Below are positions 1 to 64,000 of a stretch of DNA of 64,000 bases, piece by piece. The translations under genes were made by a program, and so were the position numbers. Each line of letters begins with the position of its first letter. The stretch's first letter is position 1. The notes below the pieces were generated by a model. That model searched no databases and had not been told where the DNA came from. It was given only the letters and a program-made list of their open reading frames with translations. The DNA is from Aplectana chamaeleonis (lineage: Eukaryota > Nematoda > Chromadorea > Rhabditida > Cosmocercidae): the NCBI GenBank assembly GCA_029168955.1, contig JAPDOI010001346.1, forward strand, positions 62,001 through 126,000, given 5' to 3'.

Positions 1-2581
1 AAAACGCCTCGAAAAAGCGACAATTGTAACCTTTGTTACGAGAAATAGCGATTTCAAAACGTTTTCAGGGCTGTTTTTTCTCTAAAATTCCAACATGTGG
101 CATCCTCGCGGTAAGTTCGCGTTTAACATACTCTCGCAGACAGCACGGAAATAGTGCTGAAATGCGAGAGGAACTGGCGGTTAACGAAAAACTCCTCCCG
201 AGGAGTTTTTGGATGTGGTTAGCAAGATACAGTAGGAACAGTTTTGACCATCTATATCGAGGGCAAGTACGAGTTTAAATAATGCAGAGGGTTAAGGAAG
301 TTTGATAGCACTGTTGGCCAATTTGATGCAGGACGTCAGCCTATCTTTAAAACTGAAAGGTGTTTCAAGGGATAGTCTTTTAACGGCTTCCGCCAAGGAA
401 ACGGGCGATGAGGGATCAGAAATAAAGCACGGATCATTGCTGAAACACGTTGGCCGTCTTCTTTGGTGGCACTAATCAATCCCTCCCAGTCAGCTGTTAT
501 TTTTTTGGCGAGCGCCGACACTTCTCCCGCTTTTGTTTATTTTCTTCCGAAACTCATTCGCTTCGCTCAGGTTAGTTTCATTTTCATAATTCATTGCATA
601 GCACAGGCTATGAGGAGTATGTAGTAAATTATTTGCTTGCTCGCGTTTCGAACAGGTTTCCACAACTTTTTTAGTGCAAAAAAGTGAAAATTTCCCAAGC
701 CACTGATTTTCAAGTGATTTGATGCTTTAGTAATGTTTAATCAGCATTAGTCGGGGCGTATCGGGCGAGTTTTGTGGGAAAGAAATGCGAACTTTTTTTA
801 AAACCAACTGTATTTGTTCTCCTTTTTCTGCAAGATTCGAATACTCCTCTTTCATTGCCAGATAAGTGCCATCGTGGCCTCTTATTTTTTTAAGGGTCCG
901 CGACGCATTTGCTTTGGTGCATTGTTAGAGCCACTCGAATTGTTTCAAATTCTTACTTTGAAATATGTGTACAGAATCTTTTCCTTACATGATGCGCATA
1001 TGAGTGTGTAACAGTGCTTCTATATATTTTCAGCAGTAACTGCGGGCGGGGGATTAGTTTCATTTTGAGAAGACGGCAAACACTTCACAAATTCAACTGC
1101 GTCAATGACCGAAACCACACCATTACCCCAATCTCGGACGCCAGACTTCAGTTGCACGCTTCTAAAAAACACATGAATTCTTTTTCAAGAACGAAAATAG
1201 ACTGTCTAGTTTATCATCATTCTTATAAATTTTAACGATCCATTTCAGTTGAATGCAGGACATTCTTTGAATTTATGCATTACTCGACGAGTTTCGGAAT
1301 GTCTTTTACGCACCTAGCGTTACCTTCCCAAGAACACCTTGTAAATAATTCATCCAGAAATTTTCAAATTTTCAATCGCTCAAAATTTCCTTTGGAGAAA
1401 TTTGTTTTTCAAAAAAACTTTTGTTAGAAAAAAAAACGATAACAAAGTAACTACAAATGCAAACTTTTGTCAGAACACACGCATTTTATTGATTGAGGCT
1501 AATGATCAACCTAACATGTCTTTTCGAGAGTGGTCCTGAAAACTCACGGAGCTCATAAAAAATATGTACGAGAATTAGGATTTCCAAGGAAACATTAGAA
1601 ATTGGCGTTCTGATCGTGTTTCGAACAAGCGAAATATTACAAAGTTCCCTAGGAATGCTCTTCCTAATGAATAAAAAAAGTAGCATTACTTGTATAATCT
1701 TTCCGATCCCTCGTCTTTCCACCGTAAACGTCGTTCGTGTCCAAGTGTAGAAAATACTTACGCGGACGAAGGTCACGCATAATGTATGTGTAAGTAGAGG
1801 GCCGCTTTCGTTAAACCGGCAACAAACCGTGGCACCTACGCCGGCCAGGAGGTGGCGGTTCGTTCGCGTTAATTTGGCGGCTCTACTGCATTTATGTCGC
1901 GGTATGTTGGCGGCTTGGAGGTGGCGGTTTATTCGCGTTTAAAACCTTATTTACTACCACCCCAAAGTTTTATGAACGTGGATTTATGATGCTGCCTGAA
2001 AGATGGCAAAAGGTCACTGCTCAAATGGGCAATACATTACAGAATAAAGTTATTTCGCTCCTCAAAAAAACTGCCCTTCATTTTCTGAAAAAATCCGCAA
2101 TTGCTTAGTTGCCAACCCAATATTCACCAACAAATATGTATATCATTTGATTACTAACACAATTTAATAACCATGCCGTGCATCTTTACATCCTCTCCTC
2201 TTTCACGTGATTAACTTCTGAAATAAAATATATTAATATTTCTACCTATTCACACTTAATTTTTACAATTTTTTAGTAATTACTGGATTTCTTTATTACA
2301 CTGCATTCAATGATAATAATATCTAGTACTATTTTAATGAGAACACGAACGAAGACGATTGGGGGGAATGCCAACCAGTGTCAATTTTCCGATTTTGAAC
2401 CCTTCACCTCCGCCCCCCTAAAAACCACTGGAGCTGAACCCCTCCCCGTTAAGACCTCACACCTCGCGCCATACCCAGGTATGCACAGAAGCAATCCTTT
2501 ACCAAATCGGGTGCACCACAATTTGAATTTTTCTACCTTTTCACTCCTTTGGCATTTTCAGTTCTGTCATACTTATATATC
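1..2581. other. Intergenic, AT-rich; no gene seen
   Basis: Apart from the remnant near 320-560, no ORF here has a recognisable domain or a consistent exon series. A short degenerate direct repeat (GGAGGTGGCGGTT followed by TTCGCGTT) occurs at about 1848-1875 and 1915-1943. Nothing else is supported. Confidence 0.6.
320..560 (-). pseudogene. TFIIS N-domain-like exon remnant, frameshifted
   Basis: On the minus strand one frame reads EFRKKINKSGRSVGA and the next frame continues LAKKITADWEGLISATKED. The frame switch falls at about 515-525. Together they resemble the LW/TFIIS N-terminal helical bundle of transcription elongation factors, which has conserved leucines, an A-L-A-K motif and a W before the last helix. 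I saw no exon with clean splice sites around it and no sister exon nearby, so it is more likely a decayed gene fragment than a working gene. The identification rests on motif shape only. Confidence 0.25.
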
Positions 2582-3091
2582 AGGTTGTCCGATAAGTTCT
2601 TGCCGTTTTTTAAAATTTTTTATAACTTTATTTTTAAACATAAAATAACAACAATTTAATCAATAATGTATTCTCCGTTGTTTGTTATGACTTGCTCCTG
2701 TGTGACTTATGACTTGTTATGTTATGTTATGTTATGACTGTTATGACTCGAAATTGCCACTTTTGAACTTCGCAAACCAATATCGAGCAGTTCTTTCAGC
2801 TATGGCACCCTCTCCGTATACGGCACAAATCTCTCTAGCAGCTTCCGTGGCTTTGGCCCCTGGTTAAACGCAGAAAGTAGATGGTGTCGAAAATGCTCGT
2901 TTTTGTCGACTTGACACTCCATTTAAATGCTATAAAAATTAACAAAACTAATCGAAACAAAAAAACCAAATAGACTTTCTTGTAGAGCGAAAAATTTTCT
3001 TTCGAATAACACAAAACATTGTACCAAAAAATTTCATTTCGATCGCTAATTTTTTAATTTAAAAAAACGGCAAGAACTTATCGGACAACCT
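2582..3091 (-). mobile_element. Internally deleted mariner (510 bp)
   Basis: Near-perfect 29-30 bp terminal inverted repeats start with AGGTTGTCCGATAAGTTCTT at the left and end with its complement at the right. Between about 2750 and 2925 the minus strand encodes the first helix-turn-helix of a mariner transposase, with readable blocks MECQVDKNEHFRHHLLSAFN and AREICAVYGEGAIAERTARY and then WFAKFKSGNF. The frame changes between the blocks and no catalytic domain remains, so this is a non-autonomous deletion derivative. Confidence 0.85.
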
Positions 3092-3163
3092 AATATTTAG
3101 TGTCAGTTCTGTTATACTTAAATATTTAATGTACTATACTATACTCCGATATTCAGTATTATA

Positions 3164-4070
3164 CAGGTTGGTTAAAAAGTATTGAAAGCAAAAATGAAAG
3201 AATGTGAATTTTTAAACAAAATTAGTTTTTTTATTCAATACAATCACCCTCAACTTCAATACACTTATTTCAATGATCCTGCCATAAATTTATACCATCT
3301 CTGTAATGATTTTCTGGAAGCTCTGCAAAATGCTGTTCCACGACTGAAATAGCTTCTTCATTCGATGAAAAACGCTTCTCATGAAGGAATTGTTTCAAGT
3401 TTTTGAAGAATTAGTAGTCACTAGGAGCCAAATCTGGTGAATACGGCGGATGTTCATGCAATTCGTACTTTCATTAATTCAATTTAGCCATCGTCAGAGC
3501 ACTTCTGTGAACACGTGCATGTTAACGAATGCGGCACTAACTCCCCAAACAGCTTGTTCATTCGTAATTCTTTATGTAAAATATGGAGTAGTGTCTGAGA
3601 TGCCTATGGTATTATCAACTTCACGCTTAGTCAAACGTGGATCTTCACTAACATTATTATGTACTTGTTCAATGATTTCTGGTGTAGTTGCAGTTTTTAG
3701 TCGTCCACTACGTGGTTCATCTTCAACGCTTCTACGACCACGTTTAAACTCTAAAACCAATCGATGTACAGTTGGAAAGTAAGGAGCAGATTCTTTTAAC
3801 ACGCTTACCAATTTTGTATGAATTGCTGTTGCTGATCAAACTTCCAAAACAAAGAATTTTATCACTGCACGATACTCAGTCTTTTTCCATTGTTAGAAAA
3901 AAAAACACCGACACGTCGAATTCAAATGGCTTGTTAACAATGAACGAATTGAAAAGCGAAGTAAAAATTTTTGTATGTTCATATGAAAGATTAGATGTCA
4001 AAATGGCGTTAGAACTTTAATTCCTCTACTGCTTAATAAGTGTCGCTTTCAGTACTTTTCTACCAACCTG
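3164..4070 (-). mobile_element. Defective mariner transposon
   Basis: The terminal inverted repeats (CAGGTTGGT, then AAAAGTA.TGAAAG) sit at 3164 and 4070, and each end is flanked by TA. The minus strand at 3572-3811 encodes the second transposase HTH (LEFKRGRRSVEDEPRSGRLK). The C-terminal end follows at about 3245-3440, with HPPYSPDLAPSDY and then a stop where the phenylalanine stretch begins. The middle of the catalytic domain, including the first aspartate, is missing. The element is also bracketed by a perfect 23-bp direct repeat (3141-3163 and 4072-4094), far longer than the usual TA duplication. Confidence 0.88.
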
Positions 4071-4130
4071 TATACTCCGATATTCAGTATTATATTACAT
4101 TGCAATCTTACAATAATGAAATAATATTAA

Positions 4131-4132
4131 TG

Positions 4133-4208
<76 letters not shown>
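4131..4208 (+). repeat. (TAA)n microsatellite
   Basis: About 26 uninterrupted AAT/TAA units. They create poly-isoleucine and poly-leucine reading frames on both strands that are not genes. Confidence 0.97.
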
Positions 4209-4209
<1 letters not shown>

Positions 4210-4944
4210 TGAGCATAATGTATCAGATCGATAGAAGCTGTCGTATCTACGTTCATCAACTCCTCCTTCATCACGCGTGCCAAACGATTCGCAGTTACAA
4301 TCAGGGATCAGTGTCACATGTCATTCCGGCGTAACCGACGTCTTCGCTTCTACGGAAGAGGTGAGTCATCCAAGAAATGTGCTATGTTTCGCAAGCCTTG
4401 GGCCCCAGCTATACTCCGACAGAACGGTTACGTGCTCAGTGCCGCAGCTTGCCTGGTAATTTAAGCGTACACGCAATCCTGCGCTTAGTCCGCAAAAAGC
4501 AGACAACGAATTCACGAGCATTCGAAATGCATTTTGCTGATGATTTGCACTGTCTCCATATATTTTGCAGCTTTCCGAATTGTTTTCCATGTGGAACTCT
4601 TCTTTTAGATTTTTTTCTCATGATTTTTTTCATGAATTAACTGAGAAAACTCCGCGTTGAGACGAACTGGAACGCCACGATTCTCAGTCGGTCCTGCGGC
4701 GCGATACGGAGCTATGTCTGCAGTTACACAGCCCGCGCACTGGAATGAACGCGCGCACTTTAATGAATTCTAAAAAATCAATTTTGTTACAGAAAAAAAC
4801 AGAGAAAGGGGAAGGGTATATATTTTATAAGAAATTGGAGGAGCCAGTCATAAGATAATTCTAATTCGAAATCCAATGCATATTGAAGAACGCAAAGCGA
4901 TGAGAAACATTTATCTGTGAAAGTTTCGTAAAAATTAATATAGT
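4209..4944. other. No gene seen
   Basis: Several overlapping 60-90 codon frames exist on both strands, none with a domain, splice structure or transposon signature that I can recognise. Confidence 0.5.
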
Positions 4945-4952
4945 ACCAGGTT

Positions 4953-5367
4953 GAAATGTTTATTATCCAAAAGAGGCTCGAAATCTGCAAAAGTTCGCAA
5001 AAGTTCGTCGAAAAAAAGTGCCTTCCAAAAACTCGCAAAACTTCCTTCTTGAACTTCTGCTCTCTGGCTAGCTTTCGGTGCATAGCACCTTCTTCAGACC
5101 TGAAACACATAGATTGTTGCAGCACAGGAATCGTTGCTACGGCAGACTGGCCTGGTTTGTCGCTGTTGTGACTGAGAGCCGCAACCACTAATAAACGGCA
5201 TCATACCGCTTTGGCGCTCTATGCCGAAGAAGGTGCTATGCACCGGCTAGCCAGAGAGCAGAAGTTCAAGAAGGAAGTTTTGCGAGTTTTTTGGAAGGCA
5301 CTTTTTTTTCGACGAACTTTCGCGAACTTTTGCAGATTTCGAGCCTCTTTTGGATAATAAACATTTC
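4953..5367. mobile_element. Fold-back element with about 145-bp arms
   Basis: The left arm (about 4953-5098) and right arm (about 5222-5367) are near-perfect inverted copies. Each carries AAATGTTTATTATCCAAAAG at its outer end and GTGCATAGCACCTTCTTC at its inner end. The loop between them has no coding features. The outer left end is preceded by ACCAGGTTG, the same nine bases that begin the mariner at 5411. Several ORFs over the arms are artefacts of the inverted repeat. Confidence 0.85.
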
Positions 5368-5410
5368 AAGGAGCAATGAGGCTCCGCGATAGCAGTATTC
5401 TGCCATAGTA

Positions 5411-6228
5411 CCAGGTTGTTCAATAAGTTTCGTCGTTCGATAAGAAAAACACAATTTTGTGGTTCAAAATACACTTTATTATTTAGTATAATCTCCCTGA
5501 GCATTAATACACTTGCTGCAACGATCCTCCAATCTGTGGATCCCATCCCTGAAGTGAGAATCCGGAAGTTTTGCAAAATACGTCTCAACAGCCGTTATGA
5601 CCTCTTCGGTTGATGAAAAACGCTGGCCACGCAACGCTCCAAATGTTGCTGAGAAAGTCGCATTCAAACGTGTTTTTGTTCCATTGTTAGCGAATGCGGC
5701 ACCCATTGCGCACGCAGCTTTCTAAAACCCAAAGTCTCACTTAAATCATGGCTCACACTACCTATTGTGATGTGTATAGCCTGTACTGAATCTCTCTCAG
5801 TGAATCGACGATCTTCGAAAACCATATCCTGTATTTTGGCTATGATTTCTGGTGTTGATGCGCTTTTTGGACGTCCTTCACGTGGATCGTCTTCAAGGCT
5901 TCTACGACCACGTTTAAATTCAGCAACCCATCTTTCTACTGTTCTAATTGCAGGTGAACAACCAAAATACACTTTTAACATCCGTTCGTGATTTTTTTTG
6001 GTGCCACACCTTCCAAAAATAAGAATTTTATCACTGCACGATATTCACTTTTTTCCATTGCTGTGATACGGCGACATTAAATGGCTTGTAAACATAGAAT
6101 GAATCGACAAATTGAAATGAAACTTCACATACGTTTATATGAAGAGTGTACCAACAAAACGAAAAAATTTGTTGGGCAAGTAGCAACGCCCTCTCTTATC
6201 GAACGACAAATCTTATTGAACAACCTGG
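5411..6228 (-). mobile_element. Internally deleted mariner (about 818 bp)
   Basis: The TIRs begin CCAGGTTGTTCAATAAG at 5411 with the complement ending at 6228, and both are flanked by TA. The minus strand encodes the transposase N-terminal HTH region (5664-5981, with VERWVAEFKRGRRSLEDD). In another frame it encodes the C-terminal tail (5479-5660, with GQRFSSTEEVITAVETYF and LEDRCSKCI). Most of the DD34D catalytic core between them is deleted, so the element cannot be autonomous. A full-length mariner is about 1.3 kb. Confidence 0.9.
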
Positions 6229-6256
6229 TAGTTCAAATTTAGTACCAACATGGAAT

Positions 6257-6407
6257 GTAACGTCGGCATGGATCCGGAAGAGACTTTGCGTTCACTGTTG
6301 CAGGCTGGCGCAAACTCGGTGCCCTATGCTATAACATAGGTGCGCCGAGCTTGCGCCAACCTCCAATAGGGAACGCAAAGTCTCTTCAGGATCCGCGCCG
6401 ATGTTAA
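6257..6407. mobile_element. Palindromic MITE, family P, copy 1
   Basis: A near-complete palindrome of about 150 bp. The arms contain GTAACGTCGGCATGGATC and AGACTTTGCGTTCACTG. The centre is GGCGCAAACTCGGTGC, a short loop, then the complement. Four more copies lie at 17623, 20829, 60272 and 62269. There is no coding capacity; the element would form a long hairpin in RNA or single-stranded DNA. Confidence 0.87.
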
Positions 6408-6848
6408 GGATACTGGTTGGTAGAGGGGAATCTGACGAACGTTTTGGTGATGTTAGGTTGGATTTTCAATGCGAACTGGGAGTCGCAAATCTCAAAACTT
6501 TACGGCCCTCAATTTATACAAAAATGGAGCCTATTTGTGCTTAAATGTTTGTTAGATTCTCCTTTTTCTACCAATGTCCTTACATTCCATGTTTGACTCT
6601 ATTTTTGAACAAAACTTCTATAACAAAGAACAAGCTTCGTAAAAAAACAGCCCGTCATAATGCCCAATTTTTCGGGGAGGGGGTCGCTACAAGTTCCGTT
6701 ATTTTTAGGCGCGGATCGACCACCGAGGGGTCGTAGGTACTTTTTTTTGCCAACGGGCTGCTGGACCCTAGCTAGACAATTATACTGATGCGGATGTTAG
6801 TTGGACCCTGTCAGAAGTGGTGCTATTTGCATCTGTTACACGCCGACA
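6408..6848. other. No gene seen
   Basis: AT-rich DNA with one poly-purine stretch at about 6674-6685. No domain, splice pattern or repeat boundary is recognised. Confidence 0.5.
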
Positions 6849-6849
6849 C

Positions 6850-7460
6850 CCGCCCGGTCCATACGTATGAATAAAATGGTGGGGTGAGGTTGAGAAAATC
6901 ACCCGGTGTGGCCGACTTAAGCCCACCGGAAGTGATGACGATGATTACGAGGCCAACAGGATTGCACCTGTTCAGAGAAATATATTCACGGAGAGTCAAG
7001 TGCAGAGACGGAGGTAGCAGGGTGGATAGCTTCCAGGTGATACGCAATGTTTCATTATCGGCCCGCCTACCCGGCAATTTCCTAACTTCCATCATCCACG
7101 TTTTGCATGGATATCCAGCACGTCGGCCTGATTTTCTCAACCTCACCCCACCATTTTATTCATAAGTATCGACCGGGCGGGTGACGGCAGGCCACACCGT
7201 GTCTTTTTTGCAACCCATTTCAAGTGCTTTCTGTATGTATCGATCGGGCTGGATACGTCGGCTAAACCAACTCTGACAGGAGCCTCAACCACGTCGGCCA
7301 CACCGGGTAATTTTCTCAACCTCACCCCACCATTTTATTCATACGTATCGACAGGGCGAGTGACGGCAGGCCATATAGGGTGTTTTTTGCACCTCATTTC
7401 CAATGCTTTCTGTGTGTATCGACCAGGCTGGATACGTCAGCTCAACCTACTCCGACAAGG
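6850..7460. repeat. Tandem and inverted repeat block of about 180-bp units
   Basis: Two direct units (about 7127-7302 and 7309-7460) share TTTTCTCAACCTCACCCCAC, CATTTTATTCATA.GTATCGAC, GTGACGGCAGGCC and GGCTGGATACGTC. An inverted partial copy lies at about 6850-6915. The CR1-like RT fragment that follows suggests these may be 5' or internal repeats of an old retroelement, but that link is an inference. Confidence 0.75.
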
Positions 7461-7462
7461 CC

Positions 7463-7975
7463 CTAACTCGACTTTAATAAAGCGTTTGACATAGTTTCCC
7501 ACCGTAGATTAGTAAACAAGCTAGAAGTGGTGGGTATTCACCCGCGTCTAATGACTTGAGTTCTCGCTTTTCTCACGGGTAGAACTTTAAGAGTTCGGCC
7601 AACGTTCTCCTCCCCAACTGCAGTCTTTAGTCGTGTTCCGCAAAGCTGGAGTACTTTCACCGGTCCCCTTTGATGTTTATACGGAGGTCCCAATGAGTAT
7701 TTTCTTGTGTATGGTTGGCTGTTCGGAATTAGCTGATGACTTTAAAATTGTACTATCCCAATTTGACCATGAAAGATTCAGCATGTCTGCAAAAAGCTCT
7801 TAATGATGTTGCCAAATGGTCGCATGAGTGGAAATTGCCGCTGTCCAGTTAAGCTTGGTAAGAGGCGAATTAGCAACATCGATATACTATTGACGGTATG
7901 CAGTTAAGCGAGGTCAGCGGGATTGAGGACCTTGGTTTCCCTATCGTGGACGATCTTAGTCTCGATTACACTATG
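7463..7975 (+). mobile_element. Decayed CR1-like LINE reverse-transcriptase fragment
   Basis: Translation in shifting plus-strand frames gives LDFNKAFDIVSHRRLVNKLE, then LAFLTGRTLRVRPTFS, and near the end ALNDVAKWSHEWKLPL and IEDLGFPIVDDLSLDY. These are the RT fingers/palm and thumb-proximal motifs of CR1-like non-LTR retrotransposons. Several stops and frameshifts show it is dead. It ends against the large inverted repeat at 7968. Confidence 0.8.
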
Positions 7976-8990
7976 TAACACGATTTTTGTTCGTGGCTTC
8001 TAAGTATTATATTTCAAATGTTTATGTCTAATGTATGTGAAAATGATTTCATTAAGCAAAAACTTAGCTTACACGGCGACAGCACGAAGGAAACCCGTTT
8101 ATTTGTGATAATAGAAAGCTTTTCATTCATTTCCGACATTATGATAAGGTAAAAGCAAAAAATGCACACGGAATAGACTAACACAGTCGGGAAGCACTCA
8201 ACAAGGTTCAGAAACGGGTAGATTTTCTAGATTTACGATTGTAATGTGAATCATTCTCTCGAAGTTGCACCCAAATGTAGTCCATCATCATGTTTTCGTT
8301 ATAATGTCCTTGGTAACGACTCTGACCGAGGCTAAGATCAGGGCTGGTATATTCGTCGGACCACAGATCAAGAGGATCATAAAATGTTAGGTTTTCGCAA
8401 AGCTGTTGAACAGGACGGAGAGAACGGCTTGAAGCACTTTTGTGGCAGTCGTTCTTGGATTCCTAGGTGATCACAAAGCTGAAAGCTGTGTGGAGTTGGT
8501 GTTTTCTCATAGAGATTTACGTCAAAATGGGATGCAGAATGTCTATGAAAGTCCATATCATTGATTCGCATGTTGAAAAATTCAACGAGCAGGGCGAGCC
8601 CTTTCATCAAGATATATTGGACTTTGAACGTCGTTACCAAGGACAGTATATCGAAGCCATGAGGAGGGACTACATTTGGGTGCAACTTCGAGAGTGATTC
8701 ACAGTACAATCGCAAATCTAGAAAATCTACACATTTCTGAACCTTGTTGAGTGCTTTCCGACTGTGTTTGTCTATTCCTTCAGCAATTTTTGTTTTTACC
8801 TTATCATATGTAGTGCCAAAAATCAATAAAAATCTTCCTATTTTCGCAAAAAAAACTAGTTTTCTTCGTGCTGTTGTCGTGTAAGCAAAGTTCGTGTTTA
8901 ATGAAGTCATTTTTCACATACATTAGACATGAACAATTGAAATATAACACTTAGAAGCCATGAGCAAAAATTGTCTTACATAAACACGCG
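7968..8990. mobile_element. Long inverted repeat (fold-back), arms about 340 bp
   Basis: The left arm (about 7975-8310) and the inverted right arm (about 8620-8985) share TGTCTAATGTATGTGAAAA, GCACTCAACAAGGTTCAGAAA, TAGATTTTCTAGATTT.CGATTGTA and TTGCACCCAAATGTAGTCC. The arms are about 85-90 percent identical by eye, with a spacer of about 300 bp. The minus frame at 8377-8910 spans arm and spacer and has no recognisable domain. Confidence 0.85.
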
Positions 8991-9463
8991 ATTTTCCAAA
9001 TTTCATTGTCCTAACAGTGTCAACCCAGGAACAGAGAAAAAGTGAAAATTTGTTACATAGTGTTATCACTGCCTCCAGGTTGCGTTAGTGGCGAGCAGAA
9101 TGACGCACAGCGTTTTTAAAGTGCTTTCAACACCAATCCAAGTGTATGTACACATTGAGGTGTATAAAAACTCGAAGCGGAGTCAAAATGACAGCCGATT
9201 TAGGATTTTCGCAGGAGATGGCCAATAAAGGTCCCGAGCTGAGAGGGGGTGCATATTCTGAGTCGCCCTTCCAGGACAAGTGCCCAGCCCTAGGCCTCAG
9301 CACAGTGGAAAGGCCCATTCTGGCAGTTGTCTTGCACATTTCGCAGCGTTAACCCCGGAGTATAACTGGTGCCTGAGAGATATCTTTTTCTTATTATTGG
9401 CTAATTGTTTGTCGCCTTTAGGAGTTAATATGTGAGTCGTGCTATGATTGTTATGATGATTCT
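8991..9463. other. No gene seen
   Basis: Complementary frames of about 70 codons lie at 9127-9352, without domain or splice support. Confidence 0.5.
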
Positions 9464-9527
9464 AAATTGTTGAAGTTGTGACAATTATTTGACAGCAATT
9501 CTTTATTTGCAATCGTGCAAAAATGTA
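9464..9527 (+). repeat. Direct repeat left of mariner
   Basis: It contains TTATTTGACAGCAATTCTTT and ends ATGTAT at the mariner boundary. It is about 85 percent identical by eye to the right partner at about 10889-10955. Confidence 0.75.
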
Positions 9528-10885
9528 TGAGGGAGACCGGAGAGTAATGTCGTTTTCACATACATTTTTAACGAGCCTTTATTTTCAATCAGTGTATTCC
9601 CCATCATTGTCAACCACCTTGTGCCATCTAGTGACTGAATTTGCAATCTCTGATCGATAAAAATCAATACGATTTTCGGCAAAATGTATAGAGATGGCAT
9701 TTTGAATATCATGCAAACTTGCAAATGTTTCGCCAATTAAAAGTGTTGCAGCTCTCGCTCGGAATAAGTGGGAATCCGATGGTGCAACATCGGGCGAATA
9801 TGGTGGATGAGGCAACACCTCCCACACCAATTCATTAATTTTTTCTAGGGTTCGCCTTGCACAGTGCGGTTTTGCATTGTCGTGTTGGAGAATTACGCTC
9901 TTTCGGTTGACAATAACTGGCCACTTTTTAACTAAAGGCAGGGTTCACGATGAAAATCTCTTTTCTGTTTTTTCGCCTATCTTGAAAACGGTCCCATTCT
10001 GATTCCAATGATGTCTCTGGAATCGTACAAGACCTTCTAGGAACGGAGGTATGGTCTCTCACAAATTGAGATAGGGAAGCATGGTGGATGAATGTCCAAG
10101 GCTTGTCACTTCCGTCTTTTGCAGCCGATGTTTGCGAGCTCACCTGAGTAAATAGAGAAGTTGAGAGGCTCATCTCACGATCTCGAGTGTTTCATTGTTC
10201 ACGTCGAGGGGCGGAAAGGGGCCGGAGTTGCCTAAAGCGGCGAGGTTTTCCCACTTTTCTAAGTCGTTCTGTGGCTCCTGGGTAGCTTTTCGTCCCTTTT
10301 CTTCGACGCTGTTCTACTTCTGACAGCCACGAGAAGCGATTGTCATGGAAAATTCGAGGATGAAGTTTATCGTGAACAGTGCCTTTAAAGATTGATTAGC
10401 TCGGTGCAATTGTTCGCTGTAGAGGTCTGCATTAACAGTTTGTCGAGGCTTCAGCAATTCAAAGTGAACAATGCCGTGAATACTCCACCAAAAACACAAA
10501 AACTTTCTTTGGAGTTTTAACCTGGCTTAGCAGTATTCCAAAAGATTTCATTTGGGGAGAACCACTGCCTTTTGGCTTATCATACATGACCCATTTCTCA
10601 TCTCCTGCTATTAAGCAATCAAAAAACGCTTCTGCGTTATGTCGTTGAAGCATTAAATTGAATGTTGTTGATCGGTTAGCCTTGTTCAGTTCGAAAAGAT
10701 TATGCGTATCTCCAAATACATGCTGTGTTACTTACCCAATCTGCTTCAATTGTCCTTGAATGGTCGACCAAGGTTTGTTAGTTGAGCCTATTTGACAATT
10801 GCTTGATCGTCTGACACCGATTTGAATCAAGCTGCAGATCAAGTATTGACATGCGCAGAAACGACATTACTTTCCAGTCTCCCTA
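9528..10885 (-). mobile_element. Old mariner with a nested MITE
   Basis: The TIRs contain AGGGAGACCGGAGAGTAATG at the left and its imperfect complement ending at about 10885. Minus-strand transposase motifs are readable in pieces: GDEKWVMYDKP (first catalytic Asp, about 10595), VILQHDNAKPH (second Asp, about 9880) and HPPYSPDVAPSDSHLF (third Asp, about 9790), then the C-terminus to 9585. The first HTH is deleted and a TTAA-type MITE splits the catalytic domain at 9932-10384. It is flanked outside by imperfect direct repeats of about 65 bp. Confidence 0.87.
9932..10384. mobile_element. TTAA-flanked MITE, family T1, copy 1
   Basis: TTAA lies at 9928-9931 and 10385-10388. The ends carry AGGCAGGGTTCACGATGA and the complement of AGGCACTGTTCACGATAA. 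Removing the element restores continuity of the mariner transposase frame (LHRANQSL joins KKWPVIVNRK), which fixes the insertion point. TTAA targets are typical of piggyBac-type transposition. No ORF is recognised inside. Confidence 0.85.
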
Positions 10886-10888
10886 ATA

Positions 10889-10955
10889 CATTGTTAAAGT
10901 TGTGTAGATTATTTGACAGCAATTCTTTTTTCTGCAGTCGTGTGAAATGTATTCG
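10889..10955 (+). repeat. Direct repeat right of mariner
   Basis: It begins at the mariner end and repeats GTTAAAGTTGTG and ATTATTTGACAGCAATTCTT in the same order as 9464-9527. Confidence 0.75.
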
Positions 10956-11352
10956 CAATTGTTCATTGTTGTGCCCGTTGATACTATCCCTTTGATTGTT
11001 GTCAGTCTGTGGGTTTTTTTTGGTCATTTTTTTATCTGTTCGACATTGTAGAACTCTATTGAATAAAGCATTAGCCAAGTATCTTGTTCAACAGGCTAGA
11101 TAATTGTTTTTGCAAACATTCCAAGCAAACCGCTTCAACACTAGATGCCAGCCTTCATTCCATCCTATTCTGCTATCAACTGAAGTCCTGCTATGGGCTT
11201 TACTACTACTACTACAAACCTACTGACTATATTCTATTCCTACATCATTTCGACTATCTGCTATATTCAGCTAACATTCAAAACTAGCTATTTATATTCT
11301 CAAGCTTTACTAGTCCTAATTTATTCCTAATTTTCTGCAAAACAATTGGGAC

Positions 11353-11874
11353 GAAGGAAGAGTGATGCAGCAGGATCGTATCGGGATGGTTCATCCGAAC
11401 AGAACCGGAGAAGTCCAAATCGCCGAGGAATTGGAAGAGAGAGCCCGATCTACCAAAATGATGCAGTTGAGTAGAATTGTTTCACAAAATGGACATCCTC
11501 ACATTATCGATAGCATTCCTATTCATTCTCTGTACCTAACTGATTTCATTTGCAGATCGAAGGACGATAACAACTACCGATACTATAGCAACTCGAAGAA
11601 GCGAAGGTAGCAGGTCCCGGTGCTGGCGCCAAACATCATAGTGATAAACCCGACTAACGGTAATACTTTTTCGAGCAACAGAACTCTTTAGCTTCAGCCA
11701 ACTCCTTCAAGAAGTCGAATACAGCCAGGGACACATCGAGGCCGAGAAGACTACCGTCAGAATAAGAGATGCAGAAATTAATGGTAAGTACACATCTTGA
11801 AAATTTGTGTAGTAGCGCCCCAATGAGAGAATTTCATTTTTCTACGAGCTTTGCTTTTAGATCGAGCAGGTTGA
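11353..11874 (+). CDS. Unidentified multi-exon gene, 3' part (candidate)
   Basis: Four plus-strand segments join in phase across nematode-sized introns: exon a ends 11470 (donor GTAGAA); exon b 11556-11606 (acceptor TTTGCAG, donor GTAGCA); exon c 11692-11783 (acceptor CTTTAG, donor GTAAGT); exon d 11861-11874 (acceptor TTTTAG, stop TGA). The introns are 85, 85 and 77 bp. The product is Arg/Ser/Asn-rich (SPNRRGIGRESPIYQNDAVE, then SKDDNNYRYYSNSKKR), followed by a helical, charged segment (FSQLLQEVEYSQGHIEAEKT, then TVRIRDAEIN) and ends DRAG. I do not recognise the family. The start of exon a and any upstream exons are not determined. The case rests on phase agreement alone, so this could be a chance series or a decayed gene. 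Confidence 0.4.
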
Positions 11875-12700
11875 CACCGCTGGCCTCATGCTCTTCCATG
11901 AAAACAACAGCTTTCAGGTCGCCGCGTTGGCGATTTGAGTCTCGAATGGTAGCTTCAACAGAAGGTCTACAATCACTGCTCACATTGTTTGAAGTCTGTC
12001 CAAATGAGACTGTCCGCTCACGCGGTTTTTGTGAGTGTCCACTACACTTACATTTTTAGTTTTTTTTTTTCGAATATTCGACTTTTCGAATAATTCGAAA
12101 ATCAGCACTATTTGAATATTCGACTTTTCGAATGAACAGTCGACTTTTTCAATCGGCTGTTGAATGAATAGTCGGATTCTTTTCCTTTCACTTTTCGAGT
12201 CTGTTAAAAAAAACTTCAGCCTTTTTTCTCTACCTTCCAAAGAAAAAGCTCACGCACCCTTGGCGCGCATTTTGCTCGTGGAACAATGGAACGTTCTGGA
12301 CAGTCTGCTCATTTGAGAAAAAGTCGACTATCGAATTCAATCGACTGCTTATGTCGATTGTCAAATATTCGGTTTTTCAGATGATTCGGAAATCGGCATT
12401 TTTCGAATATTTGATTTTTCAAAACATTCGGGAAATCGTCATTTTTCAAATATTCACTTATTCGAATGAATCCAAACCGACTTTTTCAGTCGAATGATTT
12501 TTCGGATCATTCGATTCGGTCATTCGATATAGTGTCGACCAGCAGTCGCGAAGGCGTTTTCCGGAAAAGTCCTTCCCCTACTGCAAACAGCTGACCGGTG
12601 GTATTATTCACAATTCATTGTCTAATACATTGTCTTTCTGTTAGGATAACAGGTGAATGCTTTAGCTTATAAATGTTATATCGCTTAATTAAGGCTTCTT
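11875..12700. other. Gene-free; TTCGAATATTCG-rich segment
   Basis: From about 12060 to 12540 the DNA is dominated by TTCGAA, ATTCGACTTTTCGAAT and TCGACTTTTTCA motifs in irregular repeats, like the subterminal arrays at 55800 and 58900. It is probably a degraded copy of that element type. No gene is seen. Confidence 0.55.
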
Positions 12701-12800
12701 GATTGAATGCACAGCTCACACCTGCGTGGCTGCTTCCTCATTACTGCGGCGCGCCTTACAGAGGGCAGCCACGCCGCTGTGAGCTGTGCATTCGATCAAC
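12698..12800. repeat. Short palindromic element
   Basis: The left arm TTGATTGAATGCACAGCTCA and right arm TGAGCTGTGCATTCGATCAA are near-perfect complements, with inner GCGTGGCTGC paired to GCAGCCACGC. Total length is about 100 bp, with no coding capacity. Confidence 0.75.
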
Positions 12801-13614
12801 AAACCCGTAATTACGACTGTTTGGTTCCATCGAATGGCAATACTATCTCCTTCTAGAGAAAAAAAAAGACTTTTCTGCTTATTGTGAATTGTTTGATTAG
12901 AGTTTAGAAGCCTTCCAGTCTGTTTTTTACAATTGTTTATATAATTTTATTTCATTTCATTTTTGCCAAGTTTATATTATTCTATCCGTTTTCTGATTTC
13001 ACAGCTTTTTTTGCTCTCCAAGGTGCCCATTCTCTGAAGTACCACTTTTTTATTTTAGGTTATAAAACCATACTGTAAAATGCAAGGAAAAAAAGAAAAG
13101 TTTTTCACGCATAGTTAATTGATCACAAAAAGCGAAAATATTCCTTTTTTCATTCAAAACGAGATAATATGGCATCCGTTCGGTCCAGACAATTACAAAT
13201 ACCAATCACACCAGTCTACACAAAGCAAAACTACCATTTAAATATAAAAGTATGTAAGAATATTGGATGAAAAATGAATAATATCCCAGCCAGCTGTTCG
13301 CAGCCGTGGGAAGGCTTGTCCGACAAAATATTTAGTTGAGCAGCTCCATACGCACGCGGACAAATTCATTTGGACAGGCAGACTGCTCTATCGCATATGT
13401 ATGTATATCTCTATCTTGCAAAGTCGTCCACGACTACATAATGTTGTATTGGCTTCACTTGCGTTTCTGATCTGCATAAAGCTGAAAAGCCTATGTGTGT
13501 GTAATATTTGGAACTTAACTTGAGCCCCAATGCTTCAATCACCAAATGTCTAGCCGAATGCGCCAGTCACAGCTTTCATATATCGTCTCAACTAGTATAG
13601 AACGTAACTCTGTC
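12801..13614. other. No gene seen
   Basis: AT-rich DNA with stops in all frames. No recognisable repeat end. Confidence 0.5.
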
Positions 13615-13800
13615 TATGGGTGCGTGTAGGGCAGTGAAAAGAGGCGCCACTGTCACGCACACGGTCGAGTGATCGATCCTCGCTAAGGGTCAACTAAGCC
13701 TTCTATCAATACGGAGTCGGTAAATAGGTACCGGACTTGTCTGGGAGGATAATAACACTTACTTGAACATTGGCTTCGAATGTGCAATGCATCCCCAGAG
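13615..13800 (+). mobile_element. tRNA-derived SINE, strongylid type
   Basis: A B-box-like segment (GTGATCGATCCTCGC, about 13670) is followed by AGGGTCAACTAAGCCTTCTA, GGAGTCGGTAAATAGGTACC and GGACTTGTCTGGGAGGATAA. From memory this tail is that of an abundant SINE in strongylid nematode genomes. The tRNA-related head (from about 13620) is diverged and I cannot fold it as a functional tRNA. The assignment supports a clade V nematode origin. Confidence 0.65.
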
Positions 13801-15298
13801 GGATTGATCAAAGCTGAGAGCTTTATCCTATTTTTAACCATGATAATCCCTGTTGGAGTTTCCCTTCCGTGTCCCCCCGCCCGGAACGCTCAGTGATTAG
13901 AAACTTTGCTAATTTATACAGCTTTTTCTTCACTTTCCAGGGCTTCACTAAAAACGCTATCTTGGGTCCTCTTGCCTAACTCAATCAGTTCGCAATCTGA
14001 ACCCCTAACCTTTCCAACAAAAAAAGGGGCAATTGCGACCGTCATCTACTATTCTCGGTGAGGGTTTTTCCTTTCCGGGAAAAATTTCGCAGGCGTATCG
14101 CTTACTCGGCAATCCAGGTCTGGGTAGTTTAGGCGTTCGCAAAGAAAAACTATATTGTACACCACCGTTAGCTTTCCTGAATGGCGCCAGCGGCAAAATT
14201 TTACGTGATTGTAGCGGGTAGAGCAGGAAGAGAAGATTTTTGAATGTTACTGCATTGGAACGTAGAGATGTCGATGTCTCAAAGTTTTATTCAAGTCTCT
14301 TGGCTGTCCCCGACAGTGTAAAGCATGACACTGTGATTGGTCACAGCGAAAAAAGAACTGGAAAACTGTGCGGCCCCCTTCCTTCAGCTCTTAATTTCTA
14401 GCGGCCCTACAGGGCTATCGTAAGTGAGATAATGAGATCATTGAAAAATTGAGCGAAATTTGATTATTTTTTGAATACATTACTAATACTTTCATTGCTC
14501 AAGTTGATTTTAAATTTTTTTCAGGAAGAAAGAAAATTATTCCTTCACATCTCTGTTTACATGATACTGGATACGAACTCTTTTTTTTACATGGTGGCCG
14601 GCGGGATCTCCGGCCCACTCCCTTCCTGGCGCAAAGAGCTTCAGCGATAGAAAGTCGACAGCTGAACATTCGGGGTTGACGACAGACTGTTTCGCACCAA
14701 CCCCAGCCACATTCTTGTACCCGTAACATGTAAGCAGGGTTAAGCTCACGCTGTGATTATCACAGAGGGGGGCCTCAGCAATGGGCGCCGGCAAGTGGGA
14801 GGGGGCCGCAGTCTTCGCTGGTAAGCGGCCAAAATTAGTTGCTATTCGTCGATACAGAAGTTGTGAAAATGCGTAGAACAAAAGTGTAAGAAAAAAAATA
14901 ATTTGAAAATTAGTCTGAAATTATAAATTTACTTCGATTTATTCAGAAGATCATCAAATCTCCCTAATTTCTTGTTGATCACACTCATGACCCACCTGAG
15001 AAGCCACAAGAATTTTTTGTGCCGGAGGGAGGGGTCCGCAAAGGTTTTTGGCCGAATAGGGGGGGGGCACCGAGCGATCACAGGGCCCTGCCTTACCCTG
15101 CACTTAAGGTCTGTGTTAGTACCTCTATGGCTGTATGAGGGAGGTATGGTACTGGTAATTACGAGAAAACAAATAGAATTGTGTCACCAGTTCAGCGGAG
15201 GTAGAACCTGCCTGAACGGACAGTACAAGAAAAAAACCATGAAGAAAAAGTTTGCTTCGGTGAAGATTTACCGAGCAGTTGGGTGAGAGCGGCGCTGG
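13801..15298. other. No gene seen
   Basis: Contains GC-richer patches and frames of up to 114 codons on the minus strand (14499-14881) that overlap each other and show no domain. No intact element boundary is recognised. Confidence 0.5.
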
Positions 15299-15370
15299 GG
15301 CTTCGGTGGTGCAGTGCGATAAGGCGCTCCCCCGGAAAGGGAATATGCTGGTTCAATCTCGCCCGGAGCC
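15299..15370 (+). tRNA. tRNA-like pseudogene (Ser GGA-like)
   Basis: Seven acceptor pairs form between GGCTTCG (15299-15305) and CGGAGCC (15364-15370). A D-stem GTGC/GCGC and a good T-loop TTCAATC are present, and A-box- and B-box-like sequences are recognisable. The anticodon loop CCGGAAA would give GGA but has C rather than U at position 33, only four good stem pairs, and a T-stem with a mismatch. It is more likely a tRNA pseudogene or SINE head than a working tRNA. Confidence 0.4.
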
Positions 15371-15929
15371 AAGCGTTTTGCGATCAACTCAACACTTTGT
15401 GTAAACATACCATAACGTGCACTGCTACGTTAGACTGCAGATACGGCAAAAAAAAACCTCCAAAAATCATGAAGAAAAAGGCCTAGGTGGGAATTCGGCT
15501 ATTTTCTTCAAATCTTTCAAAGATTTCGGAGATAGAAAACACAACAAGCTGATAAATGCAACATAACTTGAACTGCATAAGAACAAAAACACGGATCGAG
15601 ACAATCGCAAGAAAAAGGAAAAAGAGCGGTACGTTTTAGAAAATTCTGAAGCACATTTCTGTCCGGGGACATTGCAGATCTCATCTAGCAAGGCCGAAAA
15701 AAAGGAATGTACTGGAAAGTCGCCATTAAATAATATTGGGGCAATTCTCAAACACATAATAGCTAAAAATGTCAATCAAACTGCAAACCATGGAAAAAAA
15801 AGATGCGGGACGCGCTTAGTAAAGGGCTCCGAAAAATTACAAACGATTCGTTTGCTCTATGTCATATGTAAGCTGATGAAAAGCGTAGGCTAGCGAATTT
15901 ACCCGTCTCTGAATACTCATCAAGTATAA
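15371..15929. other. No gene seen
   Basis: Overlapping opposite-strand frames of 70-100 codons, none with supporting features. Confidence 0.5.
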
Positions 15930-16215
15930 CATACTGTGCTTCTCTCGGCCAAATTCCGGTCTGCAATTGCGTCTCGACACGCTTTGCGACCGCGCGCTTT
16001 CGAGTCCGAAGTTTCCAGCGCCGCAGTCCCCGATCTGTAAACTCCAGGTGGGGTTTGGAAAATGGAAACTTCAAAAAATGGAGAAAACTGTATAAAAAAA
16101 GCCACATCGAGTCGGCTTTGGCGCTGGAAACTCGACTGACTCGAGCGCGTGCGGCCGCAAAGCGTGTCGAGACTCAACTGCGGACCGGAATTTGGCCCAG
16201 AGAAGCATAGTATAT
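15930..16215. mobile_element. Inverted-repeat MITE, arms about 100 bp
   Basis: Left arm: TGCTTCTCTCGGCCAAATTC, then GTCTCGACACGCTTTGCG and TTTCCAGCGCC. Right arm: the complements, GGCGCTGGAAA, CGCAAAGCGTGTCGAGAC and GAATTTGGCCCAGAGAAGCA. The short loop has no coding content. Confidence 0.85.
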
Positions 16216-17622
16216 ACCATTTTCAAGTTCAACTCTCCCCCGATCAAATGCCGCTGATCACTACTTGCGAAATTCCAACTGTTTCGAATCCTACATAAAA
16301 ATGTAGAGGAAAATTCGTGCACCGAAAGTCTTCAATAAATATCCCTCGCTCTCTTCTCTCTACCCGTCAGGACTAGTTTAGTGTAAATAACATTGGCATC
16401 CTGCGAAGAATGGATTCTCAGTACCAAAATGAGTTCACGAAATTTACTAAAAGGGACAGATTTCGAATTTTTCGGAAGCTTTGGGGAAATGGCTAATCCT
16501 ATCTTCAGTAACCAGCAAATTCAAAGCACCGAACTTCATATTTAAGCGTAACGAGAAGTGTATTATCTTATGACATTTATTTGCAAGATATCGACCAATT
16601 TTTCAGGAATCAATTTGAACGTTTCCTCGAGTTTTGTAAGAAATGGCTTGAAATCGTAAAACGCCTGGAAAAACTATTCCCATTATGTTGTCAAAAAACT
16701 TCCCGCCACTCGAATTTGACAATTTTTTAAACTTTCAGCGTTGGTCTTTCGACAAAATGTGCTACAATATTTTAAGCACAAACTTTTCTATTCAAAGCCG
16801 CCTTTCAATTGAAGAAAAACCTGGTGGTTCTCGAATTATACATATGTTAAAATTCAGTGGAAATCTTAAGTAGTGAGCATCTCATTAGATTACAAAGATA
16901 AGAGAGAAATTATCGCCTACGAAATTTTCCGAAAAAAATGCGAAATTTGTCAGAAAGATATTTCATGACCCATCATGGTACTATGTATATTCTAGTCCTC
17001 ACAACGCTCAAACTTTCTGGTAACTGAAGCAGCCTTGAAGAATGGAATGAAGGGAACGAAAAGGGATAAAAAATTTTCGGTGTAAAAACCTCCTCTGCAT
17101 TCTGATGCAAAATTAGAAGTAAGTCAAGTATTCCAAACTGCCAGCAATGTTACTGGATAGAAAAAAAAGCTGGTTTTAAATGGTACCATACTTGATCGAA
17201 TGTTTACAGACGGGGATAGGAAAATTTTGTGGCCTACATGCAGAAACTTTCGACTAATCCAATATATATGAGGAAATCCCAGAAGGGTGCACGTGTGATG
17301 GACATGGGAACTAGAAACCTAACAAGAATGTTTATAAGCACAGAAAACTATGATAGTTTGATGGAGAAGACAACATAATATCCGCAGCATTAGGAATGAG
17401 AAATCTCAACCGTTTAGTTTTAGGATTTGAAAAAAAACGGTACGGTTAGAATATACCATCCACCACACTTCATGATATGCACGAGAGGGTCCATTTCCCT
17501 GAAAACCACGGTAGGTTACGGTATGCACCTATACCGTAGTAGGTTGATGTTTCAGATTTTGCCGACAAGGGATCGACAACTGTTCGGAAACGCCGTTCCC
17601 AACGAAATTCATACAAACTGAT
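16216..17622. other. No gene seen
   Basis: AT-rich DNA; ORFs of 60-87 codons without domains or coherent splice phases. Confidence 0.5.
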
Positions 17623-17772
17623 GTAACATCGGCGTGGATCGTGAAGAGACTTCGCGTTCACTGTTGAAGGTTGGCGCAAACTCGGTGCACCTATGTTATA
17701 GCATATGACACCGAGTTTGCGCCACCCTTCCACGGTGAACGCTAAGTCTCTTCACGATCCATGTCGACGTTA
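17623..17772. mobile_element. Palindromic MITE, family P, copy 2
   Basis: Same architecture as the copy at 6257. Outer GTAACATCGGCGTGGATCGT pairs with ACGATCCATGTCGACGTTAC. The core is GGTTGGCGCAAACTCGGTGC, then CTATGTTATAGCATATG, then CACCGAGTTTGCGCC. Confidence 0.88.
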
Positions 17773-18099
17773 CTTGCAATGACGTTTTTAAATCAATGCT
17801 TAAAGCTGCTGAGGAGTTCTGTGAACAGGGTTATGGCAGGTTTCCTTAGTTGTCCGGAAAGGTGTTTCCAGAGTGTTCAGGGAAATTGATTCGAATTCGG
17901 CTCAAAACTTTTTTCTAGGGGTTGTCTGGGGTCCTGAACACGGAATTGAGGTCCAGTTGTCGATTGGTCGACAGATCGGCTGTAGCCGACTGTCTGATCA
18001 AAAGCGTGAGCGAGGAAGTGTAGAAAAACACCCGATGCCGACTACGTTGCCGGTCGGAAATGTTGACAATATACTCAGACATTCTGGCGTTTCTAACGC

Positions 18100-18700
18100 G
18101 CACTGAACCGTCCCATTTCGACCTGTGCGGGGCAAACGGCAGAGTTCCCGCATGGCCATTCAGGTCTGCGTTCAGCGCCTGCCAAACCTCGGATTCCGCC
18201 GTTTGGCTGGCGATGACGTCACAGCTGCAGAGGCTCGGTGTTGCGTTCGTAGACGATTTGACAGGGCATGAACTCGTTTGATCTGCCGAATCACGTTATC
18301 GATGACTCCACTATTTACCAGGCCCATATCAGCAGCAGAGGACGTATATAAGGGGCCTCATCCCAGAGAGAGCGCAGTCGGCCTTTCGGGGCCGCTCCTG
18401 GAAAGTGGCTACGAGTCACTCTCTGGACGATTTTTGACCGCTGAGGGGTCTCCCCCACGGTCCTCAGCGAGGGAAGCTCTCTCGCGGTCGACCGTGGCGT
18501 GGATGATGTCCCTGTCGCGGACCGCGGTGGGGGTGACTCCCTCACGCGGGCCGCGACCTGGATCGTGTCCTTGTTGGGGAGACCCGCTCCTATTAAAATG
18601 ATAGGCGCCATGTGCTTCTATAATAGGACGACGACCTCCTTTTCCGTTGTAAATCTAATCTAGCATGGTCGAAACCTGCAAACGGCAGTGAATCGCCGGA
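18100..18700 (+). promoter_or_regulatory. TATA-bearing LTR-like segment, copy 1
   Basis: A core-promoter-like GTATATAAGGGGC at about 18344 is followed by CGAGTCACTCTC and ATTTTTGACCGCTGAGGGG with CCCCCACGG, and a GC-rich tract. The same ordered blocks occur at 34087-34290. Two copies of a TATA plus downstream block without coding DNA suggest solo LTRs of one LTR-retrotransposon family. I could not define LTR termini or a target duplication. Confidence 0.45.
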
Positions 18701-18818
18701 TATCGCGGGGCAAACGGAGGAATGGGGCACCCGCTTTGCCCATTTTTTCGTTTCTAACGGGAGCGGTTCAGATTATGACCCGCGTTTGCTGCGCGTTACA
18801 AACCCCACAATGCCTGAG

Positions 18819-19985
18819 TAGTGGTACACGAACGAAATTTTCGAAAGATTTTTCGAAATTTTTTTCGTTCGTTCGAAAATTGGTCGAACGAAATTTTTTC
18901 AGATTTCGTTCGTTCGAAATTTCGTCGAACGAAATTTTTTCAAATTTCGTTCGTTCAAAATTTCGTCGAACAAAATTTTTTCAAATTTCGTTCGTTCGAA
19001 ATGTTTTCGAATGAAAATTTTTCAATTTTCGTTCGTTGGAAATCCGATTTTTCAAATTATTTTCGAAATTCGTTCGTTCGGAATACTTTCGAACAAATTT
19101 CGAAATTTCCGACAAATTTCGAAAAAAGTTCGAAATTTTTTTCGTTCGTTCGAAAATTCGTCGAGCGAAATTTTTTCAGATTCCGTTCGTTCGAAATTTC
19201 GTCGAACGAATTTTTTAAATTTCGTTCGTTCGAAATTTCGTCGAAAATTTTTTTTTCAAATTTCGTTCGTTCGAAGTTTTTCCGGACGAAAATTTTTCAA
19301 TTTTCGTTCGTCCGAAATTTTTCCGGACGAAAATTTTTCAATTTTCGTTCGTTCGAAATCCGATTTTTCGAATTATTTTCGAAATTCGTTTGTTCGGAAT
19401 ACTTTCGAAAAAAGTTCGAAATTTCCGACAAATTTCGAAAAAATACGAAATTTCGAAAAAATCGAAATTTTGATAAGTTTCGAATTTCGTTCGTTCGACC
19501 TCCGAAATTTCGAATTTTTCGCAATTCGTTCGTTCGAAATTTCGTTCGAAATTTTTCGAACGAAATTTTTTCAATTTTCGTTCGTTCGAAATTTTTTCGA
19601 ACAAAGTTTTTTCATTTTTCGTTCGTTCGAAATCCGATTTTTCGAATTATTTTCGAAATTCGTTTGTTCGGAATACTTTCGAAAAAAGTTCGAAATTTCC
19701 GACAAATTTCGAAAAAAGCTCGAAATTTTCGACGGATTTCGAAAAAAATCGAAATTTTGATAAGTTTCGAATTTCGTTCGTTCGACCTCCGAAATTTCGA
19801 ATTTTTCGCAATTCGTTCGTTCGAAATTTCGTTCGAAATTTTTCGAACGAAATTTTTTCAATTTTCGTTCGTTCGAAATTTTTTCGAACAAAGTTTTTTC
19901 ATTTTTCGTTCGTTCGAAAATATTTCGAACGAAAAAAATTCGATTTTCGTTCGTTCGACATTTTTTTCAAAATTGTACAACTATA
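18819..19985. mobile_element. hAT-like element built of TTCGTTCG repeats
   Basis: It starts TAGTGGTACACGAACG and ends with the complement of TATAGTTGTACAATTTTG, matching the ends of the related element at 40024. The interior is almost entirely degenerate tandem units of TTCGTTCGTTCGAAATTT and TTCGAACGAAATTTTTTC. These units keep long frames open in several phases (up to 396 codons at 18821-20011) with a monotonous Phe/Arg/Ser/Glu/Asn product. I treat those frames as repeat artefacts. No matching flanking duplication was found at this copy. Confidence 0.75.
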
Positions 19986-20828
19986 GTCGACAAGTATTTG
20001 AACGTAGCTAAAAAACGCGGCCAGCTGCTTCCGGCCGTACCACAATCAATAAGAGAACAGCCTATCCCGCTACGACCGGCCACACAGATTTTTTAACCCA
20101 TTTTTTTCACGACCGGACCAGCAACAGTCGATGGACTAACAATGACGCTGGCCAAACTATCCATTTTTTGCAAGAAACGAAGAAATTGTTGTCATCGGGG
20201 GCAATGCCATCAAAAAATCTCGACGGAGAATTCGAAACAAAAAAAAATATTTCACACATCCGGCGTTTACAATCAACAAAGTAACTTCCCTTGAAATTCA
20301 CAACTTTATATAACATGCACAACAATTAGTAGCAACATTTTATTGTTATAAATTCCAGTATAATTTGTAGATCACGTAGTCATTAATATTCGTTTATCAG
20401 TGGACACAGATACACCGAATTAGTACTCTTGTGAGGCTGTCAGAACAACAGGACAATCAGTAACTCCTTACGACAGGGGGAGATAGTATCATGACAAAAC
20501 TAGAAGACTAAACGATCGAATGGAATTCTACTTGAGGCATCATCGAAACCGTACCACGGCAAGACAATGAAGAACTGAAAAGTACAAAGAAACTGTAATT
20601 CATTAAAGACGCCTTTACATCGAAATCCCAAAGCCGAATAATCGGTTTTGCAAGCGAGCCACCGACTGATTTGGACATTTTGTACAAGTTTGAAGCAAAG
20701 GAAATCTTAACCTTCGGTCATTTTTAGGAACACATGGTTTCGAGTTTGTACCGCGCTCTTTCTCCCCAATATCACCGATCGATGGCTCTAGGCAGTGACC
20801 TCAAGTTGTGTGGACGCAAAAACGATGT
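19986..20828. other. No gene seen
   Basis: No domain-bearing frame and no recognisable repeat boundary. Confidence 0.5.
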
Positions 20829-20980
20829 ACAGTCCGCACGGATCGCACTGATACTTTACGTTCCTTATTGTGCGTTGTCACAAACTCGGTGCACGTATGT
20901 TATAACACATGTGCACCAAACTTACGCCAATGCTTGATAAGGAACGCAAAGTATCAGGGCGACCAGTGCCGACTGACTGC
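20829..20980. mobile_element. Palindromic MITE, family P, copy 3 (diverged)
   Basis: The outer TACAGTCCGCACGGATCG pairs imperfectly with the right end CCAGTGCCGACTGA. The core keeps CACAAACTCGGTGCACGTAT and GTGCACCAAACTTACGCC, and GATACTTTACGTTCC pairs with GGAACGCAAAGTATC. It is more diverged than copies 1, 2 and 5. Confidence 0.8.
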
Positions 20981-22653
20981 ACATCTTCAGGCTCTCGTCC
21001 TCCATGAATGATTACGAATGTACATCACAATCAATTCTGCTGGGACTAGCGTCGAACAGCGAAGAGAAGAGAAAGCGAGCATAATCGCCAGGTATGAAAA
21101 AAGCCTAAGGCAAAGCCGTTACGAAAATGGGCGCGAGGATTCCGAAAATCCTTTCTTTTCCAAAAAAATATATTGTCAAATTCACCAGACGCGATCTGGT
21201 TAAGGAATAGAAGCAGAGTGAACAGTTGAGCTTTTTGCATAGCTAGGGACGAGCGCGCTCCCGCTCTTCACCACTACAGAGCGCTTGTGGCCCAGTACAC
21301 GAAAAAAACGGGAGCCGCGGAAGACTTGGCCAGCGTTCATGTCGTTGCCAGAGCGCGTTTACCCCAAGTCCCCTAAAGGACCAACGACCTGAACGCAGTG
21401 GATTTGCGCGCGGTGCGTCTAGGCGATCAATATCGTCCGCGCCTCTTCCTTTTTCGTGTCCTGGCTCTAAAAGGCGTTACACGCGGCCGTCCACGCGAAA
21501 CTGATGGATATGAAGTAAACTCGACAATCTTTTTGAAAAAAATTATATCGATGGCCAATTTGCTAGAAAATTATGATAATATAACCCTAAAGGGCGCAAG
21601 CAAAAGATGCCGGAAGTCAGCGCGCCGCGGCGGGTGTGCAAACGATGTGTATCGATTTTTCGTGATGCAACCTACAGACGCTGCCTTAGAGATCAATATG
21701 CATGACAATCATTACAACACGAACGACCTCACTGCACCGGTTGCATGACCGACCGCTTCGTCTCTGGTCTGCAATGAGATAACGTCTAATGAATCCAACT
21801 TTATATTTAGATTTTGCGGAGCGGAATTATGACGAAAAATGAGACTGCCACTCCTATTTTTCACCACTGGAAACAATAAGAGATCTATATAGTGTACTTC
21901 GCATCTTTCTACAGACTGCCAAACATTCCAAAAAATTTCGCCATAGACCATAGAGAATGATCTTTTACCCTCAGCCTGTCAACCTGCCAGTTTCCCCTAA
22001 AACTTCTGCAACGCTTGATGAAAACTGCCTCATCAACAGCCAAAACCCTTTAAATAAACCGACTGACGGCTCAAAAGACGGGAAAGAATAAGAGAAGACG
22101 AGAGAGGACTAGTAAGAAAATCATCCATCACATCTATCACAATGGCGAACAGGGGAAAACGGAATCCAACAGTTGAAAAACGACGAGAAATGAGAACAAA
22201 ACCCAGCGAGAGTACCGTAACGCGATTAGGCCCTCAAACAACTAAAATTTTACAGATGTGAAAGTAACAGTACGCGGACTCTGAAGGACACCAGGCTATG
22301 GAAATTTTACAACGAAGCTTGCTGAGCAGCCCAGATATACACTTTAAGAAGTTTTTGAAGAAAAAAAAACTGACATAATCTGAATTTCTCTAGACGGCGT
22401 GGCACAGCTTCTGCACTACGAAAATTCAAATCGAAAAAAAGAGTACGTACACTCTATTTTGCAGCGAAATCCACTCAGTTCCGTTGGCGTGCGCGCGTAC
22501 GCTGCTCTCTTCTTCTCCACCTCACTCTCTCGCTGTCGCACACGCACGCGAAAGACCCAAGTGAATTTCGTGCTGGAATAGAGTGTAGGGTCAAGAAAAA
22601 AGAAGAAACGACGTTTAAAGATACACGTACATGACGCACACATTAATAGGCTC
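20981..22653. other. Intergenic; no gene seen
   Basis: Lies downstream of the UBE2J2 stop codon. Frames of 60-116 codons show no domain. It should contain the 3' UTR of the gene that ends at 22654, but I saw no canonical AATAAA close to the stop. Confidence 0.5.
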
Positions 22654-25600
22654 TTATTTGTAATTTGCATCTTGTTCTTGTGCAGCATGGATCATATATC
22701 TAACTGCAAACGCAAGAACCACGACGCCTGCAATCACAATTAGATTCGACACTAGCGACGAAAGGCCCGACGTCGGTTCGGCAGCACTAAAAATGTTCAG
22801 CATATAGAAATCATAAGGAGGAAATTATATAGCCTAACCAAAGAAAACAATGCCACAATCGCGAATAAAGCGCTGAAAGGAATAAAAATCCACCCTGAAG
22901 ATGCAGCTTAACCAGGGTTGAGCAGGGTTACGACTCGGCGCAACCAGGGATCGTTAAAATTTTGGAAAATTCTTGGTAAAAAAGGAAATTTTGGGAGGGC
23001 TCGTAGAATTTTTGGAAAGAAGGGGGAATTCTCTACAAACCACTTGGTAAGCCGAATTTGAGTGGTTATAGTCTTTTATTTACACAAATTTGGAAAATTT
23101 CCAGATTCAAACTCAAAAAACGCTAAATCAATTTTTTCGTCTTCGGAGGGGGATCGTAAGGAAATTCTCTCGTTTTTTTTTCAAATTTTGGTCAACAGGG
23201 GTCGGGGGTCGTAGCTACTACGAAATTCGGCGCTACGCCCTGCTCAACCCTGAGCCCAACATCAAATGCATATTTTCCACGAAATGATCCGCATGCTATA
23301 CTAAACAACCTTGTCAAGAACGGGTTCTCAATAGCCCAAAATAGTCGAAACAACACGAGAAACCAAACACTCCATCCCGCAAAAGCCCACAAGAGTGCGA
23401 AGAACCAAAAAGGGAACCACAAGCTCCACCAACGAACGCTGGGAATTCCAAAACACTCGTTCACAGGAGGAAATCGTGTTTTTGGTGACGAAGCGCGTGA
23501 TCCATCCCCGGTTCGGGGTGAATTCTCGTGATATCTTCGCCGTCTACCAGCTTAAGCACCTGTGCCGCTTAGCTTAATCGCAATTGACATGTATGTCTTG
23601 GCAGTTTTGTGAGCATATCAATGGTTGAAAATACTACAATGGGCCGTTTCTATACTATGTCTTTACCCGCAGCTCAGGGAGCGGAAAACTGTGTAGGGGT
23701 ATGTGAATCTGCGATAATGCAACGAGAAATAGCTACACTGCGCCGCATACAAACTCGTTCTGCAAACGCTAAATCACACAACCGCGCACAACTTTCATTC
23801 ACTGAGCTGCCCTATGGAAAAACGTACAACCCATGGCATAGAAAAAAAATGGTGATGTTATTGCGTATTTTCACTTAGCATACTGTGGTCATGACTGGCT
23901 CGACTCCAAGTTTGCGGACGTTTCGCCATAATCGACTTTGAATTTTTCTCGTATCTTTACGAAAAAAGCCCTGAAAATCTTGAAGTCCTTACGCGCAGGA
24001 ATAACCAGAAAAAAAATTAAAGAAACAGCAAAAACATTACCTTGTAAAAATCCATCAGCAGTTCCCTCATCGATTGATGGCGAACTTAGAAACTACCCAG
24101 CCATGGCTACAGTATGCTTAGTGGAAATATACAACCGCACCACTACCTTTTCCGTTGCTGTGGACTGTATATGAAAATGCACTTCAAGAGAAGTTATATC
24201 CGCGTTTGGTAGAGTTGACACGGTGCAAACCTACTTGGGGGGTGGACACCCAAGATTCGTTCATGAGAATCAAAATTTCTTCTATATCAGATATCTGATA
24301 AAGTTATCAGCCATCGTTTTCGAGACGATTTCGGATTAGACGACCCAGCCACCATCGTTGGATCTTTGTAGTTTTTCATTCACATTCTTTGCATAAATTT
24401 TGCAAGGGGCTTCACTCTACAGCTTATTCAGAAACGAAAACACGACGACGTGAGCCTGCAGCTGCACGAGAGAACCTTTCTTTTTCACCGGAGTGGGCCG
24501 TCTAGCCCAAAAGAGTACCTCGTTCTCCCACGAAGTCGACAGAATTACTTCGATTTTTGATATCAGCATAATTCCTTCTTCACTTGATCTATGAGTGGCC
24601 CCCCCAACTAGATTTGCACCGGCTGATACTAAGGCCCCCATCATAGTTGGAGTGGGACACGCAAAACAAGGACAAAAGTCCGCAGTCCCTCCTAGGTCTT
24701 CTGTAGTCCTACCTAGTTCCCCGGGGTCAAAAACCAAATTAAGCAAGCGGAAAGAAAACAAAAAATTGTCCTCTGATAGTCCCCCTGGTCTCCCGCAGCC
24801 CCTCCCTGTCTCACCCCGGTAGACATTGGATGAATAGTACCATCAACAACATTGCGGCATCCCTACGAGCGCGGCCTGAACAGACGCAAGGACGACCTAG
24901 GAGGGACTACGAGAGACCATGCAGGGACTACGTCGGACTATCGTCCAACCATGACGAGGCCTAAGGATGAACGGAATGCAAAAAAAAACTTGGAAATCGA
25001 GTTTCGTCCCTTAACTCTTCTCTTTGGTTTCAAAGATTGAGAACGGAATGCCCAAAATGAGGGGAAGTGCTGTTTTAAAAACGCGGAATGCACAAAAACT
25101 ATAAAATTGTGGAGTAACTCACCTTCTTAATCGTTCTTCTTCTTCCCTAAGAGTAGTCTCTTCTGCCGTAGACTCACTAATATCTTTCTTTATTTCTTCA
25201 ACAACATCGGGAAACAGGTCACAAAACACTCGGTCCTAAATCGCAACATCAAATAAAAACCATCATCATAGGATAAGAATTCGGAGTTGATGCTTACCTT
25301 TAAATTGAACGCTTTACTGCGACGAGCCAGTATTTTCTTCTCTGCATCTGAGGACGTGATACTACCCAATGTGGGTGCAGTGTCATTCATAAAAGACAAG
25401 AGACCAATAATGATAGTGGACACCTGAAATAAGCCGTAAAATGGAAAACTTGGACATAAGACTAGGATTAAGCCACTCGTACCGTCCATGCTGGATTCCA
25501 TGTATCCGGATGAAAATCGGAAATGGACAAGCACAATCTGGTGTTCACTTGAAACCGTCCACTTGGCGTTATCATATAAATCGATGGTGGTTTAAACGGG

Positions 25601-28600
25601 AAGTCACTCGGAAACACTAATTTTCCGTGATACACTCCTCCTGAAAACTTTTCCATTAAAATTCCCGACAAGAGACGAACAGGGAGTTGTATGAAACATA
25701 AAATTAGGTTGATGCATAATTATGGAAAGTTTTCATTACAGCGTTTTTCTTTAAAAAAAATTGGCGTTTCGTCTTCAATATTTATATAAATAATCCTCAA
25801 TATTTAGCTGGAAAATGCGTCTCGAAGATCACACCCATACATATTCGCCATATTATGTTATACCACTACGAGAAAGATAGACCGCAGCCCAGTCATTTCG
25901 CGATCTCAACGAACTTTTTGGCGGAGGAGCAAATACTGACAGGACAGTACAGAAGTGGTTTATTCGCCTTAAAGGCAAGGTCCGGCCAAATTTTGACACT
26001 ACCGAAATTCGGGTTAGATAGATTGGGCTGGCCTAGATGAACATCGTCTGAACGTTTATTTATTTATTTATTGATTACGCTACATAAGGTAGACGTTATA
26101 GAAAAAATCGTTCATTCGTATATCAAGCAAATTTAAAGAGAAGATACAGTGACTAACTTATATACACACAAAGCATAAATGTAAGGAACAGATGTCATAT
26201 GAGAAGAGTACATTTTCTCAGAAACTTAGCAGCTCCCCTCTCGAAAGTCGCTTGAAAGACCGGAAGCAGGGGGGAATGAAGGGAATATTGGAGCTCAACG
26301 AAATAAAAACGGAGCCAGCTCTGCACGTAAAACCATGCAGACTGTGCCCAGTCCTTGGTGTGTCGTACAAGATTTTCTCTGAATTACCCCTGGTCCTAGA
26401 AGCCTGAAGTCTGAAAAATTTCGTTACATCAGTTTCAACAACTCCGCTGAGAATTTTAAAAACCATACAAACGTCATTTCCCTTTCGTCTTGATTCTAAA
26501 GTGTGCAGACTACAGTCCTGATTTCTCGAAAACGAGTCAGGGATACTATCGTATCGGAATCCTACCATTCTTAAAAATATTTTTCTCGTAAAATTTCTTT
26601 GCACCTTCTCTAGTAAGTTTTTTTAAGATGTGGGCAAAAAAAAGGAGTCCCGCATTCCATAAGAGGGCGTACATATGTCGTATACGCTTTTGTGAGAACT
26701 TTTCGGTCACAAACAGACAATGCCTTAAAAATGTGGAATGTTTGTAACGACGCCTTCTTGACCAGAGCCTTGTAATGAAGAGAAAAGTTTAAGTTGCAAT
26801 CATACTGGAAACCCAAGTCCCAGACATGAGACACTGAAACCAGAGTGTGGTCTTCGAGCAAATAATTATGAGGAAGAGTAGATAGCCCTAGCCTCTATAG
26901 CTTCACAAAGTCTGAATCCTTACCTCTAGAGAAAACAGCCTTTAAATCAGGGATTACGGTATTCACAGCGTAATAAGCATTGCCAGAACGACCGACATTT
27001 ACACTGCAGTTCTGAAGAATACGTGGACGATAGCTAAAACCTAGACGGTGGACACACTTTCCTGACTTTTCTGACACAGCGGTTGACGGAAGTGGCTGGA
27101 ATAACTCGAAAAATACCGGGCTTTACGCAGTTTTCGCATGCTCCTTGACACCACCTGTAGCATGCGCACCGATTCAGCGGAAAATCTCAAAATCGAAGTG
27201 CTGCCCGGACTCTGCCATTAAATCAGACGACACTAGTTTGGAGGATAAAGTAGGAAGAGGTGGGCCATCGGATTTGGATGATCAAGCACTTCTGACAGCC
27301 ATGGAGAAGGACGGAAGCCTAATATTGCGAATGTTGGCTGAAGACTTTGATGTCATTAAATCAAAACCGTTCGACGCCAGAAGAAGCTTGGAAAGATATG
27401 GCTGCCGAGATGTCGTACGTTCGTGCCGTGGCCGTGTGGAGGAAACAACATCAACTCCGTGCAAACCGACATCAACCCCTCCATGAAGAGGGTTTTTGCT
27501 ATGGGAGAGATGCTGGCTGGCCTCAGCTCTCCTAAGGATTCTCCTACAAAGGGCCGGCGTGGAGAGGAATCCAGGATCCGCTCAGAAGTACCCATGCGCC
27601 ACGTGCGGCAAGGATGTCACATGGAGTAAAACAAGCATCCAGTGCTTCGGATGCCAAAGATGGGTGCATCTCTCCTGTTTGGGTCTCAGTTCTGTGAGGC
27701 ATCATAACTATGCTTTCCGCTGTGTTTTGTGCTCTTTACCTACCCAACTCTGATTCCTCTACCTCCAGTCGCCCCCTTTCTATTGTACATATAAATCTCA
27801 ATGGCCTCCGTGCCAAACTATCTGAGCTCTCTCTCTCTCTTTGCTCGCCCTCACCATCCAGATGTTATCATGGTTCAGGAAACCAAACTCTCCCCCTCTG
27901 CTACCTCCTCTCACCCTAATATTCCCGGCTATACCGCAAACCACGCTACAAATTCGGCTCTCGGCGGAGAAGTTTCTACTTTTGTTCTATCCACTCTCCC
28001 TTCTCACCTTATTCCCAATGTTCCTAAGGACGGTACTCTTGAGTATATCCCCATACATCTCCCACTCAAAACTCCCCTATCTATTTTCAACATTTACATC
28101 CCACTACTACATCATGCCCCCATCCTATAATCCTATCCCTCTTGTAAAGCAGCTCAATGACTGCACCCTATCACCCTCAGTCATCTTTGCGGGCGACTTC
28201 AATGCTCACACCTTTTGCTCTTCGCTCAAGTCTGATGCTAGAGGAGAAGACGTCGAAGAATGGGCGGAGAAGTGCGACCTGGGTATCTTAAACGATGATC
28301 AGCCCACTCGCCTCCCTGCCAACGGCCGATCTTCCAGCCCAGACATTTCGATCGTTTCTTCTAACCTTTCTAGTGCTTGCTCATGGTCCACTTCTACAAC
28401 TCTGTCTAGTGACCAAATCCCCATTTTCGTCCATACTGACCTCTCCAACTCTCTTGCGCCTTACACTGATATTCGCCAACGTTCATACCTTAATTTAGGC
28501 CTTGCAGACTGGGGTCTGTTCAGAGAGGTTGCGCTTCGCCAGGCAGCTGAATATCCATGGAACGGCGACGTGCACCAGAAAGAGCGTCACGTATTTGACG

Positions 28601-30386
28601 CTATCCGGAAGACTATGAAAGCGGCCATACCAGAAGGACGTGTAAAGACCTTTTACCCTAACGTCACTAGGGAGATATTACAGAAAATCCGGACACGAGA
28701 TGAAAAGAGATCTGCCAACCACCTGGACCCTGAGCTCACTCAACTTGACGATGAGATTAGAAAGGACCTGGACAGACATAAGAAAGAGGAGTGGCAGAAG
28801 TTCACTGAAAAACTGAACTTCATGACAGACGGCGCTGCGACTAGGAAAATTCTGAGAAAGCTCTCTAGGAAAGCCACACCTGCCACTGTCTCCACGATCG
28901 AGTTCGAAAATAATGTATTCAAGTCAGGAAAGGATGCTGCTAACGCCCTGGGCAAGAGCTTCTTCATAACAACTGCCAAGCGAAGCCCGCAAAACAGAGT
29001 GACAGTAAGGGAGCTGTGCCGCCTTCCGCTAATGAGCACGGCCGAGGCCTTCACCCCTGCGCAGGTGGAGAAGATATTTGAAGGAAATGCGCAAATCTAA
29101 AGCTATCGGACCTGACGGAATCTGTCCCGCAGTCGTAAAGAAGCTTCCAAGTGAATCTCCTGCTGCTTACCGACTTAATTAATACCTCATTTCAAACATG
29201 CACATTGCCACAAGACTGGAAGACAGCGAATGTCGTCCCACTGCCTAAGCCCGGAAAACCGCAGTCGTCAGCGAAAGGATATAAGCCCATAAGCCTTTTG
29301 TCGCCATTGGCCAAGGTTGTGAAAAGCTAATTGTCAATGATTTAGCTCAGCACAACGAAAAGCAGCAACACCAGCATGGTTTCAGAAAGCTGCATTGAAC
29401 CACGACGGCACTGCTGGAAATCGCTGGCTATGCCATCTACGTTTTCAATGAGAGGAAACCACTCAGAACCGTCGCTGTAGCTCTGGATTTGACAAAATCA
29501 TTCGACAGCGTCAACTTGGGCATGTTATCGGAAACCTTGTTGAAGTCTTCTATCCCTCCATGGCAGAAGCGCTGGATAACTGCATTCACTAAGGGCCGTC
29601 GAGCAAAAGTTATGTTCCAAAGTCATGTTTCAAGCAGTATTCCCATGGCTGCTGGTGTCCCGCACGGCGGAGTCTTATCACCAGCTCTGTTTAATCTGTA
29701 CCTAGAGGACATTCCGGCTCCTCCCCAGGACATAAAAGTTGTCGCCTATGCTGACGATATGACTATCATGTGCCAGAACCGCGACATTCAAGCCGCCGCG
29801 AGCAAGAACAACGATTACCTGATTGGTTTAAGCAGCTACTTCGACAACAAAATGCTCAGGGTCTCAGCCGCCAAATCCTCAGTATCAGTCTTCACAACTG
29901 ACCCCAAAGAGCACAATGCCCATCCTGAAGCCAACTGGGGTGGAGATCGCCTTCCTGTTGCTCGATTCGTCAAACTGCTCGGCCTTACACTTGATCCATT
30001 GCTGAGGTTTCACAAGAATACCGAGCAGAAGCAGACCGCTGTCAAGCCAAGCTCAATGTGCTAAGGGCAATAGGGGGTACATCATGGGGCTGCAGCAAGG
30101 AAACTATTCTGACCACATATAAGGCTACATTGGAGCCCGCCCTAGAGTATGCGGCACCCGTTTGGCAGCACTTAGTGTCGGATACATCCTGGAGCAAAAT
30201 GCAGCGTGTGTAAAACACTGCTCTTCGGATCGCCACTGGGTGTGCCAGGAGTTCGTCCATTGAAAATCTTCACGCCGAGACCCGGGTACTACCAGTGAAG
30301 GAGCATTGTCAGCCCCAGGCCCAGCAGCTGCACATCAACATCATCAAACAACCCAACCACCCATCTTGGAGAGTACTTGAGGCTGT

Positions 30387-30440
<54 letters not shown>

Positions 30441-32421
30441 CGTCAGAAAACCCTTCGCCGATGCTCCAAATGAAGTCAATCTGCAAAGATGGCACGATTC
30501 ACATCAAGAACGCCTCCATCTGTTGCGCGAGGAGCACACCCAGTTCGTCCGAGGGTATCTGGAAAGAGCGGCTATCAATCCCATTTTGGGCACTGTGCCG
30601 CCTCGAGTCTCTGAGTCTGAGTATCAGCTGTGTAGACGTGCCAGATGCACTCTTGCATCGTTGCGCTGCCAGCACTCAACGTTCCTGAGTCCTATGCGAA
30701 CAGGATCGACAGCAGCACTCCCAACCAGGGATGAGCGGAAATTTTTTTCTGAACTTCGGAAATCGGAAATCGGAAGGACCTTCACAATTTCGGAAATCGG
30801 AATTCGGAAATCGGAACGCCAAAAACCATCGGAAATCGGAATGCGGAAATCGGAAATACATTCAGTGAAGTTCTTAACGCCCCCCCCCTGGTGACTGCGC
30901 GTACCGAAAACTTGAACTCATCCTTCTTTACTGAAAGTTTTCATGCAAACACAATCAACTCTGGCTTTGTGAAAAGCGAAAACGGACCTCGAATCCGAAT
31001 TCAGCGCCTAAAAATAACCCTCTGAGGGATTTGGCCAAGGAGAGCGTAAAAATTTTTATCTCGTGAATATTTCCGATTTCTTCCGCATTTTCAGGCTTTT
31101 TTTCGGAAATCGGAATTCGGAAATCGGAAGGCCAAAACCCATCGGAAATCGGAATTCGGAAATCGGAAACCGGAATTCCGCTCATCCCTGCTCCCAACGC
31201 TTGTCCGGGCTGTGGTGGTACCGGCCACAATACTCTACACTTATCCAACTGTCCAAAAAAAAACACAACATTAACTCCCATGGATCTTTGGACGAATCCG
31301 ACGCTGGTCGCCCAGTTTCTGGGCCTATAGCAATACTCTCTCTGCAAAGAAGAAGAAGGAAAGGTATGGAAATTGGCTGGATGGGTGCCCCATGAGCTCT
31401 CCGACAGACTTAACTGAACACTTTCGAATTTTCACCGATTTACTGCAGCGAAACGAACAAACACCATTTTTGAACAATCTTGTCACTGTGGATGAGTCAA
31501 GGCTTCTCTTCAAGATGTTAAAAGAAAAAAGATCTGCGTTTCGCCAGGTATTTCCCGAAAGGAATACCGAAAGACGTGCACTGCAAGAAGGCTATGTGGT
31601 GTGCGTTGTGGGACAGAGGCGAAATCATCCATTAGGAAATCATTTCAAATGGCATTTGTTTTTGGTTTAACGACACAGATGAAAGACAACAATGGAGAAT
31701 TCCTGACATAAATGGCAAACGGCAATTCAACATCAACAGCGACGTCTATCTGGCTCAGTTTGATCGCCTTAACGCTGCCAACGAGGCGAAAAGACCGCGC
31801 AAAAAAACCACATCGTGTTCCATCACGATAACACCGTCCGCATGTTGAGCGCCGTGTAATCGAATCCATCGCCAATAAGGGATGGAATCTGCTCCCACAT
31901 CCGTCAGACTCACTGACAGAAGCACCAACGGACTATCATGTCAATCGCTCTTTGAAAAACTGGCAAACAAACAAAGTCTACGACGAGTTGGATGGCTTGG
32001 TGGCTAATGTCAAAGCAGGGATTGCCTCCAAGAATTGTGACTTCTCCGCACGTGGATTCGACCGACTGGCAAGCAAATGGGAAGAAGATCTTGAAGTGGA
32101 TGGTGACTGTGCTCTCGAATGATCATTTAAACATGTTTTGATTAAAAATTGTTATGGTTTTAATTGAACAAAAATATTTTTCAAGAAAAACTTTCCATAA
32201 TTATCAATCAACCCAATACAAAGGATCAGAATAAAAAATAGAAAAAAGTACAGTGAAAGATTACCTTCATATGGAGTACTCGGCGCACCGAAGATGATGT
32301 AGTGCCACTCGAGGATGTTTTCCTGTAATGGTGCGGCGCGCACGTGTGGCACCGGTTCTTTCAACAGCCTAGCATAGTCCTTCTTTAATCTGGCTGTAGC
32401 CGTAACCGATGCCACCACCAT
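22654..32421 (-). CDS. ube2j2: UBE2J2-type ubiquitin-conjugating enzyme E2, tail-anchored
   Basis: Five exons on the minus strand join without frame conflict: 32265-32421, 25483-25640, 25298-25423, 25123-25235 and 22654-22786 (stop TAA). Introns are GT-AG. The product is 228 residues, against 259 in human UBE2J2. The UBC fold begins [30 protein letters not shown] leads into the core; the noncanonical TPSGRF motif replaces HPN as in this family; catalytic Cys89 lies in [20 protein letters not shown]. Exon 5 encodes a C-terminal membrane anchor (about residues 196-217, [18 protein letters not shown]). The known family role is ubiquitin transfer at the cytosolic face of the ER in ER-associated degradation. 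An acceptor-like CTTCCAG lies 8 nt upstream of the ATG and could be a spliced-leader site. Intron 1 (6.6 kb) is filled by nested transposons. Confidence 0.95.
22913..23252. mobile_element. hAT-type MITE in UBE2J2 intron 4
   Basis: The ends are CAGGGTTGAGCAGGGT and the complement CCCTGCTCAACCCTG. The flanking 8-mers AGCTTAAC (22905-22912) and AGCCCAAC (23253-23260) match at 6 of 8 positions. CAGGG-type termini and an 8-bp duplication are hAT hallmarks. It is non-coding. The frame at 23192-23464, which overlaps the right end, looks membrane-like but has no exon support. Confidence 0.8.
23253..25122. other. Intron 4 remainder of UBE2J2
   Basis: No further UBE2J2 exon is needed: exon 4 ends with AG and exon 5 begins with T, forming one serine codon. 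A short inverted pair near 24695 and 24893 (CCTCCTAGGTC against GACCTAGGAGG) suggests one more degraded inverted-repeat element. Confidence 0.55.
26051..27200 (-). mobile_element. 5'-truncated CR1-like LINE inside mariner
   Basis: The 3' end is marked by TTTATTTATTTATTTATTGA (26058 onward), an (AAATA)-type tail on the minus strand. Upstream on that strand are RT thumb/C-terminal sequences: [36 protein letters not shown] (26610-26861) and [18 protein letters not shown] plus [19 protein letters not shown] (26218-26604). The clade differs from LINEs A-E. The 5' boundary is approximate. Confidence 0.8.
27401..31357 (+). mobile_element. LINE A: PHD finger, endonuclease, RT retrotransposon
   Basis: Bounded by an 11-bp target duplication, GGAAAGATATG (27390-27400) and GGAAAGGTATG (31358-31368), and ending in an AAGAAG tail. 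In order: a C4HC3 PHD-like finger (about 27597-27740, [10 protein letters not shown] and [12 protein letters not shown]); an apurinic-type endonuclease ([17 protein letters not shown], and SSDQIPIF where the usual catalytic His is Gln); and an RT (YADD at about 29750). Stops and frameshifts occur at about 28120, 29100, 29400 and 30062. A (GA)n run lies at about 30390-30438. A hAT-type MITE sits at 30726-31190. I assign it to the Jockey/I superfamily. Confidence 0.93.
30726..31190. mobile_element. hAT-type MITE inside LINE A
   Basis: The ends are CAGGGATGAGCGGAA and TTCCGCTCATCCCTG. A perfect 8-bp target duplication, CTCCCAAC, lies at 30718-30725 and 31191-31198. Subterminal regions are tandem TCGGAAATCGGAATTCGG. 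LINE sequence resumes exactly after the duplication. Confidence 0.95.
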
Positions 32422-33240
32422 TACCGTATCTGGAAGCAGACTATTTCAAGCCATTTTCACTGAACCTAGTTTACAACAAGTCTGCCTAACCATTAGAATT
32501 TTGAACCCCGAGCTGTGACATCACCGCAATCCGGCAGGACCGAGTTCTTCAGCCGCCACCAGTTGCATCTCTATACCAGACCGACCACCTCATGGTATCT
32601 GACGAAAACTGCTTAGCCTTTTATGCCCTTGTGGCGATGGGGGCCGCTTGAAATTTCTCGTCCGATAATCTGAGAAAGCGCCCATGGCCAGCAAAGAAGC
32701 GACAACCAATGCTGATATGCGTGCGGCTGGAAGCACAGTCCAACCTCATGAGCGTTTTTCTGCTTATCCTAAAAAACGTCCCACGCTGATTCCAGTGATT
32801 TCTCTGGAATCGTACACGACCCCCCAGAAACGGAGTTATGGCCCCTCAAAGATTAGATTGCGGAAACATGGTGGACGAGTTTTCCGAGGATGTAACCTCC
32901 GTCATTCGCAACCGATGTATGCGAGCCGACCTGAATAAAGAGAGGCTGAAAATGAAGCAAAGAACGGGGCTATTGCTTGGAAACCATCATTCATCGCGCC
33001 ACTGTTGAGCTCGAAAGATCGTAGAAGGGGTGTGCCAAGGTAACTTCCTGATGTGGGCGCCCCAGGGTGGCCTCCTCCTATATCTAGCTTATTCGGAGGA
33101 ATTGAGAACTCGCAGTTGGCAGATCTGCGCGTGATGAACGGATGACCCTTTGCCAACCTTTGATGGGCTGTAAAGGCGCCACGGATCCTGCGACAAGAGG
33201 TATAGTTACGTCTGTGAATTGCTTCCTCGAGGGAGAACAA
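32422..33240. other. Upstream region of UBE2J2; degraded MITE
   Basis: The upstream side of UBE2J2. At about 32730-32935 it carries AGCACAGTCCAACCTCATGA and CGGAGTTATGGCCCC, shared with the TTAA element at 36868, so it is probably a partial copy of family T2. No gene is seen. Confidence 0.5.
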
Positions 33241-33432
33241 TTAAATCTCTCGCGGCTGGCGAGAGCGGTTCAAATCTCACCGTCGGCTGGCGGTATGTTT
33301 AGGTGATCAGCTGCGCTCTTGCCTCAGCGTGAAACGATTAGCGGGCCGGCGCTCGCGACCGCCGTAGCCAACCGAGGGTAAGATTTGAATGTTTTCTTTT
33401 TCTTTAGGGAACAGGCCACGAACGTATCTATA
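33241..33432. mobile_element. Palindromic MITE, family Q, copy 1
   Basis: Arms carry AAATCTCTCGCGGCTGGCG and, inverted, GAGGGTAAGATTTGAATGTT, with an outer right end GGGAACAGGCCACGAACGTA. It is related to the better-preserved copy at 36108. Confidence 0.65.
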
Positions 33433-33805
33433 CTTAAATATGATAGAGAATCGTCGCTCACCTGCCGTTCTCTCTAATCACGTCCGCCGCGAAACTTCTG
33501 GAACCTACCCTGCCTTCAAACCTATGTGGACCTTCGTTGAGTGATCTACTGACCATCAACAGCAGATGAAGCTTGCGAACCCTGTTCGAAATGGGAAACA
33601 GGATCGTACCCCTCCGACCTTGATGATCCTTACCAAGCTTAACTAGAAACGAGCGACACAGGCAGCAGGAGTCTCCGGCATATTAGCAGTATGTCAGCCC
33701 TCCACGACACGTCACTGCGGCGGACGCGCGGCAAATGTTCCTACGACTGCCAATCGCGTTGCTCTGATGTCGGTCCCGCTGCGATTCAAGCTAAATGTGA
33801 TGACT
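33433..33805. other. No gene seen
   Basis: No domain-bearing frame or repeat end was recognised. Confidence 0.5.
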
Positions 33806-34924
33806 GTCGCCCATGACAGCGACAAAATGTATCATCGACTCTACTCAGGTACTCAGGGCGACGGCCGGCGAACCTCTAAGCCGAAAACGACGGCCGGCGC
33901 CCCACATTCCGAGGGTGCCGGTCAGCGGCGAACCATGCTGCATGCGACGCACACGCAGCACGGATATTGGCTCGCCCGCGAACCACAAACCACGCCACGC
34001 CATCTTCAATTCGGCCGGTTGGAAAGACAATTGATAATGACCACGACTGATCTCGTCGTAACGTGGTTATCACGTGCACAGACGGTATAAAAGGCGGCTC
34101 ATCTCACTAGAGTTCAATCGGCATTCTACTGCCGGCCCTGGAAGGAGAATTCGAGTCACTCTCCGTAGGCAAGCATTTTTTGACCGTTGACGGGATAGGG
34201 GTATCCCCACGGCTGGGGGGGGGGGGGCGGCTTTCGCCGCGATCCGCGGGGAGAGTGGTTCCTCACCACAGACTGCGGCGGACACTCGAACGCTAACGTT
34301 GGACATGGAACGAAATTCTCATGTCGTAAAATAGTGTTTTGGTGTGTCGATTGCGTTCTACACTACTCATTCTACGACATCATGGAAAAAAATTTACAAC
34401 AATGTTCTTTTAATTTGCCTGTGCACACCGAAACTCAGCCTAAATTGGAAATACTTTGTCACTTTAATAACCTTATACGTATATTATCATGTAACTTGAG
34501 TTTTCTTCTAAAATAAAACAAGGAAATCTAGGAGTGAATCCCCTGAAATAGTTACGGCATGAGAATCTCATTCCATGTCCGACGTTAGCGTTTGAGTGCG
34601 GCGGACCGAGGCGGGGCGTTTCTCCGCTGTGGCCCCGGTGTGACATGCTTGAGGTAAATAATAATACAAATAGTTATCGCGGGCCATGTGGTAATGGTCG
34701 GCGGGCCGTCGACATGCGGCTGGCCGGCGAACCAAGCGCGGGCCATCAACCGAAAAGTACTGCGAGCCAGCTGAAAAAGGTCGGCGGGCCATCGACATGA
34801 AGCTGGCCGGCGAACCAAAAGCGGGCGGCCGGAGGACGGGGACCGCGGGCCACCTGGTAAAGGTTCGCGGGCCGTCACCCTGAGTACCTGAGATAGGGGT
34901 ATAGTAGATTTTTTCGCTGTCATG
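33806..34924. mobile_element. Composite inverted repeat with internal LTR-like block
   Basis: The outer arms, CATGACAGCGACAAAAT...CTCAGGTACTCAGGG at the left and CCCTGAGTACCTGAG...CGCTGTCATG at the right, are inverted copies. An inner pair (34301-34333 and 34547-34583) is built on GGACATGGAACGAAATTCTC and its complement. The left arm also holds the TATA block described at 34087. The arms differ in length (about 530 and 380 bp), so one has gained or lost DNA. Confidence 0.75.
34087..34290 (+). promoter_or_regulatory. TATA-bearing LTR-like segment, copy 2
   Basis: GTATAAAAGGCGGCTCAT at about 34086 is followed by TTCGAGTCACTCTCCG, ATTTTTTGACCGTTGACGGG and TCCCCACGG, then a run of 13 G. This is the same order and spacing as at 18344. 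It is a candidate LTR promoter; no coding region is attached. Confidence 0.45.
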
Positions 34925-35029
34925 AGCGACAGGTATATATGCAATCTAGCACAAATCGCGGCGGGACCCGCATCGGAGGAAGTTTTCGCGCGTTGTCGCA
35001 GCTTTATGTCACGGAGGGCTGACACTGCA

Positions 35030-35262
35030 AATGCGCCGAAGCATGTCGCGGTGCTATGTGGGAAGGGGGAGGGGAACCGTTGTATCGCATTTGGCCACGC
35101 CCATTTTTCCGAGCCGCAATGACTCCTGATTTTGGCAGGGGAGGGAAACCCCGGGTAGGTGCACAAATTTAAAGCGGCACAGTAAAATGGGCGTGGCAAA
35201 GTCCATCGCGCCGTAGTGCCCCCCCCCGCTTCCCACATAGCACCCATGTCGCTGTGCAGCGC
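35030..35262. mobile_element. Palindromic MITE with poly-G/C arms
   Basis: The left arm GGTGCTATGTGGGAAG plus GCCACGCCCATTTT pairs with the right arm AAATGGGCGTGGC plus CTTCCCACATAGCACC. It is flanked by GCGACATG-type repeats. There is no coding content. Confidence 0.8.
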
Positions 35263-36107
35263 ACTGCGACAGCGACGGGTTTCGCTGTCGCTGCGCACAG
35301 CGACATGACCGTGTGTCGCTAAAGTATACCATACGCCTTCGCGCTTTAGCAATCTGTTAAGATTTGGAGCTCATAACCGAGTGCTATACTACAATTGAAC
35401 TACCCAGACAGTTATAGAAATGATTGTCACTAATGAACAGAAAATACTCGAAGGTTCTTAACCTTTCGAGTCATCAAGGGATCATCTGTACTAAACTATT
35501 CATTATATATCCGCAAAAATATGCACATCTTGATTACTCACACAAAACAAGTATATAGGCAAGTATAATACAGTGTCGCCAAACAGATGACGCGACGAAT
35601 TGATACGCTCGACGAACCACTACTCTTTAGCTTACAGCCTGTCTCAATGTCAAAAAAGGAAAAAAGTGGTTAAAGTGGGTCGTGATCAGTGCAACACTGA
35701 GCCAAGGATGCCGCATGTGCGACCAGCAGCATGAAAACATCTACGCCGACTACGTAAACGCCACATCAGGAATGAATGAAAAACGGTAACGAGGAGCATG
35801 TACTAAACCACTAACCACGGATGCAGAGTAGAAATGAATTACATCTCTCGTAGAAGTTTCATCAACAGATAAGCAAAATTCATACTCGTCGTAAGTAAAA
35901 TACAAAACCAGTATATCGAACCGTGAAATGACTATCATTTCCATACATATATCTTCGCTCAACAAATGCACAAAACAGGTCGGACATCAGTTCAACAGCA
36001 TGGTGACCGAGTGGAGGCGGTGCGAAAAGTTAATTCACACATGCGATTTTTGATTTAATTTTTCGAAACTTTCACCAATTTCGGAAGCTGGAAACTACAG
36101 TTAGGTC
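35263..36107. other. No gene seen
   Basis: AT-rich intergenic DNA without recognisable frames or boundaries. Confidence 0.5.
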
Positions 36108-36292
36108 CGTGGCTCGTTTCCTCGAAAAAAAATTTAAATCTCAGTCGCGGCTGGCGCGGTGTTCGCGTGCGCCGATTCGCTAATCGCAGCTGATTAGCTT
36201 CTCAGCTTTCGGTGAGAGTTAAACTACCCACGCCAGCCGCGGGTGAGATTTAGATGTTTTTTTGGAGGAAACAAGCCATGGACGTAACTATA
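36108..36292. mobile_element. Palindromic MITE, family Q, copy 2
   Basis: Outer GGTCCGTGGCTCGTTTCCTC pairs with the inverted TTGGAGGAAACAAGCCATGG-type end. Inner AAATCTCAGTCGCGGCTGGCG-like sequence pairs with CGCCAGCCGCGGGTGAGATT. Confidence 0.83.
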
Positions 36293-36863
36293 CATGCCCG
36301 CCTACACCCGCCTCAAAAGTGATATTTTTCAATTCCTGCACTCCCTTGGGCGATGAGGTTTTTTTTTCGCGATTCGCAGCTTGAAACGGCTGTATATTTG
36401 ATTATTATCCACTTCTTTTTTTTACTACAACCGATTGAAAAGGTGATTCGTGCAAAAATAAAGATCCTCATTACTCTAGAGTAAGCCAGGGAATGGTAGC
36501 AGAGACTGAGCAATACCATAAAGGTAGCCGCGCTACATTTCGCATACGAAGAGGGCCCCGCCTTTTCGAGCTGATACATACGCAAGGTACCGGAGGACGA
36601 ATCGTAAAGTCTGTTCGAATCAGTGTCCACACACGCGGTCGGTGTGCCTGTCGAGGGTTGTCACGAAGTATTTTTTTCAACCATTTAAATCGATTAGCAG
36701 CAATGTTAGACGATTATTGAACCTTATCTCGGTCGGTTTTTTGCTGCTGGGTATGAGCTCGTCCGGAAAATACCTTCGCGACGGCCGCCTGACGCGCACG
36801 CGGACCGCATGGGCGGACAGTTCCATTCGTACTGACTCTACCTATCCTGAGCTACATAATGCC
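36293..36863. other. No gene seen
   Basis: Frames of up to 158 codons on both strands overlap one another; none shows a domain. Confidence 0.5.
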
Positions 36864-36867
36864 TTAA

Positions 36868-37330
36868 AGGCACAGTCCAGCCTCAACACCGATTTTACGT
36901 TTATGTGCTTATCTTGGAGAAAATTTCACGATGACCACAACGGTGTCTCCAACATCGCTCAGAACTCACTACGAACGGAGTTATGGCCCCCCAAAGAATT
37001 CGAATTTCAACGTCCAGAAATTTGCGGACGAGTTGTCTCAAGGCTGTTTTCTCCTATTATTCGCAGCTATCGCTCTGCAACGGGCCGCAATATAGAGCCA
37101 GACCGGATACAAATGTAGGAAAATAGATTTCAGCTTAAAATCAATCGCGCGGCTGCCCCCCCCAATGAGATCGGAAACTTGATGGTGAACACGCGCCTAT
37201 TTTCACTTTCTGCGGGCGTGGTCGACTTTTCCCTCGCTTAATTAAGCGCATTGAGATTTCGCACTTGGAAGGGTTGTTGCACGCTTAGGCCAGACTATAA
37301 CATCAAAGATTACCCTGAGGTTGGACTGCC
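36868..37330. mobile_element. TTAA-flanked MITE, family T2
   Basis: TTAA lies at 36864-36867 and 37331-37334. The ends are AGGCACAGTCCAGCCTCA and the complement of AGGCAGTCCAACCTCA. The internal segment CGGAGTTATGGCCCCCCAAA is shared with 32820-32860 and, more loosely, with the T1 copy at 9932. Non-coding. Confidence 0.85.
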
Positions 37331-39322
37331 TTAAAGACCACTACCGTCACTGTGATGTGGACAGTCTGGACCAGAAATAAGAGGAATAGAATAATGAAAA
37401 CTTGGAAAACGGTTTCGGCATGGGTGTTTTGCCGGGTTGCGGAAATCGGGTGTGAAACTCTCAAAATTGAGCGCAGATGGGGGGGGGCATTTTCAACGTA
37501 ATGAACAGCCGTTTCCCAGCTGCACTTTTAGAGGTTTCCGGAAAGCGTAAGGCTAAAAAACGCGCGAACTGCGGGCCTCGGAAAGCGAAATGCAAAACGC
37601 CGCTCATCCCTAATACCGAGGACGCTGCGACTATGTCAGCAGCATTGATAGGCAACAATTTTTAGCTAGGTGGTCCACCTCACTGAATAAGAAATAAGGG
37701 AAATAAGCCTTACAAGTAAAGTTACAAAAAATGGCTGAATTATGCAACACCACCCTTCAGGACGCTCTGATTCATCTGACAAAGGTTGAAACTTTTGCAT
37801 AGGAACTATAATTCTTCTTCTGGAACTATAAAACCCCAAATTCTTCAACCCTTTCTTCAAAAACAGATCATTAGACGCGACCCAGCACAGAGACGCTTTA
37901 AGAGAGAGTGCTACCGCTTTCCTCAACTTCCGTTCTAGAACTTCAAACAGAATTAGTATCTTCTGCGAAAGGTTGATGATAAAAATAAGGAAATCCCCGG
38001 CAGACGCCAACGAAAACAACTTCCGTCCACTAAAGGTTGATTATTAATCAATACATATTACTAGCCCAGAGTAGCGTGGACTTTTCACGGTGAGACGGGT
38101 TATACTGATACGTTTCGCTGCTGCATACTTACGCGGCAGGTCCGCTATTGAACAATTTCAAAATCTCACCAATTGCAGACAGCCGAAACACCAGCGGCAG
38201 CGAAACGCCGAAGTATAGCTAAGGCCTAATGAAAACTCTTGACAAGAGAACAGAATCAAGAAATTGCCTAAAAGGTGGCAGTCGTCTCCCGCCTACTTCG
38301 GTTTCGCGAAGTCATTGCCTGTTAACCTAAATTAAACTTCGTTTTCAAAATAAAAATCAATGCGACGTTTCGGGCAGAGAAACATGCAGGCTGCTCGAAT
38401 GACTGTCCGCCCACGCGGTCGGCGTGCGTGTCGAGCGGCCGACGCGGAGACACGTCTTGGACCTGTAAATCGATCAGCATGATTTTAGAGCGCATAATAA
38501 ATCGTATACCGGTCAGCTGACTGCAGTCGTAAAAAGGCTCGTCCGTAAAATGCCTCCGCGTCGGCTGTTCGACACGATCCCCAACCGCGTCGACTGACAG
38601 TCTCACTCAGACAGACTTCAAGTGCTGGTGACTACTGTAACAATCCTAAGGAATAAAGCGTAAAAAATGCTATTGACGCCGAAAATGCGGTGTCTGAACG
38701 TGCCGACGAACTCCTATGAACACGTTGCTGCCCGCTGGCCCGACTACTGATAATGATGAATTACTGATAGGCTCTTATGCTAGTTATTGCACATTACGCT
38801 ACATCATATCATTATCAATAGCCAATAGCGAGTAGACAGACGACACGCCCAAAAAAATTCATTTGCTTGCTTCGTCATCGTTTTTTAGGCCTCAATAGGA
38901 AATTTTCCAAAACTTTTTAATACGGCACTCTTACAATTTCTCACGGAAACTCTAGGCGCTGCAACAATTTCTATCGCGAATGCTGCTTTTCTTGGGATTT
39001 CTGACTCTTTTCAATGACCAGAGGAGCTTAGAAACTTTGAGATTGCAATTTTACATCTAACAAGGCACTGCCCCACCTATGTATCAAGGAGCGTTTTCTA
39101 TAATCCTAACCAAACCGAAACTGGCCTGTCCTGTTCAGAACACTAACTATCGATTGAACAAAACTAGAAAAAAACCGGGCGTCAAGTATAAGAATCTTCC
39201 GACTCAAAGTCAGTAATAATCCTTGCATTTCCGAGGAGCAAAACGAGTACAGCAGATGAAGCTCTGAATTTAAACAATAATCTATAGTGCACATAAATTT
39301 CACATCGGCGTGAACCCTGTCT
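37331..39322. other. Intergenic, 3' side of UBE2J2-like gene
   Basis: No gene is seen. At about 37600-37613 CCGCTCATCCCTA resembles the end of the hAT-type MITE at 30726, so a truncated copy probably lies to its left. Elsewhere, frames are short and unsupported. Confidence 0.5.
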
Positions 39323-42300
39323 CTAGTCCCCATCCGACAAGTCAATACATTCAGGCTGCGCAACAGGAACCTTTGGGCGCGAAGATGGGTGCAAGTCATG
39401 AGTTTCTGGGGCAGGAGCACGCCTTTTCAACAAGTTCTCTCTTGGGTGATTTGCAGGAACTAGAGTTCTCGGCGTCAGCACCATAGCTGCCCTCGTGACT
39501 TCCCTAAAGTCCTGAGCAGGAGATCCATCGGAACCACATTGCATCGAAGATTTGTTGTGCGATGACGACGATGCTGAAGATCCCGCAGAATCCTTAGTCG
39601 GTCTGCTGTCCAGATCATCCATGATGTTTGGAAACATAGACATAAATCCCGGACACTGAAAAATTGCACAGCATAATCATATGAATGAAGACTTGATAAC
39701 TTGGTCAATCATACCGCACGATTCCACGCTTTACTTTCAGCAGCCAACCTTCGACGCAGTTGAAACGGCGCATTGGCTACGCCGGCAGCATACGAATCCT
39801 CGTTCATGAAGCTATGCAGTCCAACCTGAAATCCGGGTGATTAATGAATGTAGACCAAGAAAAGGCTTTTTTGGAACTTGTCTGATTCGTATCAAGAAGT
39901 TTTATTTCGCTCCGGCGACACTCGGTTGGTTCAAAAGACACGCAGCGCCGCCACGCGCCGCTAACGCGAACTAGCCCCACTGGCCTGTGCAATTCGGAGA
40001 GGGAATGTAACGTCTCTACCTCCTATAGTTGTACACGAACGAAAGTTCGTTCGAAATTTCGTCGAACGAAATTTTTTCAAATTTCGTTCGTTCGAAATTT
40101 TTTCGAACGGAAATTTTTCAATTTTCTTTCGTTCGAAATTTCGTCGAACGGAAATTTTCTAATTTTCGTTCGTTTGAAATTTCGTCGAACGAAATTTTTT
40201 TAAATTTCGTTCGTTCGAAGTTTTTTCGAACAAATTTCGAAATTTTTGACAAATTTCGAAAAAAATCGAAATTTCGATTATTTTCGAATTTCGTTCGTTC
40301 GACCTCCGAAATTTCGAAAGTTTTTCGAAATTCGTTCGTTCAAAATATTTTCGAACAAAATTGTTTCAATTTTCGTTCGTTCAAAATTTTTTTCATTTTT
40401 CGTTTGTTCGAAAAGATTTCGAACGAAAAAATTTCGATTTTCGTTCGTTCGACATTTTTTCGAAATTGTACAACTATACTACCTACAGTAGCGAACAAAA
40501 GTCTTCGGACGACGACTTCGATTTCCTCGTTGAAAAATTCCCGCAGTCAGATTCAGCAACTTCTGTTATCATCAAGGCCTCAACAATATACACGGAGACC
40601 TTGAGGATAGCCAATGTCTGTTCTGGGATTGGATTTTTCATTGATAAATTAAAAGAGTTGGAAAACTCACTTTTGCATAATGGATACTCTTATTTTATGA
40701 ACGAATCATCATACCACCATTTGTTTGACTACCGACATGGTTCGGCTTTATCGATCCCATTTTGATCTGAACTCATTGGTTCTTCTCCCCCCCCCTCACT
40801 CTTGAACTCTTTTACCTTTTTTTTCACCATTTTCATACCTATTATTTCACGTAATATCCCATGTAGCTCTTTACCAACAGTTCTCGCTCAATTTTCTCTT
40901 CTCATTACTCTTTCTCATCGACAATTATGTTCCTCACTGAGAAGCCTCGGCAAAACTGTTTGGTAAAGTTCGTCTGCTGGTAGAGGCGAAACGGATTTCA
41001 TCAACTTCTATTTCCTCTACATTTATCTTTCCATCTCTTTCTTTTTTCGGACAAGGCCTTTCCGCGAATAATGCTTTTATACATATCTTGGCATGGCCTT
41101 AGCAAAACTTGATGAAACTTTAGTATGTTATGGGGCATCACAACTCTTGCTTTGCACGAACACAAGATGATATTTTGATGGTGCAGTTTTTTAATATAGA
41201 ATTTATTTCTGATTTCGTGGTAATATTTGAAATTTCGACCATTTCCTCAAAACATGGCTATTACAATTCCAAACCCGTGGCAGTTATTTGCCATTCTGAG
41301 GCCTTCGGGACCGTTGTATACCCTTGAATTGATCTCTATCAATGTTTTTTTTAGAAATGAAGTCGAAATAAAATTAGGCGATATTGCACCTATCAAGTAT
41401 CTCTCGTTGACGTTATAGAAAAAGAGCGAAATTCATGTACCACTTGTACTTTGTCGAAGCTTATGAAGCTCATATTTTGGAATGGTTATGGGACGACTAA
41501 TTTTAAAGAGATGAATTTCCAGAAAATTAACTCCAACCTGTTCAATTTTCGGTCTTCAGAGAAATTCTGATTAGAGACTATTTTCTCATAAAGTTATACA
41601 ACGGTTCGAAGACCTTCGAATGGCGAATAACTGCTACGGGTTTGAAATTGTAATAGCCATGTTTTGAAGGAACAGTTTTGTGGTAAAATAATACCACAAA
41701 ATGATAAAGAAGTTCGAGGAGTTAAGGTCTTTGAACACTGCACCTTAAAAACCTAATCTTGTGTGTGTGTGTAAAGCAAGAGTTGTGATGCCCTATAACA
41801 TACTAAAGTTTCATCAAGTTTCGCTAAGGCCAAACCAAGATATGTATAAAAGCATTATTCGCGAAATGGCCTTGTCCGAAGACTTATGTTCGCTACTGTA
41901 CGTGACTTAATGCGTCTCTCGAGTTTTCCAGAAAATATTTATGGCTTTAGAATCCTTTTACACGTGTTCACGATACAAACTGCCTTCGAGCTTCACCGGG
42001 AATCGAGAAGTCCAGCGCACATTGCAACCCCAACTACGAAAAACGGCTTAAAACAAGCTCTAAATATCCTCGTCCGGCCCTAAACTTACATTAAAGTTTC
42101 GAGGCGCCACGCCCACCCCCCTCAGCGACCATCGATCGGAGCTAATCACAGAAAAACGGACTTTTAGGGATTATCAAAGAAATACAATCTATTTCACCGT
42201 CTTCGGCTTGTAGGCAGTGTTCACGATGATTCTCGTTCCCGAGTTTTCCACTCAGAACAAGACGCTGGCCAGCAAGTGTCGCCAAGAAGAAACGACGAGA

Positions 42301-43671
42301 AACGCACTCAAACGTCTTATTTCAGTGACATTATTGTCTGACCTAGACTAGTTGTCCGGCTGGATGAACATGTTCGCGGTGGTTGTGCCCGTTGAAAAAT
42401 GGAAACATTCTAAACTGGAAGATTATTTTATGCAAAACAATATTAGCTAGGGTCCGAAGCAAAGAATAGAGCAACAGAAAGAAGATAATTGCAAAGGACG
42501 GGACCACAAAAGATTTGACAGTCAAAACAAACAGTTCCTGTGAGAGTAAAGGAGCGGGTGGAGAGAGAAGAGGGTCTCGTGTTCTTCTCGCGCGTTCTCT
42601 CGATTTCTTCGTCATTTCAGTTCTACTCGGGAAACAGACAATCGATTTAGCAATAATCTCAAAACTGAAGATTATCGTGAACACTGCCTTTAACAAGAGT
42701 TATAAGATAGTTCACCGAAAGTTGCAGTCCTAGATATATATCAATGAAGAGCGGTCGGTTTCAGATCGAAATGCATGAAGCTCATTGCAACCCAACCGCT
42801 CAAGCCGAAGGCGAACGCGCTGCAATGTGATTGATTCATATTGATCTCCAACTGACCGCTTCTCAGATCTGCAACTTTTGGTGGACTACACTATCGCTCC
42901 AGCCGCGAAGCGGCTGGAGAGGTTTGGTTTTGCCTAGGCCTTGTGATCACTTAGAATTTTATAAAATACATCCTTCACTTGTGTAGCCTCCAATCAGCTC
43001 AAAGGGTCGAAACAGTGATGTGTCCAAATGGTTCCCTTCCATACCTCCCCTATTAGGATAAATTGTACTCTTTCACTCGGCAGCTGGCATATGGGGTGGT
43101 CTACTTAACAACCAGCTGATACAAATAATCCTATCTGACAGAGTACTGTGCTTTGAAGCGAAATTAATCGCGAACGGCGACTAAAAAACAAACCAGAATA
43201 GCAGCCACGGTCCATCCTGGATTCCACGATTCGGGATGGTAATCAGAAATCGACAAGCACAGCCTCACACCAGTCTGGAACCTGGAAAAACGATTGCATG
43301 ATCTGCGACATGCATGCATGTTGAAAAAACAAACCTTCCATTAGGCGTCAGCATGCAGATCGCTGGAGGCTTCCACGGGAAATCCGGCTGGAAAACCATT
43401 TTACCGTAATAATAGCCACCTAAAAGAGGCACATCATACAACAACAATGGGGAACATGTATCAAGCTGAGCGTCATATTTTTTAGACATTTCCCACCTTC
43501 ATAAGGAGATTCTGGTGATCCCTTGATGACATAGTGCCAGTCCAGAATATTTTCATCGTCTGGAGTGGCTACGATTCCCTCAATGGGTTCACGGAGGAGG
43601 CGTTCGAAGTCACGCTGCAGGCGTCGAACCGCAAACTGGCTCGGGTTCGTAGGTGCATTAGGAAAATCCAT
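39323..43671 (-). CDS. UBE2J2-like E2 paralogue without membrane anchor
   Basis: Five exons join in phase: 43497-43671 (ATG), 43335-43419, 43194-43281, 39715-39825 and 39323-39655 (stop TAG). The product is 263 residues. UBC fold: RRLQRDFERLLREPIEGI, NILDWHYVIKGSPESPYEGG, the family TPNGRF motif, and catalytic Cys95 in [19 protein letters not shown]. Exon 4 (VGLHSFMNED...QLRRRLAAESKAWNRA) aligns with the anchored paralogue's GLLSFMND...[10 protein letters not shown]. Exon 5 is Ser-rich, contains LLKRRAP, has no hydrophobic segment and ends ECIDLSDGD. The E2 core looks intact; the lack of an anchor implies a soluble, possibly nuclear enzyme (inference). Exon 1 ends after YE with one base of Gly, exactly as in the gene at 32421. 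The exon 3 donor (GTTTGT) is weaker than the others. Confidence 0.88.
40024..40478. mobile_element. hAT-like element of TTCGTTCG repeats, copy 2
   Basis: The ends are TATAGTTGTACACGAACG and the complement ending GTACAACTATA. The flanking 8-mers are CTACCTCC (40016-40023) and CTACCTAC (40479-40486), 7 of 8 identical. The inside is the same TTCGTTCGTTCGAAATTT array as at 18819. The 191- and 134-codon frames over it are repeat artefacts. Confidence 0.85.
40486..41898. mobile_element. Tc1-like TIR element with fold-back arms
   Basis: TA-flanked ends: CAGTAGCGAACAAAAGTCTT at 40486 and the complement ending at 41898. From 41048 to about 41340 and from about 41590 to 41885 the arms are inverted copies (GCGAATAATGCTTTTATACA, ATGGCTATTACAATT). 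The left TIR is interrupted: TTCGGAC occurs at 40504-40510 and again at 41046-41052, consistent with a later insertion of about 535 bp between them. No transposase is recognised. Confidence 0.82.
42212..42689. mobile_element. TTAA-type MITE, family T1, copy 2
   Basis: The ends are AGGCAGTGTTCACGATGA and the complement of AGGCAGTGTTCACGATAA. TTAA is intact at the right (42690-42693) and degraded at the left. Lies in intron 3 of the UBE2J2-like gene. Confidence 0.82.
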
Positions 43672-46123
43672 TAGATGGCACCCTGTTCGCAGACCTATGG
43701 AGGCAAGAAAAATACAGGGAACTCATGTGACCCTTTTAGAGTCGTTTATAGTTGAGCCGCCGAACAGAGCAGTCAAATATGATCCTATGAAATCGACCAC
43801 GCGGCACAAAAAGTTTGCAGTAGAATATGCTCCCACTATAAACGACGCCTAACGCGGAAGTAGTTACGCCCTACTATCCCCTCGTAAAATTTGACAAAGT
43901 TACCAGACCCTGTTCAGGGAGTTTGAAAAACAAAGGTACAACATTGAAAAATGAAAAATACATGGCTGGTTCTTCGGGACTGTTCTGATCACGGGTGAAG
44001 CACTGAAGTCATTAGAATGCGCTTTAATTTCACACATTTGCTGATAATCTAATAATCCGCTATATGCATATAAACACAAAAGATATAGATGAGATAGCAA
44101 TCTCATGAGACGGAAGTAGAAAGTGTTCGCATAAATTTATCGTTTTCTATAATTAAATGGCAATCACAGCTCTATTGTTACATTTACGTTATTATCAATT
44201 CGCAAAGCAAATCTGAGAATAGACAACACCAAAATAAAACTGACAAAGCACAATGTAGGTTCAGATCTACCGTCGTCATTAGTCCCTAGCGATGATTAAT
44301 ATAGACCAGCGTAAATCCAACAATGAGTCACCACCGTTGTCGAGTTTCGGAAGCACATGATCTGAGATCACCCATAATTTTGTGGCAGGATTGGTTTCAG
44401 TCTCATGGAACAACACTTCAAATCTGGATTCAGTAGGCGTGAATCTGGGTTTACGCGAGGTGTCAGGCAAAGCGCGCACTTACTAGGTCTTACCTTACAA
44501 GTCCCGTGGGCTTATTTTCAGGTTGTTATAAATTTGTCTCGGATTGAGCTGAAAACGTTTGTCATGGGGTTGTTTTGGGTGCTAATTACGAATCTGAGGT
44601 CCATTTGTTAATATTTAGAAGCTCCGTCTGATTCGGTCCGCAGCTTCGAAACGGGGGAATTTTTGCTGGCAAAACCCGACTTTTGACGATTTCGAGAATG
44701 CTAAAATCATATCGCCTCAAAACTTGTACATAGGGGTTATGCGTGCTGCCTTTCACGAACCTGAAACCCGTTTATCGATTTTCGATAGTTTACGGTAGGT
44801 TACGGTGGATATACGGCAGCTCGGTCAAAGTTTCACAGGTTTTTTTACTCGAAATTTAACTATGTGTGTTATTTGGGACGCTAAACACAAATTTGAGGTC
44901 CTATTTTCGATTTTCGAAATGTTAAGGTAAGCAACGCCAGCAAAAAGGTATTATGCCTACTGCAACCTACAGCTAACCTAAGTCTGGCGAGGAATAGGCC
45001 CCAGATTCGGGCTCAGCGCCCTAAATAACCTCCACTTGTAAGTTTTGAGCCGAATCCAAGAATTTTTTTTCTGAACGCCCCAAAAATTCCCTGATGACTA
45101 GGTACCCTTACCTTTTTGTGAAGCAATGAAAATGCTATCTTTTGGAATCCCCGCACCCTCTTAGGGAATTTCAAGCGCAGATCATTCATGTCCTGTCGCA
45201 GACTTACAGCAACGACAAAATGGTTTTCCAAATCTCCACGGGAAGTTTAACGCAGCCCCTAGTTAGACAATTCATCTCTATCAAAGCGAACTGAACCGTT
45301 AGAGTCACTACAGACCGTCTGCAAAGTCACAATTGATTTTTAGTATTTTCCCGGGGATAGTAGCTAGGTGCCAAGGCAGCTAAGAAGCGCGTTCGGAGAG
45401 CAAAGACAGTCCGGCCACTATTTTCAGCGTAATTTAATCACAAAATCCTAATCCACAAGACTCTGTATGCTCTGTTACACCACTTTGACACATCAGTTGG
45501 CTCACAGGCGGACATTCGAAACCTAGCCTCAACCTGAGAGCAAAATTTACCTGTGTTACCGCGTGCGTGTGCTGCTTCGGCCTGCTGTCCGTGTGAGCAA
45601 AATGGGAGGCGCCTAGGAGCAGTTCGGCAGGTGAACGCGGCTCGCGCGAAAGAAGTCCGCTGCGTTCACGTCGACGCTGGAGCGATGTGGGTGACGCATT
45701 TAACCAGTCAAATTGCTCCCAGGCGCCTGCCATTTCGTGTACTCGGTCAACAAGCCTGCTGCTTCTTTTTCTTCTGCATACTCTCGCTGTCTCTTCTCTA
45801 GCTCCGCATATGCGCACAACGGAACAAATCGAATACACGGTTCACTACGAAAAACTTAAACCTCAATGCAAAATTTCTTCATGAGCGGTGGTAAATCTGA
45901 TACCCATTATGCAGGTCTAAAACTACTAAGATCAGTTCGCAGGACAGTAAAATACATAGAACAACTGGGATGGCTAAGGGTACTATCACAAGCGAAATTC
46001 TTCACAACAGCTTAGACAAAAAGCACAATATATAAATACTAAATTCTAACTAGTGAAACACAATAACTTAATATTAAAACTTTACACTTCTAGAAAAATT
46101 TCGAGAATATTGCGGCTTTGCTA
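43672..46123. other. Spacer between NECAP and the UBE2J2-like gene
   Basis: 2.5 kb without a supported gene. Two diverged direct repeats (about 44510-44610 and 44815-44915) share GAGGTCC...TTTTCGA-type sequence. CGAATCC and CAGCGCC.TAAATAACC near 45005-45055 recur at about 30985-31020 inside the hAT-type MITE, so old MITE debris is likely. The 134-codon minus frame at 45434-45838 has no domain. Confidence 0.5.
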
Positions 46124-49100
46124 TTAAAAGTTCCTAAAACAGAACATATCTAGAGCATGGAAGATTATTAATGCATTCTAAAACTCACAATAAATCATTC
46201 GTGGCGCTGCTTTTTGAGCCAGTTTGAGGCGGAGGCCCTCTTGTCCTTACCTAAAAAATTCTTTCGAAGCAAAGGTTATGAAAAATAATTTCTGTCACAT
46301 TTTCTGCGTGAGGCCAATGCTTTACTACGGAGCCGCTCGTAACTGACGTAGCAGCGCCCCTCGCAAAATGTGGCAATAGCCTAGACAAATTACGCCATTG
46401 TGCCAAAGTTACCCCCGATACGATGACTGAGAGGGACACATCGTTTATCAATCAACAAACTAAACGCAAGCATAACTATTATTAAAATAGTGAGAAACAC
46501 TCATACCGCGGACCCTCCAGGAGGAGGTGGAAGTAAAGGTACACTGCCGCCTACAGTGGCTGGTTGTGGACGTGTTCGAGCTGGCAGAGGCTGACCATCC
46601 GGGCCTCTCTTCTAAAATGTTGTTTCTTCGACAATTTCAAATGTATTAAGGGTAAAACTTTAGCATAACAGGTAGAGAAGCGCTTTGGGAGAAACATGCT
46701 GGGGCAGCAACAGAGAGACTATTCTGGCGACTTACAGAGCAATACTTCAGCCTGCAATGGAATATGCGGCACAAGTGTGGCAGCACCTGGGCTGAGATTC
46801 ATGAAAGCTGAACCCAGGGTCTAAGCAGGGTTTGGTTGGAAACGTTCGCAAACAAGCGATTCATCATCGCTGGGTTTGGTCAGAACTGGGCTACGCCTGG
46901 GTCCCACGTGACCGCATCTCCTATGCGGTGGTTTGGTTCGGCTTGGCTAGTTACGTTTTCGACGTGCAGAAAAATACACTGTGCAATCACGCTAAACACG
47001 AAATCCCACGACATTTTGCTTTCTCGCTGGGGTTTTTGACAAAATTCATACATTTGTCGCTTTTTTGAATTTTTCTTTCAATCGGCTAAGAACTAAGAAA
47101 ATAAGAAACAAAAAAAAACAATCAATGAACAATGGAAAAAAAATGAAAAAAGTGCTGAAAATTGTTTCGGAAACCTTAATGCGAGCGCCGCAATTACACG
47201 TCAACTCCGGCGATTCAAGACGAAACGTGTTGGTTCCGTAACCAGTCGTGATTGGCCTTTGGTGTATCGCTGATTAAATGTTGGCTACAGTTTGGTCCCA
47301 GCTGGACCAGCTAACTAAACCAAACCCTGCCGGGACCCACTGCGTTCATGAATCCCGGCCCCGGTGTCAGATAGCTCTTGGATTAAACTGCAGCGTGTGC
47401 AAACCGCTGCTCTAAGGATAGCTACTGGCTGTGCAAGGAGCTCCCCAATAAAACATCTACACGCGAAGGCCTCCATATGGTCAGTCAAGAAGCACTATGT
47501 ACTCCAGACATAGCAGATGTATATTAATGTGCTAAAGCAACCGAATCATCCGACTAGAAGAATAATGAAGGCCGCCAGAGAGAGATCTGTAAGGACGCCC
47601 TTCGCAGACGCTCCTCGTAAAATGGATGTATAGTGATGGGCAGCCTCCAAGATGGAAAGGCGTCTTCTGCGCGAGGAGCATACCCAGTTCGTTCGAGGAT
47701 ACCCTGAGAGGGCGACTCTGATTCCTATTCTGAGAGGAGTGCTACCTCGGTTTTGCGAGTCCGAGTCTCAACTCGACAGGCGAGCCATATGTGATCTGGC
47801 CTTGCTACGATGAGGTCACTCTATTCTGCTGTCTTACGTTAAGAAATCGACAATAACCGACCAGACGCATGCCTGGACAGCGGTAGTCCCGCACACGATA
47901 CGGCGCACTTCTTCTTCTTCTTCTTTGCAGCCACATAGAGGGTTTTGTCATAGGCGGAGGAACTGGGCGACCAGTAGTGGATTCGTCCATAGATCCATTG
48001 GTGTCAGCGTGGTAGGTTTCTCCGGACAGTTGAATAAATGTGCGGTATCATGGCCGACGGTACCCTAGTCCGGGCACACATCAGATTTGCTGCTGTCTAT
48101 CTTGCTGACATAAGACATTAGCATTGTAGAGTGACCACAGCGTAATGATGCGAGAGTGCATCTCGCCCTTCTTCCGAGTTGAGACTCTGAGGTGCAGACG
48201 GGGGGCGGTATATCTCCTAGTATAGGATTTATGGCCGCCTTCACAAGATGACACCGTACGAACTTGGTGTGCTCCTCGCGCAAAAGAAGGAGTCGTTCTT
48301 GCTGTGAGTCGTGCCAACTTTGCAAATTGACTTTGTTCGGAGCATCGGCGAATGGCTTTCTTATACTTCTCTCTCACGGGGTTGAGCACTCTCCACGACG
48401 GGTGATTTGGTTGCTTTATAATGTTAATGCGGAATTGCTGGGCCTGGAGCTGACAGTGCTCCTTCACTGGTAATAGACGGGTCTCAGCATGCAGGTTCCC
48501 TGATTGGGGAACTCCTTGCACATCCGGTGGCGATACGGAGAGCAGCATTTTGTACCCGTTGTATCTTTGTCCAGGAGGATTCTGAGACGAGATGCTGCCA
48601 AACCGGTGCGGCGTACTCCAGGGCGGGCTGAAGAATTGCCTTATACGTTGTGAGTATAGTCTCCTTGCTGGTACCCCACGAAGTGCTGCCCATGGCCCTG
48701 AGAACGTTGAGCTTAGCTTTAACGACTGCCTGCTTCTGCTCGGTATTCTTATGAAACTTCAGTGACGGATCGAGCACAAGACCGAGCAGCTTTGGAAAGC
48801 GAGCAGCAGGCAAACGGTCTCCATCCCACACGACATCCGGATGAGCGCTGTGCTCGGATGGGTCCGTCGTGAGAACGGACACTGACGACTTGGCTGCAGA
48901 GATCCTTAGCATCTTGCGGTCGAAGAAGCTCTTCAGTGTGATCAGGTATTCGTTGATCTTATTGGCGGCCACCAGTAAGTCCCGATCTCGACACATGATT
49001 GTTATGTCATCAGCATACGCGACGACCTTGATGTCCGGTGGAGGCTCAGGCATATCTTCGAGGTACAGACCGAGGAGGGTTGGCGATAGAACCCCGCCCT

Positions 49101-52100
49101 GAGGGACTCCAGCTGCCATAGGAATACTGTTGGAGACATGGTTCTGAAACATGACTCTTGCCCGCCGACCTTTAATAAAGGCCGATATCCAGCGCTTCTG
49201 CCAAGATGGTATTGACGACTCCAGTATGTTGCTTGACAGGACTCCAAGGTTAACCGTATCAAATGCCTTGGTGAGATCCAACGCAACAGCTACAGTTCTC
49301 AATGGCTTGTTTAAGTTGAACCCGTCGATAGCAAAGCTGGTAATTTCTAGCAACGCCGTAGTTGTGGAATGTAGCCTCCTGAACCCATGTTGAAACAACT
49401 GCTTCTCGTTGTGCTCCGCTAGATCCTTGACAATGAGCTTTTCGGCCACCTTGGCGAAAGGTGACATCAAGCTAATAGGACGATACCGATGACTGAGGTT
49501 TGCCAGGCTTGGGCAACCGGATGACGTTGGCTGTCTTCCAGTTTTGCGGAATAGTGCAAGAGCTGAACGAAGTGTTAATCATATCAACGATGAGCGGAAG
49601 GATCTCAGTCGGGAGTTTCTTCAGTGCAGCAGGACAAATGCCGTCCGGACCGACAGCTTTGGAGTTCCGCATGTCCTTTATAATCTTCTCTACTTGCGCC
49701 ACAGTGTACGCATCGGCCGTGCTCATGAGCGGGAGGCGGCACAGCTCTCTTGCTGTCACTCTATTTTGCGGACCTCGCCTTGTACTCGTGACGAATAAAC
49801 TTTTACCGAGAGAGTAGGCGGCTTCCTTTCTTGACTTGGAAACGTTATTACCGAACTCAATAGTGGAGATGGTGGCTGGCAAGCTCTTTCCCGATAGTTT
49901 CCGAAGCACCTTCCAAGTAGCTCCACTGTCCGTCTTGAAATTCAACTGTACTGTGAATTTTTCCCACTGTTCTTTCTTGTGCTGGTCGAGATCTTTTCTG
50001 ATCTCACCATCCAGCTGAGTGACGACAGGATCTAGATGGTCAACTGCTCTTCTGGCATTTCTAGTCGATTTTCTGAAGAATTTCTCTGGTGACGTTTGGA
50101 TAGAACGTCTCAACTCGGCCAACAGGGATAGCCGCCTTCATGGCCCTGCCAATTGCATCAGATAAGTGATGCTCCTTCTGGTGCACATTGCCATTCCACG
50201 GGTAATCAGCCGCTAGGCGTAGCGCAACCTCACTGAATAGGCACCAGTCTGCTTGGCCTAAATTGAGATAAGAACGTTGACGAACACCAGAATAAGGAGC
50301 AAGAGAATTTGAGAGATCGATGTGCACAAAGACGGGAACATGATCACTAGACAATGTTGTTGAGGTAGACCATGAGCAAGCGTTGGAAAGGTTGGAAGAG
50401 ACAAGAGTTTTGTCTGGGCTAGAAGATCGGCCGTTGGCAGTGAGACGAGTGGGCTGATCATAGTTTAAGATGACCAGGTCGCCCTCCTCAGCCCATTCTT
50501 CGACTTCTTCTCCTCTAGCATCAGAACCAAGGGACGAGCAGAAGGTGTGGGCATTAAAGTCGCCCGCGAAAACAACTGATGATGAGAGGGAATAATCGTT
50601 GAGTTGTTTGAGAAGAGGAATGGGATTGTAGGAGGAGGGGCATGAGGTGGTAGGGGGAATATATATGTTGAAAAGAGAAAGGGGTGTTTTAAGAGGGAGA
50701 TGGATTGGAAGGTACTCGAGAGTACCATCCGTGGGGGTGTTTGGTATGAGGTGGAAGGGGAGAGATGATGAAACAAAGGTTGAAACCCCTCCGCCAAGAG
50801 CTGACCTTGCAGCATGGAAGGCAGTGTAGCCCGGGATATTAGGATGAGGATAGGTAGGGGATGGAGAGAGCTTGGTTTCTTGAACCATGATCACGTCTGG
50901 ATGGTAAGTACGTGCGAAGAGAGAGAGCTCAGAAAGTTTGGCACGAAGGCCGTTGAGATTGATATGTGCAATGGAAGGAGGGCGATTTGAGGAAGAGGAA
51001 TCAGAGTTGGTAGGTGAAGAGCATAAAACACAGCGAAAAGCAGAGTTATAATGCCTCACAGAACTGAGACCCGAACAGGAGAGATGCACCCACCTTTGGC
51101 ATCCGAAGCACTGGACGCTAGTATGTCTCCAGTTAACATCATTGCCGCACGTGGCGCATAGGTACTTCTGAGCGGGTTCAAGATTCCTCGCCACGCCGGC
51201 CCTTAGCAGGAGAATCCGAAGGAGAGACGCGGCCGGCCAGCACCTCTCCCATGACAAAAACCCTCTTCGCGGAGGGGGTGACGTCGGTTTGCATAGAGGT
51301 GATCTTCTTTCCTCCACACTGCCACGGCGCGAACGTACGACATCTCGGCAGCGCACTTATTCATTTGCCCGAAGAAACCTTCCTTAAAGGCTGTGTTCAC
51401 GATAAATATCACACAGAGTTCGACCCAAAAACGACGTTTTTGGTAGTGTGGAAACTAATAGTGAAGAAACAGCGAAGAAAAACGTTCAGAATAAGCTAAA
51501 ATAACGGTTTACAACGTTCAGGATGGACGAGCTTACTGGCCCTGCTAGTTTCCGCAGACGCTTAGCAAGCAAGCGCTAATAGCAAAGTGTGCGCGAATCG
51601 ATCAGGCTGGACGCGGCAGAGTTGCTTGACAAAATGCCATTGAAAACGTGCGCGGCGCCACAAGCTCCTCCGAATGGGGGGGGGGGTGGACCGGGATAGG
51701 AAGGCGCAACGGGATGACTTTCAAAGCTGCTTTTTTAGATTTCTAATCCGTTTTCGCTGATTTTTTCGACCCTATCCCCTCCAGCATCTGCAAACTAAGG
51801 GTTTCATACTGAAACCTCCCAAACGAGATTTATCGTGGACACTGCCTTTAACACAATGGACCTTTGGACGAATCCTGTAATGGACGCCCGGAGCCTCAAC
51901 CTAAGACAAAAAACCACTTCGAGGCTGCAGAAGAAGAAAGAGAAAGCGCTTAGGATAGCACACGCTCCAGCTTCTTCTTGTTGTTGAAGACAACCTACAT
52001 GCCCAAGTGTGCAAGAAACGCCTCGTGTTCAGTTAGAACGTTTAAAAAAGCTGACAACTCACTCCTATATTAATGGAGATGGTCTGACCCTCTTTGAAGG

Positions 52101-55100
52101 CAAGATCGAGACTTGGCTGGTCTACACTGCTCGCTTGCTCGAACTCAGCCGACTTCTCGATATACTTGAAGTGATCCTAAAAAACTGATATTGGAACAAT
52201 CTCGCGATAACATTAAATGTGGCCCTGAGTCAATCCAAGTTCGACATGGTTGACAGCAGCAGAGGATCCGAGATGCTCAACCTACGCGTGGTGGATCTGT
52301 GGAGTCGACTACCAAGATCAAGGAGACTCATCAAACGGGCATCAACAACTCCACGAGGAGTTTTTTCTGTATGGGAGTGCAAATGGCTGGTTGCTGCACT
52401 CCTTCGTATTCTGTTGTTACGAGCTGGCATTGAGTGGAACCCGTGACCGAGAAGCAAGACTCCACGTTATCCCTGTCTTCACTGTGGATTATCTGCTCAA
52501 CATGCAAGCCTTCAGTGCGGTGGTTGCATCGGCTGGGTACATCTCAAATGTCCGGGGTTGACCGGCTATAATGACTATGCTGATGCTTACTGTTGTATAA
52601 CTTGCTCTAACTCTCCCCCTAGTGTTCCTCTTCATAGTCTAGACATTTTTCAACTTAACATCAATGACCTGCGTGCCAAACTTGCTGAACTCACATTATA
52701 CATTGAACGCTTTCATCCAGATGTCATCCTCCTTCAGGAGACAAAACTTAGCCCAACATCCACCCTACCCCGCCTTCCCGGTTATACATCGTACCACCTT
52801 CCCCGCACATCCCATGGTGGTGGCGTTTCCACATTTGTAAAATCCACCATACCCTCTCACCCTACTCCTATTCCTAATGATAATGTTGTAGAATGTATCG
52901 GTGTTCATGTTGTATTGCAAAGTTGCCCCATGGATATTGTTATTATTTATATTCCCCCTTCCTCCTCATGTCCTAATTCGTTTGACCCCACTCCATTTTT
53001 ACATTCTGTACACTCTGCCCTCCCTTGATCTTCTGATGTAATGACTGGCAATTTTAATGCTCACTCTTCATCCTGGTTCTCCTCTCTAGATCCTGATGAC
53101 AGAGGTGAACTACTTGAGCTTTTTGCTGAGGATTGTGACCTTGTTGCCATTAACGAGGACGCCCCCACTCGCCTTCCTTCCACAGGCAGGCCGTCCTCTC
53201 CGGATGTCAATTTGTATCATCTTCTCTTGCTGTTTCTTGTAACTGGTCCACTGCTATAGCTATGGCCAGCGATCATGTACCCATATGTGCTTCATTGGAT
53301 TTGTCTCTCAATAGTAATCTCGCACCTTTCTTTGGCTCTCGTAGCAAACTGTATACCAACTATCGTAAGGCTAACTGGGACCAGTTCAAGGAGGTGTTAC
53401 TCAGCCGGGTAGCCTGCTATCCGCTTACCGGCTCCGTTCATGAAAAGGAAAAATTCATCGCTGACGCCATATGCAGTGCCTTTCGCCATTCCTACAGGGC
53501 GTGTGAGAATGTTTCATCCCAACGTTCCCAAGGATTTTCTGGAGCTGATCGAATTACGGGACGAGAAGCGCCGAGCTGATCCTGCGGATCCCAGTATTCA
53601 ACAACTATCAGATGAGATCACCAAAAAGCTTAATGATTATATCCGGACGCGGTGGATGGAGTTCACTGAATCTTTGAATTTCTCAACTGATGCAAAGAAG
53701 ACCTGGAGCAATCTTAAGCGGTTGTCTGGGAAGAAATTGGCAGCGGACCGCAACATGCTTGAGTTCCCTTCGGGAAAATTTGAGTCCGGCTTTAAGGCTG
53801 CATTTCGACTTGAAAAACACTTTGCTTCAGCGACGTCACGCCGTGATCGATCCAACAGGCTCACTCTCCGGTCTATAAGGAAGCTCAGCCGACAAGACGT
53901 ACCTGCCATAACTGCCTCTGAGATGTCTTCCCTCATCAAGTCCATAAAGAGCTCGATAGCCGAAGGACCCGACGGCGTGTCAGCCGTCCATCTCAAGCAC
54001 TTGCCGGAGCAGTTCCTCGGATTACTTTGTGATCTAGTCTACTCGTCTTTCAGCTCAGGTGTCATTCCCACTAGATGGAAGCAAGTAATTGTTCTGCCAA
54101 TCCTCAAGCCTGGCAAACCAGAAGATCAAGCAACTTCGCATCGACCCATCTCCCTTTTGTCCCCTATTGCTAAGTTAGCGGAGAAATTCATCAACCCGCA
54201 CCTCCAAGAAGCATTACGTCATAACTTGCATTAACATGGCTTCAAGAAGGCGCACTCTACCATGACGGCACTCACGTCCCAGCTGGTAGAAGTATAGTCG
54301 TGGCGGTTGACTTAACCGCTGCCTTCGATAACTTCAGTATCCCACTGCTGTCCAAATCGATCCTGGACTCTACTATTCCTGACTGGTGCAAAAGATGGAC
54401 AGATAACTTTGTCAAAAATCGTTCCGTTCGTGTGAATTTTGATGGACACTTATCGAAGTCTGTGCCCCTGAAGGCAGGCGTTCCACAAGGAAGAGTTTCA
54501 TCTCCCAGCCTGTTTTCTTTGTATCTGTCTGATGTGCCGAAGCCATCATCAAACATCCACTTATGTCTATATGCGAATGACATCACCATTATTTGTACTG
54601 ACCCTGTCATCGATCGAGCCACTGCTGAGATGAATAAATACCTCGTCAGTCTGGCTAAGTTCCTGGAAACGAAGCAGTTAAAGGTCTCTCTAATCAAGTC
54701 CAGCGTTACTTTGTGCACTACAGCGACTGCTGAACACAAGCTGCATCCCAATGTTCTTTGGGAAGGAAATATGCTGCCCTTATCAAAACACCCTCGACTT
54801 CTCGGTGTATTCCTGGACCCGTCACTACGTTTTCATGAAAACACACGAGTTCGAGCTGCTGCTGCCAACACACGTAACAACATTCTACGTTCGCTGGCAG
54901 GCGCTACATGGGGCAGCTCTAAGGAAATTTTGAGAACCACCTACAGGGCTATGGTGCAGCCGGTGCTGGAATATGGAGCCCCAGTTTGGTCAAGACACCT
55001 GTCGGAAGCCTCTTGGAGCAAGCTTCAGCGTGCACAGAACACTGCTCTACGCGTGATCACTGGATGCCCTAGATCCACACCGGTACCTCACCTACATGAA

Positions 55101-58100
55101 GAGTGTTCGCTACTACCTGTAAAGCAGCATTGTGAACTCCAGTCGCAGCAGTTCCATGTTGGCATTATAAGGAATTCCACACACCCTAATTTCCCATTAC
55201 TGTCATCTGGTCCCCATTTCCGACATATACGCTCGTCACTTCATGCTGCAATCTCTGTCTTGGATCGTCAACGTTGGGCGACGTCGGAGCTCAATCGCGT
55301 CAGACTGCTGCAAATGGAGCACACCCGATTCGTCAGAGAATACCTTTCCAATGCTCCCCTAAATCCAATACTTGGTGACGTGCCCCCGATCGATAGCAGC
55401 GAATCGGACCTACCCAGACGTACACGCGTCATCCTGGCAGGTCCACGATGTGGACACTCCTAATACCTCAAGGCCTTCATCCATAATCGACTCGTCGATC
55501 CCTGACGAATGTCCTGACTGCCACAACCCAGGTCATGATTCATTTCATTTATTTTCATGTCCTGCAATGCCGACTTCTCTAACAGTTATGGATATGTGGA
55601 AGAACCCGTGCGATGTGGCTGCCTTTTTACACCTATGAAGAGAAGCTCTATGTGGCCGATAAGAAGAAGACAGCAGCAGATGGGAACAATATCGTCTTCT
55701 TCTTCTTCTTTGCAGCCACGTCGAGAGTTTTGTCATAGGTGAGGAACTGGGCGACCAGTAATGGATTCGTCCATAGGTCCATTGTGGTCAGTAGACTTGG
55801 GACCGAATCGAATAATTATTCGAATAATATTCGAATAATTCGAATATTCGAGTATTCGAATATTCGATTCATTCGGGAATTTCAATTTTGGGGTTTATTC
55901 GAATATTCGATTTATTCGGGAATTTAAAATTTGGATTTATTCGAATATTCGATTTATTCGAAAATTTAAATTTTGGATTTATTCGAATATTCGATTTATT
56001 CGAGAATTTCAATTTTGGATTTATTCGAATATTCGATTTATTCGAGAATTTAAAATTTGGATTTATTCGAATATTCGATTTATTCGAGAATTTAAAATTT
56101 GGATTTATTCGAATATTCGATTTATTCGAAAATTTAAATTTCGGATTTATTCGAATATTCGGAAAAAGTGCCTCACATTCGAATTAGACAAGACCTATTT
56201 CCTTTGAAACAGAAACCCTTCAAAGAATCTTTTGCAAATTGAGCTATCCATTTTGTGAGTAACATTTCCGCTGTTCGTTCTTGTGTGCAGGTCTCCCGTT
56301 GCGCGCTGTACACAAGCACCAACATGCATATTGATTAAGGGCGGTGCTATCCGAAGTTGCCGCAACAGGCTGGACAGGTACCCAGAAAAATCAAAACAAG
56401 TTACTTGTAATATAACTGTAACTTACTTGAATGTCTCAAGTAACTTACATTTATATTACATGTAACATACATTTATGTTACATGCAACTTAAATTTATAT
56501 TACATGTAAGTTACACTTATGTTACATGTAACTTACATTTATATTTTCATTATGAAGGCCATAACGTGACGCAGACGACACGCGACGCAGAGAGCGTGTT
56601 CCAGACCACAAACTACGCGAAAAAATGCTGTGCAGGGCCTTCCATGCTGGTGTGGGGCCAAATTACCTCAAACTGGGGTAGTTGAACCAACATCAGCCAG
56701 TCGTAAGCCTGACCCGCGAGTGCGTCGTACATTTCCCTTGGAAACATCTTTTGGTCGATTTAAGTTACTTGCGACTTATATTGTGCCGTTTGAGTTACAT
56801 GGAACATATCGGAGGCGCACTGCACCCAGTATCCTCTCAGAAATCGAAAACAAGTTACTTGTAATATATCTAAGCTGATGTAAGTTACCTGCGACGTATC
56901 TCGAGCCATTTAAGTTGGGGCCTCCTAAACAGGCAGCGGCGACCGTTTATCCCATCGTTTTTAGCACTGAATACGCAAGAAGTTGGCAAGTTCAAACTTG
57001 TTGAAACTCGCAGAGCATTTCTACTGGCAAAACAATGAGATGGAACACGTATGGATAAACAGTCGCTGCTGCCTGTTTAAATTTTCTCATTTAAGTTACA
57101 TGCAACATATCGACAGGAAACCGCTGGCAATTCGCCTCCAAAATGTTACCTGTAACTTAAATGGCACAATAAAAGTCGCAAGTAACTTTACATCGGCTTA
57201 GATATGTTACAAGTAACTTGTTTCAGGTTTTTATGTTACAAGTAACTTGTTTTCGGGCTTTTATGTGACAAGTAACTTGTTTTCATTTTTCTGAGTAGCC
57301 GTCGCCCATTGGCGCTGGGCCGCCTCCGCGAAATCAATAGTGTGTTCTCCTGCTCCCATTATTTTAGGCCGTCGCCGCCGTAATGGTGGATAGAGGGTAT
57401 CCACGAAAGTGTGGCTGCCCCCTGTCCCCATTGTGGGAGCTAGTTACAGTTCACCTCCGCACTGCCGTTCAGTCCGTAAAGTGCACCTGATTGCGAAATC
57501 GTGTTGCGGCGCGGTTGAGAGTATTCTCGAACAAGCGATGGGGATCACCCGGGCGCTTTGCCTCTGGTGCCCGAGTGATCTCACCGCCCGGGTGATTCCA
57601 CATCCCTGTCTGAGGATACTCGCAAACCGCGCCGCAGCACGATTCTCGCAATCAGCGCTAACTTTGCGGACTGAACGGCAATCTGAAGTTAACTGTAAGC
57701 CAATCTCCTCCGATTTTCAACCTCCGTCACTGGTCTCCTTTCTTTGAATTTCGTAATTGATTCTGTATACACTTATACGAAACGCAAATATAAGAATTAA
57801 ACATGAGAAGCGAAGACAAGTTATGCAACTCAAACTCACACTCTGCAGAAATTTCTCTCGCCGCGCTTTTTCTCGTCTTCTTATCGAATACTCTGCTATC
57901 TTGATGCTCATCACCTTTTCGAATAATTTGCTTTGAGGCAATATGTGTATCGTCGATCACTGGGCGAGAGATAGCCGCGACGCAGCGACCTAACTTGATA
58001 TCACTTGATCGATGTTCATGACCATCATTACCTCCTCGCTTGAGTGCGTGCCACTTGTGTTCGTCGCAGCGATCTCTCAGCCACCATCGGCATGGAATTC

Positions 58101-60940
58101 GCATTCAGCACCCCGAATTACCTCCGCATAGCAATTTTGAGTCAAATCCGAGACTTCAACCAAACTACCGCATACCCACCGTAATCTACCGCAAGCTGTC
58201 AAAAGTCGATATACTGCATCAGATACGCGTTGATCACTACAAATAACCCTCAAAGAAACAATTTGAGCAACATCGTAGCTCTCGGGAAACGTCAAAAGTC
58301 GCATTTTGCCATCAAATTTCCTCTCGATGAGAAGCTTCGAACGAATTTAGTCGACAATCGACAAAGAAACCTCAGCTTCATGATCAGCACCCCAAAACAA
58401 CCTCCCCCACCACCACCACCTCTAGGGAATTTAAGGTCAAATCTGGAATGTTTTCTTCAGCGCTTTCTGAAGCCCTACTTGATTTAGGTTAACGCTCAAC
58501 GAAAATTGGTACATGTGGGAAATGGTATCACTTCAGTGGAAGCTCTGGAAAAAGTGCTTTTGCCCACGCTTTGTCCAGGGGTTGTTTGTGCGCTGAACAC
58601 GATTGACCGTTTCAGCATCTCGAAAGATCAGTATGCGTTTTCGATGGTATAATAGGTATGCGAAACGGAAGAATGCCTATTACGATTTTTTCAGAGTGAC
58701 TAGGCGGCTGTGGAAGGGCATATTCAGGCCCTACATTCAAAGTGGTTCTAGAAAAGTACAGTTTATGTGGACTGCCAATTTGGCTATTAGTAGTTTCCTT
58801 GTTAGTGTTCCCTGTCTTGAAGGTAGTTCACGATAAAAACAGTCTCCTAGTTTCTTCGGAAGTCGAAGTTCCGGGGTGATATTGACTGATTTCAGAATGT
58901 CGAATATTCTTCGAATATTCGAATAAGATTCGATTTTTCGAATAATTGGTCGACTTTTCGAATATTTTCATTTATTCGGGAATTTTGAAAAGGCTTTATT
59001 CGAATGTATTCATTTATTCGGGACTTTTTAAAAGGCCTTATTCGAATGTATTCATTTATTAGGGAATTTTTAAAAGGTATTATTCGAATGTATTCATTTA
59101 TCCGGGAATTTTGAAAACGCCTTATTCGAAAATATTCATTTATTCGGGATTTTTGAAAACGCCTTATTCAGATATATTCATTTATTCGGAAATTTTGAAA
59201 ACGCCTTATTCCGATATATTTCATTTATTCGGGATTTTTTAAAAGGCATTATTCGAATGTATTCATTTATTCGGGATTTTTAAAAGGCATTATTCGAATG
59301 TATTCATTTATTCGGAATTTTTGAAATGGCCGTATTCGAATTATTCATTCATTCGAAAACTCGGGTCGAATGCCCATGTATAGTGGTCAGCGTGGTTGGT
59401 CTCTCCGGACAATTAAACAGATGTGCCGTATTGTGGCCTTGGCATCCACAGTCTGGACAAACGTCCGATTTGCTGCTGTCAATCTTGCTGACGTAAGCCA
59501 TAAGCATAGTAGAGTGACCACAGCGCAGCGATGCCAGGGTGCATCTGGCCCTCCTTCCGAGTTGAGACTCGGATGTGCAGACACGGGGCGGCGCCAATCC
59601 CAGGATGGGATTTACTGCAGCCCTTTCCAGATGACACCGTACGAATTGTGTGTGCTCCTCGCGCAATAGACGGAGTCGTTCTTGCTTAGAATCGTGCCAT
59701 CTTTGCAGATTGAGTTTGCTTGGAGCATCGGCGAATGGCTTTCTGATGTCTCTCTCCTTGACGGGGTTCAGCACTCTCCATGAGGGGTGGTTGGGTTGCT
59801 TTATGATATTGATGAAGAATTGTTGGGCCTGGAGCTGACAGTGCTCCTTTACTGACAATAATCGTGTCTCCGCATGCAAGTGCTCGACTGGGGAACTTCT
59901 TGCACATCCGGTAGCTGTACGAAGTGCGGCATTCTGTACACGCTGCATTTTGGTCCAGGAGGCTTCTAATACCAAGTGCTGCCACACCGGTGCAGCGTAC
60001 TCCAGAGCGGGCTGAAGTATGGCCTTGTAGGTCCTGATAATAGTTTCCTTGCTACTGCCCCATGATGTACCGCCCAAGGCTCTGAGCACATTAAGCTTCG
60101 CTTTGACGACGGCCTGCTTCTGCTCGGTGTTCTTGTGAAACTTGAGTGATGGATCGAGCACCAGACCGAGCAGTTTGGGAAAGCGAGCAGCAGGTAATCG
60201 ATCTCCGTATCGTAACAATATCGTCAGTTGCCATAAGTTGCAAGTCTCAAGTCTTCACGGAAAGGGCAAATCTACAGTCGGCATAGATCGTTCTGATGAT
60301 GTGCATTGGCGCCAACTCGGTGTACTATGCTATAACATCTGCGCACCGATATTGCGCCAACGAACAACAAGTAAAGAAATGTATTAGTACAATCCGTGTC
60401 GACTGTATATTTTCCATGGCATGAACGCAGTAGAGGAAAAAAAAACTCACGACGACCCCATTTTCGTTTACTACACTGAAAAATGAGATGGATAATACCT
60501 GTAGAGCAACGTTCAGATCGAATGAGTCTCCTCGATCAGCAAATCCACAACCAACGAAAGCAGTCTGGCCAGCGTCGTTCTTCAGCCGAATGACAAAGTA
60601 GCGCGATGAATCAACGACGGGCTCAATACAAACGCCAGGAAATGCTTCGATAGGGCACTTCGCGTAAAGAGCACCTGAGCATTCCTCGATTGATACATAC
60701 GAAGGTATGTTTTGAAATATATTCATGCCAGTACAGTTCCTGAACTCTGCTAGCAAAAATTCAATTACGTTCACTTTTCGCAAGTCCTAACTGCGAAAAT
60801 ATGTTCAAAATACAAGATTTTCGAAGTACAAACGATCACCTGATGATTTGTCTTCCAATCGAAGTTCGAGCCGCTTACCAATCGCAACTAATTTCATCCT
60901 CCCTGTCCAATCAGGCGTATCCAATTTCCAGTCCGCTGCC
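46124..60940 (-). CDS. necap: NECAP-family clathrin adaptor accessory protein (5' partial)
   Basis: Exons on the minus strand: 60840-60940, 60499-60674, 52063-52176, 46507-46611 and 46185-46250, all in phase with GT-AG introns. The product resembles NECAP1/2 along its PHear domain: [16 protein letters not shown], then [30 protein letters not shown] and [15 protein letters not shown], then [14 protein letters not shown] and [16 protein letters not shown]. The Pro-rich tail has PLLPPPPGG as in vertebrate NECAPs. The first exon (about 30 residues, ending in two bases of an Arg codon) was not found and may lie beyond 64000. Two endings are possible: TGA at 46185, or splicing at 46188 (GTGAGT) through a 55-nt intron to 46124-46133, ending NDLLNF. 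NECAPs bind AP-2 and regulate clathrin-coat assembly at the plasma membrane. Confidence 0.93.
46789..47361. mobile_element. MITE with ATTCATGAA ends inside LINE D
   Basis: The left end GGGCTGAGATTCATGAA and the complement of the right end (GGGCCGGGATTCATGAA) match. CAGGGTTTGGTTGG recurs inverted near the right end. No coding region. The target duplication is unclear. Confidence 0.75.
47911..51350 (-). mobile_element. LINE B: most complete PHD-EEP-RT retrotransposon
   Basis: About 3.44 kb with target duplication GCGCACTT at 47903-47910 and 51351-51358, and a (GAA)n tail at 47911. Long minus-strand frames: 50061-51356 (431 codons) with the PHD finger ([28 protein letters not shown]) and endonuclease ([25 protein letters not shown] with intact catalytic residues); 49472-50122 with the RT start ([28 protein letters not shown]); and 48484-49470 with [30 protein letters not shown] and YADD. 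Three frameshifts, near 50060-50120, 49471 and 48500, separate what was one polyprotein. The C-terminal region follows to about 48000. Confidence 0.95.
51388..51847. mobile_element. TTAA-flanked MITE, family T1, copy 3
   Basis: TTAA lies at 51384-51387 and 51848-51851. The ends are AGGCTGTGTTCACGATAA and the complement of AGGCAGTGTCCACGATAA. Its removal rejoins LINE D 3' sequence. A run of ten G lies near 51677. Confidence 0.9.
52264..55668 (+). mobile_element. LINE C: diverged full-length LINE, catalytically dead
   Basis: Target duplication GACAGCAGCAGA lies at 52252-52263 and 55669-55680; length is 3.4 kb with an AAGAAG end. It has the same domain order as LINE B: PHD finger ([28 protein letters not shown]), endonuclease, RT and C-terminus. 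Key residues are lost: the endonuclease reads TGNFNAH instead of GDFNAH, and the RT box reads YAND instead of YADD (about 54575). Frame breaks lie at about 53027, 53250, 53550 and 54233. It starts 88 bp from a NECAP exon. Confidence 0.93.
56376..57299. mobile_element. MITE with GTTACTTGT subterminal repeats
   Basis: The ends TACCCAGAAAAATCAAAAC and the complement of TACTCAGAAAAATGAAAAC enclose clusters of GTTACTTGTAA, AACTTACATTTATATTACAT and ACAAGTAACTTGTTTTC. The arrays lie within about 200 bp of each end. No coding region was found. Confidence 0.8.
57434..57699. mobile_element. Palindromic MITE, arms about 120 bp
   Basis: The left arm TTACAGTTCACCTCCGCAC, TGCCGTTCAGTCCG, GATTGCG is mirrored by CGCAATC, CGGACTGAACGGCA, GAAGTTAACTGTAA at the right. 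The centre holds CACCCGGGCG and CGCCCGGGTG. Confidence 0.87.
57727..58104 (-). other. Open frame of unknown nature inside the 3.6 kb element
   Basis: A 125-codon frame, charged and without a recognised domain. A strong donor-like AGA|GTGAGTTT occurs at about 57835 on the same strand. An overlapping frame reads [20 protein letters not shown], basic and helical. It could be a fragment of a captured host exon or of an internal element gene; support is weak. Confidence 0.2.
60272..60409. mobile_element. Palindromic MITE, family P, copy 4 (diverged)
   Basis: Outer TACAGTCGGCATAGATC and the complement of CCGTGTCGACTGTA enclose CAACTCGGTGTACTATGCTA and CGCACCGATATTGCGCC. Lies about 90 bp from NECAP exon 60499-60674. 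Confidence 0.75.
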
Positions 60941-62268
60941 CTAAATATGGAAGGTGGCAAATACAGTGTTGCACTAGCGATACCTCAGTAATTTTTTTTG
61001 GGACCGAGAAAATATGGGACCGATATTTTGCTTAAGAAAAACGAGCTTTCGCAAAATTGTTGAAATAAATGTTTGCGTTACAAATTGGATGCGACCGGAA
61101 TGGTATACTCTGTCCCAAACGAGATGGCAAACGAGCATTCCAAAAAAGTAGAGCTCCCTCTGCGTCTCTGACGTTTTTGAATTACGGTGAGACGTAGCGT
61201 ACGCGAATCACGTGCGCGACAAAGCATCTGCCTTGCCATAGACCAAAACAGAATTCAACGAATTTTTCACGTTTTCATTTTTTCCGCATACTTCATCATT
61301 TTTAGCGTTATTTTAGCTTTCCACATCCCCCCTCCCATTGTCCCGCCGGACAATAACCGCTTGACAGTAGAGTACGAATAGCATTATTACTGTTTTCTCC
61401 CTGAAATATTCGGAGAACATTTGGCTGCTATGAAAAGGTGTCCAACAAAAACGTTTGCAGTACTCCTATCTATAAAGTTTTCTGCCTTCGCCGAATCAAG
61501 TATTCCGTGTGGCGAAAACCACGACAAACTGGAACAGAGTTTACGTTCCACACGGATCTGATACATGATATATGAGAAGAACTTAACAAGAAATTCTATC
61601 GCCGAGGCCCGAAGCCAATGAATCCAAACACCGCACTAAGGACGAACATCGCAAGGAATGAAGTATCGTCATCAAAGCGGTGATTCACGCTACAAAAACC
61701 GTCTCCGATCGAACAACCCTCGTTTAAGAGGAAGCATGAAGCCCAACGAATCATCAGCGTATTACCAGCAGGCCAGGATCATAGCTTCGATAGCCACCAT
61801 GTCTTCCGAAATGTCGTTTATTGTCTTCCAACATTTTTCGTGTTCTACTCCATTTAGCGATCCCTTAAAACGAATCTCTAAAGCAATGATTCGGATGATC
61901 TATCTTAAAGTTACAACTTCTAAACGGCATGTGGGATACGAATGCAAACAGCATGAATGATAAATAATTACAATTCAACAGGTATAGTAGAAAAAGGAAT
62001 AGAATCGTTCCCTAACTAAAAAAATCAAGAAACGATGACTGTCTCAGCTAGGTCCTGCGGGGGGATTTATAGAGTAGAAACATGAGCTACAAGTGGACTG
62101 AAGAAGAAACACCATATGTTCAAAATTAGAAGAGCCCTATCCAATCTATACTTTGCGGGGAGCGGACATTGTTCACCTGTACGTGCTGCGTCGCATTCGT
62201 TAAATGACGTGCGCGGTGAGCGGCAGCGCGACATCTCCGTATCCAAATAAAATAAATTAAGCCGGTAT
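60941..62268. other. No gene or further NECAP exon recognised
   Basis: I looked for the NECAP N-terminal exon (family pattern Y-R-I-P-P near a GT donor in phase 2) on the minus strand and did not find it. Remaining frames are short and unsupported. Confidence 0.45.
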
Positions 62269-62419
62269 GTAACGTCGGCATGTATCCTAGTGATACTTTG
62301 CGTTCTCTATTAAAGGTTGGCGCAAACTCGGTGCCACATGCTGGAACATAGGTGCGCCGAGTTAACGCCAACCTTCAGTGGGGAACGCAAAGTATCTCTA
62401 TAAAGCATGCCGACTGTAC
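62269..62419. mobile_element. Palindromic MITE, family P, copy 5
   Basis: GTAACGTCGGCATG pairs with CATGCCGACTGTA. The core GGTTGGCGCAAACTCGGTGC and GGTGCGCCGAGTTAACGCCA is as in copy 1. It ends 13 bp before the mariner TIR at 62433. Confidence 0.88.
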
Positions 62420-62432
62420 TGAAGTATTATTA

Positions 62433-63710
62433 GGTCTAGAAGTTAATTTCCGCGTTTTTTTACGCTTTTTACACTATTGAAAACTGGACATACTTAAACA
62501 AAATTTTTATTCAAAATAATTTCCGTCATTAATAACAACCATTTCCCAGAGTTTGGGTAACTTATGGATTCCATCATAATAAAATTTTTCTGGTTTGGCC
62601 TCCACCCATTCATCGAGCCATTTTTTGACATCTTGACGATCTTGAAAGCGCTGCTCCGCTAGACCATGCGCCATTGACCGGAAAAGGTGATAATCCGACG
62701 GGGCGATGTCTGGAGAGTACGGCGGGTGCGGTAAGACTTCCCATTTGAACTCTTTTAGCGTATCCTTTACCGTTCGAGCAACATGAGGTCGAGCGTTATC
62801 ATGAAGCAATATGGCTTTTTCGTGTCGACTCGCCCATTCTGGTCTCCTTGCTTCGATTTCATGCCGCAATTGCGCTAGTTGATGTTGATAGCGATTCGCA
62901 GTAACTGTTTCGCCAGGTTGAAGAAGTTCATAGTACAGTATACCGCGTTGATCCCACCATATGCACAGTAAGACCTTCTTCCCGTGGATGTTTGGTTTTG
63001 CGGTCGAAGTTGTTGTTTCACCAGGACTAACCCACGATTTTCTTCGCTTCGGATTGTCGTAGTACACCCACTTTTCATCGCCAGTTATGATGCGGTGTAA
63101 AAAAGACTTTCTTTGGAATCGGTCCAACAAGATTTGTGAAGTTGTTTTCTCTGCTCTTTGTTGCGTTCTGAGAGCTCATAGGGGATCCATTTTCCTTCCT
63201 TTTGAATCTTCCCCATTGCCTTCAATCGAATAGAAATTGCTTTTTGGGTGACGCCGAGAGATGCCATGAGCTGTTCTTGCGTTTGAGCCGAATCTTGATC
63301 CAACAAAGCCTGAAGTTCTTCGTCTTCGAACTTTTTTGGCTGTCCTGGTCGATCTTTGTCCTTAACGTCAAAATCACCCGATTTGAAACGCTGAAACCAT
63401 TCTTGGCAGGTTCTTATGGATGGAGCAGCATCCCCGTAAGCTTGGGCAAGCATTTGGTGCGCGTCAGTGGCTTTCTTCTTGAGATGAAAAAGGAAAAGGA
63501 GAGCTTCGCAAATGGCGTTTTTCCGGCACAAAAGTTGACATATTCTGAAACTAAAATAATACTTTTTTATAAGGTACGTGAAGCAAGTTATATATCAATA
63601 GAAAGCTGATAATACAGTGAGCATTATAACATAAAATTCGTTATATAAAATAATTTTATTTTTTACAAAATATCAATAACAACAAAAACGCGGAAATTAA
63701 CTTCTAGACC
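62433..63710 (-). mobile_element. Cecropia-type mariner, nearly intact
   Basis: A 1278-bp element with TIRs of at least 27 bp that match perfectly (start GGTCTAGAAGTTAATTTCCG), flanked by TA at 62431-62432 and 63711-63712. The minus-strand transposase is in two frames. 63085-63531 carries both HTH regions (TCQEWFQRFKSGDFDVKDKD, SLGVTQKAISIRLKAMGKIQ). 62507-63130 carries the catalytic domain: ITGDEKWVYYDN (Asp1), LLHDNARPH (Asp2), HPPYSPDIAPSDYHLF (Asp3, DD34D spacing) and the full C-terminus. One base-level frameshift near 63125-63140 appears to be the only lesion. It is the youngest-looking transposon in the window. Confidence 0.95.
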
Positions 63711-63734
63711 TAATATTTACTTCGCGTGGATCTC

Positions 63735-64000
63735 GTTCCTAGGGTCAAGCGGGGTTGCGGAAATTCGCAACGGGAGGAGGGCGCACAATTTTAGCCCGAA
63801 AATGGAAATTTGGTGAAAATATCCCAAAAACTCTCGACATTTCTGGTCACCGAAAGAAACAATCGCAGCATTGCTCAGCTTTTAGACGCTTGAGCCCGAC
63901 TACTGAACCAATTTTCGGCGTCTGACATTTTTTGTAACCAAATATAAACTGCCGAGAAATCACAATTCGGGAAAGGGGGGGGGATCGCAAAAATTTCGGA
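63735..64000. other. Possible left half of a hAT-type MITE at window edge
   Basis: AGGGTCAAGCGGGGTTGCGG at about 63740 resembles the CAGGGTTGAGCAGGG end at 22913, followed by similar poly-G tracts. The right end would lie outside the window, so this is tentative. Confidence 0.3.

What the first reader, a model, noticed from the sequence alone, without database searches (positions are those of the whole stretch)
39323..43671. UBE2J2 paralogue that has swapped its membrane anchor for an acidic tail
The E2 core, including Cys95 and the family TPNG motif, is intact, yet the last exon encodes a Ser-rich tail with LLKRRAP and a terminal ECIDLSDGD and no hydrophobic segment. UBE2J2 enzymes are normally ER tail-anchored. 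IDLSD resembles a SUMO-interacting motif, so this could be a soluble E2 redirected to other substrates or to the nucleus. The exon structure is read from the sequence; the function is inferred.
Basis: partly seen in the sequence, partly recalled or inferred. Interest (0 to 1): 0.8.

Follow-up and report, generated by a model that had tools for sequence, protein, structure and literature searches.

The report
Anchorless nematode ubiquitin enzyme, conserved tail
A roundworm's DNA carries two neighbouring copies of a ubiquitin-attaching enzyme, one anchored in a membrane as usual and one of an old line without the anchor that ends in a short motif which may bind the protein tag SUMO, so that it could be an unusual link between two protein-tagging systems.

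Summary
Five minus-strand exons (43671-39323, all GT-AG) encode a 263-aa E2 with a UBE2J2-type core, Cys95 and TPNG intact, and no transmembrane segment. It is not a recent swap: the window also holds the ordinary tail-anchored UBE2J2 (32421-22654), and trees put the two in separate clades that parted before strongyles, Pristionchus and Caenorhabditis did. The soluble clade includes the C. elegans protein that I take to be UBC-15. "Acidic tail" is wrong: residues 172-263 have 11 acidic and 11 basic residues; only the last nine are acidic. In six strongyle proteins with complete ends these nine are 76% identical, against 17% in the linker; with two strongyles that lack the motif added, 41% against 17%. 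Relatives end in VIELSDGE, VIDLTDD, DVVTLD or DVIVLD, fitting the published SIM consensus; the window's CIDLSDGD fits only loosely, and 10 of 30 clade rows have tails of their own without it. A basic KR motif precedes it. I favour a soluble, probably nuclear E2 drawn to SUMO-bearing partners. SUMO binding and location are inferred. No paper describing this was found in the library searched.

The parts
43497..43671 (-). exon 1 of the soluble UBE2J2 paralogue, start codon at 43671
   Evidence: aligned to orthologues
43335..43419 (-). exon 2, carries the TPNG motif (residues 83-86; the last codons run into exon 3)
43194..43281 (-). exon 3, carries the catalytic Cys95 codon at 43259-43257
   Evidence: position counted from the exon coordinates
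39715..39825 (-). exon 4, C-terminal part of the E2 fold (VGLHSFMNE...); follows a 3.4-kb intron
39323..39655 (-). exon 5: last helix, Ser-rich linker, basic motif, terminal SIM-like motif, stop
39413..39433 (-). LLKRRAP, basic motif (possible nuclear localisation signal); stretch 227-235 is 57% identical among six strongyle rows, 40% among eight
   Evidence: position counted from exon 5
39326..39352 (-). terminal ECIDLSDGD, SIM-like; 76% identical among six strongyle rows, 41% among eight
   Evidence: position counted from exon 5
32265..32421 (-). exon 1 of the ordinary tail-anchored UBE2J2 (tandem paralogue)
25483..25640 (-). exon 2 of the tail-anchored UBE2J2
25298..25423 (-). exon 3 of the tail-anchored UBE2J2
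25123..25235 (-). exon 4 of the tail-anchored UBE2J2; begins in the phase of intron 4 of the soluble gene
22654..22786 (-). exon 5 of the tail-anchored UBE2J2, transmembrane segment [19 protein letters not shown]
46534..60945 (-). NECAP gene pieces upstream (60945-60517, 52176-52063, 46611-46534)
   Evidence: tblastn; full gene model not built

Best explanation
The gene encodes a soluble E2 ubiquitin-conjugating enzyme of an old nematode clade that arose by tandem duplication of UBE2J2 (the clade of the C. elegans protein I take to be UBC-15). It keeps a UBE2J2-type catalytic core but not the ER anchor. A linker predicted to be disordered carries a basic motif and ends in a hydrophobic-acidic motif. 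Most likely the basic motif takes the enzyme into the nucleus and the terminal motif binds SUMO, as the similarly built DAXX motif IIVLSDSD does, so that SUMO rather than a membrane brings the enzyme to substrates or SUMO-bearing E3 complexes. Shown: gene structure, core, absence of an anchor in the model, clade, recurrence and constraint of the terminal motif in part of the clade. Inferred: expression in this species, SUMO binding, nuclear location, substrates.
For: Gene model and core; fold of the Oesophagostomum orthologue. Orthologues with the same kind of end. Clade: 30 rows with support 98/98; 30 partly different rows with 100/99. The anchored copy is in the same window and in the other clade. 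Constraint, mean pairwise identity with gaps as mismatches, six of the 12 strongyle rows of the first tree (those with complete ends of this kind): core 0.82, linker 0.17, KRRA stretch 0.57, spacer 0.25, last nine 0.76; with P0003 and P0006 added: 0.77, 0.17, 0.40, 0.18, 0.41. Terminal hhXh with at least two acidic neighbours in the last ten residues: 12 of 30 clade rows, 13 with the window's Cys allowed, and 4 of 12 outer rows, against 0.1-2.9% in shuffles of the tails of the 16 strict matches; 2 of 188 proteins with a hydrophobic tail stretch. Outer rows P0128, P0129, P0136 end KKKGPDIITID, KKKDPDVITID, KRKGPDVITID, close to AKRIPDVVTLD of Pristionchus. SIM consensus and DAXX: PMC8616421, passages. 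Tail disordered in the AlphaFold2 model of the Oesophagostomum orthologue.
Against: The window's own motif (C-I-D-L) fails the strict consensus. Ten of 30 clade rows have tails of their own without it: five Elegans-type Caenorhabditis, two strongyle-clade rows and three others; C. bovis P0211, outside that count, ends EDVKTVVE. The six-row constraint figure was taken on rows chosen for complete ends and falls to 0.41 with two more. The one C. elegans row ends in a hydrophobic stretch (19-residue mean 2.13), which I judge to be a diverted isoform without proof. Rows are related, so counts are not independent. SIM-like strings are common and many are false (PMC8616421, passage). KR motifs are weak evidence of location. 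The short tails matched no solved chain. RNAi of ubc-15 is marked '-' three times in a CED-1 screen (PMC9388098, passage). No expression data were at hand.
Confidence: 0.45

Rival explanations
1. Same soluble UBE2J2-derived enzyme, but the terminal motif docks to something other than SUMO (an E3, a chaperone TPR domain, another beta-sheet partner).
For: The motif recurs but no binding is shown. In several rows it ends in hydrophobic-Asp at the very C terminus (DVVTLD, DVIVLD, DIITID), slightly like the EEVD ends that bind TPR domains (recalled).
Against: In the strongyle rows with the motif, P0010 and Mesorhabditis three or four residues follow the hydrophobic core, so a fixed C-terminal carboxylate is not the shared feature; hydrophobic core plus acidic flank is.
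Confidence: 0.3
2. A soluble cytosolic UBE2J2-type E2 in which loss of the anchor is what matters; the tail is a loosely kept remnant.
For: Linker 17% identical; the soluble copy is less conserved than the anchored one in 21 of 21 species pairs; ten clade rows lack the motif.
Against: Last nine residues 76% identical in six rows, still 41% against 17% in eight; similar ends in distant rows.
Confidence: 0.13
3. A membrane-anchored form is made after all, by read-through splicing from exon 4 to the TM exons of the downstream UBE2J2.
For: Phase-0 junctions match at 39715 and 25235; Ostertagia P0178 and Trichostrongylus P0121 gene models join the two genes; the C. elegans row P0020 ends hydrophobic.
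Against: P0178 also takes in NECAP, as merged predictions do; five other strongyle models end in the exon-5 kind of tail. Exon 4 belongs to the E2 fold and intron 4 is only 59 nt, so there is little room for a TM exon inside the gene after the core; hydrophobic ORFs from 39714 down to 32422 are at the level of a crude reversed-sequence control, 9 against 8.
Confidence: 0.07
4. A decaying or unexpressed duplicate.
For: Faster evolution than the anchored copy.
Against: Open frame, intact splice sites and active site; kept in the clade V nematodes sampled, core identity 0.77-0.82 among strongyles.
Confidence: 0.03

Closest known systems
UBE2J2 / yeast Ubc6 (tail-anchored ERAD E2)
   Same: Core and active site: 2f4w E 7.7e-50; the Oesophagostomum model matches yeast Ubc6 (first by E-value) and 2f4w (TM 0.96 by target length); Cys and TPNG kept
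   Different: No tail anchor; tail with basic and SIM-like motifs. Ubc6 as tail-anchored partner of Doa10, which also sits in the inner nuclear membrane: PMC8698790, passages
C. elegans UBC-15 clade (P0020 and Caenorhabditis relatives)
   Same: Same clade with strong support; KR-type motif near the end of P0016, P0017, P0018, P0022 and P0012
   Different: Elegans-type tails are long and Ala/Pro/Gln-rich and lack the terminal motif; one has a stretch of mean hydropathy 1.84 (P0016), and the C. elegans row P0020 ends hydrophobic (2.13). That P0020 is UBC-15 is recalled and by elimination (P0166, named CBN-UBC-26 by its source, falls in the anchored clade), not read from a record
SUMO-targeted ubiquitin ligases (Slx5/Slx8, RNF4)
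   Same: Would join SUMO recognition to ubiquitin transfer through a SIM (PMC8698790, PMC8161396, passages)
   Different: STUbLs are RING E3s with SIMs; this is an E2 without a RING
DAXX SIM IIVLSDSD
   Same: Hydrophobic core followed by S-D-x-acidic; relatives have VIELSDGE and IIDLSDDE
   Different: Binding to SUMO is measured for DAXX (PMC8616421, passage), not here; DAXX is a transcription cofactor. That its motif is at the protein's very end is recalled

Membership tests
UBE2J2/Ubc6 tail-anchored E2 | UBC core closest to UBE2J2/Ubc6 | tested here: met
   on the window's protein; on the Oesophagostomum orthologue
UBE2J2/Ubc6 tail-anchored E2 | catalytic Cys and TPNG in place of HPN | tested here: met
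   Cys95, TPNG at 83-86
UBE2J2/Ubc6 tail-anchored E2 | C-terminal transmembrane anchor | tested here: not met
   highest 19-residue hydropathy of the tail 0.42; so it is filed as a UBE2J2-derived soluble paralogue, not as a UBE2J2
UBE2J2/Ubc6 tail-anchored E2 | location on the ER and role in ERAD | not testable with these tools
   needs cell biology
soluble nematode J2 clade (UBC-15 side) | tree position apart from the anchored copies | tested here: met
   98/98; 100/99
soluble nematode J2 clade (UBC-15 side) | tandem with the anchored copy and/or NECAP | tested here: met
   window; elsewhere contigs of equal length, consecutive locus names or fused models:
SUMO-interacting motif | hhXh or hXhh (h = I, V, L) with acidic flank | tested here: inconclusive
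   (hhXh only): window has C-I-D-L, strict no, relaxed yes; 12 of 30 clade rows meet it strictly
SUMO-interacting motif | binds SUMO | not testable with these tools
   no complex prediction or assay at hand
SUMO-targeted ubiquitin ligase (E3) | RING domain | tested here: not met
   UQ_con is the only Pfam family reported

The most novel reading that the evidence does not exclude
Nematodes evolved an E2 that reads SUMO itself: a UBE2J2 whose membrane anchor was replaced, after an old tandem duplication, by a nuclear signal and a terminal SIM, so that SUMO rather than the ER membrane decides where UBE2J2-type ubiquitin transfer happens. One metagenome relative, P0102, carries several SIM-like stretches by eye (VEVIDISDE, IIDTVDLD, SVIVLD).
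Probability: 0.33. Interest if true: 0.75.

Novelty: new variant of a known kind. Interest (0 to 1): 0.55.

Why it matters
UBE2J2 is studied as a membrane enzyme of ER quality control. A family that kept its chemistry but exchanged the anchor for a SUMO-like address would show that an E2, not only an E3, can be steered by SUMO. It could be tested in laboratory worms; in the three papers found that name ubc-15, the two whose passages I read use it only as one E2 in RNAi sets. It would also separate what the J2 catalytic core does from what its membrane does.

Tried and rejected
Recent anchor loss: rejected, the anchored copy is next door and the clades are old. TM exon hidden in the 3.4-kb intron: ORF 42343-42699 looks hydrophobic in part by eye, but using it would drop exon 4, part of the E2 fold; downstream hydrophobic ORFs equal the crude control. 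Search of the PDB by tail sequence for known SIM peptides: no hits; such short queries say little. Setaria P0177 as a clade III member of the soluble clade: its branch is 3.94 and its place cannot be trusted. First tree: 71 rows, 68 proteins picked by hand out of 174 then held, plus the two window proteins and P0121 cut in two. Second tree: eight long rows dropped (P0102, P0046, P0052, P0068, P0150, P0122, P0013, P0015), five rows added, 68 in all; the soluble clade stayed. The six-row constraint figure left out six strongyle-clade rows (P0003, P0004, P0006, P0009, P0030, P0121); P0003 and P0006 were put back as a control. The protein searches listed 120 hits each out of 264, 2886 and 6126, and the last two scored only part of the candidates, so a group missing here is no proof of absence. 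tRNA and Rfam scans of the window: nothing at their thresholds. The galactosyltransferase fused downstream of UBE2J2 in P0222 and P0181 gave no tblastn hit in the window at 1e-3. The species was not identified: the closest soluble core seen was 77% identical over 158 columns (Ostertagia); the host genome could not be searched.
Full report
What is there. On the minus strand of the window, five exons (43671-43497, 43419-43335, 43281-43194, 39825-39715, 39655-39323) with four GT-AG introns encode 263 residues and a stop. Pfam reports one domain, UQ_con. The best solved relative is human UBE2J2, 2f4w, E 7.7e-50 over residues 13-173; the catalytic Cys95 and the TPNG that UBE2J2 has in place of HPN are aligned.

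No anchor, and no acidic tail. The tail's highest 19-residue hydropathy is 0.42; the anchored neighbour's is 2.54. Residues 172-263 hold 11 acidic and 11 basic residues; only the last nine, ECIDLSDGD, are acidic. An AlphaFold2 model of the Oesophagostomum orthologue P0001 (20-row alignment) has ten-residue means of 78-97 over most of residues 11-180, with one weak block, 52, at 101-110 beside the active site, and 43-59 from residue 181 on. Its nearest solved structures are yeast Ubc6 and human UBE2J2.

The partner next door. tblastn with anchored nematode UBE2J2 proteins finds a second gene on the same strand. Its exons (32421-32265, 25640-25483, 25423-25298, 25235-25123, 22786-22654) give 228 residues ending in a transmembrane segment. 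Two of the four introns of each gene fall at the same place and phase: after PYEG (phase 1) and after AWNRA/AFNLK (phase 0); the other two differ. Upstream lie pieces of NECAP. The order NECAP, soluble J2, anchored J2 recurs: the Ostertagia model P0178 fuses parts of all three; the Trichostrongylus model P0121 fuses the two E2s; Angiostrongylus P0030, Diploscapter P0021 and C. bovis P0211 fuse NECAP with the soluble E2; Toxocara P0179 and Aphelenchoides P0044 fuse NECAP with the anchored E2. Necator (RB195_016753 and 016754) and Pristionchus mayeri (06294 and 06293) have the two E2s under consecutive locus names, and in C. angaria, C. auriculariae and Mesorhabditis the two are listed with contigs of equal length.

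Ancestry. A tree of 71 E2 cores puts the window's soluble protein in a 30-row clade (98/98) with strongyle, Pristionchus, Diploscapter, Mesorhabditis, Auanema and Caenorhabditis proteins, including C. elegans P0020, and the window's anchored protein beside Necator's at 95% identity. A second tree of 68 rows, without eight long branches and with five rows more, agrees (100/99). I take P0020 to be UBC-15: this is recall plus elimination, since P0166, named CBN-UBC-26 by its source, is in the anchored clade. The duplication is therefore older than the split of these groups. Soluble rows from Panagrellus and from unnamed metagenome sources may push it further back, but their branches are long and their places open. 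In 21 of 21 comparisons among seven species with both copies, the soluble core is less conserved than the anchored one.

The terminal motif. Among six strongyle rows with complete ends, mean pairwise identity (gaps as mismatches) is 0.82 in the core, 0.53 in the last helix, 0.17 in the linker, 0.57 around KRRA, 0.25 in the spacer and 0.76 in the last nine residues. These six were chosen out of 12 strongyle rows. Adding the two others that have tails of their own, P0003 and P0006, both of which stop soon after the basic motif, gives 0.77, 0.50, 0.17, 0.40, 0.18 and 0.41: weaker, but still above the linker. Whether those two are cut models or true losses is open.

Ends of relatives: VIELSDGE (Oesophagostomum, Necator, A. 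ceylanicum), VVELSDGE (A. duodenale), IIDLSDDE (Haemonchus), VIDLTDD (P0010), VIDLDDD (Mesorhabditis), DVVTLD (Pristionchus), DVIVLD (C. angaria, C. auriculariae), D(I/V)ITID (P0128, P0129, P0136), SVIVLD (P0102). Counted as hhXh with at least two acidic neighbours in the last ten residues, 12 of 30 clade rows have it, 13 of 30 if Cys is allowed for the first hydrophobic as in the window, and 4 of 12 outer rows. The 17 clade rows without it: four have tails under 20 residues (P0004, P0014, P0021, P0030); three have, in my judgement, diverted models (P0009, P0020, P0121); ten have tails of their own (P0003, P0006, P0013, P0016, P0017, P0018, P0022, P0023, P0024, P0122), of which P0023 (NAITLD) is a near miss. 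P0020, the only C. elegans row, ends in FILLCFPPVFFCFSSIFPVFSY, mean hydropathy 2.13 at its highest; if that were the main product, the C. elegans member would not be plainly soluble. Of the eight outer rows without the motif, six have tails under 20 residues and one (P0052) a hydrophobic tail. Shuffles of the same tails reach the motif in 0.1-2.9% of draws for the 16 strict matches. Of 188 proteins with a hydrophobic tail stretch, two reach it; that set includes a few rows of the soluble clade, such as P0016, P0020 and P0121.

What it may do. The SIM consensus is a hydrophobic core, hhXh or hXhh of I, V or L, often flanked by acidic or phosphorylated residues; DAXX's is IIVLSDSD (PMC8616421, passages). 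Strongyle relatives match that layout down to the S-D that follows. With the KR motif ahead of it, the simplest working picture is a nuclear E2 drawn to SUMO-modified partners. Yeast Ubc6 already serves Doa10, which sits in the inner nuclear membrane too, and SUMO-targeted ubiquitylation is otherwise described for RING E3s with SIMs (PMC8698790, passages). A table in PMC8161396 lists 'MmUbc7', footnoted there as UBE2J2, among E2s used with RNF4 (passage); I am not sure of that naming. This gives a plausible route but no proof.

What is in print. Three papers of the library name ubc-15: PMC8408604 and PMC9388098 (passages) use it in RNAi sets; PMC9300945 was seen in the listing only. PMC9898758 and PMC11354881 (passages) hold both UBE2J2 and SIM but not together. 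Searches that gave no description of a soluble SIM-bearing UBE2J2: (96 papers, 20 listed). Most subscription journals and preprints are not in that library.

Verdict. A real and unusual E2, old rather than new, best filed as a UBE2J2-derived soluble paralogue. The SUMO reading is the best-supported mechanism and remains to be tested.

Noticed in passing
window 40045-41903 (intron 3 of the soluble gene): A 41-base repeat array (40045-40237, 4.7 copies) and beside it an element with 119-base inverted arms (41046-41164 and 41762-41880, 92% complementary): perhaps a non-autonomous mobile element in the 3.4-kb intron.
   Followed up: partly
P0102 (metagenome protein, 319 aa): A UBE2J2-like protein without an anchor whose long tail holds several SIM-like stretches as well as a terminal SVIVLD; organism unknown.
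   Followed up: partly
P0178, P0030, P0021, P0211, P0179, P0044: Gene models from several nematode groups fuse NECAP with a UBE2J2-type E2. This hints at an old polycistronic unit, or at read-through transcripts.
   Followed up: no
window 39655-39653, Cys154 of the soluble protein: By the alignment it stands where UBE2J2 has Asp153, a residue reported (as a personal communication in PMC7704249, passage) to matter for efficiency; the five strongyle relatives aligned also have Cys there.
   Followed up: partly
P0177 (Setaria digitata), N-terminal E2: A very divergent J2-like E2 fused in the model to the anchored UBE2J2; possibly the filarial counterpart, but its branch is 3.94.
   Followed up: partly
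P0020 (C. elegans), last 22 residues: The only C. elegans row ends in a hydrophobic stretch unlike its Caenorhabditis relatives: an odd isoform, or a membrane-bound variant.
   Followed up: no
P0222 (Dictyocaulus), P0181 (Bursaphelenchus xylophilus): Models fuse a UBE2J2-type E2 to a galactosyltransferase domain (PF01762), suggesting another conserved neighbour; no hit in the window.
   Followed up: partly
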